Shown here piece after piece: positions 1-64,000 of a stretch of 64,000 nucleotides of DNA; position 1 is the stretch's first letter, and each line of letters opens with the position of its first letter. The position numbers were made by a program, and so were the translations under genes. Source of the stretch: Heliopora coerulea (taxonomy: Eukaryota; Cnidaria; Anthozoa; Scleralcyonacea; Helioporidae); NCBI GenBank assembly GCA_030142905.1, contig JASJOG010000146.1, positions 434,001 to 498,000 on the forward strand. Reading direction: 5' to 3'. The notes under the pieces were generated by a model. It searched no databases and was not told where the DNA came from. It worked only from the letters and a program-made list of their open reading frames with translations.

Positions 1-597
1 GCACCAAAAAATCTTCCCCCAAACACAGGAAATGACATTTCAGACTCAGGAACAAAACATACCCCAAGACCCTTTTGAAGTTTTTGACACCTTTGGCAAT
101 GGATGACCAAACCCTCTCTGGTAAAGGGTTTGTGTTGAAATTACAATATCAGGATGTGGCGAGGCATTCTTGTAGTTCAATTTTTTAAAAGTTGATTTGC
201 AGTTCCTTGCTTACTCTGCCAGCCAAGTTCTTTTCTGAGATTATCAACTTCTAGAAGATCCAATAGAACCTTCTTTTCTGTGAAATGGCAAGAGGATGAT
301 CATACAAGGCTTACTACTAGCAAAGAAATGTCACAAGGGTCAAATATGGTGGACATCGTGGACTTGGTTGATGATAACTAGCAAATGTCAGTGGATGGAA
401 AATATATTAATTCACTTAGCAGCCAGGTATGGCCAATAGCTGACTTCACAAGGATTAGCTAACATTTACCAAAATGTCGTAGCCAAAGAATTCTGTAAAC
501 TAATAAACATACCTCTCAACCCCATATAATAATTATCATTAAAAATAGGAATCTATGTTGAAAATGCAACTCTAACAAATTATTCCAATATATAACA
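1..597. other. unassigned, presumably intron of the GAS2-like gene
   Basis: AT-rich sequence with no convincing exon. It lies downstream, on the minus strand, of the splice donor of the GAS2-like exon, so it is most simply read as intron of that gene. The remaining GAS2-like exons would be expected beyond the left edge. Confidence 0.4.
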
Positions 598-732
598 AAG
601 GGAAATTGAAATTTACCGTACAGTACACTATGCCAGGAAAGCTAGGGTTGCTTACTGTGTGAAAAGATGTTTCACATGGTAAGCAAACTTAGGTTTCCTG
701 GCATAGTGTACTATAAATTTCAATCTCCCTTT
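598..732. repeat. 135-bp foldback (MITE-like)
   Basis: The two ends are imperfect inverted copies of about 55 bp each. The left arm starts AAAGGGAAATTGAAATTTA; the right arm ends with its complement. The arms share the core ACTATGCCAGGAAA and are separated by a loop of roughly 25 bp. No coding capacity. This size and symmetry fit a non-autonomous DNA transposon. No target duplication was identified. Confidence 0.7.
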
Positions 733-929
733 CTTCTGTGCTAGCTTTCCAATTTTATATTTGAGATATGTTTTGATGCCTGCCCTTTATGACTGCAAAA
801 GTTTGGCATAGGTAAAACAAAAATATCTGAGGATAACAAAATTTCAAGACTATATCCTATAACATTTTTGTCCTTGGACCAAAATTATAAATTTGATCTT
901 TGTGTCATTTTTGAAATATTGAACAGTAC

Positions 930-1529
930 CTCTTGGTCAATGTTAAATTTCTTTTCTGGTTTGTTATTGATGACCTTAGCTTGAGGTTTCTCGTCATTTG
1001 CAATTTCTGCATCAATTTCCTTCTCCAAGTTTACAATCCTGGGTGGTTCAATACCATAATCTGCTGCAATTCTTGCAACTTCCAGTAGACATAGTACAAC
1101 CTCTTTTGGCTGTTTGTGCATCACCAACCCATCTGACTCAAACAATACTGATTCACCCACTCCAAAAGAACGACACCACTCCAGGAAGAAAGCAACATTA
1201 TCACGTGCAAAAAATGTCCCTGATTTGGCATTTTTGTGATATCTTATATCAAAGTTTGGTATGTATTTCTTGCTCTTTCCTTTACAACAACAATCTTCAG
1301 CTGCAGCATGGACCATCTCAGCCACCTTGGACACAAGAACACCATTGTCAAGACATTCCATAAAGTTCTCCACAGTTATATCAACTTCAAACAACCCTCC
1401 CAACCACTCCACCAAATCTTCTTTCAAAGGTGCCAGGGTTTGTTCTGCTCTTTCTGCAATACATGCCGAGATATTTAAAACAGAAGTCTCGTCTTGTACG
1501 TCAGAGTCAGGACTGTTTACATTTGACAT
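930..1529 (-). CDS. GAS2-family protein, first coding exon with calponin-homology domain (partial)
   Basis: This exon encodes the first 200 residues of a Growth-arrest-specific 2 family protein. Proteins of the family cross-link actin and microtubules through a CH domain and a later GAR domain. The CH domain spans about residues 35-160 and carries typical GAS2 blocks: a WLGGLF start, the FMECLDNGVLVSK segment, SGTFFARDN, FLEWCRSFGVGE, LFESDGLV and HKQPKEV. A helix ending in LEKEIDAE follows, as in vertebrate GAS2. The start is the ATG at 1529; an earlier in-frame GTG at 1571 is not used as a start. The exon ends in phase 0 at a clear donor (GAG|GTACTG, minus strand). The GAR-domain exons would lie to the left, outside the window. 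The assignment to GAS2 versus a GAS2-like paralogue is open because the GAR domain is not visible. Confidence 0.9.
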
Positions 1530-1794
1530 ATCCCTTGACAACCTCTTTATAGTTTTGTGGAAAATTATCACAATTTGCTGCGAAATTTCGTCACATGTAT
1601 TAACGGGCGACCATTAATATACATCCATAGTTACTGTTTCACATAAAACACCATCCACATGAGGCAGTTCGGACAGCAAAAACGCTAAATAAAACACTAG
1701 TTGAATTCTGAAGTAATAAGAAGTTATCCCGCCATTTTGAGGATGTACTTCAAGTATCCAAGTTATAAAGTATCATTATGTAAAATAGATACGC

Positions 1795-1985
1795 AGCCAT
1801 ACTTACATCCACTTAGCCCTACTTACATCCACTTAGCCCTACTTACACCTACTTACGCCTACTTAACCCTACATAGCCTTACATAGCCCTACTTACACCT
1901 ACTTACACCTACTTAACCCTACATAGCCCTACTAGCCCTACGTTGCCCTACGTTGCCTTACTAGCCCTACTTAGACCTACTTAGA
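1795..1985. repeat. degenerate telomere-like CCCTA tandem repeat
   Basis: About 190 bp of variants of CCTACTTA, CCCTACATAG and CCCTACTTAC, with a period of 9-12 bp. CCCTA is the core of the metazoan telomere repeat complement (CCCTAA), but strict 6-bp units are absent, so this is at most a diverged interstitial relic. It lies between the GAS2-like start and the start of the plus-strand gene. Confidence 0.65.
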
Positions 1986-2579
1986 CTTTGACTTCCGAAG
2001 GCAGGGAGGTTTAGTCGTTTTGACTGTTAAAAATGTGACATTAATGTTAAAAATACATGGCTGGACTAAAGCACTGGCGAGCCCGGAGAATGGGGAGTGT
2101 CCGCCCCCCCGACACTCGGCAGTATGATCAACTATGTTCGGTCATAGGTGGGGGAATATTGGGATATGGTATTCCTTCAAATTGTTGAGTCTTGCCACCA
2201 TCTGGAAAGGGCCAAAATGTTCTCTTGAGAATTATTTGAAGCACCTTAAGGAGGGTAATCGTGAGGAATACAACCGAATATCTGATCAAGCAGAAATCGA
2301 ACTTCAGGATTTTTTTGTCCCCAATTTTTTTCTCAGCCAATTTGTTCCTAGCAATGTGTCACCGCCAGCCGAAATAAAATAATATTCACTTTTCTTTTTG
2401 TTTTTTCCTATTTTAAAAATAAACTTTTCTTTTAATTATAACATCTCGTTATCAGCTGCATCATTGCAACTCAACCATGAGGATGTTGTTCATATACTAG
2501 AAAACTTTCATAATAAATAAAATAGGTTTTTATCTTTTAACAATAAAAATTTAGATTACATAGACCGCCCTTCCCCGAA

Positions 2580-2860
2580 TATCTTCACTTCCTACTCCAG
2601 TTTCGAGTTCCAAGCTCCGAGTTCGAAGTTCCCCGAGTTCCGAGTTCCGAATTCTGAGTTCCCAGTTCCCAGTTCCAAGCTCCGAGTTCCAAGTTTCGAG
2701 TTCCAAGTTCCGAGCTCCCAGTTCTGAGTTCCCATCTCCGAGTTCCAAGTTCCGAGTTTCCAGTTCCGAGCTTTCCAGTTCCGAAATTCCCAGCTTCGAG
2801 TTCCCAACTCCGAGTTTCAAGTTCCGAGTTCCAAGTTCCGAGTTTTAAGTTCCTAACCAC
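2580..2860. repeat. 7-bp minisatellite (GAGTTCC / AAGTTCC)
   Basis: Tandem 7-bp units alternating GTTCCGA and GTTCCAA with point variants, about 40 units. Because 7 is not a multiple of 3, all minus-strand frames stay open and give repetitive Leu/Glu/Gly/Ser translations. These are artefacts. The array ends immediately upstream of the likely transcription start of the next gene. Confidence 0.85.
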
Positions 2861-2889
2861 GAGGGCTATCGAAGGACAAAGTCAAGATG

Positions 2890-3243
2890 GCGGTTATTTG
2901 GAAGTTTTGTTCTCTGCAGTTCAATTTTTAAGTTAAGGTAAGATTTCTCGGTTAATTTCGCTGTGAAGGGATTTTATGTGAAGAATAACGTATGTTTAAC
3001 ATATTTCTTATGTCAGTGGTGGTCCTTTTCGTTCCAAAAAGGGCAAAATAGGAATTTAATCTACCCCCACGTGCGAGCCACCCTTAGGTAGTCAGTGGAA
3101 AACTAACGAAGTTTTTAAGATTTATTCGGGTCTTTTTTATTTGTTTTAAGGCCAAACGAGACTCCAGGATGATTGACAACATTAACAGCTACAGTAAAGA
3201 ACGCTTATCACCACATGTAATGGAAGAGGTCCAGCCATATCAG
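2890..3243 (+). CDS. start of an unrecognised plus-strand gene (5' UTR exon plus first coding exon)
   Basis: A first exon of about 50-70 nt contains a short upstream ORF (AAGATGGCGG context, 13 codons then TAA) and ends at a strong donor, AAG|GTAAGA, near 2937. A second exon begins after TTGTTTTAAG at 3151, has an ATG at 3169 and encodes 25 residues starting MIDNINSYSKERLSPH, open to 3243 in phase 0. It is followed by CAG|GCAAGT, the consensus of a GC-type donor. Candidate next exons are at 4818 (which would end the protein after eight more residues) and near 9361 and 9476, but none is secure. I do not recognise the protein. The arrangement of a GAS2-like gene and this gene pointing away from each other suggests a shared promoter region between 1.6 and 2.9 kb. 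Confidence 0.45.
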
Positions 3244-3470
3244 GCAAGTTATTTTAATGATGGTACTGTAGATTTTGTAAATACATGTATGAACCCATTA
3301 AAGGGAAAGCACATACTTTAGAATATTATTCTGGGTAATTCCAGACAGGTTTTTTTTTCAGCAGAGATTGGATATCTGTCTCCTAATGGGTTAACTCCCC
3401 AGTAATGGTACCTTTTTAGAAGGTTTGACAAAAAACCGTAGCCAGCCGACAATTTAAGGAAATACAGTAT

Positions 3471-3652
3471 TAAAACTAAACTGAAAAGATCCATCTTGGA
3501 ACTTGATATCCAAGTAAACACAAGAAAAGACAGTAATTGTAGTAATACTTTAACTTTATTGCAGGGTCATTGTCAAACCAAATGATTTGTCAGTGGCCCT
3601 GTGTTCTCTTGAATATCAAGTTCCAAAATGGATCTTTTCAGTTTAGTTTTTA
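3471..3652. repeat. foldback element with 52-bp arms
   Basis: Arms at 3471-3522 and 3601-3652 are nearly perfect reverse complements; each contains AAACTGAAAAGATCCAT and TTGGAACTTGATAT or their complement. The 78-bp loop includes AATACTTTAACTTTATTGCA. MITE-like and non-coding. Confidence 0.75.
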
Positions 3653-6600
3653 TATTATAGAAGGTCTGAACCTACTGTCAGAACAACTGAAGGTACTTTA
3701 CTTTTTAAGATAGCACCTTTCAATTTAATTCTCTTACCTTGTGATAATTTCTTAAATTTTTAGCTTGTTATGGTTTTTAAATATATTTTGATAGTTCAAA
3801 AATACCAAAAGCTTATAAAAGTACAACCCTTTTTCACATTTGATCTTGGTGACATTAGCAAATTTCATCCAGTCTGCAAAAAAAATTCAGGTTGGAAAAA
3901 AAAAATTATAACACAATTCTCCAACCTCTGATTGGTGGAAAGTACCCTTCTTTTGTTTTTATCTGACCCAAACTTCATTTAATGACATTAAAAATGCAGG
4001 ACCTCTGGAAAATGCAGCCCTCAGATGAAATTGAGAACCACTGCTTTATATGATGGTATCATTTGGACATTATTTTTGGTTTCATTTGCTCATTTTCAGA
4101 TTGCATTTGGATATTTGTAAATAATATCTAGAAATTTGCTTTTACTATACTTTTTGTATTAAGCCAACCAAAGGGTCTCATTGATATTTTTAGTTCATCA
4201 AGTAACTACTTGTAAGCTAATTGTAAGTGGGGGGTATTATTGGGGGTGCTTATTAAAAGTTTCATCTTGTTCTATATTTACATATTGAAATATTCTAGAA
4301 AAATTTACTTCATCTTAAGCCTCTGGGCATGGTTAAGTCCAAGCAGCTGCATATGAACATAATTTTTTTTGGTGGTATTTCACTCTGTTTCCTGGGAAAC
4401 TACAGTATTAAGTTTGATGGCTTCAAAAAGCTTCAATGTCATGTACACTAGAAGAAAATTCACCTTTTAATGGAGACCAAGATTTCATAGCATTAATTTC
4501 TAGAACAACAACTGTTCCTTATCACCCATATTGACTGGTTACGAAAGAAGGCTCTCAGCTGTTAGGGGTGAAACCTAAAGACAGTTATTCTCCCTGTGTT
4601 GCATTCCTTTATTTGCCTAACTTGACTTACTTTTATCCCAAGCCTCATGTACACTTTAATCTTTGAACTTCTTTGCTTGGAACATTGTAATGTCACTCTT
4701 TGGGCAGTTCATGTGTGTGCTTCACAGCATCAAAAACATTCATGTAATGTTTATACTTTCTTGTGCTTGGTCTGTATAAATTATCAAATCCCGACTGATC
4801 TTTCTTTGTATATTTTAGGGATACAGCTCAGTATATCCAGTGTGATGTTCATGATCAGCCATATTAAAGCCACAATTAAAGATGATTCGTCTTACATGGT
4901 ATGAACACCCAGTGGTTAGAAATAGTTAAGGAAATCGTTTTATTAACCAACTTTGTTAAGCAGCCACCAATACAATAAAAGAACTGGCCAATAAATATCT
5001 AAATTAATGGTAGGGGGAAAATGAAAATTTGTTTTGATTATATTATTTAAAATGGTATACTGAAGAACCAATGTGTTTCTGATGTTTTTTAGCAGCTAAA
5101 CATTTCTAAGATTTTAAGATATCATAATGTTAAGCCAAGAGTTAAACCATTTGGCAACATAGGCTTGAACTATAAATTATATATATTCACACAATTACAT
5201 GCTGATTATGATTTTAATAATCATGCATTTTGTTCAAATCTGGTTTTCAGCATGTAGTAGCATTACGGAGAAAGAGTAATGAAGCAACCAAACAAGAAAA
5301 GTTTAATTGGTTCCTGTCTAGTATAGAAATTTATTAATCTGTTTTGTGGATATAAGTGCCATACTATTCTTGAATATTTTATATTTTCAATCAGAAAGCT
5401 TCTTACTGCGATACACTTGTAGCTAAATATGGCCAAAATTACCCATAGCAAGAACAAGGTGACTTGACAAAGTTGGTTAATAGAAAAACTGTAGTAATTT
5501 GGGGTACACTGTATGGCACAGATACTCTCCAGAAGATATATTTTGAGCTGAACAAATGCTTCCACCCCATATTATTGGTTATGTCAAAGCCAATTTTAAT
5601 ATCAGTGTATTGCACAAATTTAATCAGGACACACGGACCTACTGCAACCAGTTTTCTTTGTATGCTGATATTTTCTTGAGTATCATAATGATCATAAACT
5701 TTATTATTCAGATAATTATAGTAAACATATTTGTTTATTTACCTGCTTACTTACATTACTTATTTTAATATTTATTTACTTCTTTCTTTTTTTTCTTTCT
5801 ATCTTTCTTTATTCATTCGTGTGTTTATTTATCCATTTGTTTATTTATTTAGCGATTTACTTATTTATTTATTTTATTAATCTCCATTTATTCAAGTTCT
5901 GATGTGAAAAATGCACACTGCTGATTTAGCAGATTTAAAAATTAAGAAAAATCATCAACAAGAACAGTTGTCTTCTATCATAATTTACTTTTGATATGGA
6001 AAAAAATCATTACTGAAAATCAATAACATGAAACAGATAATTTATATTGCAATCAAATTCTCCCTTTTTTGAATGATTACGTTTGGCTGTGTAATCAAAT
6101 CTGTGGGGATGAAGCATTTGTTGTAAACAAATTTAAATAGTTGTCACAAGGTAATTAATATGTGGTTGAGTTCCATGAAGATATTAAACCAGCTGATGAA
6201 ATTTAAGATCATTTATTGAGAAAAAAACAAATTTTGGAAAGCATAAACATCTTAGAGGGAAAGCTTTTCAATTTTGGTAAATATAACATACAGTACAATA
6301 CATAACCTTTGAATTTAAATTTACTGTGCCAAAGAACTTTCCACATTTTTTGCAAAATTTGTGCTATTTCAGAAAAACCTGAAAAGTGGCATTTATTTTT
6401 GTTTGGAGTAACTTCATTTTGCAGCTTAATATATTTCAGGGAACTGGTATTTATTATTAAAACAAATGAAAGGTGAATTTTACCATGAAAAGGCTAATTT
6501 TACCATGGTGAGTGGTAAAAACTGGAGTTGTCCTTCAGGGAAAGTTTTAAAGCTCAGTGGAAACAAATTTAGGGAAGTGAACCAGTGTAGTGAGTTGCCC

Positions 6601-7034
6601 CATTATTAACTCATAAGAAGCACAAAACATTTTACAAACTAGTTGCCAAGTTGTTTGTTTGCTAACTGGAAATGAGCAAGTTAATTTTTGGTAAAACTCT
6701 TGTATGAATAGCATGATGGATTTGTGACCTGCATTATGAAAAAGTGAAATTTTCTGAAAAATCTTTTCATTGGCTTAACTTGTAACACAAAAGCTTGATA
6801 TGAATTGACTTTACAACTTTCAGTTGAAAATGACCACAAGACATTTAGGTGAAACAATTGTGACTTTTCATCAAGTATACTGTACCTGTGCATTGTACTC
6901 GTTTTGGGTTTGTAATTTGGCAACATCCTACCCTTAATTTAGTTCCTAATGAGATTTCAACCATCCTTTTAAGAACTACTCTGGTAAAACACTCATCATG
7001 GTAAAATTGCTTTTGAAAAGCACTATAAAAACTG
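3653..7034. other. AT-rich intron-like DNA, no supported gene
   Basis: The stretch is AT-rich with short random ORFs only. It includes a TTTA/TTTATT low-complexity run at about 5740-5890. A possible acceptor (TATTTTAG) at 4818 could belong to the plus-strand gene that starts at 2.9 kb. I see no domain, RNA gene or transposase here. Confidence 0.5.
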
Positions 7035-7061
7035 GTTGTTGTTGTTGTTGTTGTTGTTGTT
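7035..7061. repeat. (TTG)n microsatellite
   Basis: About eight to nine perfect TTG units. They create a poly-Thr reading frame on the minus strand, which is not a gene. Confidence 0.95.
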
Positions 7062-7299
7062 ATATTAAATTTGGTGCAATGCAAAGTGGAACATGGTGAT
7101 ACAGCTTAACTGAATTGCTTGCAGGTACTTAACTGGGAAATTTAAACAATTTCATGGAAATTTACTGATGCATTTCAGTACTTTGGTTTAATGATTTTCA
7201 AACAATTTGGCTTTGACAACATCAATGGGATTCAGTGTTCAGAAGAATTATCTATAACAGAAAGAAAGAAAAAGAGAAAATATAGTAAAGAAAACACAA

Positions 7300-7700
7300 C
7301 CCCAATCATACTGTAGCATGTAGAAAACTGCGGAAGTTCATTTTAAATTAAGATATTAAAGTGAATTAGTGATATTTCAAGTTTACTGCAAAGTTGTTGC
7401 CAGACTATTACAGAATTGGTTATTGTTTAGAATTTATAAGTTTATAGACATGACAATACAATTCAAGCATCTGGTGTCAAATGGGATGTTGGAAATGTGA
7501 GGAACTAAGACACATTCCCAATCATAGCATCCTGAATAGTGGAGATTCATGTTAAATTAAGATGATACAATGAATCATTGATATTTCAACTTCACAGTAC
7601 TGCAAATCCATCATCAGACTATCATACAATTGGTTATTTGGAATTCAAAAGTTTACAGGAATAACCATACAACCCTAATATCAAGTGTCTAACAAAATCT
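7300..7700. repeat. two-copy direct repeat, period about 215 bp
   Basis: Two diverged tandem copies start near 7302 and 7518. Both begin CCAATCATA and share TTAAATTAAGAT, TGATATTTCAA, CAGACTAT, AATTGGTTATT and a terminal AAGTGTC/TGGTGTC block, with small indels. Non-coding. It may be an old segmental tandem duplication. Confidence 0.7.
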
Positions 7701-10700
7701 TCAAAATATGGTGAACTCCCTTGGGCCTAATATTTTGGCACTTAAATTTTTTTTTTCCAAAAATTCATTATTAAAATCAGGTTTAGATATAAGATTCTGG
7801 AAGCCAAAATCAAATTTAAATTTACAGTGATCATGTCTGCCAAGCTGAAACTGTAACAAAAGGGTGGAGAGTTGTTTTTTTTTCGTCTCCTCCGTAGCCT
7901 AAACATAGTACCATAATTTCAGTTTGCCCGTGTAACCATGTTCCACTTTGCAACAAAGGAGTGTACAGTGGCTTGAAAAGCTGTGAAACCAATGTGCAAA
8001 ATACAACCAAACCCCTGTGGCAGAGGGAGGGATGTACAGTATGTATTTATACAGCTGATTAAGCAATGGTTATGAATAATGAAGCAAAACAAATTGTGCT
8101 AAAATCTGAACTCAGTCTATTGGCAATGTTTGGCACATTGTGTCACTGTTTTAAAAATAATTTATTCTTTTTTCATCAAAAAAATTTTTACAATTCAAAA
8201 TGTTTTTGGTATAAAAATTGCATGGCATTCCAAAACATCACAAATCATTCCTTTTTAAAATTGCAAACAAGGACTGCCTCAACATTCAAGTTAGGCCTCA
8301 ACATTCAAGTTAGGCCTACTTGACCATCAAAGAGTTTAGACATTTCCATAAGCAAGAGAAGAGAAATTTTGATGTGTGACAGTTACCCTGCACCAGTTTT
8401 GCAATATTATGACAAGCATATTGTTTTACTGAAATCTTATTAAAAATGTATGTTGTGATACCTAATGAATACCTATATGTATTTCTAGATTATACTTTCT
8501 TTTATGAGGTTTACTAAGACAATTTATCCAGAAAATTATTGCTTTCATGTCCCAAAACTCTGAGCCAATAGACAATCCATGTTTCCTTTTCATTGATTTT
8601 TTTTTTTTGCTTCTAAGTTCATTGCTGTAATATCAAAGTCAACTGTACTAATATACTGTACTGATGTTTGCCTAAATTATTCAAACTTATTGGACACCAA
8701 TGTTAAGTTCTTGCTTTTAGTTTATTTGGGAAATGCCATTGTTTTCAGCAGACTTATGCTTTGTTTAAGTCTTCTAATCAATGTCTGTTTTAAAAAAAAC
8801 ATTCAAAATAGAAAGTGCAGGAGTTTTTGACATGATTGGTTATGCCCTTTTAATGCATTCTTAGTGGTATTCCCTTGTCCCAGTTCACAGTTGCAACTAT
8901 GAAGTTTCTACTAAGTAGTTGATTGTTTCATAATGGAATCAAATCTGACAAAAGCAGATGAAATTTAAGGATCAACTGTGTAAATTGCATTCTAGTTTTA
9001 TTTTGAACTTATTTTTTTCCCCACTATTGCCATTTGCCTAAAGTGATCTCTGTTTGGACATGACACAAGCAATAGCTTTTTCCACACCTGATGGTGTTCA
9101 GAGAACCTTGTGAATATCTCACATGTATTGCTACTGACAGTTCCTCATAGCATGGTGGTCAAGTTTGCTTAATTTGCAATTGAAGAATAAGTACTTTTTA
9201 GTCCAATAAGTTTGACATAATGAGCATGTTGAGTAGAACAAAAAACAACTTCCCAGGCATGTTACTTTTGCAATTGGTGTTCAGTTATGTCAAGTCACTG
9301 TCATTTCTTGCATGGGTTGGGTCATAGTATAAGAGAACAGGTCTTCCAGGCTGTTGTGGACGTCATTTACAACAAGTAAGTGTTATACTTCAAAGAGATT
9401 AATTTAACCTGACTTAAACATTCTATTATTATCCAAAGGTCATTCTTCGAAATTGCTTTATTTCAGGAGGTTTCCCCTTTCCAACACTACTTCCAAAATG
9501 TTGTATCTATGCACTCACACAAACTGCATATCACTGAAAAATTAAAAAAAGTACTGAAAAGTAAAATTGTGAAGGAAATTACAGTTGAGGATGAGAAAAA
9601 CAAAAAATTTTGACATTAAATTTTGACATTAAATTTTGTATATTCACCAACAATTTCTTCATATGCACCTTTTTCAAAAAGACTATGAGAAACTTCAGCC
9701 CAACTACAATATTTTTATACATTCCACCATAAACTGTTCGACAAATCTGTTGCCATATCAGCATCATTTAGTCTTTAGGAATAAGTGTAGCTTTGAAAGC
9801 AAGGATTTGCTGTCAAAGAAATGAAGCTTGAAGCATTGTGTTTGAATTTTTCAAAAACACTGAAATGGATTATTCCTGTTATTTCTTAAACCTGTTGAAA
9901 GTTGACTTGAAATCTAAACAAAGTTAAGTCAGAAGAATAGTAAGAACAAAATGTGTAAAATAGGGCATGAAAATGAAAAAAGATGTGACAAATTTCCAAT
10001 TGAAAATGCTCCTCAAGCAAAAAAAGGATACCTCAGGATTCCCTGTTCATCTTTCCAATTAATTATTTCTTGTCATCAAATCAGTGGTCAAAAATGTACT
10101 TTCAACTGCATTTTAATTCCAACATTAATAGTAAACATACACGAGGTTGGATTATTTAACTTCTGCTGAACCATACATAAACATTTTGGAAGTGGTGTTC
10201 ACCTTCGCTGCTCTTTTTCAATGCAGAGTGTTCTTCCGACTGTGCTTATTTCTTTTTAAGCCATCATTTTTCGAGCAGGTGATAACCTCAACTTTAGATA
10301 TTCCTACCTTTAGTAATGCCATTTTCAAATTAAACCTGGGTCTCCAATAAGTGTGCATTTGTTAAGCCCTATCTTAACCAAAGAAATTTCAGTAAGAAGC
10401 CCATGATGCCTAAGTCAAAAGTTACGATGTTTATTAATAACTCCCAAGTTGTGCTTCAGTTGGCAGCCAATCTATAGATCATTTTCAAGTGACATCATCA
10501 AAATCACAAAATCAGAGTTATATAATCGATAAACTATTTCTTAGTGCAACTGTGACATCTTGCTCTGTATTTGGAATTGAAAGTAGGGATCCAGGTTTTT
10601 GTTGGCCAAACATTTGAAGAACATGGCTTAGAAATTAGAATTCTCTTTCAAAACCATGGGAGCCTGTCTAGTTGTGATTTAGAACCCATAGTGCTATTAC

Positions 10701-11283
10701 AGAGTGACCTCAAAATCACAAACACTCCTGTTTTCTGTCGGGGCTTCCTGAGTCAATCCATACATTCTTAGATTGACCTTTGGATAATACTTTCTCTTGA
10801 ATTTTTCTAAAGTTAAAGAAACCTTGTCTGTTGTTATGAAGGTGATGAAAACTACTGCATGTGTATTGCACTGATTTAGTGTTAATTCCAGTCCAGTCCA
10901 GTCAAACTAATGATACAAATGTCTTTTTCACTACCGAAACTTTGTATTTTCTTGAACCCACAAGTTTGTGAAGAAAGTTTTCAATATTTTCAAGTTTATT
11001 GGAGGGGGGTATTTTCAAAAAATGAGAATTTAAAGTACTGAGGTTGTATATACTGTTGAGTTTCTATAGTTGTTTGGAAGTTTCAGATTTGGACTCAATA
11101 TTTAAGTGTTTATTGACAGAACTTTTCTTCAGATAGCTGCCTAAAAACCCAGTGACTGAATTGTTCAGCTAGGTTAGCCACATTTTGCTGAAAAATGAAT
11201 TGTATGATGTGATTGTACTTATTCAAAATTGCAATTTAGTTCATCCTGAAATTATACTGGACTGTTTAATTTTGGCTTTTGAA
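7701..11283. other. AT-rich DNA with possible exons of the plus-strand gene
   Basis: Mostly intron-like. Two small pieces look exon-like on the plus strand. One is about 9361-9376 onward, between AGAGAACAG and a strong donor GTAAGT at 9377. The other begins after TTTATTTCAG at 9467 and stays open with the plausible sequence EVSPFQHYFQNVVSMHSHK. Their phases do not join cleanly, so I do not call a gene. An exact 18-bp tandem duplication (CTCAACATTCAAGTTAGG) lies at about 8277-8316. Confidence 0.35.
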
Positions 11284-11432
11284 GTAATATATCATACACA
11301 AGGAGTGTGTTATCAGATATCCAAACAGCAAGAAGTGAGTTGAAAAACGAGGTGATAGCTGAGTTTTTTAACCAACTTCGAGGTGTTTGGATGTCTGATA
11401 AAACATGACTTTTGAGTGTATGATATTACATC
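11284..11432. repeat. 149-bp foldback (MITE-like)
   Basis: Ends GTAATATATCATACAC and GTGTATGATATTAC are inverted, followed inward by GTGTTATCAGATATCCAAAC and its imperfect complement GTTTGGATGTCTGATAAAAC. The inner loop contains a further partly symmetric GAGGTGATAGCTGAG. Typical of a small non-autonomous DNA element. Confidence 0.75.
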
Positions 11433-12284
11433 TCAAACAAATCCTTATTTAAGGAGAAAATCAAGTTTAAAGTTGTCGAAATTTTATTCTAATTAAGATC
11501 CAATGTCCAAACTACATCTCAGTACTGATTTCCTTTGAGTTTTGCTTATGAATTGTTGATGAGTTTGAGATTGTAATTTCATCACCTTTTAACATGAATT
11601 CTTGCTGAGTTTCTTTAACTTTAAATGAACAAATGTCAGGTTAAACCATAGAAAGATACGTGGCTTCTTCAAATTCTGTTTTGTTCCTGCACTGGACGAA
11701 CATTGGGCCACACTGATGTTGCTTAAATTAGAAATTTTCTGAACAGTCACCTTCTTTCTCTTTGATTGTGCAAACAGCTTGTGAATAAACTATGGTTTAC
11801 AGCTGTGATGTTTGGTGTTAAACAGCTTCATCATATTTATTTGCTTCCTGTCCTTGCACAACTGTTAATCTCTTTGAGTATAATGATTGTACTTGTTTGG
11901 TAAAAGGGCTTTATCATCTTAAGCAGTTGATAAAATGTGTTGTTTTTCCAGATTTTAACACCAGTGTTTCAAATGTTCATTTCATTAGTGGCATGACTTG
12001 GTGTTAAACTCTTTGCTAAACAATCCTGTTATTGATTGCTTATGAATATGGCTCTTGTTGAATTGTGTTTGTCATAACATTGACAAAAGCAACATTCACA
12101 TTCAATGTCTGTTCTCTTCTACAATGACTCACACTAATACTGAGGTTGTTCTTTTCAAAAAATTTTATTTGGCTTGTAATTATGCTATTACAATTGATTT
12201 TTTAATAAAATTTTTACAAATTTAAATAGAGTCCTTTTTATTTAAATCTTCAATTCCCATGGGAATTGCCCTATATATACAATA

Positions 12285-12361
12285 AACTGCCCCGGCTGAC
12301 TCCCCAAGTGCTACTCCTACTATAAGTAGAAGTAGCACTCAGGGAGTCAGCCGGGGCAGTT
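12285..12361. other. 77-nt near-perfect hairpin
   Basis: A 20-bp perfect stem (12285-12304 with 12342-12361) is followed by a 2x2 internal mismatch. Then come 9 more paired bases (12307-12315 with 12331-12339), one mismatch, 4 pairs and a 5-nt loop at 12321-12325. It is GC-rich in an AT-rich neighbourhood. The size and near-perfect pairing would suit a cnidarian pre-miRNA, but a tiny MITE is equally possible from sequence alone. Confidence 0.7.
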
Positions 12362-15161
12362 AAAGAGAACCATCAACTTCAACAATTGTGAAGTTGCTGT
12401 CCTCAGAGAGCAACCTTATACCTAACTAAATATAAGAAGAATAACAACAACAACAATTTAATCATGCAAATTTTAACATGCAAATTTGAAATCCACATTC
12501 CCTGAAATTACCAATGCCAAACTGACAGCATGCAGACCCATACTGCCCAACTAGTTCCTAGCAACTGCCTCAAACTGCCTCTTCTGCCTCTTCTGCCTCA
12601 TCTGCCTCTACTATCCTCCGTTCGTTTCTCACACACTACCACAAACACACACCAACAATCGCACACTTTCACCTACCATCCCCCTACCCCCACCCCAACC
12701 GAATTTTAGATTTCTTTTTGAAAATCAACAAAACATCTTGGATTGTTCACAGATAATTTTACATCAAAATAAATTTGCCAAAACAGACAAGTTTTCCCTT
12801 TTTTCTTCATTTTAGTTGTAAAATAACTTGAAAAGTTTTCATCCTGAACCCTTTCCTACACTGCACACATGACGCTCCACCCACATTTACGCGTAAATTA
12901 CAGTAATAAAAATAAAGAAAAGAAAATAAATTACGTTATGCTATATTTACCTTAAAAATTACAGTAATAAAAAAAACAAAAAATAAATATATATAAATTA
13001 CATTATACTACATCTACTTAACCCACCTAAATACTAAAAATTTAACAAGTGCCAAAAAGTTAACCTACTATGTGGCTGGCCCAGGGTCAACTGTCCTAGG
13101 TAACATGGTTGCTCTCTAAGATGATACATTTACTAGATCAAAGAGGATTTCTATTTGATGAAAGTTATTACTTAATTACTGAACATAGAAGTCAACTCCC
13201 TCATGGATTTTGTCTTTTCTGGTGTTGCAAATCTGAAAACCTTACCAATTTTACTACTCAGATAATGCAGCTTATCAGGTTTAACCAGTAAACTGGTGAA
13301 TTTTGATTATCTTTTTTTAAATATGAAAACAGAAAAGCACTTTGTTTGTTTTTAAAAAAGACAGGATGTATTTTCTGAAACTTATTTTGAGCAACAGAAA
13401 TGTGTGTTGTTGAGGTTGTGTCTTAAAAACCAAGCCAAAGTGTGTACCTGAGTAGCTCAGTGATTTTTGGAATGCCAAGTGAAAACATTCACCGTATTGC
13501 AAACTCTCACTTAAAACAGGACTTTGTGAGGGAGTTGACTTTGTCCATACAGCCATAGCATATTAGTGTCTTTCATGTAGAGGCAAGTGGTCCATACAAG
13601 GAAAAATTTGCCCGCAGACTTGACTTGAGGACAAACGTTTGCTTATGTGGACCAACCTATTATGTTAAATAGCTTATACTATGCTGAATTTTATTGGTCC
13701 ATATCTTTAGTGGACCAATCAATTTTATTATTTAGAAGGATTTCAATTTGGTAAACATGATATGTTACACTAGCTCTTGCAATCAATTTTAGCATGATGC
13801 TTGAAAAATGGAAAATCAACTTAAGCAAACAGATATAAAAATTCAAAAGAAACAGTATATAATGGTTTTGAAATTGAAAAGTAATGCACAGAATTGCCAT
13901 ATTTTTTGCTCAGTTCATAAATTTTAGAAAAGAAACTATTAAAATTATTTTGATACTGTACAATCCTTTATCACAACTGGAGACCTTGAGTTTTGCATAG
14001 AAAATGACTAAGTGTTGACTGGAGTATTTTCAATATTTTTCTGCTATGCACGATCAATAGGCTTATTTCCATTCCATATAGCACATGAAAGACATACCAA
14101 TAGACTTTGACTGCATATTGTTTTATCTAGCTTACTTTCTTAGGATAATGGCATGGTTACAAACTGTTCTTTTTTTTTTTTTTTTAATAATTACAATTTT
14201 TCAGTCCATTAGGGCTGTTTTATGTGCAAAAAAAATTCCAAATTGTTCTCAATCATATTCATAAACTTTTTAGAATGATTCGATTAAAATCAACTTGCTC
14301 AACTGGAGATATTTCTCTTCATAATCATGAAGGTATGTTGCTATTTTATTTGAGAAAATTAATTGAGGAGCCAAAAGTAGACATATCATCATTCCTTTGG
14401 TTTCTTCTGATGTTTTGTTTTTTTGACAAAGTGAGTTTTTCTCAATTTGCTTTTATTAATGGTTAATTACAAACAAAGGTTTGAACCAATCTGAAAATGT
14501 TGTTTCTAACCATACCATACCCTAAGGAAAGTGTTCACTGGATATATCCATGTACTTCCATACTAACTTACACTCTAAGTTATTCTATTTAATGATGAAA
14601 ATACAGCATGGAAAGCATTATAATATTTTTTTATTCCAGAAATCTACCAAAATTAAATTTGTTTCATCAAAAACAGGTTTTATGTCAAGATGTTATCCTC
14701 AAAAATACTTGCTGCATATTTAAAAATGAGATGTTCAGAAACTGATTTTTTTTTTTTTACTTTTATCATGTAATGTTTTGGGATTGTTCTTGCATTCTAT
14801 TTTCGTTGTATTTTAAAATATAGCTGCATTGTATGTAATGGGTGAGTAACTTAGTATGGAAGTTTGAACATGGATATATTGTGGAAGTGGATATCAAGCA
14901 AGTTGGACAGCTGGTTTCAAACAGTCTTGTAGAGTTTAAAGCATCATCCTTATTTAATTCACAGTGATAGTCCTATAAATGCTTGCTATCCATTAATCTG
15001 TTATAACCATTTTGTTTTTAGAATTCTGTGGAAAAAAAAGGTTTTAAGGAAAACCTCTGAAGGTTACTTTCATTGACAAAGTAAGGAATCCTCTTTGATC
15101 TCACTAAAATGTATCAGCTATTGCACTAAGTTACAGTAAGGAACTCACAGTCATAGGTGAT
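12362..15161. other. AT-rich intergenic or 3' flanking DNA
   Basis: No supported gene. It includes a short AAC run near 12450, a TGCCTCTTC-type mini-repeat near 12575-12612, and two related AT-rich blocks at about 12895-12945 and 12955-13010, both containing AATTACAGTAATAAAAA. It lies 3' of the small minus-strand gene that ends at 15162 and may hold its 3' UTR. Confidence 0.4.
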
Positions 15162-18100
15162 TTATCTTGTAAGGGCTTGTTCTGTTAGTCTTGGGGTCCA
15201 TTCATCCACTGTAACAGGGGTAAAACTTCCAGTTTGATTGGTTGTCTTTTGGTCTCTTTGAGTAGGCTTTGAATCTGAAAAGATGAGGTGAAAATTTTGA
15301 TTAGGATTATTTTCAAGATAAAGTTGAGAAAAACTAATGTATTGTGCTTGTAAAAAGATGAAACTTCTGTCTGGTGGCTGAGACAAAAATGAATGTAATG
15401 GTTCTTGGTTTCATATTAACTGGAAAAATAATGAGAGCTATGTGTTGTGGTTCATGTTAGGTATAATGCAGTCATGGTAATCTTCTAGGCCATAGCAATT
15501 TCTTGAAAGATGCCTATATGGTACAAACGTTGCTTTTTAATTTATTTCAAATTTCATGTAAGCTTTTTAACACAAAATCATCATCTGAACTCCAATTTTG
15601 ATGGGTTTTTTATTCATAAAATGTCTTCCTTTGCACACCTATGTTCAAATTAACCGACCAATCTCATATTAAGACATTTCTTTTTAATATGAGAATATCT
15701 TGACCAATTACATGTAGGTCTGTGCATGGCACTATGCCACATTTTAGTGATAAAGGTCTGTAGGATAGTCTTAACTTATTGTTGTTCCTGTCTAAACATC
15801 TTCCAAGACATCCCAGAAAATTAGAGTTTTTACATACCAATACCAGCATGGAGAATGGGTTTTTTCTGTATTTTATTAGTCAAGGAAAATGGTACCTAGT
15901 CCCAAATGTTGTCATTACTGATATGCAAGAACTCTTTCAGTCATTTCAAGTTTCAAATTGCTGCACTTTCTAACCTGGTTAGTAAAATTCTCAGACTCCT
16001 ACACTTTCCTTAGATTAGATTAAAACCATTGCCAGCTGAGAATTTTGGAAGGTAAAAAGAAAATCCTGAAGCACAACTTCTTGTAAGCCCATGATTAGAG
16101 TTAAAATAAGACAATAGAAATGATAAAGGTAATATTTTAACTCTGTCACAAAGAGATTATCTAAGCTTTGCTAAAATTATGAGCAAGCCATTAACCTTAT
16201 ACACACTGATAGACACAGACGACATCATGGAAAAAAGCTGTTAAATAAAAGAAAGTAATCATACCAGTGGATACATTCTGACAGATTAGATGATCATTGT
16301 TCTAGGAATAAGTTAAGCTCTTTGGCTGCTTTGAGCCTATTGTTCAACTTTAGCCTTTTAAATTTTAGAAATACTTCCTCTTATGACAATAATAAATTAT
16401 AATTATTATTTCTGAGTTAACTATCTTGAAATAATTAGATTTCCATGAGTAAGAGAAGTAATGTATTTGAGACAGGAAATGGATGATTCTTAAGGTTTTC
16501 AAATAGGTTGCATCAAGTCAGCAGATCTTTGACTCTGTAGCAATGACGAAAGAGATTGATGATGGGTGTTAATTGTTTAACCTTTTTCCAACAAATCTTG
16601 AATTAAATCGTTATTTTATCTCACAATTTTCTCTCATCTGTATGTGCCACATCAGGATAATGGCTTGCTTGTAGAGTCAAAATATTACCTTTGCCCTGCC
16701 TATTCTCTCATTTTATAACTCCAATCTTAAGTTTACAGCAAGTTCTTTGGATTTTGCTGTGTGTTTTTAAACAGTAGGTTAGGTCAACTTTTTCTTAAAG
16801 CATTCCTAATAGAACAGTGACATTGGAAGATGGAGGAAATGCACCCAGGGTTATACATAACTAACAAAGAATAGGTGTTCTCTGACCAAAATGGTTTTTA
16901 TTGCAAACTTTCTACTGTCAGTCTACAGTCTTCAATGGGTGAATTATGAGGTTATAAGTGTGATACCTATTTAAATATACAAAGCTATAAGCATCAGTCT
17001 AAAAATAAGTGTGAGGAGCAAAGAACAAAGTGGTGGCGACAAATATTATCTCTTCATTAAGATAGTGTACTGTGCTGGTAGCAGTTTAGAGTTGTTGTCA
17101 GTTTCTTTGATGGAGGCAGTGTGCCATGATTCTAGTGTTTTTCTGATTCTATAGTTTCCCCTATCTATAATTCCAGCATTATCCATGTCTATATGATGGT
17201 TGAGTTTCCATGTGTGGTTAGCAATACTAGAGCTTTGCACAAAAGTTTTTATGTTTTTTATATGTTCCTTTATCTGTGTACTGAATGCACTCCCAGTTTC
17301 TCCAACATAATTCCAATTGCACTCAGCACAAGTTATCTGGTAAACAAAGCTCTTTTAGTTAGTGAACCTTCAACTTGCACAGAGTGCAATTGGAATTATG
17401 TTGGAGAAACTGGGAGGGCACTCAGTACATGGATAAAGGAACATATAAAAGACAAAAACTTTTGCACAAGGCTCTAATATTGCCAACCATGCATGGAAAC
17501 TTGACCATCATATATATGGACATTGATAATGCTGGAATTATAGATAAGGGAAACTATAAAGTCAGAAAAACACTAGAGTCATGGCACACTGCCTCCATCA
17601 AAGAAGCTGACAACAACTCTAAACTGCTACTGGCACAGTACTCTACCTTAATGAAGAGATAATATTTGTCGGCACCACTTCTTTCTTTGCTTGTCCCACT
17701 TATTTTAGACTGACGCTTATAGCCTTGTATATTTAAATGGGGACCACACTTGTAACCTCATTATCATTTGCCCATTGAAGACTGTAGACCGACAGTTGAA
17801 AGCTTGCAATAAAAACCATTTTGGTCAGAGAACACCTGTTCTTTGTTAGTCAGAACTTTGACAGTTATGCATATTTGTGTTCTGCATCAGCCAAGGATAC
17901 CAGCAGTGATCCAAAACATTCTTATAATCAGTATTGAAGGCAACCTCCTTTCATTTGTCCATAAGAAATGGATCAGATTGGCTTATGTTCATTTATGCTT
18001 CTTTGTACTCAATTTACTTTTTTTCACCACTGATCTTTGCTGATTAGTTTTATCCTACTTCTTCTCATGAGCCCATATCTACATTATCACATGCTGTGAA

Positions 18101-19838
18101 CTGGATGGCAACAAGCACGGACACATGTTAAGCAATTTTGTCCAATTACATCATTTATGCTGAGAAATTGACATTCATGAAATTGGAGTACTTAATTAGT
18201 GGTATTCAATAGGATTGGATTTTAAAACTTTTAGTCAGCTTGCTATGGCCTTCTTATCATGACATACAGTATTTTTATGATGTGGTAATGATTCATTGTG
18301 TGCATGGCTGTGTTATGGTAATAACTGTTTTTAAGAAACTCACCATTTGTCATCTTCCATTGAATAAGGTTCTTGATTGTTCAGAATTTGGATGTGGCTT
18401 GCTTATTTCAGACATCTCATTGACTTTGATGAAGAATCTGTTAAAACAATTAATGAAAAGCTTAGAATTATATTTTTACCAACTGGTATTGGATTGGGTT
18501 GGATTTTAAAACATTTACTCATCTCTCCATGGCCTTCTTATCATGACATGCAGTATTTTACAATGTGGTGATGAATGTATTTGTGGCTGTCTTGTGGTAA
18601 TAATGACTCTTTTTAAGAAACTCACCATTTGTCTACTTCCACAGCAGAAGGTTCTTGATTCTTCAAAATTTAGGTGTAACTTGCTAATTTCAGGTACCTC
18701 AGCAACTTTGACAATCAATCTGTTAAAAAAAGTGATAAAAGGGTTAGAATTTTTTTTTTTACGCAAAATATAAGTTATATTTTGCTTGTGTTATATAATG
18801 TTACCAATTGTATTAGTATCCAATAGGATTGGATTTTAATACTTTTAGTCATCTCTCGATGGCATACAATAGATTTATGATGTGGTGATGAATTTGTGGG
18901 TGGCCAGTCTTGAGGTAATAAGAGTTGCTCTTAAGAAACTTACCAAGTGGTCGGCTTCCACTGCAGAAGGTTCTTGTTTCTTTGAAATTTGGGTGTGGCT
19001 TGCTCATTTCAGACATCTCCTTGACTTTGATGAAGAATCTGTTAAAAAAATTAATGAAAAGCTTAGAATTGTATTTTTACATAAAATATAAGTGTTATTA
19101 TATTTTGATTGTATTATAGTATGTTATCATTGTATAATATTGCCAGTTATACTATTGTATTGGTATCCAGTAGGATTGGATTTTAATACTTTCAGTCATC
19201 TCCCCATGGCATACAATATTTTTATGATGTGGTGATGAATGCATGGGTGGCCAGGCTTGAGATAATAAGAGTTGTTCTTGAGAAACTTACCAACTGGTCG
19301 GCTTCCACTGCAGAAGGTTCTTGTTTCTTTGAAATTTGGGCGTGGCTTGCTCATTTCAGAAAGCTCTTTTCTAACAAGGATTTTAGTCTTTCTTCTTCAT
19401 TCTGTCATACTTTGGGAAAACTGTTTGGTGTTCTTTAAAAAAATCTGTGAAAAAAATTATAAATGGATAGGAATCAGCTTGGTTAAGCCAGAGGGAAGCT
19501 AATGGAAAGCAGGATTTAAGTGGATAATAATATGGAAGTAGTTAAATTGAAATGAATGGGAAGAATGGAAGTAGAAATGAATGGGAAGTAGGATGCTGGA
19601 GACTTTGGGAAACCAGGGGGGGAGAAAGTTTGTTGGTGAAGTGAAGTGTTTATGCATAATTAATTAGGTTAGTCAAACTGTTTAACTTAGCCTAAAGGAA
19701 AATTAAACGATGTATACTTTTGAAAAAGCAATTCCACCAGGACTACCTTACTTACAGCGTTGTAAAAATGTGATTCCCTAGTCTTTTTTTGCAATTAAAA
19801 GCTGTTCCCCCAATCTTTCGGAACTTCAAGGACGCCAT
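15162..19838 (-). CDS. small unrecognised three-exon gene (96 aa)
   Basis: Three minus-strand exons join with matching phases. Exon 1, 19838-19756, starts AAGATGGCG and ends ACG CT|GTAAGT (2 nt left over). Exon 2, 19038-18944, begins after TTTTTTTAACAG with the single base A and ends CTT G|GTAAGT. Exon 3, 15274-15162, begins after CATCTTTTCAG with AT, completing GAT, and runs to TAA. The sum is 291 nt, exactly 97 codons. The product begins MASLKFRKIGGTAFNCKK and ends DEWTPRLTEQALTR; it is basic at the N terminus, with no signal peptide or membrane segment that I can see. I do not recognise the family. Exon 2 belongs to a tandem array of diverged copies, and a palindromic Penelope relic lies in intron 2. 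Splice-phase agreement is the main support; no homology supports it. Confidence 0.5.
17046..17360 (-). pseudogene. Penelope GIY-YIG domain fragment, left copy
   Basis: C-terminal end of a Penelope-like polyprotein with the YQI...NYVGETG catalytic tract of the GIY-YIG fold, a conserved HxxD/IDRGNYRIRKTLESWH segment and a terminal stop at 17046. The N-terminal reverse transcriptase is missing; the frame is intact only over about 104 residues. In Penelope-like elements this domain nicks target DNA. Confidence 0.8.
17365..17662 (+). pseudogene. Penelope GIY-YIG domain fragment, right copy (frameshifted)
   Basis: Inverted partner of the left copy. CTECNWNYVGETGRALST is in one frame; after a small deletion near 17460 the reading continues in another frame with DNAGIIDKGNYKVRKTLES and ends at the same MKR-stop. 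Non-functional. Confidence 0.8.
18200..19370 (-). repeat. four-copy tandem duplication containing exon 2 of the small gene
   Basis: Four diverged units with successive spacings of 282, 318 and 347 bp. Each begins on the plus strand with ATTGGATTTTAA and, on the minus strand, contains an exon-like module between TTTTAACAG and GT(A/G)AGTTTCTT. Modules: 18344-18437 (94 nt, in-frame TGA), 18626-18719 (94 nt, open), 18944-19038 (95 nt, open, the one with phases fitting the neighbouring exons) and one ending at 19291 whose acceptor half has been replaced. Encoded cores are related, for example SKPHPNFKETRTFCSGSRPL and SKLHLNFEESRTFCCGSRQM. Confidence 0.8.
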
Positions 19839-21100
19839 CTTGCCTTCGGCCGCATGGTTTGTATTTCAGCCAATTTTTGACGAAGTCTTCACCAAACTTT
19901 CTCCAAATGTCTGTTTTGGCATTCTGGATGTAGTAGAATTTCACAGAGGAAGTGTGGAGATGTCCGATATAGTTTTAGGGCCATATTTTCCCTTGAAAGG
20001 GGCCAGTGCGGATCTCTTCGTCACAGCGTTTGCTCTACACGTGTACATCAAGCTTAGTGACCTTTCTGTCCACTCTTCCCCCCGGTGCATAATTGTGATA
20101 TTTAGCCGTTTAGCTTAGCGTTGGTTAGAAACTTCAAATAAGGTTTTAAAATAGTTTTTGAGCAAATACAGTTGTAATATTCGAAGGTAATGCAGTTGTA
20201 TTAGTTTTTACTCTTCATCTAATTCTTGTTTCTTCAAAATAGTCGTTTAATTTGAGTGTTCTTGCTAATTTTTTTTTTCGTTCTGTGTTTTGTTAAAGAA
20301 AAGAATACTACAATTAGACGATTGCCTTCATCGAATACCACAATGGCTTAGTGGATCGACCCTGTTGCGGGCGTTTAAGCGTTCCCAGGATCGAACCGCC
20401 GCGGTGATGCTACCGTTGACGCCAACTACCAACCTGAGAAGTACAAATAATGAAGAATGAAAAAAGAAGGAAGAAGGGGCAGGAAAGAAAGAGGAAAAAG
20501 AAAGAGGAACAAGAAAAAAAAATTTTTATAAAATCTTTGAAAATATTTGACTTGTAATCTTTCACTTCTCAACGTCTATTTCGGGTTCTCCTCTACTCAC
20601 TACTGTCGTGCTCTCGTATTCACCTCTACGACGTAGTGGTGTGGCGTGTGCGTTACCGAACTCCTAAGATGTCCGCTGTCGACTTCCGCAGTGATACTTG
20701 CGATGGTGTGTTAGTATATACGTAATGTAGTTTTCAGTCGTGTAATATCGTTTATGTCAAGTAGATTGCTTACTTTCATCTCAATCCAAGCTGTTTATAT
20801 ACGAAGCAAATTGTTTGGTTGCAAATATTGTGGGACATGTGTCGATCGACAGTTTTGAAATAAAGTTTTTGTGTTATTGTTAATAATTAATATCATTGGT
20901 TGTGAGTTATGTTGGATAGCCCGGGGTCAACGTGACCGCCTACCGAACTTTTGGCGCGAGTTCGATTCTTTGGTGCATTAGATTTCTTCCCCTTTCGCCC
21001 TTCTTGCTTGTGGAAGGTATCAGTAAAACGATAAAGACATTGCTCCAGTAATAACCTTTACTAATGCTTCGATAAAAGCTTTTACCTAATTTTAATGCTT
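19839..21100. other. promoter-side flank and tRNA-like relics
   Basis: The GC content rises near 19780-20110, upstream of the minus-strand gene start, consistent with a promoter region. A tRNA-like segment lies near 20338-20415 (GGCTTAGTGG ... GGATCGAACC) and another near 20912-20985 (GGATAGCCCGGGG ... GCGAGTTCGATTC). Neither folds into a full cloverleaf by eye, so they are taken as tRNA-derived SINE relics. A purine-rich tract is at 20450-20520. Confidence 0.4.
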
Positions 21101-21107
21101 GAATGTT

Positions 21108-21895
21108 GATGTTCATTGGAGCATACTATAAATTCGGCTACGCCTTTACGATATATTGTGGGACATTCTGAATTAATTATTGTTAATATTTTTATTCATG
21201 GTGGACATCCATGTGAAGGTTCAACGAGAGGTTTCTTTTTGCACTCCCAGTTTTATTAGATACTTCTTGTTAAAGACAGAAGCCGGCTTGTTAGTCTTGA
21301 GAAATGTGGTGTTCATTCAAGCATACTATAAAATCTAGCTACTCTTCGAAGATATATTGTGGGACACAAGGGACACTTATTTGTACAATATAAACGTTTG
21401 AAATTTGATGTTCATTGAAGCATACTATTAAATCCAGCTACACCATGACGATATATTGTGGGAATGACCCGCAATGGCTTCTATAAAAGGTTTTATAGAA
21501 TACAAATTCTTGAAGGTTGATGTTCATTGAAGCATACTGTTAAATCCAGCTACACCATGACGATATATTGTGGGAATGACCCGCAATGGCTTCTATAAAA
21601 AGTTTTATAGAACACAAATGTTTTAAGGTTGATGTTCATTGAAGCATAGTATAAAGTCCACGTACACCTCGACGATATATTGTGGGACACAAGAGACATT
21701 TAACGAGAATCCTTTTACCACTTAGTTTGTGAGTTTACTTGGGCCTATACAGGATTAACTATGACTTCTACTCCTTGTCTTGTTAGATGCTTTTTGTTTA
21801 AAGGCAGAAGCTGTCTCGTTAAATCGTTTCAAAGTTCATGCTCATTGGAGCATACCATTAATTCAGCTACATCTTGACGATATAATATGGGACAT
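21108..21895. repeat. six interspersed copies of a 57-bp box
   Basis: The box runs from GTTCATTGAAGCATACTAT through CCAGCTACACC to GACGATATATTGTGGGA. Copies start near 21108, 21309, 21408, 21519, 21630 and 21838. The middle copies recur every 100-110 bp and are preceded by TATAAAAGGTTTTATAGAA; the outer blocks also repeat a longer segment containing ACATTCTGAATTAATT and AACGAGAG. The boxes are better conserved than the spacers. Confidence 0.8.
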
Positions 21896-21994
21896 TCTGA
21901 ATTAATTGTAGTTAGTATTTTCATTAATGGCGAACACTCATACGAGAGCTTAACGAGAGTTCTTTTGAACTTAGTTTATTCGATGGTTCTTGTT

Positions 21995-24900
21995 TAATTT
22001 AGTACTCCCTTAGTTTTAACATCACTTTAGTTTTGCTATCCCTTTATTTCGGTGCCACGTTGTTTTGGTCCACCGGTATTTCCGTGCCCCCTTATTTCGG
22101 TGCCTCCTTATTTAGGTGTCATGTTATTTCAGTGTCCCCTTATTTCTGTGCCCCTTTATTTCTGTGCCCCTTATTCTGGCGACCCCTTATTTAGCCACCC
22201 TTTTATTTTGATACCCTCTTTTCGGTGCGCCCTTATTTCTGTGCCCTCTTATTTCGGTGTCCCTTGTTTTGGCGGCCTCTTATTTAGGCACTCTTATTTT
22301 GGTGCCTCCTTATTTCGGTATCCCCTTATTTAGGGGCCCTCTTATTTTGGCGCCCCGTTACTTCGGTGCCTCCTTATTTAGATGTCCCGTTATTTCGGTG
22401 CCCCCTTATTTCTGTGCCCCTTATTCTGGCGCCCTCTTATTTAGGCAGTCTTATTTTGGTGCCCTCTTATTGTAGTGCCACGTTATTTCGGTGCCTCTTT
22501 ATTTAGGTGTTCCCTTCTTTAAGCACCCTCTTATTTTGATGCTCTCTTATTTCAGTGTCCCCTTATTTCGGTGCTTCCTTATTTAGGTGTCCCCTTATTT
22601 AGGGGCTCTCTTATTTTGGTGCCCCTTATTTCGGTGCCTCCTTATTTAGGTGTCCCGTTATTTCGGTGCCCCCTTATTCCTCTGCCCTCTCACTTTGGTG
22701 CCTCTTTATTTCTGTGCTCTTTATTCTGGCGCCCCCTTATTTAGGCCCTCTTATTGTGGTGCCCTCTTATTGTGGTGCCCTCTTATTGTGGTGCCCTCTT
22801 ATCGTGGTGCCCCCTTGTTTAGGTGTCCCCTTATTCAGGCACCCTCTTATTTTGGTGATCTCTTATTTTGGTGTCCCCTTATTTCGGTGCTCCTTATATA
22901 GGTGTCCCCTTATTTAGGTACCCTCTTATTTTGATGCTCTCTTATTTCGGTGTCCCCTTATTTCGGTGCCAACTTATTCTGGCGCCTCCTTATTTAGGCA
23001 CTCTTATTGTGGTGCCCTCTTATTGTGGTGCCCTCTTATTGTGGTGCCCTCTTATTGTGGTGCCCTCTTGTTTCGGTGCCTCCTTATTTAGGTGCCCCCT
23101 TATTTAGGCACCCTCTTATTTTGGTGCACTCTTATTTCGGTGTCCCCTTATTTCGGTGCCAACTTATTCTGGCGCTCCCATATTTAGGCACTCTTATTGT
23201 GGTGCCCTCTTATTGTGGTGCCCTCTTATTGTGGTGCCCTCTTATTGTGGTGCCCTCTTATTGTGGTGCCCTCTTATTGTGGTGCCCTCTTATTGTGGTG
23301 CCCTCTTATTGTGGTGCCCTCTTATTGTGGTGCCCTCTTATTGTGGTGCCCTCTTATTGTGGTGCCCTCTTATTGTGGTGCCCTCTTATTGTGGTGCCCT
23401 CTTATTGTGGTGCCCTCTTATTGTGGTGCCCTCTTATTGTGGTGCCCTCTTATTGTGGTGCCCTCTTATTGTGGTGCCCTCTTATTGTGGTGCCCTCTTG
23501 TTTCGGTGTCCCCTTGTTTATGTGTCCCCTTATTTAGGCACCCTCTTATTTTGATGCTCTCTTATTTCGGTGTCCCCTTATTTCGGTGCCTCCTTATTTA
23601 GGTGTCCCCTTATTAAGAGACCCTCTTATTTTGGTGCCCCGTTACTTCGGTGCCTCCTTATTTAGATGTCCCGTTATTTCGGTGCCCCCTTATTCTGGCG
23701 CCCTCTTATTTAGGCAGTCTTATTTTGGTGCCCTCTTATTGTAGTGCCACCTTATTTCGGTGCCTCCTCATTTAGGTGTTCCCTTCTTTAAGCACCCACT
23801 TATTTTGGTGCTCTCTTATTTCAGTGTCCCCTTATTTCGGTGCCTCCTTATTTAGGTGTCTCCTTATTTAGGGGCTCTCTTATTTTGGTGCCCCTTATTT
23901 CGGTGCCTCCTTATTTAGGTGTCCCGTTATTTCGGTGCCCCCTTATTCCTCTGCCCTCTCACTTTGGTGCCTCTTTATTTCGGTGCTCTTTATTCTGGCG
24001 CCCCCTTATTTAGGCACTCTTATTGTGGTGCCCTCTTATTGTGGTGCCCTCTTATTGTGGTGTCCTCTTATCGTGGTGCCCCCTTGTTTCGGTGCCCCCT
24101 TGTTTAGGTGCCCCCTTATTTAGGCTCCCCCTTATTTTGGTGCTCTCTTATTTCGGTGCCCCCTTATTTCGGTGCCTCCTTATTTAGGTGCCCTCTTATT
24201 GTGGTGCCCCCTTATTTCGGTACCTTTTTATTTCGGTGCTCCTTTTTCGTGTGCCCGCTTATTTAGGCACTCTTATTTCGGTGCTCCTCTTATGTCGATG
24301 TCTCCATACTTAGGTGTCCCCTTACTTAGGCGCCCTCTTATTTTGCTGCCTCCTTACTTCGGCACTCTCTTATTTCGGTGCCTCCTTATTTAGGTGTCCC
24401 CCTATTTAGGTGCCCTCTTATTTTTGTGCCCTCTTACTTTGGTACCTTCTTATTTCGGTGCCCCCTTATTTCGGTGCCCCCTTATTTCGGTGCCTCCTTA
24501 TTTCGGTGCCCCCTTATTTCGGTGCCCCCTTATTTCGGTGCCTTTGTTTCAGTGTCCCCTTATCTTGGTGCTTCCTTATTTAGGTGTCCCGTTATGTAGG
24601 CGCCTTCTTATTTTGCTGCCCCCTTACTTCGGTACTCTGTTATTTTGGTGCCTCCTTATTTAGGTGTCCCCCTATTTATGTGCCCTCTTATTTTTGTGAC
24701 CTTTTATTTTGGTGCCTACTTATTTCGGTGTCTCCTTATTTAAGTGCCCTCTTATTTTTGTGCCCTCTTACTTTGGTGTCCCTTTATTTCGGTGCCCTCT
24801 TATTTCGGTGCCCTCTTATTTCGGTGCTCCTTTATTTCGGTGCCTCTTTATTTCGGTGCCTCTTTATTTCGGTGCCTCCTTATTTAGGCGTCCTCTTATT

Positions 24901-26735
24901 TAGGCGCCCTCTTATTTTTGTGCCCTCTTATTTCAGTTCCTCCATATTTTAGTTATCCCTCATTTAGATGTCCCCTTACTTAGGCGCCCTTTTATTTTTG
25001 TGCCTTCTTATTTTGGTGCCCCCTTATTTCGGTCCCCCTTTATTTCGGAACCCCCTTATTTCGCAGCCCCCTTATTTCGGTGCCTCCTTATTTCGGTGTC
25101 CTCTTATTTCGGTGCCTACTTATTTCAGTTCTTTCTTATTTTAGTTCTCCCTTATTTCGGGGCCTCCTTCTTTTGGTGGCTCCTTATTTTAGTGCTTCCT
25201 TATTTTAGTGCCTCCTTATTTTAGTGCAACCTTATTTTAGTAAATCCTTATTTTAGTGCCTTCTTATTTTAGTGCCCCCTTATTTTAGTGCAACCTTATT
25301 TTAGTACGTCCTTATTTTAGTGCCTTCTTATTTTAGTGCAACCTTATTTTAGTACGTCCTTATTTTAGTGCCCCATTATTTTAGTGCAACCTTATTTTAG
25401 TACGTCCTTATTTTAGTGCCTTCCTATTTTAGTGCAACCTTATTTTAGTACGTCCTTATTTTGGGTCCTTCTTATTTTAGTGCAACCTTATTTTAGTACG
25501 TCCTTATTTTAGTGCCTTCTTATTTTAGTGCAACCTTATTTTAGTACGTCCTTATTTTGGTGCCTCCTTATTTCAGTGCCTCCTTATCTTAGTGCCTCCT
25601 TATTTTAGTGCGTCCTTATTTTAGATCGCCCTTATTTTAGTGCCCCCTTATTTTGGTGCCTCCTTATTTTAGTGTATCCTTATTTTAGTGCCTCCTTATT
25701 TTGGTGCGTCCTTATTTTAGTGCGTCCTTATTTTCGTGCGTCCTTATTTTAATGCCTCTTTGTTTTAATGCCTCTTTATTTTAGTGCCTTCTTATTTTGG
25801 TGCCTTCTTATTTTGGTGCCTCCTTATTTTGGTGCTTTGTTATTTTAGTGCCTCCTTATTTTAGTGCGTTCTTATTTTAGTGCCTCCATATTTTAGTGTC
25901 CCGTTATTTTAGTGTTTCCTTATTTTACTGCCTCCTTATTTTAATGCCTCATTTTAGCGCTTCCTTATTTTAGTGCGTCCATATTTTAGTGCGTCCATAT
26001 TTTAGTGCGTCCTTGTTTTAGTGTGTACTTATTTTAGTGCGTCCTTATTTTAGTGCGTCCTTATTTTAGTGCGTCCTTATTTCAGTGCGTCGTTATTTTA
26101 GTACCTCCTTATTTTAGTGCTTCTTTATTTTAATGCCTCCTTATCTAGATGGCCACTTCTTTTGGCGCCAGTGTATTTTAGTGCTCCCTTATTTTTCGAC
26201 ATTTTATTTAAATGCCTCCTTGTTTTCGTAGCCACATTTTTAGGTGTCCCCTTACTTTGATACCCCCACACTTCGGCGTCTCCTTATCTTGGCGCTTCTT
26301 CATATTAGTGACCCATTATTTTGGTGCCCTCTTATTTTGATGCCCCATCATGGTAGTACTTCGATATTTTGATACCCAGTTATTTTAGTCCTCCTCAACT
26401 TCGGTGCTTCCTTATTGTAATGTCCCGTTATCTTGGTGCCTCTTTACCTCAGTGCTCCCTTATTTCGGTCCCATTTTATTTTGTTCCCCCTTATTCTGAC
26501 TCCGCTTTATTTTGGCAAACCCTTACGTTGGTACCAGTTGATGTTTCTTTACTGTGGTGCCAGTTTTAGAAACCATTTGTTTTGGTGTCGCTTTTAGTTC
26601 GCACTTTCTGTGGTGACACACCACTTTAGTGCCCCCCATTTTTTGGCATCGAGTCATTTTGGTGCTGCCTTATTTTCGAGCCCTCTATTTTGACACAGAC
26701 TTAATTTTGCAACCTCTCATTTTCCACCCCTCCGT
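21995..26735. repeat. 4.7-kb minisatellite, 16-bp unit (about 290 copies)
   Basis: The unit is CCCTTATTTCGGTGCC with variants. Its 16-bp period gives a 48-nt translation repeat without stops, so all plus frames look like long proteins rich in Pro, Tyr, Leu and Cys; these are not genes. The array is zoned. A mixed TTATTTCGG/TTATTTAGG zone comes first. A homogenised TCTTATTGTGGTGCCC block lies at about 23190-23495. A TTATTTTAGTGC zone starts at about 25190, and a decayed right end lies at about 26150-26735. Confidence 0.95.
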
Positions 26736-27560
26736 TTTGGTGTCCACAATTTTCTGAATTTGGGAAAGTATAAATTAAAAACAAAATAACACGCACTGCA
26801 CTTTTTTTTCATAAATATTTTCTTTACTAAAAGTAAGATACAGTCAGTTGCTTTATAATAATTTTCTCTTTCACTGTACACTACACTATGAGTTAATATA
26901 ACCGTGAGGTTCAAACGAGGATGAGAGTTAAGAAAATAAATATGGACTGATACGCATGTGACTTTTAAATTAAAGAGAAAGGAGTGGGATAGGGAAGAGA
27001 GAGCGACAGACTGACAGACAGACAGGCAGGAAGGCAAGAAGACAGAGGTAACAGTAAAAAATGAACAATAAGAGGAACGAAAGGTGAGACAAAAAATAAA
27101 ATATTTGTAGAAAAGTAGTGAGATGCGAAGGGAGGGATGATAGTAATTTTTCGAACGAGAAAGGTGAAGTGAGAAAGTGAAAGAAAGGAATATTAAAATA
27201 TTGAAAAATATTAAATTGAAGAAAGGTGACAGAAAATAATTCGAGATATTGTTCAAGGGAAACATACAGAGAAGAAAAAAATAGAAATCCTAAACAAGTG
27301 TTATTCTGTTATCATTAAATTTTCTTCGTCATATGTCTTGGCGTCATATTTAAAAAACGCCATCCTTTTTAACTGTACAAAAAGTAACAAAACAACAAAG
27401 GTATAAAACCACAAATTCTCACAAAAACAGCAATTCTTATAAAAGAACTCTCATCCTCCTTCGTAAAGTTATTTGTAATATTTTTTGTCAGTGGTACAAC
27501 TGATAAAGCCAGCCAAATCCTTCTGTTTCGCGTTGACTGCGATTCTTTGCCATTGGATTT
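26736..27560. other. no supported gene; GA-rich simple sequence
   Basis: AT-rich DNA with a GACAGACAGACAGGCAGGAAGG-like tract near 27003-27045. Open frames on the minus strand are pyrimidine-biased and of low complexity. No exon of the neighbouring Tubby gene was recognised here, although its last exon would be expected on this side. Confidence 0.5.
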
Positions 27561-27564
27561 ACAC

Positions 27565-28060
27565 GAGATATCCACACTTGGAAATTCGGCCCGATAGCAA
27601 AGGGAGGACCATTTGAGCCATGTGCTCATCCCTTCGATAAACGAGATTTCTGCAACTCTTCGAAAGTTCCCAGACCATGTTACCGAAGGCCAGAGGCTCC
27701 CAAATCCCGCTGTTTCACCTTGATTCCGATTGTTTGGCACTCGATTGGCAGGAGATACCCACACTTGGAAATTCGGCCCAATAGCAAAGGGGGGACCACA
27801 TGAGCCATGTTGTTGCCCCTTTGCAAAACGGAGTTTCTGCCGACCATAACAATAAATCAGTAGTTACACTGTCATCTGATTGCATCTGAAATGCATTATT
27901 CAATTTATATAAAAGAAAAGAAAAGTTTGGTTAATTCAATACTGTTCACTAAAATATATCAAAACCAAGTTAAAATAATCCCACCACAACAGTAAATAAA
28001 TAAGTAGTTACACTGTCATTTGATTGCATCAAAAATGCATTATTCAATTCATATAGGAAA
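27565..28060. repeat. two duplicated blocks (about 190-bp and 147-bp periods)
   Basis: A block ending CCACACTTGGAAATTCGGCC occurs near 27570 and again near 27760, with flanking similarity including GAGCCATGT. A second block, TAGTTACACTGTCAT with GATTGCATC and ATGCATTATTCAATT, occurs near 27857 and 28004. Both are local direct duplications 3' of the recognisable Tubby exons. Confidence 0.7.
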
Positions 28061-28097
28061 AAAACGGTGGCCCTTTTTAAAAAGCCAAGGTACATAC

Positions 28098-31000
28098 GAT
28101 CATTTTCGTGGATTACTTGGAAGTTCTTTACCGATGTTTGAGTGACGCGGCCGTGGAAGTTTAAAACATAAAACTGCGGAAGAGAGGGCGGTGGAAGAGA
28201 AGGCGCAAGCATATTTTCCGTGAATACCTGAATTACGTAGCATTTTTGTCGCTGGGCGTTTTGTAGGAGGATATTTCGTGTTATTTTTTGGTTAGTAGGT
28301 AGCTTCATCCGCTGATAGTATTGTAAGTAAAGGTATGTTGATTCATATACAGAAAGGTAGGTAGGTAGGTGGAGTATGTAGGTAGGTATGTATGTGGGTA
28401 GGTAGGTAGGTAGGTAGGTAGGTAGGTAAGTAAGTAGATAGGTAGGTAGGTAGGTAGGTAGGTAGGTAGGTAAGTAGGTAGGTAGGTAGGTAGGCAGGTA
28501 GGTAGGTAAGTAGGTAGGTAGGTAGGTAGGTAGGTAGGTAGGTAGGTAGGTAGGTAGGTAGGTAGGTAGGTAGGTAGGTAGGTAGGTAGGTAGGTAGGTA
28601 TGTGGATAAGTAAGTAAGTAGGTAAGTAAGTAGGTAGGTAGGTAGGTAGGTAGGTATGTGGATAAGTAAGTAAGTAGGTAAGTAGGTAGGTAGGTAGGTA
28701 GGTAGGTAGGTTAGTTGCCAGATGGTGGATCGGTTAATTGATTCAAATCGTAAATGGTAACTAGCTAATTTAATATATTTCGTTTGTTAACTTACTTGGG
28801 CATTAGTTTCCTTTATAATATTTTGTTTGTTAAGGACAATACAACTACACATGTCATATTTACAATACTGACGCAATTCTTACATATATAACAGCTCCTA
28901 GTTCTTCGCGAATATTCGACCCATCAGCTAGGACACCTCCTTTTCGTGGATTCACACCTTCGTTGTGTATTGTAAACTTCGTACCGACTAGATTAGACCT
29001 ATAGTAAAAAACAAAAAAACACCTTAATGTTGTTAATCTCGAACATTTACATACATAACTACACAACTGTGCTTATACTGTAAGAAATAGTATGGCAATA
29101 CCTTAATACATTATTCCACTACAAAATCTGAAATAGCTGTTGGTTCGACGGGTACATAGGAATAAGAACACACCTTAATTTTCCTATGTAACCTTCACCT
29201 TTTCTTGACAAATCGCTAGGATCCGTGGATATCAAGTAGTTTGATGTTGTACTCTTCTTTCTCTTTCTCCCAGCCAAGAGAAACACCTTGAACAAAACAT
29301 GAATTATTTAACTCGACGAAAGCATTTTTCCCCGGCCGACAACTTCAAGAAATAAAAGACAAAACAAACTTCAGTGAATAATATTTTGAGAACCCAAGAG
29401 ACACGCTAAACAACAGGTTAGCCCAACCATCAAGACACTCTGGCTGTTTTTGATAAACTCCTCGTTGGTTTCTTTATCTCAAACACCATTAATTCTCAAA
29501 ATAATGCTTTATTAGGTCTACAAAAACTCGGCTCTAGCCCGTGTTTCAAACCCAATAAAACATTACTGCATCTGTATCAAACACTACTTTAAGGTCTCTG
29601 ATAAATTTTATAAATATTGACATTAATTTCGTCTGACCATCGTGTCACTTCTTATCGCCAGCCGAATCCTTTTAGCTCAACGGTTAGAGCATTCGACGAG
29701 CAATCATGGGACAAGTTAAATACAAGTAACCTTCTTTCACAACGTCCCTTCTTAAAGAAGCCACATCTAGCAACAAAGTTATGGAAATTGAGAGTGTTAG
29801 GACGAAAGTTTTGCCAACCACCAATTGAAGTTGAGAGAACCACTGGACCTATCTCCGGATGACGAGTGAATAACTTGACCGTCCATTAATCATTAATACT
29901 TCCACGAAACAGCACGCACCTTTTTATTATCGTCTTTTTCCATGTGTAAGAAGTATGTGGGATACATATTTCTATCCATGCCTTTCTTGTCTCTTGATAT
30001 GCGGCATTTGACGGTTGTGCCTTGTGGAGCAGGTCTACAAATCGGGAAGGAAATGCAAACTACATTGTGAATTAAACGAGAGATCTAGATACTGATGTAG
30101 CTTCAGTAATCAGCTGTCCTTTTGTGGTCGACCAAGTCACGACGCCCTCTATAAACCAGGTGACTGCACGTCAGTACAGTGTACTGTATCATGATACACT
30201 CACGTCTGGACCAACATGGACGGCACACCACAAAGCTTTGTAATGTTTTGTGTACACTAACGCTTTCATAGTGACACGCTATTTTTGTATTAACTAAGCT
30301 TTTTCTTAACTCAAACAGTTCATGGCCATTTTTGATAATTTTTCTTAAAAACTTACGAGTCGACAAAGACGTCAAGATCCTCAAATTCCAAGTTACTTCC
30401 GGTTTCTGTTTCGTCACTCTAAACAAACCAGATTAACTAGGCTCAAACGATTTCACTAAGAAAATCGTGAAAAATTAAGATTCTGCTATCGACAAGTTAA
30501 TTGGGGGGAAAACATCATAATTGCACCATGTAGAAGATGAACCGGTAAATAAGGATACATTCATCACTGCAATGTGACTGCGAGGATCTCAAAACAAATA
30601 TATTAATTGAGCGTTCCTTCGTGCAACATCACCATCTGTACAACATTCATTCGCGGACAAACTTGCAAGAACAGTGTAATTTTTTTTGCTAGGCTTCAAT
30701 ATTTTTCTTCAAGATCATTTTTACCATCGTCATGGCGTCGTTTTAAGATAGCCAAAGTTGCTCCTATTGACTACCCTCCAACTATAAAGAAAGGCAGAAT
30801 CCACCACTTTTAGCATTGCTAATCACACGGTTTCAAGTTCAATTTCGAATTAATTTGCACGAGTGTGTTTTTCAAGAACCCATTCGGGACTCCATGAGTA
30901 AAGCATAGATCGGTGGTGCACAAAGGACATGGCTAAACTATGCTGACTTTAAGGGGAGAGCAGTTTCGGTTTGTTACACGATTCAGTTTTAATATTAACA

Positions 31001-31376
31001 TTATTAGTCCGCCAAATTGCCAAGCAAGAGCTGTTAACATTATTAATTAAATTTGTATTCCAGTAACAGCTAGAAACACTAAAATATGCCAACATGCAAA
31101 ACGATTTTTTATAAACCAGACAGCACAAGCTAAAATTGTTTAATTTGACTGAAAAAAATCCAAACCAGTGACTGTAATAACTGGACACCTTTTTCCGTAC
31201 ATAGAACTGGTACACATGTCAAGTGCTCTTACCTTCTCAGGTTTCTCTCCGGAGTCATTGCTTCCTCGTGACGAAGACATGCGCGAAATTATACTCATTG
31301 GTGCTATCGCAGGCAACGTCTCCTCTTCAATTTCATCATCGTTGTGTTCATTGTCTGCAAAGTCTGCACTGGCGTC
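28098..31376 (-). CDS. Tubby/TULP-family protein, incomplete gene
   Basis: Minus-strand exons: 31376-31233 (acidic, 48 codons), 30418-30357 (acidic, [11 protein letters not shown]), 30034-29920 ([31 protein letters not shown]), 29286-29174 ([29 protein letters not shown]), 28998-28884 ([29 protein letters not shown]) and 28173-28098 ([20 protein letters not shown]). All junction phases up to 28884 agree (0, 0, 2, 0, 2, 0). These are unmistakable Tubby C-terminal domain blocks. Tubby proteins bind PI(4,5)P2 and act in ciliary membrane trafficking. The expected exon with the FKGPRKM-like core is missing between 28884 and 28173, where a TAGG microsatellite lies; an 84-nt in-phase exon-like piece (28311-28228) does not resemble it. 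The last exon (MQFG...ALSSFDSKLACE region) was also not found. Possibly a decaying copy or an assembly gap. The N-terminal start is not identified. Confidence 0.88.
28350..28715. repeat. (TAGG)n microsatellite
   Basis: About 360 bp of GGTA units with GTAAGTAA and GTATGTGGATAA interruptions; the interruption GTATGTGGATAAGTAAGTAAG recurs twice. It occupies the intron where a core Tubby exon would be expected. Confidence 0.95.
29655..29725 (+). repeat. tRNA-like A-box relic
   Basis: TTTTAGCTCAACGGTTAGAGCATTCGAC resembles the D-arm of a tRNA with its internal A box, but no matching B box or acceptor stem follows. Probably a tRNA-derived SINE fragment inside Tubby introns. Confidence 0.4.
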
Positions 31377-34300
31377 CTGTAGTGGTCACCTTCAAAAAAG
31401 ACAAGTATTGAAAGATCAGAATAAAGTTTTGGTTTTCCCAACCCGAGGTCTACCCGAGAGACTACCATGAGAACTTGGGAAAGTTACTGAATTTTATCGA
31501 AAAAATTCATTTTAATGACACTTGTTCCATCAAAAACAATTGTCCACACTGCTCGTCATTTATTTATTATCTATTCCTAATTATCTTTTTATTTATCATC
31601 CCAGCAACGTGATTCCAAAGGGACAACGTTGGTTTCATAAGTCTAAGAACCCAGGTGTGTTCCTTTACGTGAAGTACTTCTTTCCTATGGTTGTATTTGA
31701 TTTTGAATTAAAAAGTCGTAAATGAGAGAAAGTCATCTTAAAACAAAAATATTTCAGATTGGAACTAGACAAAAACAATAAAAGTTAGTGAAAATTAGAT
31801 ATAAATCGTAATCTTTGAAAACGAAAGCTTGTTTTAAACCTCTAAGGATTTATTTTGAAGAAATTGTTGGATCGACATAACTAAAAGACAATCACACCAC
31901 TCAAATATTTGTGACTTGTAACCAACTAACAATGAAGATTGACATCATAAAAATAAAACACTCAACGCAGTTTGGCTTGGTGAACATTCATATTTTAAAA
32001 ACACAAATAAATAAATGCATTTTTTTCCTTTGTTGTCTAAGTTCATTGAGATTTACAATGATAATCAAGGCTCGCTTGTTTTTAGATACACCATACTGTT
32101 CTACAATGCTTCCAAGAACAATTCCACGACGTTTACAAAGTATCCACTGAACATTTAACACGTTCGGAGTAATAAGAAATTTGATGGAGATCCATTGGTA
32201 TCGCGATGGCTTGAGAAAATACTTTCCAGAATAACGAAACCAGACTTTCAGTTTAGACCTGTAAAGGTTGAAAAGGTAAAAATAAAAGTTATTAGTTGCA
32301 TGAATTTTAACGCAACTGTAATTGAGCTATTCCGTAAAATTAGGGGATAATATTGAAGTGTACCAGTCTGCTCATCCTTATCTCTTTCTATCCCATCCTG
32401 TCCATTTTTAACCATTATGTTTTACACTATTTTGGTCTTCTAGCTTACTTTATTCTACCCTATCCTATCCTGTCTTATCCAATTTATACGATTTCTCTTC
32501 CAAAACCAAAGAAATGAAACATTTTTGTTCCCTCGACTATACTCCAAGCCCTTCTGGCGTCACACAGAACGTGACAACGGGCATCTTGACCTGGAAACTT
32601 ACGACTCCAAGAGATTCGGGCTGTGTTGAGCGAAAAATGTTAACGGACCAACTAGAATTGCTTGGACGTTCTTAGCAAAAGAGCACAACACATTTTGCAT
32701 TTAGAACGTGGGTATGGTTTGACTTACGAGTGGAAAATTTAAAGTACAAGCCTCACTAGCCTCGGCTTTGCAGCTTTCTTAAAGCTATTGAAAACAATCA
32801 TTTACGCTCCGTCAATCTCGTGGCAGGTGGCAGCACAAAAATCCCAAAACAAATGAACATTATGTTGGTTTGATTTGTATATAATACAGCCAATTTATTA
32901 GAGTTATTGCATGGTAAAACATTGGGTACGCAATGGAATTAGCTCTGTGTTAATTTTAAAATATCTTTGACAGGGGTTTCGAGCACGAAAAAGGAGAAGG
33001 TCGCAATTCCTGACTTATTAACGAGATCCATTGACTTTCAGTCCCGTGTCTGCAAGGAACGTCTGTTCCAATACTGAGTTGATAAACTTGCCACATTAGC
33101 CCCTATTCACTTCACTTTCTATCAAAGAAATATTCGAAATTGAAAAACTATATACCAGCGGTAAATCGAGTGTTCTTAGTGGAAACCTCGTTACGTGATA
33201 ACTCAACCTGTTGTCGTGTTTTTAATTTCATTCGCACGCCATAATAGCGATCACCGATGACGACATCTCAAAAGATTTGCTGCCAAAAAAAACACCTGAA
33301 GGATCCGTTTCTCGTCAATACTGGATACGGACAAAAAATTTGCCGTGTACTTACAATAATAATTAGGTAAGTATGGGATGTTTTGAACGTATTTCCAGAA
33401 GAGCTGAACGTTAGCATCTAGTGTTTAACTTAGCAATTGAGAGGGTTCAGCCAGATGCCACGAATGAACTAGTCATCCACCTGTTGATGAAATCCTCTTT
33501 CTTACTTTCGATGAGCGGTTTTCTGAACATCAGTAATGTCCTTTCCTCACTTCACTGATTAAATATATTAAGTATGTAACACTTAAATATATTCTAGAAA
33601 ATTATTATCGTGGTGGGATAGAAAGCTATCGTGAAATATAGAGACGGATTTTTACTCTAATATAATGTAATATCAGCAAGTCAACCTGCAAACATCAGAG
33701 TACTAGTGTAAAATATTATCATCTCGTCTTCGACTTTCACCTAAATTTACTTCCCATTTACTAGTCAAAATACTTTCATTTTGTCCAGAGAGATTTTGTT
33801 CGCCTGCAAGCGACTGAAATACAATCAACATGCAATATTATAGCCATGGTTGTACTGAAAAATTACAACTAATAATGTCAATAGGTTAAAGTGTGACAGG
33901 GAACCGATCCGTTAATTACTATACCACTGACTAAGCTAGCTCCCACTAAGTATTTCTGTACACTATGTGACAATAAATCAAAACTGTTATTGTGCTCGAC
34001 TGCTTGTCTTTTGCTTGACTTAAGGACGCGGTCCCTTGCGCGCACTCTTTTTCAAGCTTTTGTTCACAACAAAAAGTTAAAATATGAGAAAAGATATGAC
34101 TACCTATGGTGCAAAGAAAAAGATTGAACCTTCCTTTTGAAACGTCGAGCTTAAATCTATATAAAATATTTAACGTTAAACATAGGTACTCAAACATACA
34201 TATCTTAACGTTAAATATACTTACAATACTCATCAACTGTACAACGTACTTGTCTAGCTTTGCAAATTTTGTCTGATGCGCGAATTTAACTTGTCTCTTA

Positions 34301-34851
34301 ATTGAAACTATGGTTTTGGAATTGATAATATGCTGCTTGAAAGACAGAATGCTAAAAAGTTGGATAATATGTTCAAACCTTCTCATCAAAAGAAATTACA
34401 GGCCTTTGACATCCACCATACACTTGTTTAAGCTGAAAGTGTTTCCGTAAAGTTTTTCATCATCCAAAACTGTCAAAGAAAGAGATAATGAACAATTGGA
34501 AAACCTACCACAGGAGTAACTCTACGTGTGGTTCTACAGTAACCACTTTCGGAGCTTTCTTTTCAAGTTAGCATAATAACTTTAATTGCTGGAAAGTAAC
34601 TCCAGCGATCCTAAGATAATGTTGGAACGTTTGACAATGTTTTGACTGTCAGACATGCCTTACTAACTTAAAAGTCTTCATAAATTCGAAAAAAAAAATC
34701 ATACTCCATTGCGAACTCAATGACCGTAGTTTGTCTCGTCGATAAAATATCAAAATCATCGTCTCACGCTGTTACTTCTGTATGAAATGACAAATCAAAT
34801 GTCCAAAAAAACAAAGCACATTTCTATTTCATCTCAGATCGAGAGTAAGAA
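31377..34851. other. no secure gene; possible upstream exons of the Tubby gene
   Basis: Intron-like or intergenic DNA. A minus-strand frame open from 32263 to 31985 follows a fair acceptor (CAACCTTTACAG) but has no recognisable domain. The first exon and promoter of the Tubby gene should lie in this stretch, but I cannot place them. There are TATCC-rich simple repeats near 32380-32475. Confidence 0.4.
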
Positions 34852-37800
34852 ATGAAGATAGCGATTTTGACTCTGAGCCTGTGGGCCATTACAGGTAAGA
34901 TCTTTAATTTTTAAATAACTGAAGGGTGATGACCAGTATGATGGTCATGAAATTAGACAATGAGCGACAATGACCATGCAGTAAGGCTAGCGAAGGCTAC
35001 ACATGTGAACCGCTTGAAATGTTCTCATGACTTCTTATAAACATAGGCCGGGTCGTTTGTGTAAAATTGCTACGTTCACGCCACGTCATGATGTGTGCAA
35101 AATATTTCTTAATATAAACCTACTTTTGGATAAGCTCAAAAGAAAACTCCTACTAGTCGAAAGGCTTAGACAGCTTGGCCCTCAAAAAAACATTTGTCTC
35201 TTCGTTCAGGCATACAGCATCAACGGACAATGAAGATGTGCGTTATAAAACGTTTTAAAGATCATAGGAAGTTCTCTTTCAGAAACAACAAACCACGACA
35301 ATGCTTTTAACCCTTAAAAAGCAATGCATACACTGATATTAACTTTATAACTTGTCATCGCTGGTCAATATTTTGTAACTTGTAAATGAACAAGTTCATT
35401 CTTCTCATCGTTAAATGGTCATCCTTGTTAATGGTGCAAATACTTCTCAACTTTTCTTTCAAATTTTCTCCCACAGCAGACGCTGGTCCTGCTATTAAAT
35501 CAACAGTTCCACCACCAACAACGCCAACAGCACCACCAACACCAACTCAAACAGCACCTGCTTTACCTGCAGATCTAGTAGGTAGGTACACCTGATTATC
35601 CTCATTCTCACTTTTGAAACGACTCCCGAGTTAACTTAAGTTTCAAGTATTTAGGTAAAAGTTTTTTAGTCTAGTCACATTTTTTGCTGATAATGAGCAG
35701 TGGATATTGTTCGAAATATTCACTAATAAAACCTGTTTCAACTTCTTGTTATCTTATTTATTGTAATATTATATGCTCATTCCAACAAATTTCTAACGAT
35801 TTTATGCCTTATAACCCTTGCCTGGCGTGAGCTCTACATCTGACTGGTAAAATAATCTGGCCATAGCCAGAGTAAAATGATGGAGATCTTATCCCGCTAG
35901 GGAAGCGTTAAACTAAAATCTAAACTAAGCAATGTCCTAGCCTTGATACCTTAACTAATCTAGTCCAAATTCCAAGAACTAAATTTGATTTACTAACTTA
36001 AGCATATTTTATTAAAATTAATTAAACTCGAATTTCGACGGATTTTCATTATTTTTTTTTCCAGCATCAAAGTACAAGGCCTCTTTCAAACTAGCTAACG
36101 TTAAATATGCGGATGAACTCACATCATACGATTCAGGGGTCTACCAGAACTACGCTGGCAAAATATTAAAAGCAGTAAGTCAAATATCATTTAGGATTAT
36201 TTCCAATAATGCAAAATACGTAGAAACACAAGTTTTGAGACTAAGAGTAATTAATGAATGGACGCATTAATCTAGAAAACCAAGTTGTGTGTAAATTTTG
36301 GTATCAGTGTAGCGCCTAAATGTATATGGCCAGGATTCTCTCTAATGCTTTTCTATACGTTTCCGACTTTTTGACTTTTTCTGGCTAAAGCCAGACGATT
36401 TCCCTTGTCAAGTGGAGGTGTTTAGGTCCGAAAAGGCTTAATACGTCTTCGCTTCAATCACGGAAAAATATCAATGCGCAGCAAAATATTTTAGGCATTG
36501 AGGCATTGATATTTATTCGTACATTGCGCTCCTAGTGGATCAATAGCCGGCCTCTTTTGTAAGGTCTAATGTAAACATTACAACAACAAAAACAACAACA
36601 ACTATAAAATAAAATCAACTACGACCATAAAACTAACAATACACACAATAAAAACTATTGCAAAAAACAAAAGCGAAAAGTATCAACAGCAAAAACTAAA
36701 AGGAGAAAGAGGAACAAAAGATGTGGATGTGACAGAGAGGAAAGCAACAATCACCAAAAACGACAAAGACAACAACAACCGCAAAGAAAGCGGCAACAAC
36801 AACAATAACAACAATAATAAAAACAACAGAGACAACAACAATAACAACGACAACAACAGCAAGAACAACAGAGACAACAACAATAACAACAAAGACTACA
36901 ACTACAACGACTGCAATCACAACTACAACACAGACTACAAACTGAAACAACAACAACAATAGCTAACGAAGTAAATGGAGCCTAAATTTATATACATCCT
37001 TTCAGACTTCATTGTCGTTACCTTCCTTGTTAAATTGGTTTACTAATCATCAAGTAAAATTTTATAAATGTTATCAATGATGGAGCAAATTAATAAAATA
37101 ATATAAAAGGCAACATATAACAATGTGTACCATGACGATAAAGATAAAAACTGCAGAAGCGACAGCAACATTGTCCAAACTTTAAGAAAAACAATTACTC
37201 TAAAGTAGATCTGGAATAATAAAAAACGGGTCTCGACTTAACAGAACTCTAGTTTAGCTTAATACATTTTTGTAAATTCTTTCCCTGACATTACGTTCAT
37301 TTTCTATTATCTATTAGCTCATGGACCTATATGCTGATGATAATGCTTACCGTGACGCCCAGATGATTGGATTCAGGTAAGTGGATCTTTATTTTGCTGT
37401 ACATGCCACTTATATAACAATTTAATCTGCAAAAGAGAAACGACTTACCATTTACCACTTCCAGATACAAAATTCACGCCATTACAAGTTATTCAGTGTC
37501 TCCAGGAGCTAGATCTCTATCAGTTGATCACGTAACAGGGAAATATAAGAAAGGGACGAGTAATTTTCGGGAACAAGAAATTTGTTTGATAAAATTATGA
37601 AATTCTTTTCGACTTGTTAAGGTTGCATTTAAGCACGCCTATGGCAGTGGCATAACTAGAACTTTCTTACTGGAGGGACTTGAAGGAACCTTAGTAAATT
37701 ATGGGGACGGGCAATATCTTGTGAAGACTTTAAATTAAATGTCATCTAGTACACATGAACTATGGACACGTGTAATTTGATAGTGGGTGAAGATTACATT

Positions 37801-39313
37801 ACTCTATAATCTGAGGTGACCCTTGTGGTCACTCAGGATTCTTTTAGAGAAGACTATTGTCCCCCAGACCACCCCCGCTAGTTACCCCACTGCGTTATAA
37901 ATACTCCAAAATATTGAGAAGCTGCTGACTAAGAACAGAAAATTCCAACGTTCGGAGCAAATGCTCTTCGTCAGTGAGTGAAACACAAAGAAAAATAGAA
38001 ACTAGGTGAGGTAGTCTAGGTTGGACAGTTCTCATTCTCACGGCTTTTTCGATGTTCTTAATTCATTGGTGGTTTGGTTCGTGGTTTTTCTAAGAAATAG
38101 TTTTTGTTTTGTTCTGTGACTCCAAGGAACGAGTCTGGTGTTGTTGCCGATGTCTCATTGCGCTTTGCTAACGAGAGCAAAAATCTTGTCAGTCTTGATG
38201 CCTTAATCAAAACGGGAGTGCTTGGTGAACTCCCTGTGGACCCAGCGTCGTTCAACGCCAGTAAGTTTCTGATTAATATATAATTCTTTCAAAAAAATCA
38301 CACTTATATATAAACAAGAAATTTTAATTTTTCCTTTGAAATAAGAACGGCTTTATAACCGCTCGATATCACGGAGTCAAAGTTTGCGATATTAACTTGG
38401 AGACCATGCTCCAAAAATTTAACAACTGCATGCTGAAGGTTCTTTACAAACAACGCTAGAAAATAACTTCAAAAATGACTTATTTGCTTTCAAAATGTAC
38501 GCGATAACGACCCCGTTCCTCCAAGAATTTAACATAAATGGCTTTGTAACCGCTCGATAGAATTATGTTGAAGTTTGTGAAGTAAATCTTAACATTATCC
38601 TAAACAAATCTGATTACTGCTTGCTGAAGATTCTTCAAGAAAAACGCAAGAAAATATCTTCGAAGACGAGCTGTTGTTTTCCTTCAAAAAGTACGTGATA
38701 ATGGTCCTTCCTCCCCAAGAATTTAACACGAGCGGATTTGTAACCGCTCAATGAAACTGCGTAAGAATTTGTGTTTAATCTGTAGACCATGTTCGACTAA
38801 TTTGACTACCACACACTGAAGGTTTTCGATAAACAGCGTGAGAAAATATATTCAAAAACGACTCGTTTCTTTTCAAAAAGCACGTGATAACGGTCTTTTG
38901 GTTACGAGGTGAGCAAGAATTGTGCTCTTGCGAGGTAATCTCATGCACGAAGGTAAGGAATCGTATATGACAATCGCATGATATGGACAGGCATTTACCT
39001 CTTAAAATCCTAATTTAGTGACAATTTTCTCCTTTCAGCTGTCGATGAGTCATTTCCTGCGATAGTTGTTGGTATGGGATGTCCACCTCCTTGCGGAGCA
39101 CCGACAACATGTTACCCACAATGCAATCAAGACTGTTGTGGCAGTTCCGCACCCTCAGCTCCATACACACCCCAGATGAACCAACCATTCGGAACTCCAA
39201 TGCCCATGGGAGGAGAATCTCAATGCCCCGGATCGTGCCCAAGCTCCTGTGCTCCTTCTTGCGAACAGTCTTGCTGCGGAAGTACAGGTGGCCCAAGTCC
39301 CATGATGGGCTAA
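34852..39313 (+). CDS. Gene A: secreted SEA-domain protein with two minicollagen-type cysteine-rich domains (241 aa)
   Basis: Six exons with matching phases: 34852-34894, 35477-35581, 36065-36174, 37318-37376, 38127-38260, 39039-39313 (726 nt). Residues 1-17 form a signal peptide (MKIAILTLSLWAITADA). A Pro/Thr-rich linker covers residues 18-49, and a SEA domain covers about 50-150 with GFR at the end of its fourth exon and SGVVADV near the usual autocleavage position (strict GSVVV is absent). Two cysteine-rich domains follow: C165-C184 with spacing CX3CX5CX3CX3CC and C213-C230 with CX3CX3CX3CX3CC. A Pro/Gly/Met linker lies between them. The second pattern is exactly that of cnidarian minicollagens, whose domains cross-link the nematocyst wall through disulfides. 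There is no collagen tract and no membrane segment. Exon 2 has a tandem CAGCAG acceptor that could add or drop one residue. It is paralogous to Gene B immediately downstream. The role in nematocysts is inferred. Confidence 0.88.
35814..35908 (+). repeat. dispersed repeat copy (Gene A intron 2)
   Basis: Contains ACTGGTAAAATAATCTGGC followed by CAGAGTAAAATGATGG. It is related to the copy at 50820-50920 (GAGTAAAATCGTCTGGCG, CAGAGTAAAATAC) and to an inverted piece at 36378-36433. Probably one non-autonomous element family spread in the introns of both paralogues. Confidence 0.55.
36570..36965. repeat. CAA/AAC-rich imperfect microsatellite
   Basis: About 400 bp of AAC, ACA and AAT units with purine interruptions, in intron 3 of Gene A. 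It yields poly-Asn or poly-Leu/Val frames that are not genes. Confidence 0.9.
37938..37978 (-). ncRNA. hammerhead-ribozyme-like motif
   Basis: On the minus strand the core CTGACGA is followed by the stem GAGC-ATTT-GCTC and then CGAAC. This matches the minimal hammerhead pattern CUGANGA - stem II - GAA. Helices I and III are not clear. Such motifs are known in Penelope-like elements and retrozymes. It lies in Gene A intron 4. Confidence 0.4.
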
Positions 39314-40241
39314 AAAGCCGTAAACCGCGAATGGTAGATAATTTTTCCATTCAAAGGAATACTTCAAAACATGCAAGAGGTGCAAGATAGACGGACATAT
39401 TCTAACACCTTATAAAAACCTATCCTACGATCTTTTGAGATAATAACTTTCAGCCGTTAACATGCTTGTCATGGGATTAATATTTCTGGAAGATTACAAA
39501 AATCGAATGAATTTTTGATTTGTTTATTTTTTGTGAATTTGAGCGAAAAACGCACACAGCTAACGAGCAACATTTGTTGTAATAACGGTTAATTTTTATC
39601 AATGACATGAAATTTATGTATAATATTAAACTTTTCAAACATAGATAAATAGCAGTATTATCCCTTACTATGGCCCTTGCTATGGCCCTCCGTCAGAGAG
39701 TGAAGGGCCATAGCTCGAAACGTTAGAATTCTTTATCATAAATTCGGCAGTCTACCAACCTTTTAACTTTTTGTGCTGTCTTGGGGTTATCTCATTTAAA
39801 TGACGACAATCACGTGAGGGAAAAAATCGCATATGTAATGGAAACTACAGCTAACAATTATTATAATGGTGATATCAAGGACTCGAAAACCAGTTTTAAG
39901 AAAGCTCGCTAAGGCGACAAACTCATATAACTTGTTTAATGGCTGCTAGTTGTATTTAAGAAATGGCGTTCAGTTTAGTCTCTCGAGTCAGCCACCTGTC
40001 ATACAGTCCTCGTGAAAACGCCACATGTGTCCGTCATCTTCCATTCACTAAGCTAGAAACCTGTCGTTTTACAAACACACCACCCGATAAGTTTTCTTGC
40101 AATACGGACGACGAAGCAAACCTTGGCTAATGGATGTCTGTCTTAACATATACACCAACCAAGCATCTAACGTAATTTACCACACAAAGCTCCTAAAACA
40201 AACAAAACTTCCATGTGCAACGGGACGTGCTGTCGAAGAAA
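39314..40241. other. Gene A 3' flank and spacer before Gene B
   Basis: Presumed 3' UTR of Gene A followed by about 600 bp of spacer. A repeat containing AGGGCCATAGCTCGAAACGTTAG sits at 39690-39727; its end resembles the GAAACGTTAG tail of the hammerhead-like motifs. Promoter elements for Gene B could not be assigned. Confidence 0.4.
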
Positions 40242-43200
40242 ATGCTTGGATTTTGTTTATTTCTTTTGCTGTCATTAACAGGTAGGTTTGTTCAGAAATT
40301 CAATCGACATTTGTCGACCCTATGAGACGGCTACCGTATCGATTTTATAGAGGAAGGACGTTATTCGCGCAACGAAGAAATAAAGATAATCGGGAAGATA
40401 ACCAATGTTGATGACCGCTAATCTGTTTAATGCCATTTTAGGTATAGCGGTGGCAGCATTAGTTTCTTTCATTCAACCTTTAAACACTTTCAGTTATCTC
40501 ATGATCACACAACATTACCCATCTCAAACTAAATCTAAAGTCCAAGAATTGCAGATCGCTGCTTTGTCATTTACCGAAACAGCAGATCCTCACCGTGAAA
40601 TTATAGTTTGAACATGTTGCAATCGTGTTTGAACGATTCTGGAGAGCAATAAAGTAACTCATGTTGTCATCTTCAAGAAGCTGGAATAAAGCTTAGCTTC
40701 ATTTAGGCAATGGTTTCAACGAATGGACAATTGTCCCAACACTGAGTGCATAATGGCATGAAAACATCTAACTAAGCGAAAGAACCACGGAAATTTCAAG
40801 TGCAAATCAATGATCATAAAATGATCATAGACTCTGATCATAGATCCTGAAACTGACGAAATAGCCACGGATGTTTCACGCACGTTTCTCATTAACGCAC
40901 ATTACACTAATGTACTAATTACATTCGTGCAAAGTATTACCTTGATTTTGAGATTAATATAAAATTCAATCTATCCAAGGACAGTTAAAATGTACAAAAG
41001 TTTACCTGAAGCTGCTGCGGCATCTAAGACATAAACATCGTTTGAACAAGTTGTTCGTAGCACTAGTTACCTCTAAATCATTACAAGCTGTTGTACCTTC
41101 TTTGTTGAATTTTGTAAAATTCTTGTTCTTCTATTATGTTAAATTGTCTGAAGTACTCTACTTTTTAAGTGTGCACTTATCGGAATACAATAAAACAAAT
41201 AAATCAATACAAAGTCAATGCTCCATGGCGTACAATCAGAATTAAAGAAAAATATTCAACAGCACTAAACGGTCTACTAGGGAAGAAAATCTAGGACGTT
41301 TTAAGTTTTATCACAATAACACAATGATCAAAATTCAATCCTATATTTATTTATAATAACACTTACATTACGAAGCCTAATCTCAAAAGCTATTTTCAGT
41401 TGAATAATTTGTAAGAAGTTAGTAGATTTCATTGTACACGCCGTTGTACCGTTCACACAAAATGGACATTTTCACGTACTTAGAAATTAGTTTTAAGTTA
41501 CGTCGGAAGTACATTGAAACCTCAATCAGGTCTTTTTTCCACCTTTTTGTGAATCACTGCTATCAGTGCATAGAGCCCCAACAGTTTACAAAGAATATTA
41601 GTCTCTATTAGTTCACGATCTTTCTTTCGTATTGGGTATTCTTCCTCTTGCAGCAATCCCACCAACAAAACAAACCAAGGCTCAAAAGCTTATCAGATTC
41701 CTTACAAGATGGAACAGCAAGGCATACAATGCAAGAACGAGGGTAACGAGAATAAACAATATCGAGTTGGGGTGTGTTTGTTCAAATAGCAAACAAACTC
41801 ATAGGAAGATGAAGAGGTTAGTAGTTTGGAAATTCTGAATGCTAGGAAAAACAATAAAAACATAATACGATAGTATGTTAAAGATCATTTATAGCTCAAA
41901 AAAGGAGTGGACATGGTTTCTCTCAAGCAAACTTAATTCTTTATGTTATTTAAAATGACAAAATACCTCACAGCTCAACAAAGAACAGAAAAACACAATG
42001 CGGCACAACTTATCACCACGGCACAACACAGTACGAAGTGAAGCAGCGCAATAGAATCCTACACAAGTAGATGGGATATGATACCACACGACAAAATACC
42101 GTCCAACACAACACAATACAAAACAATACAATATAATATAGTACAATGTAGTATAGTACAATATAGTACAATATAATATAGTACAGTGTAGTATAGTACA
42201 ATATAATACAATACATATGATCTTTAAAATCGCGGTAATCGAAGAACCAGGCGGAAATCTCAAGCAAAGTATAAAAAGTAGTGTCCAGCATATTGTACGG
42301 AATAGAGGCATGACAAATTCGTAACTTTTAAGAATAATTTATTAAGGAACAGAAACTAACGTTTCGTTGCAGGACGCAACATCATCAAAATGAGACAATA
42401 GGTAGGATTACATCAATTATACAGCAGACTAACTAGGATTATATTGCGATCAGTTGATCTTATTTTTATTACATATGATCTTCTTTTTGCGTTATGTTGT
42501 ACAGTGATGACATTTTTTTGACAAAAGATAACAGACCGGCAAATGTTAACCAAAGTGGCATAGTCTATTCCCAAAATTGTTGCAAACAGAGAAAGAAGGA
42601 CAGTCAAGGTAGAATAACATCAACATATTACGCTGCATATAACCAACATCAAAATTAAACGGTTGTATTACTGATTATCACTGATCATCGATTGTTAATA
42701 ACGTTGTACTATATCCAAGGACAAGCAAGGCTATATTTTAAAATCAATTTATTTTAAAATCAATTTATTTTAAAATCAAAGTTTATTCAAAACAGAATTG
42801 TCACCAACCCAAGGTCAAACTAATGTCCCGAGCAATTGGATCAGAAATTTTAATAAACTTGAAAAACATCTTAGATCGGTATTTTTGAGTTCAAAAATCC
42901 TTATTTCATTTATACGTTTTAGAAAAATCATCCAACTAATCAATTTCACAATTCTAGCGCAACTCCTTCCATAGTATACAAAGTCTATTTGATTTTTTTT
43001 CTATTTATACGATGTTTTATATGAAATCTACATAATGTCTCATACCTATGCGATAGCTTAGGTTAATTCATTATGAAATATCGTTTTATCAGGGTTGGTT
43101 TTGTTTTTCAGCATTTGAATATCCTCTCACAATTCCACTTGGTAACAACGCGTTTTCCTCACAGTTAAAAGAACTCTCGAGCATAGAATACAGGAATTTG

Positions 43201-46200
43201 AAAAGAAGGATATATACAAATGTAAGAAACATGAACAAATATTTAAAATAAATTGCGAGCTTCAGAAGGAAAGACAATATTACAGCGTACAGAAACTCGT
43301 AATTTTTACGTTCATTATAAGCTTTAATATTTTGTATGGCTCCGAATTACGCTTGACTTTTGCTTGTTTCAGATCTTGCCATTTCTTCAAAAACAACGCG
43401 GATTTTTGGAAATAATTGTCAATGCTGTTAGGTAAATTTGTTACACATGCTTCCTAATTACCTTTAACAGACCATATTCATATATGGCCGCCTATTCAAT
43501 TATTCTTTTGTATGCATTCATGTTAGTCTTTCGAGCTTTGCTCCGGTGTAAAAATTCTTTTGAATTATAAACACCCGAACAAAGTTCGAAAGGCTGGTAT
43601 CAAAACAATGAGAAGTTTATTTCACCAAGTATGAGGTGGTCTGCTTCCAAATCAAATTCTCCTTTCGAGAGCTTAGTGCGGTATCTCACAACGAATCCAA
43701 ATGTAAGGAGAATGCCGTGTTAGAAATATCGGAATCTCGTGCTGGTTAAGAATACATTTAAAAACCAACGTATCGGTACTAATTTTCAGTGGGTTTTCCT
43801 CATAAGTCATTAATGAATTTGAGATATCTCAAATACACAGATCACTACCGTATTGACAAATCGAGATAAGGAGAGTTTTTCGACCTACACTAACACGTTT
43901 TGATTGAAGAGCAGAAACTCTGATGTGTGCACTTTCACCTCTGCAAGACGTGAACGGTTGAGAAAATCGAGAAACGTTAGGCAAATTAATCGTCGTATTC
44001 GATCAAATATGTCGTGACAAGTTACAGTAATCAGGTTTTTTTAGTTCAAGTTCTTCCGTAAATGATTAAGGTGCTTTTAAACTTTTATTTCCATATGAGT
44101 TAGACCGTACAACGTTGACCTCGTTTTAAAGACCAAAAATCATGTGACTTCTTCGTTATTGGAAAAACTTAAAACATTCGTGAATTCTGGTTGGACTTCA
44201 AATCTGAAAAACGTACCAAGAAAAAGAGGTAAGACGGCAGGAGCTACGTCTTTTGATTACCTCCAAAACAGTTGTTAGGGTAAGATGATATTATAGCCTG
44301 TTTTACCAAAAACATACGTGATAAGTTGGTAACCATATACCTATAAAAACATACTAATATTGATCTATTAAGTACGTTTACAGTCATTTAGCTACAAAAG
44401 AATCCTATTTTGTTCCACGACAGGGTAAGCACGGCAACCAGTTTTACTATAAAACTGAAGCAAGATTCTAAACAGTAAAAAAAGATGAGTATATCTGTCA
44501 CTTCTTCAAAAACTCGGAAGGAGTCCATCATATATTAAAAATCTTGAGCCTTCGAATAGTCTACGAAGCCACTAGATGATCGAGAGAGTTGTTTCAATTC
44601 TCACAGAAAAATCCAAAATGGTCTAGTTGAATGAAATGAGCTTATTAATATGGCTAGAAAAATTATTCTTTATATTCTTCAAGTTTTTAGAGACAGTTTT
44701 CGTGAAGAATATTTTAACATCAGCCCAAGAAACCAGACAATGTACACTACGTCATCCTTAAAAAATTATTCTGTGGTTTTAACTTCAGAGCCCACCAAGC
44801 TCTCTGCAGTGGTTTCCGAGGACGTTGACCAATCAGCAGGGTTATCCTTCCTAATGGGTCCCCCAAGTCCGGCATTTTCAGAGATACCCTTAACATCCTC
44901 ACGTCCGAATGGACGTAATAGTAAACGGAATGGACTTTACAGGGAGTCGAAAAAGAAGATCCCTTCGGGACCAAATGAAACTAAAGTACCGCCGAAATCT
45001 CGACGATCGGTTATAGGAAGACCTGGAACCAAGCCTAAGGACAGAGAGCCGGGGTTACAATCTCAGAAAGACAGCAAGGCTGACCAGAACCAACGTGTGG
45101 TCAGTTATCTAAACTTCAAGCGTGGAAACATAAACACACCCACTCTATTTTCGCGAGAATGCCTTTGTGCTCACAACTACAAACGACAGGCGCATGGAAT
45201 GCCGTCGCTAAAATGGTCAGCGGATTTAGCCACACAAGCTCAAAACTGGGCAAATGAGGTGGCGTCGGGGCAAACATTTCCACAAAAACTAAGGAATAAA
45301 AGTGGAGAAAATATCTACATTTCAGAAGGAATTGTGGATCTTTCGACGTCGTGTCTTATGGCTGTCAATTCATGGTACAACGAAGGCAAGGACTACAATT
45401 ATAAAAAACCTGGTTTATCCAGTCAAACAGGTTTGTTTATTTCTAGAGGACACAGTAAGTCTTAAGGTATTCATTAGTTAACTTATTATCAACACGGCAC
45501 AACGACAGCAGTATTGCAAGGGTTCTTTCCATCTCAGTCAACGCCAGGTGTTGCTGAACAATCGATAATCAACTCAGATTATCTCAGTTCAATTTCTTTA
45601 TTTTGCAGGGCATTTTACTCAACTTATTTGGAAGTCCTCATCAGACCTTGGTGTTGGGCGAGCTATTACACCCACAGGGAAACTGATACTAGTAGCCCAA
45701 TATCGACCAGCAGGAAACACCCCAGGAAAGTTTAGACGAAATGTTCGAAAGTCTGTTCAAAGTGAGTTGAATTAAAATTACGTATAGATAGCCTTCTGCA
45801 AAGGCAATTTACTAAGGAGTGACGTTATAAAAATTAGTACTGTAACTGAAATTTACGTCACTGTGCATACATCGAAATATAAGATTCTAGACGCGCTGAC
45901 GGGATTCTCGATTGGCTGTAACCGTGAACAGTAATTTAGAGGATAAGCTAATTAGTAATTCATTATAATTTATCATGAGACTACACTTTATTACAGGTCA
46001 TTATAGCATTATAACAAATTATCTAGGATAGTAATTTATCATAGGATTAGCCTGGTTATATGCATGACTTTAAGAGATTATCTTAATTCGTCATTTATAG
46101 GATTAGCGTAACTAGTAGTTTAGGGAATTAGCTTAGTTTATAGGACTATTAATTCACAGGAATAGATTGCATACACTTTGATTTTATCCTGTTGTTACAA

Positions 46201-49200
46201 TGGACCTACTAGTGACTGCTATTTTTAGACATTAACAAAAAGAGTTAAGTTATTACTGACAGACTTGTGCAGGTATTCTGCTTTCATCCGTCGTAAACAT
46301 TGCTCTCAAAGGAACCATTATTAAAAACTACCCCACCAACGAGATGTTGTATTAACTCCCTGCTGGATCAACTCGTCATCCAGGAACATAATTACTTCGC
46401 AAAAATTTCACCACTTTCTTTCCTTTCAGATATACCATTTAGTTCCACAGATGTTTGCTCACAAGACTGCCCAGGCCCATTTGGTCCCCCTGGATCAACT
46501 AGAGCTAATTCATCTGGTCCTTCCATCATCTCCACCACTTCTATTCCTCCAGGATTGCCTGGCCCACCAGTTCCAGATGAGTTAACAGATTCTCAAGCCT
46601 TCGCTTCTGACCTGCCTGGTACATCTAATCCTCCTAGTTCCTTTAGATCTACTGGTAATGGTCCTTCGGGTACCTTGCGCCCTGTAAGTTCCTTTGAAAC
46701 AGACCCTGGCCCTCCAGGAATGACCAGTTCTTCTAAAACCACCGATACTGATCCTCCTGGTACATATAGTCCAACTAGGGTACCATCTATCACTTCTCAT
46801 ACATTAGACCTTCCTGTTATACCAGGTGCCCCTGGTCCATCTGGATCTTCTAGCACAACTGGTCATTTGGATACATCAAGCCCTCCTGGTATACCAGGTC
46901 CTCCTGGTACACCAGGTCCTCCTGGTACACAGGGTGCTCCTGGTATACCTCCTCTTCCGCGTGTACCAGGCCGTATTGGTACATCTAGTCCTTCTGGTAA
47001 ATATGTTCCTGACGAAACACCAAGTCCTCCTGGTACATCAGATTTTCCTGGTACACTTTATCCTACCAATACACCACGTCCTGGTGCATCAAGCCTTACT
47101 GGTAAACTAGTTCCTACTGAAAAACCAGGCCCTCCTGGTACATTAGGTTCTCCTGGTACCCTCGAGCCCACCAATACACCAGATCCTCCCGGTATACCAG
47201 ATCCGCCAGGTAAACCTGTTCCCAGTGTTACACCAGGCCTGTCCGGTACATCGGGTTCACCTGGCTTCCCTAGTCCACCTGGTTCACTTGACACATCATA
47301 TCCTCCTGGTACATCTGGACTTACTCATCCCCCTGGCTCAACTCACGCATCAGGTCATCCTGGTGCGCTTGCTTTACCTGATTCATTAAGTCTTCCTGGT
47401 ACACCAGGACTTCCTAGTGGCCCTGACTCACTAGAAACACCAGGTCCCCCCGATACGCCTGCTTTAACTGATACGTCAAGTTCTCCCGGTAAACCTGGAT
47501 TGCCTGGCACCCCTGGCTCATCTCATACACCAGGTCCCCCTGGTAGGCCTACTTCACCTGATACATCAAGTCCTCCAGGTAAACCTGGATTGCCTGGCGC
47601 CCCTGGGTCACCACATGCATCAGGTCCTCTTGGTAAACCTGCTTCACCAGAAACGTCAAGTCCTCCTGGTACACCTCTACTGCAGGGTGTCCCTGGCTCA
47701 CCTGATACAACAGGTTCACCTGGAAGACCTGTTCCACCTGATCTACAAAGTTCTCTTGGAATATCTGGACTTCCTGGTACCCCTGGATCACCTCATACAT
47801 CAGGTCCTCCTGGTACGCCTGTTTCACCTGATACATCAAGTTCTATTGGAACATCTGGACTGCCTGGTACGCCTGGGTCACTCGACACACCTCGTCCTCT
47901 TGGTACATCTGAACTTCCTAGTGCCCCTGAGTCACCTGTAACATCAGGTTCACCTGCTTCACCCGATACACCAAGTTCTCTTGGAACATCTGGACTTCCT
48001 GGTAACCCTGGGTCACCTCATACGCCCCGTCCTCCTGGTACATCTGAACTTCCTAGTGCCCCTGAGTCACCTGTAACATCAGGTTCACCTGTTTCACCCG
48101 ATACACCAAGTTCTCTTGGAACATCTGGACTTCCTGGTAACCCTGGGTCACCTCATACACCTTGTCCTCCTGGTACATCTGAACTTCCTAGTGCCCCTGA
48201 GTCACCTGTAACATCAGGTTTACCTGTTTCACCCGATACACCAAGTTCTCTTGGAATATCTGGACTTCCTGGTAACCCTGGGTCACCTCATACACCTCGT
48301 CCTCCTGGTACACCTGGACTTCTTAGTGCCCCTGAGTCACCTGTAACATCAGGTTCACCTGTTTCACCCGATACACCAAGTTCTCTTGGAATATCTGGAC
48401 TTCCTGGTAACCCTGGGTCACCTCATACACCTCGTCCTCCTGGTACATCTGAACTTCCTAGTGCCCCTGAGTCACCTGTAACATCAGGTTCACCTGTTTC
48501 ACCCGATACACCAAGTTCTCTTGGAACATCTGGACTTCCTGGTAACCCTGGGTCACCTCATACGTCAGGTCCTCCTGGTACACCTGGACTTCTTAGTCCC
48601 CCCGAGTCACCTGTAACAGGTTCACCTGGAACACCTGTTTCATCTGATACATCACGTTCTCTTGGAACATCTGGACTATCTGGTGCCTCTGGGACACCTG
48701 AGACATCACGTCCTCCTGGTTCCTATGAACGTCCCCGTGCCCCTGGGTCACTTGATACATCAGGTTCACCTGGTATCTCTGCCTTACCTGATACTTCAGG
48801 TCATCCTGGTACGCCTGTCACATCAAGTTCTTCAATGATATCTTATTCACCAGGTACATCGGGCCGTCCTGGTATACCCAGTTCATCTGGTATATTAGGT
48901 CTGGCCAGTTCCCAAGAATTTCACATAACTCCATCACCTGCCCGTCAACCTGCGCCACACTTTCTACCAAGTACACCTGTGTCAACCTCAAAACAGTGGA
49001 AAACATTTATTAGTCCGACTCCTTCATTGCCAATTTCCCAACCGAACTCTCGTCTTCCCAAACCGTTCTTGCCACAACTATTAAAATTGAGTCTATCCCA
49101 GAACCAACTTACTTCACCTGTCACTACAACTCCTCACAAGCAACCTCCAAAGATGAAACCAAAAGAAGAGAAAGAGGATATTTTTATTAATTTACCTTCG

Positions 49201-51732
49201 GGACCTACACCACCAAAGATTACAGGTAAAGACTTTTAACTAAAATTAGTGATATCTTTTCTCATGTAGCGCCACAAAACACCTCTCTAAGTTCAATTGT
49301 CGCTGGAGTAAGTCAGTAAAACTACTACCTATCCTGAAGGTCTTTACGTAAGCTCAAGTGAAAAAGAAAAAATTACAAAGCGGGTACGTTCTACTTGGTA
49401 TTCGATATTCAAGTTAAATACGTGAATGAACGAAGCAATAGCCCGTTAAATTGCCAGTCCGTACTAAAGTCTTATCAAACGAAGTCTATAAGAGGGTAAT
49501 AAGAAAATAAGTTTTCATTGCTACGATGAAGTGCACCTCGAAACGTTCGTCTGTTCTAGATCAGTGCAGTAGCTTTCTCCTCTTTCGAACAACCAAATTA
49601 ATATTTCCAATCTCCGCAGTAAAACTATGATCTCAAGCACAATGGAACGCAATTCCAGACTGTTAATCACATGATTGTTTCAATTTCAAGTTCACATGTA
49701 GAAAACCAGACTTATCTATCATTTTTTTGTATTCATCTTGATAAAATGTTTACATTAATTTACACAGGAAAGGATTTCAGAGTGACAATCATTCTACGAC
49801 AGCAAAGATTCACCAGGGATTTGATGTACTCGACCAACCTCATCTTTAACCAGTTAACAAAAGCAATAGAACAGGCGGTATTTGAACAAATTACATCAAA
49901 TTGTAATTTTAACGACAAGTTATAATCAAATTGATAAATCATTATCATAAATAACGATTAATTACAACAAATCGTAATACATCCTAATCAAATCATTAAT
50001 TGATTAATCACGTTGAACTAACTTATATCAGTTTCATTTATTTCAACACTTCGTCTCTACTTTGATACAATCTACTTCAAATTTAATCAAGATACTAAAA
50101 CATGTTCTCAAGAAATCATGAAATCGAAATCTTAATAAACTTCAAATACGAAATGACTAAGTATAAGTGTAGTATAATATGGAAGCCCAAAGCTCATGCT
50201 GTTTGAACATGATGCCAGGACTCAGAATTTACATCAATATGTATAATTCAAGTAATGATTATTGTGTTAGAGTGTTTGACGTTATGAAGGGCGGTAAAGG
50301 TTCGTCAAGCTAAAAACTCAGAATATGAATTAAACTTGTAACCTTCAGATTGCTAGTTAGACGCTCCAACCATTCAACCATGTACACTCACATGGACACT
50401 CACATGTACACTCACATGTACACTCACATGGCAAACCTCAACGCATTTGCAACATTGGCTCTCCGTCTAAGTCCTGATTGCTCAATGGTTAAAGCATCAA
50501 ACCGAATATTAATAGTAACTATCTAGTAGTCTACTGCAAATGCTGCAACCTGATTGGTTACACGCTAATCTATTTGTATCTGTTGGTTGGTATCCAGTAC
50601 CCGAGAGTAATGTATTTTTTTGCGCGACATGAAATCTGGCAATGATCCGACAACTCCTTTTGGTTTTTTTTTTCTAGATACGCAATCTTTACGCAGATAA
50701 TTCCTATTTTACGGATGTCCAAGTTAAGGGATTTCGGTAAGTCGTTTGCTTGAATAGTGCCTTTACTTCACGCTATTAACTAAGACCTTTTGAACAATTC
50801 CGAAGATAAACTTTAACTCTCTCCTGTCCAAGAGGTCTCCCCGTTGACGAGTAAAATCGTCTGGCGTTAACCAGAGTAAAATACCAAAGTCAGGTATGGA
50901 CCCGTAAGGATTAAACTTCATTACAAGAGCCTGCTTACCTTAGATGCAGGCTTGGTCTGTATTACTGATGCAAACTTAATAATATCCCAATGGTTTTAGT
51001 CATTGCATTTCAATGATTTGTTTTTTCAATTCAGCGCTGTAAGAAAGAATGCAACTACATATTCTAAGATTCTTTCAAACGTCAAACCAACACAGATATT
51101 CTTTGGTGAAGACCTTTTGACTGCTGCAATAATTATCTTAAAATTCAACAAAGTCATGAAGGGACATCTTGTTTTTCTTAAAAATCAGTTAGACAGTGGC
51201 ATAGTGGGAAGTGTGCCAGTGGAAAAGACGTTTTTTGCAGGTCAGACTATTTTTGTTTTTCCATGACACCGTCCGTAAGGTTTCCGTAAGGTTGGGATAT
51301 GGTTATTCAGTCTGATTAAGGTTATATTGGTCATATGTAAGAGTGTAGCCAAGTTTGACTCTATCAAACAACAGAGGTTTTCTCCGGTTATCTGGTTTCC
51401 TCCTGTAGTGAGACTAGACCCATGAAGGGATGGCCCTTACTGAACCTCTCGGGACAACAGTTTTAGTTGTCGACGAGGTTATCCAGTATACACAATTACT
51501 TGCTTCCCTCCTCTTATTTTTAGTTCGTCTGGACAAAAACCACTGTACCTCAATTTGTGGTAATCCATCCATATGCTACCCAGCATGCACATCAACCTGC
51601 TGTAGCGTAAATAGCGAGTTTACTTACCCAGAATCCTTTGGATACTGTCCAACCTCGTGCGCAGTCTCCTGCACACCGTCATGTCCACCGCGATGCTGCT
51701 GGACCGGAGTATCGCGGATGCATGTTAGGTGA
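40242..51732 (+). CDS. Gene B: secreted SEA-CAP-Pro/Gly repeat-SEA protein with two minicollagen-type domains (1,493 aa)
   Basis: Ten exons join with all phases compatible (4,482 nt): 40242-40281, 43112-43221, 43373-43431, 44691-45430, 45609-45761, 46430-49225, 49768-49877, 50678-50736, 51035-51240, 51524-51732. Order of parts: signal peptide (MLGFCLFLLLSLT); SEA-like domain about 15-120 (FSSQLKELSSIEYRNLK); basic linker with KR, KKK and RR sites; CAP/SCP domain about 222-367 with the full tetrad H231, E276, E301, H318 and GHFTQLIW; 930-residue Pro/Gly/Ser/Thr region; second SEA about 1300-1424; cysteine-rich domains C1432-C1451 (CX3CX5CX3CX3CC) and C1466-C1483 (CX3CX3CX3CX3CC). CAP plus minicollagen-type domains recalls NOWA, but I see no C-type lectin domain. 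The least certain join is the first: the signal exon could also use acceptors at 40441 or 41653. Likely extracellular or capsule structural protein (inference). Confidence 0.82.
40441..40611 (+). other. possible alternative terminal exon of Gene B
   Basis: After ATGCCATTTTAG the sequence stays open in the phase of the signal exon for 56 codons to TGA. AATAAA signals follow near 40648 and 40684. Joined to the signal exon it would encode a secreted peptide of about 69 residues without cysteines in the mature part. It may equally be chance. Confidence 0.25.
41653..41838 (+). other. second possible alternative terminal exon of Gene B
   Basis: A very strong acceptor (TTCTTCCTCTTGCAG) is followed, in the phase of the signal exon, by an open basic sequence starting AIPPTKQTKAQK and ending at TGA, with an AATAAA about 20 nt downstream. 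A donor (AGG|GTAACG) inside it is in the wrong phase for the SEA exon at 43112. Confidence 0.3.
42106..42212. repeat. AT-rich tandem repeat (AGTACAATAT)
   Basis: Ten-bp variants AGTACAATAT, AATATAGTAC and GTGTAGTATAGTACA over about 105 bp, in intron 1 of Gene B. They give a Tyr/Ile/Leu/Cys-rich minus-strand frame that is not a gene. Confidence 0.85.
42352..42392 (-). ncRNA. hammerhead-ribozyme-like motif
   Basis: Minus strand: TTGATGA, T, stem GTTGC-GTCCT-GCAAC, then GAAACGTTAG. Same stem II as the motif at 53371-53404, so the two belong to one repeat family. The first core base differs from consensus (T for C). Confidence 0.4.
42736..42781. repeat. 16-bp tandem repeat, three copies
   Basis: Three near-identical units of TTTTAAAATCAATTTA in Gene B intron 1. 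Confidence 0.9.
46888..46950 (+). other. seven uninterrupted Gly-X-Y collagen triplets within Gene B
   Basis: Codons read GIP GPP GTP GPP GTQ GAP GIP. The rest of the exon is Pro/Gly-rich but breaks the triplet rhythm. Minicollagens have short Gly-X-Y tracts of a dozen or so triplets, so this may be a relic or a minimal version. Confidence 0.8.
47905..48640 (+). repeat. coding tandem repeat, 135-bp (45-aa) unit, five to six copies
   Basis: Units contain LPSAPESPVTSGSP, VSPDTPSSLGTSGLPG and NPGSPHTPRPPGT with few substitutions. The copies are nearly identical at DNA level, which indicates recent homogenisation by unequal exchange. The unit length preserves the reading frame. Weaker, older repeats of the same theme extend on both sides through the exon. 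Confidence 0.9.
49521..49556 (+). ncRNA. degenerate hammerhead-like motif
   Basis: CTACGATGAAGTGCACCTCGAAACGTTCGTC keeps GATGA and CGAAAC at the right distance, but its stem II is weak. It lies in intron 6 of Gene B. Confidence 0.25.
50379..50432. repeat. CACATGTACACT short tandem repeat
   Basis: About four and a half 12-bp units with one G/T variant, flanked by tRNA-like D-arm sequences (an inverted one near 50345-50380 and a direct one near 50470-50495). Probably part of a SINE-like insertion in Gene B intron 7. Confidence 0.7.
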
Positions 51733-53369
51733 AATGATACGAAAGGCCTGAAAATTTCACGAAGACTCTAAAGGGAGAATGGCAGACAGTGATAAATTCA
51801 TATACTCGTGTTCTGTAGTCTCTAGACGTAACGTAGTGAGCTGTAAGTCAAACAAGGCAAGGCATATTCACTAACTATGATGTGTAATAGATAATTACTA
51901 CAGTAGATGTCGTTTGGAGTTAAAAATGACGGTTTAGTGATTTAAAATTACCTTATTTCTTCGGAAATTACATCGTTATTCTTTAGACTGCGGAGTAAAT
52001 TCGATGTAATTTCCGAAGAAGTATACGAACAGTTAGCTCCTTCAGGCTCTATACCTTATTTCTTATGCAAGAACAGTTGCCTGGTTTGTAAAACATATGT
52101 AAATTTTGATTACCAATGTATTGTATAGACGTTTTTGTCTAACGCACGGTGGGGTTTGCTCTCTCGGGAGATCGAGAGACTTGACGGGTACAAAGGTCAT
52201 AATACAAATACCATAATCTGACAGGCTACGTTACTTGGAATCCAATGCTCGACAGAGATACCAAGTGTTTAACAAAAACAACTGAACAATTAGATAATTC
52301 ACTCACAATTTCTGAGATAACAGTTGACCAAGTCGTCGCCCACGTTAACTGTCACGTCAAAGAAATTACAACACCATAATTTTATTTTAATACCACATTC
52401 TTTCAAAGCATCGGCTTATCTGTTTTGAATCTGAAAAATGTTTTTAATGAACAAAAGTATGAACGAGCTCGTGGTAATAAGGTTACTCATGTATCGAAAT
52501 CAGCAACTGCCGAATTCATTTCTGCATTCTTCTTATCGTAATCTAAATCACCCATTGAATTAAAACCATGATCAAATTGGGTTTTTTTTTCACACCACGT
52601 TAACAAGCTATTCAATGTCTGTATATAAGTCTATTTGCATGTGAGGATAATTAATTAGCGCCCAGCCAATCAGACCAAAGTTAGAAGAGAGATATTGAGA
52701 TAGAGATGTTTTCATTAAGGGTAGGTTTAAGTTTTGAAATGAGTAAATTCTTTCGGATAAGGAGCTCAGGATTTGAGGAGGAGCAACAGGAAGATAAGAC
52801 AGAAATGTTAGCAGGCGATACGGTGTGATTTGTTCGATGTGAGTGTGCTTGGATACTTGAGCGCGACGTTGTTGCCAATTTCTTACCAGTCAAGGGCGAA
52901 ACATCTATGTGTTCCGAGATTCGCGTATGTATATGATACCATGTTTAATCCAAATACAGTGCTCTGCAGCACTGACACGTAATTTGTAAACAATACGCGA
53001 TCCCCGTAACTTGGGAGTTGGTCCTTGAAAGGAAAGAAACCAGAAAATCGTCGTCCAGATTGATATTGAAGCGTAGTGATATCTGTGGAAAGGCTGAAGA
53101 GCATAATATATTTATCTTATCCGTAGAGCGTGAGGTCCAGTAAACGGAAGAAAAAAGGAAATGATATTTTTGTAAGAGGAGTTAGGCATATGAGAAGGTG
53201 GAGAAAACAAAAGATATAAACAACAAACTTTTTTTCAAAACTTAAACCTTCCCTCAATGAAAGCATCTCCTCTATCCTACTCTCGGTCTTCTAACTTTGG
53301 TCTGATTGGTTGCGCGCGAATTAATTATTCTCACATTTAAGTAGACATTGAATACCTTGTAATATCATA
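51733..53369. other. Gene B 3' flank and intergenic spacer
   Basis: No gene supported. A 17-bp inverted repeat, CTTCGGAAATTACATCG with its exact complement, lies at about 51961-52022 around a 30-bp loop and could form a hairpin in the 3' UTR or be a foldback element. The rest is AT-rich spacer up to the hammerhead-like motif and the metallopeptidase gene. Confidence 0.45.
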
Positions 53370-53370
53370 C

Positions 53371-53404
53371 TCTGAAGATGTTGCACGTTGCAACGAAACG
53401 TCAG
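53371..53404 (+). ncRNA. hammerhead-ribozyme-like motif
   Basis: CTGAAGA, T, stem GTTGC-ACGTT-GCAAC, then GAAACGTC. All core positions (CUGANGA, GAA, and a GUC cleavage triplet) are present. Helix I was not resolved. It lies about 300 bp upstream of the metallopeptidase start, in intergenic DNA. Confidence 0.45.
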
Positions 53405-53705
53405 TAAATTTATTCGAAAATATTTCAAATCCTCTTCATGGTTTTTCACATAATTTTGAGCTGGGTTCTTATCTTTATTTTTCGTATACGTTTTCCGCCC
53501 AGAAAATACATCGCAACGTTAACAAGCTAATATTTGAATAACCTGCCAATACAGAAGTTTTAGTCACTTGGGGATAATGTTAGCCCTGCAGGCAAATATT
53601 TAAGACAGCTGACGGGGGCTTCGTCACAAGAGACAAAGCTCCTGTGGTGTGAATACCTACGAACATCACTACGTGCAAACACGTCCCACACTTTACGGCA
53701 TCATC

Positions 53706-56700
53706 ATGAGAGCGTGTGCAAACGGGAGGGCGACAGTCTTCGCCATAATCGGTGCCGCGATCTTACTTTTTATCCTGGGCTTCCTCATCGGCTATTTTGC
53801 CTCGCCACGCTCCAGTGGCGATTCTTGTGACAGCGATGGGAACAGGAAGGCGGTGCAGCAGAAGAAACAAGAGTTCCATCAAAGGCTCTACGACAGTTTG
53901 AACGCCGAAGAGATAGGGAAAAACTTAAGGTTGGTTACTTCTTCAATCTAGAATGCCAGGTTTCAGTCAGTGTTCATTTGTTTTCCTCATTAACTTCCGT
54001 ACATACATACAACATTGCACGCTAGTCAGTCGTTCAGTTAATGTAAAGTCTTGTAATAATACAAGAGCTGTTCAATCGTGTCTTGAACATTACAAGTCCT
54101 CTCAAGTTAACTTTATCACAAGTCCTCGATGAAATTACGCACGAAACTGAGACCTCTTGTCTAAAACCATTCCAGGATTAATCTTTAAGTCGTCTTAAGC
54201 AGACGATGTGTAGCAAGCCTAATTAAAGGCTTATTTTCGTGGGCAGAGGACTCGTAAACGTAAACGTAAAACGTAAATGTAAGAACTCATTTCTGATGTA
54301 CTCCAGATGAGCGAGGTTAAGAAAAGCATTAAAATCATATCGGCATAACTGGAGTAAATCATTAAACTGTCACCAGTCAAAGTTAGGCGCACTTTGGAGA
54401 TAATATTTTAATTTTAATTGACGGGCGGCACTCGGCTGTCACAATAGGCCCATAGAAAGCATGGGGAAGTGAAAAGGTGTCGAAAGGGATAACAGAAATA
54501 CGATTCGTGCGCTCACCACTGTCATTTCTATCTTTGGAATATTCGGAACGTGTTTAGCCTTCTTGCTGAGTGCAATCTGGCGAATTCGGATCCATGTATA
54601 TCCAAACAAGTCTGGTCATTTGATTTCGGATACTTTCACTTTTGATGCTTTTAATCTTGAGCCCTTCACTTTTTTTCCTCCACTTTTGATACTTTTTTCC
54701 GGACGCGGGATATACATTGTGTAAACACTAGAGGGAGGACCCATCACTACATCAATCATCCATCATCTAAATTTTGTGCTTTTGCTAACGGCCAGTGCTA
54801 TGATCCAGTATATTACTCTCTTCGGTTTCTCAACCGAATTCGAATGCAAAATGTTTCAGAAGCGATGGTACAGGAAGCGGTCGCGAATACATTTGATGTT
54901 TGTTACGAGAAGAAGGAATTTCAGGAACTTTTAGAAAAAAAACACACACAATATTGAATATATCAATCGATCGTTACGTCAACAATCAATGTGTACGATT
55001 TCTGATTTACATCCGCCAGGAAGTAGCGTTTTTGTTTGAAAATTGTCGAACACTTAATAGTTATGCATTCTGGTTAGTCTTCGCTGACGTAAGAGCCAGC
55101 CCTCTTGGTATAGCTAGCCCTAGTAATAAGGCCAAACTTCACCTCGCCTTTACATCGGAATTCTCTGACCCTTCTAGCAGGGATGGATCGAGCGCACATG
55201 CGTTCATTACTTTTTCCCAGCCCTCTTAGGATGGCCAGCGTTTCTGAGAGTGTTTACTTGGAAAATTTCCAGCCCCCACTTCTCTCTCAAGGCGAGATCT
55301 CGGGTAGTCAATGGCGAGGTCACGCTAAGAAGGGCTGGTTCTCCTCATGTACACGAAAACAAATTTTACAAGGGGTTTCACGGGGAGGCGAGATCTCGGC
55401 GAAAAGAACCAGTCCCACAAGGAGGGCTGGCTCTCTTCCATGTTAACACCATCTCTTAAGAGATGTTAGTATGGTGTTTATTGCTCACGCATTTGATTGA
55501 GACAGCATAAAAAAGTATCAACGTTGTGGTGACTTAAGCATCATGAAACATGTCAACGTCTGCGTATTTGAGCGAGTAACTACTGTCGTTAATTACCCAG
55601 CATTATGTTTACATTAGTGGAGACTATCAGGATGACTACCATACGTCGCAGACTTGGCCAGGAATGCGTTAAAATGCGAGCAATATCCTTTTATTATTTC
55701 CCATATTTCTTTAATTTCACATATTTTTTATCGTTTATACTCCGTATTTTTTCTTCTATTTCTCGTATATTTTTTTTTTCGTGTATTTCTCATATTGTTT
55801 TTATTTCCCGCATTTTTATTTCATTTCTTTTACTTTTGCTTGACGTCAATCACGTTTCGTAAGATAAAAACGTCTTTGACGGCTTTAACGTCTTTTACTA
55901 GAAAAACGATGAGTTTCTCTTCGAGCATAAATCAAAGTGATTGTAACATTGCATTACGCTAATCCAAACCTCTGCAGCATTTTACGTTTCAAAAAGTAAG
56001 TCTTATGTTCAAATTGCCCAAGTTTTCAAATTTTTCTTACCTCTATATTTCATACCTCTTCCAATATCATGGCACTTTAGATATTTCTCTAAACGTCCAC
56101 ATGTTGGAGGCACACCGAGATCGAAGGAGTTAGCCAATGAAATTGAAAGGCGGTGGCGAGAATATGGGTTTGACAAAGTGGAACAACCAAAGTACAACAT
56201 CCTACTGCCTAAAGTTAGCCCAAATGTCTCAAACAAAGTGCAGATTCTCCATCAAAATGGCGACGTAGTCTTAGAGTTCTCTGGAAAAGAAAAGGTACAA
56301 TTTGGTTAAAAACCATGAAAACTTCCCTTACAGCTTTCATTTATAAAGTTCCTTAAGTTTGGTTCTTTCAAGTTCCCTAAACTTTAATTTTTACAACATT
56401 CAGCTGGCAGATCCTAGCGAGAACGACACAACGATGATTCCTCCGTTGCTTGGTTTTGCAAAACCTGGAGCAGCGAATGGCACTCTGCTGTATGTAAACT
56501 ATGGAAGGAGAGAGGACTTTGAATTTCTGAAAAACAACCTGAGTATTCCGGACTGCAACGGCAAAATTGTCATCATGAAATATGGTAAAATATATCGTGG
56601 AGACAAGGTAATTATTACAGTTCACTGATCACAGTTTCAGTGAAAAGGACATGGAGTGACATAGAAATACTGCTAAGATGGACGAAACGAATAAAATAAC

Positions 56701-59700
56701 CAAGTCCCCAAGCTTTTTTGTCTTCATCCAATCTGAGGGAGAAAGGACCTGGCTGGAGCTAGTAAAGTGCCACCCAAAACCTGGGCGGCAATCTGTCTAT
56801 CAGTTTGTCTGTCTGTCTGCCTACATATCTGTCTGTCTGCCTACATATCTGTCTGTCTGCCTACATATCTGTCTGTCTGCCTACATATCTGTCTGTCTGC
56901 CTACATATCTGTCTGTCTGCCTACATATCTGTCTGTCCGCCTACATATCTGTCTGTCTGCCTACATATCTGTCTGTCTGCCTACATATCTTTCTGTCTAT
57001 CTATTTCTCTATCTATCCATCTATATGTACGTGTTTGTACACGTTCGTATGTAAAGAGCCGTTTGTGTATAAATTTCGCCGCTATCCTCTATCACAGCAT
57101 TCAATCTCTTTAGGTAAAGCACGCACATCAGTGTGGTGCTGCAGGCGCCATTCTGTACAATGATCCAGTGGATTACGCACCTTATGGACCAAATAAAACA
57201 TATCCAAAATACGTTTGGCTGCCCAAGACTGGGGTCCAACGAGGAAGTATATTTACTGGTAGAGGAGACCCACTCACCCCAGGCCTCCCATCAATCGACG
57301 GCATCTTTCGGATTCCGCAAGAAAAAGCTAATTTACCCGAAATCCCGGCCACACCAATGCCATATGGTGACGCAGTACAAGTCTTGAAACTAATGGAAGG
57401 TATGTTTAGTTAAAAAAAAGCCTGAGAAGATACGTTTTTAATGTCTCAAATTGAATAATTTTTGGAAAAGCATAAAAGTAATCAGAACCACAAGGGAGGT
57501 TTGTAAATGTGAATTTAGTGCAACATTTCCATGAATTTCAACCAGGTTTACTCCAACGCTTTTGTTTGTTTAGTGAAATACATGCAACACTCGTGAGAAC
57601 ATTCGATCCTTCACCAAAATAGTTCGAAGGACGTTCAAAAAAAAAAAAAAAAAAAAAACAAGAAATTTATGGGTTTTTTTTTTGAATTACATATCTCCGA
57701 GTTTCAGGATGTGAAGACATCCAGATGTGTGTTCAAAAACGAAGCGATAGAAGAGTTTTTGAGAAACTTTGTTGTCTTTTCACTTGAGGTTAAACTAAGG
57801 CTGTCACGTTTAAACGTTTAAACGTTTAGAAAGATCAATATCCGTTTAGTAAATGACTAAACGTTTAACCGTTTAACTTTAGAACGCTCAGTATTTCAGT
57901 AATCTACCAGCAAGAATAGTGTGAAACCCTCACATGATCAGTAAATGCTAGCCTCTTTTGCTGCCGTATAGTACTGTTTAGTCTGCGTCACAGACGTGCC
58001 AGTACATAAAAAACAGATGCAGGTTAAAATCGGTTAAAGCTATTGTGCGATATAGCATTCTACCATCTACTGTGTCGTTTAAAAAAATAACAACCTTCGA
58101 TCTGAAGCGCAGCTTCTGCACTGATGAAGCACTGACGATCAAGAAAGTAGAGCAGCTCCCTTCGACGCCATCAGGGAAGAAATAAAACAAATAACACCGG
58201 TGATTGTCGATGAAGGGCCAGTTGCAAAAAAATCCAAACCTGCACCCGGAATGGACTTTTTGTTTGCAGGTTCTTGGAGAAATACCGCGAGCGAAAATGC
58301 AGACACAACTAAGGATTCTGTCAACGAGTTCGCGGCGTACTTGCAAACTGCTGAAGAGGACAACGGAACCGACCCTCTGCAGTGGTGGAAAGAAAATGCT
58401 TTCCGTTTCCCAGCAATTTCAAAAGTAGCGCAGAAATACCTGGCAAACGAAACTTCACAATTAACCTACACTGCTGAAGTCAACTGAAAAATGTTGACTC
58501 GAGCGGAATTTGAACTCGCACCATCGGGATACCGGTCCGCCGTTCTACCTGTTGAGCTATCGAGTCCACAGGCAGACCGGTATCCCCAAGGTGCGAGTTC
58601 AAATTCCGCTCGAGTCAACATTTTTCAGTTGACTTCAGCAGTGTAGGTCAATTGTGAAGTTTCGTTTCATAATACCCTGAGGATGATTCTGAAATAGAAT
58701 ACCTCGCAATACCGGCCACGTCTGTTCGGTCAGAGAGAGTGTTTTCGACGGGTGGCAATGTTGTAAATCACAAGCAAAGTAGCTTGCTGCCAGATAACGT
58801 AAACATGTTGACTTTTTTTTTAATAAAATGCTAAATTGTGAAGTTATTTAATGTTCATTGTATGTTAGCAAAAAAAGATAACTTTGCTTTGCTTCAAAAT
58901 TTCATGCCCAATTTTGCGCTTTTACATCCTTGCCACTTCCGGTCTTTAACCCCACGGGAGGTAATTGCTAGTTGGAAACAAACGTTTAAACGTTTATGAA
59001 ACATCCGTTTAAACGGATACTAAATTAAACGTAAACTGACAGCCTGAGGTTAAACACTTCTTTCAGTGGAAGATACGGTTCTCAAACAAAGCCGTATTTA
59101 AGGAAACAGGTTATAAGTTGTTAAAATTTTATGCTTAAGAAATAGAAATTGTTGTAATGCGATATATATGTTGGGTTTCCAACATATATATTGCATTAAT
59201 AATATTATTAACATATCGTGGCCACCGCTTAGGTTACACATATGTCGAACTTGCACCTTAGCTCACCATCTGAGTCTCGGTAGCTCAATGGTTACAGCGT
59301 CTCACCGGTCATCAGAACGTTGAGGGTTTGATCCCCGTTTTCGGCTCAGAAGTCGTTTTTATGAGGTAAGAGCTTAATGATCGTTCATCTATCATTCATT
59401 CAAGAAATTGTTTTGCCGTGTTTATATAGCCTGTTGCAAACACGAGGAGTAGTTTGGGAAACCTTGGGTTCTCCCAACCTCTCCGAGTGTTTATATCAGG
59501 CTGTATAAACACAACAAAACAGTTTCTATTTCTCTTAAAAAATAAGCAAAAAAACCTAAGCCATACTCATAGTGAATAACGAACTTTATTCTCAATATCA
59601 AATGGTCAGTGCTCCTTATTAATTCATTAACCAATCAGAGCTTCCCATTCGCGCAAAGAATAAATTCTGGCGTCAATGGGCGCTCTGATGTCATAACAGT

Positions 59701-62236
59701 GTCTTGCGTAGCCTGATGTAAGCACGGTAACTGACCAATCAGGATACTTATTTTATAATCATGAATAGTGGTAAGCTGCGGCAGGCACGTGACCTACAAC
59801 TTAGAAGATCGGAGCTTGTCTCATCGTTTGATTCAAAAATGTTACGTATTCATTAGACCCTTAAAAACGGCGCTAAAAATCAGAGTTTTTTTTTTAATTC
59901 CCAGGAGACGACGTCCCTGATTCTTGGAAGGGAAAACTGTCCATCAGTTATAAATTGGGCAATGGAGGACTGAGGGACAACAAAACAATCAGGATTAAAG
60001 TAAACGTCCCAAGAAAGAGACAAGATGTTTATAATGTTATTGGGACCATCTATGGCAAAGAAGAACCAGATCGCTGGGTGTTGATTGGGAACCACAGGGA
60101 TGCTTGGGGATTTGGTGCAGTCGATGCATCAAGTGGAACTGCGTCTATGATGGAAATAACGCGTAGTTTAAAAGATTTATTGAAAAGTGGTAAGTTCGGA
60201 GGGAAACAGAGAGAAAGAGAGGGGTGTGTGTGTGGAAAGGGAGGGAGATAGAGAAGGTAAGAGGGAAAGAGAGAGAATAGACCCATGGCAAAAACAATCC
60301 TTCAAATACTCCTAACATCTCTCCATTACTCTGTCTCTTCCTTTGCCTCTCCTTGTGTTACCACCTCCACCTTTGTCTCTATCCTCCTCCTCTACCTCCA
60401 TATCTCACCCACATCTCACACAAACATAATCAAGATTTAAACACCTGGAACGGGGGTTCTATTCCAGATACATACCCGAGACTCGGAGGGATAAAGCTGG
60501 CTTGAGACCGACGTTCGAAGAGTGTATACGCCGTTTATATGTAGGAGTGTATCTGGACCAAAAAGAGTGGCTGATCTCCACTTTTGAAATTGATGTACAT
60601 TTTTCTTTGTATTTTTTTTGTTTTTTAGGTTGGCGTCCAAGACGAACGATAAAGTTTTGCAGTTGGGGCGCAGAGGAATCAGGTTTGATCGGATCAACTG
60701 AGTGGGTAGAAGAGAATGAACGAGCGTTATCAACAAAAGCTGTGACTTACATTAACGTTGATATTGCTGTCGGTGGCAATTATACTATGAGGATCAATGG
60801 GAGTCCTCTCCTGAAAACAGTTACCTTTGAGGAAACAAAAAAGGTCAAAGATCCTCATGTTAAAGAAACTGGCGAGAAAAAGACTGTGTACGAACGAATG
60901 CTTGAAATAAATTCCCCAGAATCAACGCCACAATACGGAAAGTTGGCCGCTGGATCGGACTATGCTTCATTTTATCAGTTTGTTGGTGAGTGATGGAAAT
61001 TAGAACACTTAGACTTAGTCAACTACAAGAACAATTTTCAAAATATAAATCTGGTTCGAATGTTGAATAAATAAAACTAAAATTGTGTGAAAATGCCAGC
61101 AATACATGGGTATTTCAAAGGAATTTCTGAACTCCAGAAAATTCTGTAAGGTCTAGAGTGCCAGAGATTGTTAGTTGGATGGTCTTCTAACTCCAGTACT
61201 AGACTGTTGTGTAAGATAACTGCAGATTTCCGATTGAATGGTTTGTATCAATGCTAAAGCATTCGAGTGCGTGAGGGTTGATGGGATATCATGAGAGGGA
61301 ATTAAAGTTGACGAGTATGCACGTAAGTTGACGAGAGTGCACGAGAGGCATTGACAGCACACGAAGGTCGGTGAGTGTACAAGGAGGTTAATGAGAGTAC
61401 ACGAAGGCTCACTGGAAAACACGTGGTAATGACAGTGCATAAGGGTTGATTAGAGTAAATAAATGCATGGGATAAATGAGAGTGCATGAGGGTTAACAAG
61501 CGTGTAAGAAGGTTTCTGAAAGTGCTGATGGGCAGAGACTTACCACTTTTATCAACTCTTATCGCTCAACAAACCATCAATGAACTTTTCCTTTTCAGGA
61601 GTACCATCTTTAGATATGAGCTACTACTTTACTGTTTTTTACCCAGTCTACCACACTGTTCATGATACTTACAAATGGCTACAAGGCCTCATCGATCCAG
61701 ATTTTGAATATCATCTGACCACAACTCGGTTAGCCTCTGGACTACTCATGAATGCCGCTGATAGTTTCGTGTTACCGCTCGACGTCTCAAAGTATGCAGT
61801 AGCTTTGAAAACGTCATTGGATTCCTTGAGAAACGATTCTGGCGCTGAACTACAACAGAACGGCATCACCTTGAGTTTCATGGAGAGAGCTATTCAGAAT
61901 TTTACGAAAGCAGCTGAAACGTTTGAAAAGGAAAAAGAAAATGCCATGGACAGCAAAAGCGATATTGCATTACGTGATCTCAATGACAGAATGGTCAACG
62001 TGGAGAAAGCTTTTATCTACGCCCCTGGTTTGCCCAACCAACCAATAACACGTCACGTGCTCTTTGCTCCGTCAACTTTTAACAAATATGGAACGACAAG
62101 TTTTCCAGGAATTTCAGATCTGCTGTATCCGGCCAATAAGACTGAAGAAGACTGGGAAAATATCAAGAAGCAAGTTTCTGTTGTCTTTCAAGCTATTTCT
62201 GAGGCAACAAGCACTCTCTTGCCTGACGCAAAGTAA
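53706..62236 (+). CDS. glutamate carboxypeptidase II-like (NAALADase/PSMA family) M28 metallopeptidase, complete
   Basis: Seven exons, all phases consistent (2,208 nt, 735 aa): 53706-53929, 56081-56294, 56404-56607, 57114-57399, 59905-60189, 60629-60985, 61599-62236. Family members are type II membrane ectopeptidases with two zinc ions that remove C-terminal glutamate from peptides or folates. There is a short cytosolic tail, a membrane helix at about 10-32, a stalk, a PA domain (about 115-350) and an M28 domain with Zn ligands H373, D383 (HRDAWGFGAVD), E421, D449 and H542; E420 in WGAEE is the expected general base. A dimerisation domain ends with HVLFAPSTFNKY and SFPGI as in human GCPII (750 aa), and the ligands keep near-constant offsets from it. 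The start is the ATG at 53706, which gives the usual short tail. Substrate (NAAG, folate or other peptides) cannot be told from sequence. A hAT element lies in intron 4. Confidence 0.95.
55094..55433. repeat. 340-bp element with inverted ends (intron 1 of the peptidase gene)
   Basis: Ends GAGCCAGCCCTCTTGG and CCACAAGGAGGGCTGGCTCTC are inverted with one small gap. Internal related blocks include GGCGAGATCTCGG twice and CCAGCCCTCTTAGGATGGCCAG. GC-rich relative to the intron. Probably a composite foldback or MITE. Confidence 0.55.
56806..57000. repeat. 20-bp minisatellite in intron 3
   Basis: About nine near-perfect copies of CTGTCTGTCTGCCTACATAT, then GTCTATCTATTTCTC-type decay. Because 20 is not a multiple of 3, all frames look coding (Cys/Leu/Ser/Ile repeats); none is a gene. 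Confidence 0.95.
58200..58805 (+). pseudogene. hAT transposase C-terminal fragment, interrupted
   Basis: The hAT C-terminal dimerisation domain is open up to about 58450, is broken by the tRNA-like foldback at 58449-58664, and resumes around 58690-58800 with the ATSVRSERVFSTGG and LLPDNVNMLTF motifs. The N-terminal zinc finger and catalytic core are missing or decayed. Confidence 0.85.
58443..58672. repeat. tRNA-like palindrome inside the hAT relic
   Basis: Arms of about 90 bp, 58449-58535 and 58577-58664, are inverted copies. Each arm carries, read outward, CCGGTATCCC, a B-box-like GCGAGTTCAAATTCC and CGCTCGAGTC. The minus strand of the left arm with the loop folds partly like a tRNA: a 7-bp acceptor GACTCGA/TCGAGTC and a D-arm TAGCTCAACAGGTAGAAC. 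The symmetry runs outward into transposase-coding sequence (ACGAAACTTCACAATT and its complement). Confidence 0.75.
59156..59196. repeat. short perfect hairpin
   Basis: AATGCGATATATATGTTGG and its near complement CCAACATATATATTGCATT around a GTTT loop, in intron 4 of the peptidase gene. Confidence 0.8.
59271..59350 (+). repeat. tRNA-like (SINE-type) sequence
   Basis: CTGAGTC pairs with GGCTCAG as an acceptor-like stem. A-box-like GGTAGCTCAATGGTTACAGC and B-box-like GGGTTTGATCCCCG are at tRNA spacing. The anticodon arm does not fold cleanly, so it is read as a tRNA-derived element and not a functional tRNA. Confidence 0.5.
59408..59520. repeat. 113-bp foldback (MITE-like)
   Basis: TGTTTTGCCGTGTTTATATA and the complementary TATAAACACAACAAAACA form the ends; inner halves AGTAGTTTGGGAAACC and GGTTCTCCCAACCTCT continue the symmetry with mismatches. 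Confidence 0.75.
61255..61530. repeat. degenerate about 20-22-bp tandem repeat
   Basis: Repeated variants of GTTGACGAGAGTGCACGAGG across intron 6 of the peptidase gene, with units well diverged. Confidence 0.65.
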
Positions 62237-62350
62237 AACTTAGTTAAATTTTTACGAATTTGTGAGGACATTTCTTAGATTCAGTTGTAGCTCTGTTCAG
62301 GAATTTGTGCTCGCCAGATCGTCTTTTGATTTTTACATCATATATATCAT

Positions 62351-62899
62351 TACCGTATTTACTCGATTAAACACCGCCCTCGAATAAATGCAGCAAATAC
62401 AAACAAAAATATTATTAAACGCCGCCCTAAAATAAACGCCGCATTTATTCTCATCGATGCGGCGTTTAATCGAAGCATTCTTAACTAACTAAATAAAGTA
62501 TGAACTGAATTACACTCGAGTACTACACATAAGAAAGTACGGCACAACTTAATCTAAACCAGTCTCGGAAATGTATTCTTCTCGAATACCATGTTTTTCA
62601 GTTCGAAGTGGCTATATTTCACTACTCTGCTACTTATCTCTCTCTCCAAAACTTCAGCTATGCGCAGTTCCGTGGTGAAAGCCGAGAATTTTGCCGGTAC
62701 AACTAGTCCAACTTCTCTCTTCCTTTTTCCAGTGACCTTCGCGAATAGTTTGTTGTCAGCGTTTGCGTCTAGGAAGTTCTTTAATAAGCGCGACAGTTCT
62801 ATTGGAATAAACTTTGAAGAAAACGCCGCCCTCGAACAAACGCCGCAGCGCAAAAAATTCAATAAACGCCGCGGCGTTTGTTCGAGTAAATACGGCATA
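62351..62899. mobile_element. 549-bp MITE-like element with CCGTATTTACTCGA termini
   Basis: Left end TACCGTATTTACTCGATTAA and right end TTCGAGTAAATACGGCATA are inverted. Subterminal CCGCCCTCGAA(T/C)AAA and AACGCCGC motifs recur in both halves and invert. No transposase. It begins about 115 bp 3' of the peptidase stop codon. Target duplication is unclear. Confidence 0.75.
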
Positions 62900-64000
62900 C
62901 TATGATAGATCTCTGGACGTTTTGACGTTCAACCAACGCTAGCATGAAATGCCACTGACTTATAAGTCCATTCTATATTCACGACTTATAAATTCTGTAT
63001 TCCATATGTGCAAGTTGTCTTTTATATTTGTAATTGTTGGTCCGAAATCATGCGGAGAAATATCACTGAAATCTCTCCAGATTAAAGTTCATTCAATATT
63101 TTTTGATAAACATTTTTGGTGGCCGAAAAACAAACATCAGTAATCCAATAAGACGGCAGTAATCCGTGGTTTCAAATTAATTCTAAAATTTTGAGCATTT
63201 GATTATCGTTGACCCACGAGCAATTACTACATGGCCACACGCGGTTTTACCCGGTGGCAGAGTGGGGTAGAAGATTCTCCCCAAGCACTTGAGCCTGCCT
63301 GCCTCTCCTAAAGAAAATAAAAGATTTGACTATCATCATGCTAACTGGCACACGGCAGTGATAAGCTAACTTTACGCGTGTCATACGACTCTTATACCAG
63401 CGCATTGCGTCAACTGCGCACAAGAGTTTTGTTCTCATTTTAACTACTGAAATGGAAATATGAAACGAAACACTAGGATTTAATAACATTGATGTAATGA
63501 CAATGCATTAAATATTACCACTGTTACAGTCAAGAATAATGTGTTCCAGATAGCAGCAACATGCTAGTCATTACAGTAATATGTCATTTATCCTTTTCAC
63601 CTGAATTATATGTACACCTCTTGGTTACTGCTAGAAACCATCAGTTTCAAAAATCTGACCGTGGATAAAACTATATCTGAGGAAAACTCTACTTTTCATG
63701 TCTTGATTGCAGAAAAGCCATCCCGTAAATTCAGTGGATTTACACGCTAGTTCGTGGTATATAAACAAGTCAACGAACAGCTAACATTGGGTAGCTCGCT
63801 TCATTCACTGAGTTGTGGTTGCCCATGCAGAAGAATACTTGGTAGTTACAACTCTAGAATTTACTTATGTAGTTGGAACGAGTTGCAGGCGCCTTTAAAG
63901 TCATTTAAGGATGTGTGTTCTCTGTTAATGACCCGAAATATCCCAGTTTTGTTGAAAGATGAATTCGCTGCAGGCTTTCCGGACGTTTTTATTAAGTTAT
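62900..64000. other. no secure gene; one exon-like minus-strand piece
   Basis: Mostly AT-rich spacer. On the minus strand 63309-63247 lies between TTTTATTTTCTTTAG and GG|GTAAAA and reads RGRQAQVLGENLLPHSATG, which could be an exon of a gene extending beyond the window. There is no other support. Confidence 0.3.

What the first reader, a model, noticed from the sequence alone, without database searches (positions are those of the whole stretch)
40242..51732. A 1,493-residue SEA-CAP-Pro/Gly-SEA-minicollagen-domain protein
Seen: ten exons whose phases all agree, with SEA, CAP (complete H/E/E/H tetrad), a 2.8-kb single-exon Pro/Gly/Ser/Thr repeat, a second SEA and two C-terminal cysteine-rich domains, one exactly CX3CX3CX3CX3CC. 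Known: that cysteine pattern marks cnidarian minicollagens, and the nematocyst wall protein NOWA combines CAP with such domains. Inferred: this is a NOWA-like but distinctly built protein, probably secreted into the nematocyst capsule or another extracellular matrix, and I know of no described protein with this order.
Basis: partly seen in the sequence, partly recalled or inferred. Interest (0 to 1): 0.88.

Follow-up and report, generated by a model that had tools for sequence, protein, structure and literature searches.

The report
Probable stinging-capsule matrix protein gene
A probable cnidarian genome carries, next to a small sister gene, a large gene for a secreted protein whose end resembles the cysteine-rich domains that staple stinging capsules together, joined in an unfamiliar order to SEA, CAP and proline-rich parts, so it may be a new building block of the stinging organelle.

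Summary
I rebuilt the gene: 10 GT-AG exons, consistent phases, exactly 1,493 residues. CAP is solid (Pfam 3.7e-22). The second SEA and the two C-terminal cysteine domains are secured by homology; the first SEA is supported mainly by its first two exons. The repeat exon is Pro/Gly/Ser/Thr-rich with short, interrupted collagen-like blocks.

At 34852-39313 lies a tandem sister gene of 241 residues: signal peptide, Pro/Thr linker, SEA, two minicollagen-type cysteine domains. Its exons 2-6 match focal exons 6-10 in order and phase, and the C-termini align end to end (E 4.6e-19). Four relatives of the small protein, 55-71% identical, show a conserved family.

The variant domain CX3CX5CX3CX3CC has the spacing of a CRD of the Hydra capsule-wall protein CPP-1; the canonical one matches only NOWA CRDs in the PDB. 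Best reading: a secreted, disulfide-crosslinked cnidocyst matrix protein that works like NOWA, CPP-1 and NvNCol-7 but is a member of none. Localisation, expression and a full-length orthologue are not shown. New variant of a known kind.

The parts
40242..40281 (+). Focal exon 1: start codon and signal peptide (MLGFCLFLLLSLT), ends in phase 1
   Evidence: hydrophobic start exon recovered as a control; no signal-peptide predictor was available
43112..43431 (+). Focal exons 2-3 (43112-43221, 43373-43431): SEA1, N-terminal part
   Evidence: 110 and 59 nt, phases 1/0/2, identical to SEA2 and to the sister gene; Pfam SEA E 0.0083 as a piece, 0.067 in context, below cut-off
44691..45430 (+). Focal exon 4: end of SEA1, basic linker, N-terminal half of CAP
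   Evidence: relatives P0006 (4 of 271 residues of the ORF differ, none in the 101 CAP-half residues) and P0007-P0009 (68 of 101 CAP-half residues identical, no gaps)
45609..45761 (+). Focal exon 5: C-terminal half of CAP
   Evidence: Pfam CAP 3.7e-22 for exons 4-5 joined; GAPR-1 1smb best PDB match, E 3.4e-21, run with the earlier 8-residue-longer splice
46430..49225 (+). Focal exon 6: Pro/Gly/Ser/Thr repeat region, 932 aa, 1-1 phase exon, with short interrupted collagen-like blocks
47818..48772 (+). 135-nt (45-residue) tandem array, 7.0 copies, inside exon 6
49768..51240 (+). Focal exons 7-9 (49768-49877, 50678-50736, 51035-51240): SEA2 with an insert of about 24 residues in its third exon
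   Evidence: Pfam SEA E 0.0036, below cut-off
51524..51732 (+). Focal exon 10: two minicollagen-type cysteine-rich domains and stop
   Evidence: PDB search with the whole exon: 3 sequences at E<=10, all NOWA CRDs, best 0.0093, all aligned to mCRD2
51544..51603 (+). mCRD1, CX3CX5CX3CX3CC variant
   Evidence: same spacing as the N-CRD of Hydra CPP-1 printed in PMC6910907; no PDB match of its own
51646..51699 (+). mCRD2, canonical CX3CX3CX3CX3CC
34852..39313 (+). Tandem sister gene, 6 exons (34852-34894, 35477-35581, 36065-36174, 37318-37376, 38127-38260, 39039-39313), 241 aa: signal peptide, Pro/Thr linker, SEA, mCRD, mCRD
   Evidence: Pfam SEA 1.6e-9, above cut-off; four relatives over 95-100% of its length
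39080..39277 (+). The sister gene's two mCRDs (39080-39139 CX5 variant, 39224-39277 canonical)
   Evidence: PDB search with the canonical one: 5 sequences at E<=10, all NOWA or minicollagen CRDs, best only 0.27

Best explanation
The locus holds two tandem genes of one family, each ending in a SEA-mCRD-mCRD cassette; the focal gene is the giant member. The protein is made with a signal peptide, enters the secretory pathway and is packed into the developing cnidocyst (post-Golgi vesicle) of stinging cells. There the two C-terminal minicollagen-type cysteine domains exchange disulfides with each other and with minicollagens, CPP-type and other mCRD proteins, so the chain becomes part of the capsule wall, tubule or matrix polymer. 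The 932-residue Pro/Gly/Ser/Thr region is an extended, probably O-glycosylated spacer with short collagen-like blocks; its uninterrupted Gly-X-Y runs (at most 7 triplets, the next longest 4) are shorter than those of minicollagens. The SEA modules and the GAPR-1-type CAP domain are protein- or glycan-binding heads displayed from that cross-linked anchor. Shown here: gene structure, domain identities, the tandem sister gene, conservation of the small protein and of the linker-CAP exon. Inferred: single transcript, cnidocyte expression, disulfide incorporation, glycosylation, binding roles of SEA and CAP.
For: Consistent 10-exon model, 1,493 aa. CAP 3.7e-22. End-to-end homology of the focal C-terminus (SEA2-mCRD1-mCRD2) to the sister family: hhalign prob 99.1%, E 4.6e-19, 167 columns. 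Same exon order and phases, 1-1-0-2-1, from the Pro-rich exon to the mCRD exon in both genes. SEA exons 110+59 nt in 3 of 3 SEA copies. PDB sequence search returns only NOWA or minicollagen CRDs: 5 of 5 for the sister's canonical mCRD (best E 0.27), 3 of 3 for focal exon 10 (best E 0.0093). mCRD1 has the spacing of the CPP-1 N-CRD, and CPP-1 was localised to the Hydra capsule wall with an antibody to that CRD (PMC6910907, passages; comparison). Minicollagens of Nematostella are strictly in the cnidocyte lineage and include a long one with a discontinuous collagen region (PMC12549020, passages); exon 6 matches Pfam Collagen at 1.4e-8. Other mCRD ORFs read in this genome are proline-rich or multi-mCRD (4 of 4 loci). 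Model of relative P0001: SEA core with block means of pLDDT 60-84; the 7 PDB fold matches at E<=0.001 are, by title, MUC16/SEA or transmembrane-protease entries (that TMPRSS6 and the chain of 8gkl hold a SEA domain is recalled or inferred). Highest 19-residue hydropathy mean after residue 20 is 1.35, so no clear membrane span.
Against: No transcript, proteome or cell-type data could be reached for the focal gene. No full-length orthologue: the whole-length query found only a multi-CAP protein, P0005, which looks algal to me. SEA1 and SEA2 are each below Pfam's cut-off, hhalign of the sister family against SEA1 gives probability 4.7%, and SEA1 and SEA2 show no meaningful BLAST similarity (E 6.9). 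Exon 6 shows no clear purifying selection: differences in the period-90 array are even over codon positions (47, 43, 43 of 170), and among six 135-nt units pS is 0.071 against pN 0.048 (single-difference codons only). No AATAAA lies between the focal stop and 54000, the end of that scan; the first ATTAAA is at 52559, 827 nt on. An mCRD in a large mesoglea collagen was reported as unpublished data (PMC4863159, passages), so an mCRD alone does not prove a nematocyst address. The short propeptide ending in Lys-Arg of Nematostella minicollagens (PMC3145756) is not recognisable: the small protein has no KR; the focal one has four, inside SEA1, the linker and CAP. Non-Cys identity of mCRD1 to the CPP-1 CRD is only 3 of 14.
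Confidence: 0.68

Rival explanations
1. A mucin-like matrix protein of another compartment (mesoglea, epithelial mucus or, if this is a coral, the skeletal organic matrix) that borrowed mCRDs as cross-linkers. SEA next to a Ser/Thr/Pro-rich region is the hallmark of mucins such as MUC16 (recalled).
For: SEA plus a spacer with 29% Ser+Thr; fold matches to MUC16 SEA for the sister family; an mCRD in a large mesoglea collagen reported as unpublished; [quoted passage not shown] a SEA domain noted among coral larval aboral proteins (PMC12960093, one passage).
Against: The CX5 mCRD spacing is that of a capsule-wall protein; Nematostella minicollagens are cnidocyte-restricted; one search for SEA domain with skeletal organic matrix and coral gave one paper, with no link to this architecture in its one passage.
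Confidence: 0.18
2. Two or more separate genes wrongly joined: a secreted SEA-CAP protein (exons 1-5) and a repeat-SEA-mCRD protein (exons 6-10), or a truncated isoform ending by intron-6 retention.
For: Reading through the exon 5 and exon 6 donors meets a stop after 4 aa each (SELN, GKDF), so short isoforms are possible; ATTAAA at 45771, 46320 and 49080 and AATAAA at 50134; no full-length homologue was found.
Against: No signal-peptide exon candidate in intron 5 or 6 under the criteria used (0 and 0, controls 1 and 1); no AATAAA from 45296 to 50133; splice phases agree throughout; the Pro-rich-exon-to-SEA junction is the same in the sister gene, whose relatives carry linker and SEA in one protein.
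Confidence: 0.1
3. A soluble venom or gland-cell CAP protein with structural ornaments: the CAP domain is the working part and the rest is a carrier.
For: CAP proteins NEP-16, -17 and -20 are released from Nematostella nematocysts and NEP-16 is nematocyte-specific (PMC3627010, passages).
Against: Those are short with one CAP domain; cross-linking mCRDs argue for insolubility; the CAP is closest in the PDB to GAPR-1, ahead of venom CAPs; Pfam finds no CAP in the sister gene.
Confidence: 0.04

Closest known systems
NOWA (nematocyst outer wall antigen; [quoted passage not shown]
   Same: Secreted, CAP domain plus C-terminal mCRDs; the canonical mCRD here matches only NOWA CRDs in the PDB.
   Different: NOWA is a C-type lectin with 8 CRDs (PMC10014300, passages) and was called medusozoan-specific with a highly derived CAP (PMC3627010). 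Here: no lectin by Pfam, 2 mCRDs, two SEA modules, a 932-residue repeat. A highly derived NOWA homologue, NVE17236, is reported in Nematostella (PMC6161364, passages) and could not be compared.
CPP-1 (cnidarian proline-rich protein 1), Hydra capsule wall
   Same: Proline-rich spacer with mCRDs; its N-CRD has the same CX3CX5CX3CX3CC spacing and C-G, [YFW]-P signature as mCRD1.
   Different: CPP-1 has a predicted mature size of 26 kDa and a polyproline domain flanked by two CRD units, with no CAP or SEA in the passages seen. Non-Cys identity of its CRD to focal mCRD1 is 3 of 14.
NvNCol-7 and other minicollagens
   Same: mCRDs and, in NvNCol-7, a discontinuous collagen spacer of about 1000 residues (PMC12549020, passages); exon 6 matches Pfam Collagen.
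   Different: Longest uninterrupted Gly-X-Y run 7 triplets against blocks of mostly 12 or 15 in NvNCol-7; no N-terminal CRD; CAP and SEA present.
Sister family in this window and P0001-P0004: SEA-mCRD-mCRD proteins of 241-289 aa
   Same: Homologous end to end with focal exons 7-10; same exon phases in the window gene.
   Different: No CAP or SEA1, and a linker of a few tens of residues instead of 932.
GAPR-1 / GLIPR2 (CAP family)
   Same: CAP domain, best PDB match 1smb, E 3.4e-21.
   Different: GAPR-1 is a stand-alone intracellular protein (recalled); here CAP is one module of a secreted chain.
MUC16-type SEA mucins
   Same: SEA fold, shown for relative P0001 of the sister family, next to a Ser/Thr/Pro-rich region.
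   Different: No clear transmembrane segment; the C-terminus is two mCRDs.

Membership tests
Minicollagen-type cysteine-rich domain (mCRD) proteins | CX3CX3CX3CX3CC domain | tested here: met
   one canonical and one CX5 variant copy
Minicollagen-type cysteine-rich domain (mCRD) proteins | Disulfide cross-linking in the cnidocyst | not testable with these tools
   needs protein
Minicollagens | Central collagen helix of about 12-27 Gly-X-Y triplets | tested here: not met
   longest uninterrupted run 7 triplets, then blocks of 4, although Pfam Collagen is above its cut-off in exon 6, 34.8 against 27.2 bits; definition from PMC4863159 and PMC3145756 passages
Minicollagens | CRDs at both ends | tested here: not met
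   both mCRDs are C-terminal
NOWA | CAP/SCP domain | tested here: met
NOWA | C-type lectin domain | tested here: not met
   no lectin match in Pfam scans of exons 1-5, exon 6 and exons 7-10
NOWA | Eight C-terminal CRDs | tested here: not met
   two
CAP superfamily | PF00188 above curated cut-off, two His and two Glu in the usual places | tested here: met
   79.8 bits against cut-off 21.1; H231, E276, E301, H318 (role of these residues recalled)
SEA domain proteins | PF01390 above curated cut-off | tested here: not met
   SEA1 16.7 bits as a piece and 13.8 in exons 1-5, SEA2 17.9, against 26.4; the sister gene's SEA 38.3 passes
SEA domain proteins | Homology of SEA2 to a SEA that passes the cut-off | tested here: met
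   hhalign E 4.6e-19 over the SEA-mCRD-mCRD stretch; SEA-only HMM score 28.4, 0 of 2000 shuffles as high
SEA domain proteins | Homology of SEA1 to the other SEA copies | tested here: inconclusive
   exon pattern identical; HMM of the small family 4.6 bits, 9 of 2000 shuffles as high; with SEA2 added 11.1 bits, 0 of 2000; hhalign prob 4.7%
CPP-1 | Polyproline spacer flanked by CRDs | tested here: not met
   both mCRDs are C-terminal; only the CX5 CRD spacing is shared

The most novel reading that the evidence does not exclude
SEA-mCRD proteins are an undescribed cnidarian family in which the SEA-mCRD-mCRD cassette is a dedicated anchor that couples mucin-like chains to the disulfide network of the cnidocyst. 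The giant member would build the mucin-like, sticky fibrils of one cnidocyst type (for example spirocysts), with CAP and SEA as target-binding heads, and would have arisen by tandem duplication of the small gene, capture of a CAP exon and runaway growth of the small Pro/Thr exon.
Probability: 0.15. Interest if true: 0.75.

Novelty: new variant of a known kind. Interest (0 to 1): 0.56.

Why it matters
mCRD proteins are how cnidarians staple together an organelle that holds extreme pressure. Known spacers between the staples are collagen, polyproline or silk-like; a SEA-CAP chain with a mucin-like, interrupted-collagen spacer would be another class and would suggest that cnidocyst walls or threads carry binding heads, not only tensile material. 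The tandem sister gene gives a small, tractable protein of the same family whose relatives look like transcripts, so localisation and cross-linking can be tested on it first. The pair also offers a clear case of a giant matrix protein growing from a small one by exon duplication, domain capture and repeat expansion at matching intron phases (a history I infer).

Tried and rejected
Donor of exon 4 at 45454 (1,501 aa): rejected in favour of 45430 because the latter restores GHFTQ and agrees with P0007-P0009. (protein 1), 18, 19 and 23 were run with the longer version; CAP was re-run with the right splice.

I first wrote that the spacer is not collagen. A late Pfam scan of exon 6 gave Collagen, E 1.4e-8, above cut-off, two stretches; a recount confirmed a longest uninterrupted run of 7 triplets. 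The text now says collagen-like but interrupted; I left the odds as they were.

Whole-length homologue search led only to P0005, rejected as an orthologue. P0010 is a distant CAP protein and was left out of the conservation count; P0006-P0009 were kept.

Scans of genome contigs and viral contigs with the small-protein alignment found no relative. Selection test on exon 6 gave no clear signal. SEA1 against SEA2 by BLAST: nothing. Literature: SEA domain with minicollagen (1 paper), nematocyst with SEA domain (2 papers), cnidocyte with SEA domain (0), and (of these 9, 29, 83 and 94 listed only part of the papers found); no listing or passage seen describes SEA with mCRD. The library is open-licence only and does not hold the Hydra nematocyst proteome paper, so 'not described' is limited to that.

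Genome-wide questions left open because the genome search was busy on most tries: paralogues of focal exon 4, of the focal SEA2-mCRD stretch, and the exon pattern of all SEA genes. The one protein search answered did not list the focal SEA2-mCRD exons themselves at E<=0.1, so it misses relatives that distant and says nothing about further giant members.
Full report
What was checked. I rebuilt the gene from the raw sequence. My own first attempt used a later donor for exon 4 and gave 1,501; the earlier donor at 45430 gives the usual CAP motif SQTG-HFTQ, and relatives P0007-P0009 read SQTG at that point.

Domains. CAP is secure: 79.8 bits against a cut-off of 21.1, E 3.7e-22, best PDB relative GAPR-1, E 3.4e-21 (longer splice). 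Exon 6 is 2,796 nt and encodes 932 residues with 23.6% Pro, 18.0% Ser, 13.9% Gly and 11.4% Thr, built in part of 135-nt (7.0 copies) and 90-nt (6.7 copies) tandem arrays. Pfam finds Collagen in it, E 1.4e-8, 34.8 bits against a cut-off of 27.2, two stretches, but the longest uninterrupted Gly-X-Y run is 7 triplets (residues 521-541) and the next ones are 4: collagen-like, interrupted. The C-terminal exon holds CX3CX5CX3CX3CC and CX3CX3CX3CX3CC. The window contains 2 strict and 4 loose matches to the pattern; 100 first-order Markov windows gave none. A PDB sequence search with this exon returned three sequences up to E 10, all NOWA CRDs, best E 0.0093, all over the canonical domain.

The neighbour. 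The same two cysteine domains occur a second time in the window, at 39080-39277, and nowhere else in it. They end a six-exon gene, 34852-39313, encoding 241 residues: signal peptide, Pro/Thr linker, SEA (Pfam 1.6e-9, above cut-off), CX5 mCRD, canonical mCRD. PDB search with its canonical domain gave 5 sequences up to E 10, all NOWA or minicollagen CRDs, though the best E is only 0.27. Four relatives, P0001-P0004, are 55-71% identical over 95-100% of the protein, with all twelve mCRD cysteines kept. Their longest contigs are 968-1495 nt, too short for an intron-bearing gene like this one (4,462 bp), so I read them as transcripts (inference). AlphaFold of P0001 gave a SEA core with block means of pLDDT 60-84 and low confidence elsewhere; the 7 PDB fold matches at E<=0.001 are, by title, MUC16/SEA or transmembrane-protease entries.

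How the two genes relate. The focal C-terminus aligns end to end with the small family: probability 99.1%, E 4.6e-19, 167 columns. Entry phases of the Pro-rich exon, the three SEA exons and the mCRD exon are 1-1-0-2-1 in both, and the first two SEA exons are 110 and 59 nt in SEA1, SEA2 and the small gene alike. So the giant repeat exon sits exactly where the small gene has its Pro/Thr exon. SEA1 shares the exon pattern and aligns without gaps through its first 57 residues, but its last third is degenerate and its sequence support is weak: Pfam 0.0083 as a piece and 0.067 in context, below cut-off, hhalign 4.7%, 9 of 2000 shuffles as high with the small-family model and 0 of 2000 once SEA2 is included, no meaningful BLAST match to SEA2. 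I call it SEA-derived. A likely history (inference): tandem duplication of a small SEA-mCRD gene, a second SEA unit at the front, capture of a CAP exon, and growth of the Pro/Thr exon.

One gene or two. CAP spans exons 4-5, SEA1 spans exons 2-4 and SEA2 spans exons 7-9, so mainly the junctions 5/6 and 6/7 can be in doubt. A search for a start exon with a hydrophobic stretch, a fair donor and phase 1 found none in intron 5 or intron 6, while it found both known signal-peptide exons. No AATAAA lies from 45296 to 50133, though the weaker ATTAAA occurs at 45771, 46320 and 49080. The 6/7 junction is the one conserved in the small gene. Against this, reading through either donor stops after four residues, so truncated isoforms are possible; no full-length homologue was found; and no AATAAA follows the focal stop within the scan (to 54000), the first ATTAAA being 827 nt on.

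Conservation of the focal gene. P0006 differs from the window ORF over exon 4 at 4 of 271 residues (13 at the start and 10 at the end lie in introns), none of them in the 101 CAP-half residues (the search listed it at 95% over 67% of the query); it probably comes from the same or a very near species. P0007-P0009 share 68 of 101 CAP-half residues without a gap, while their linker carries 6, 9 and 9 copies of a motif that the focal linker has once. The CAP thus looks constrained and the linker free. Exon 6 shows no clear purifying selection.

Genome context. The window is C53:434001-498000 of a 429.8-Mb genome in 769 contigs, species not given; that it is a cnidarian rests on the mCRD genes. The CAP family has 36 exon matches at E<=0.001 (a lower bound), only one of them on C53. 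The small protein found 9 matches at E<=0.1: five exons of its own gene and four further places, C2 (two), C305 and C762, matched by mCRD, where the ORFs are proline-rich or carry several mCRDs. That search did not list the focal SEA2-mCRD exons, so it is blind to relatives as distant as the focal gene. The 10-kb flanks on either side of the window hold no mCRD pattern. Among the eight CAP loci fetched, the focal CAP is closest to those on C312, about 42% identical.

Comparison with the literature. NOWA is a C-type lectin with eight CRDs, now seen as a late tube antigen (PMC10014300, passages); its CAP was called highly derived and the protein medusozoan-specific, while Nematostella CAPs tend to be short and single-domain (PMC3627010, passages). 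A highly derived NOWA homologue is expressed in few Nematostella cnidocytes (PMC6161364, passages). CPP-1 is a proline-rich capsule-wall protein whose N-CRD, printed in PMC6910907 (passages), has the CX3CX5CX3CX3CC spacing; that CRD, focal mCRD1, the small gene's mCRD1 and P0001-P0004 all fit C-x3-C-G-x4-C-[YFW]-P-x-C-x3-CC, 7 of 7 (the signature was fitted to these sequences, and only 3-4 of 14 non-Cys positions agree with CPP-1). Nematostella has a long CRD protein, NvNCol-7, with about 1000 residues of discontinuous collagen, and its minicollagens are cnidocyte-specific (PMC12549020, passages). Minicollagen CRDs cross-link by disulfide exchange; Val/Ile at position 4 and Pro at 14 favour the C-type fold, which can make several links (PMC4863159, passages). 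Focal mCRD2 has Ser at 4 and Pro at 14, an intermediate, and its best PDB match (2hm4) also has Pro there, so its fold type cannot be called. In none of the listings and passages seen from ten paper searches was SEA joined to an mCRD, within an open-licence library that lacks the Hydra nematocyst proteome paper.

Verdict. The gene is real as described, with SEA1 only partly secured. Its most likely role is a disulfide-anchored matrix protein of the cnidocyst; it works like NOWA, CPP-1 and NvNCol-7 but fails a defining test of NOWA, CPP-1 and the minicollagens. The broader finding is a small, conserved SEA-mCRD-mCRD family next door, of which this is a giant relative.

Noticed in passing
window 34852-39313: Complete small sister gene (SEA-mCRD-mCRD, 241 aa) not listed in the finding; central to the interpretation.
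   Followed up: yes
window 53613-62236 and L019 (C53:498001-508000): Exons of a glutamate-carboxypeptidase-II-like gene (Peptidase_M28 and TFR_dimer in Pfam; name recalled) downstream, with closely similar ORFs again in the next 10 kb, so probably a tandem pair.
   Followed up: partly
window 58495-58566 (-): tRNA-Thr (anticodon GGT) inside the peptidase gene region.
   Followed up: no
L016 (C305:227344) and L017 (C2:4029849): Identical 143-residue ORFs with a canonical mCRD followed by proline-rich sequence on two contigs: recent duplicate or uncollapsed haplotype.
   Followed up: no
L015 (C762:568573): One ORF with three complete mCRDs and a partial fourth, separated by proline-rich spacers: a multi-mCRD protein.
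   Followed up: no
window 49226-49239: Reading through the exon 6 donor gives GKDF then stop, the same four residues that begin the spliced exon 7 (GKDFRV): a curious echo, possibly chance.
   Followed up: no
P0007-P0009: In a related sequence set the linker before CAP carries 6-9 copies of a unit around IGRPGTK that the window gene has once: independent repeat growth in the same protein.
   Followed up: partly
window 28340-28710: Long GGTA-type microsatellite.
   Followed up: no
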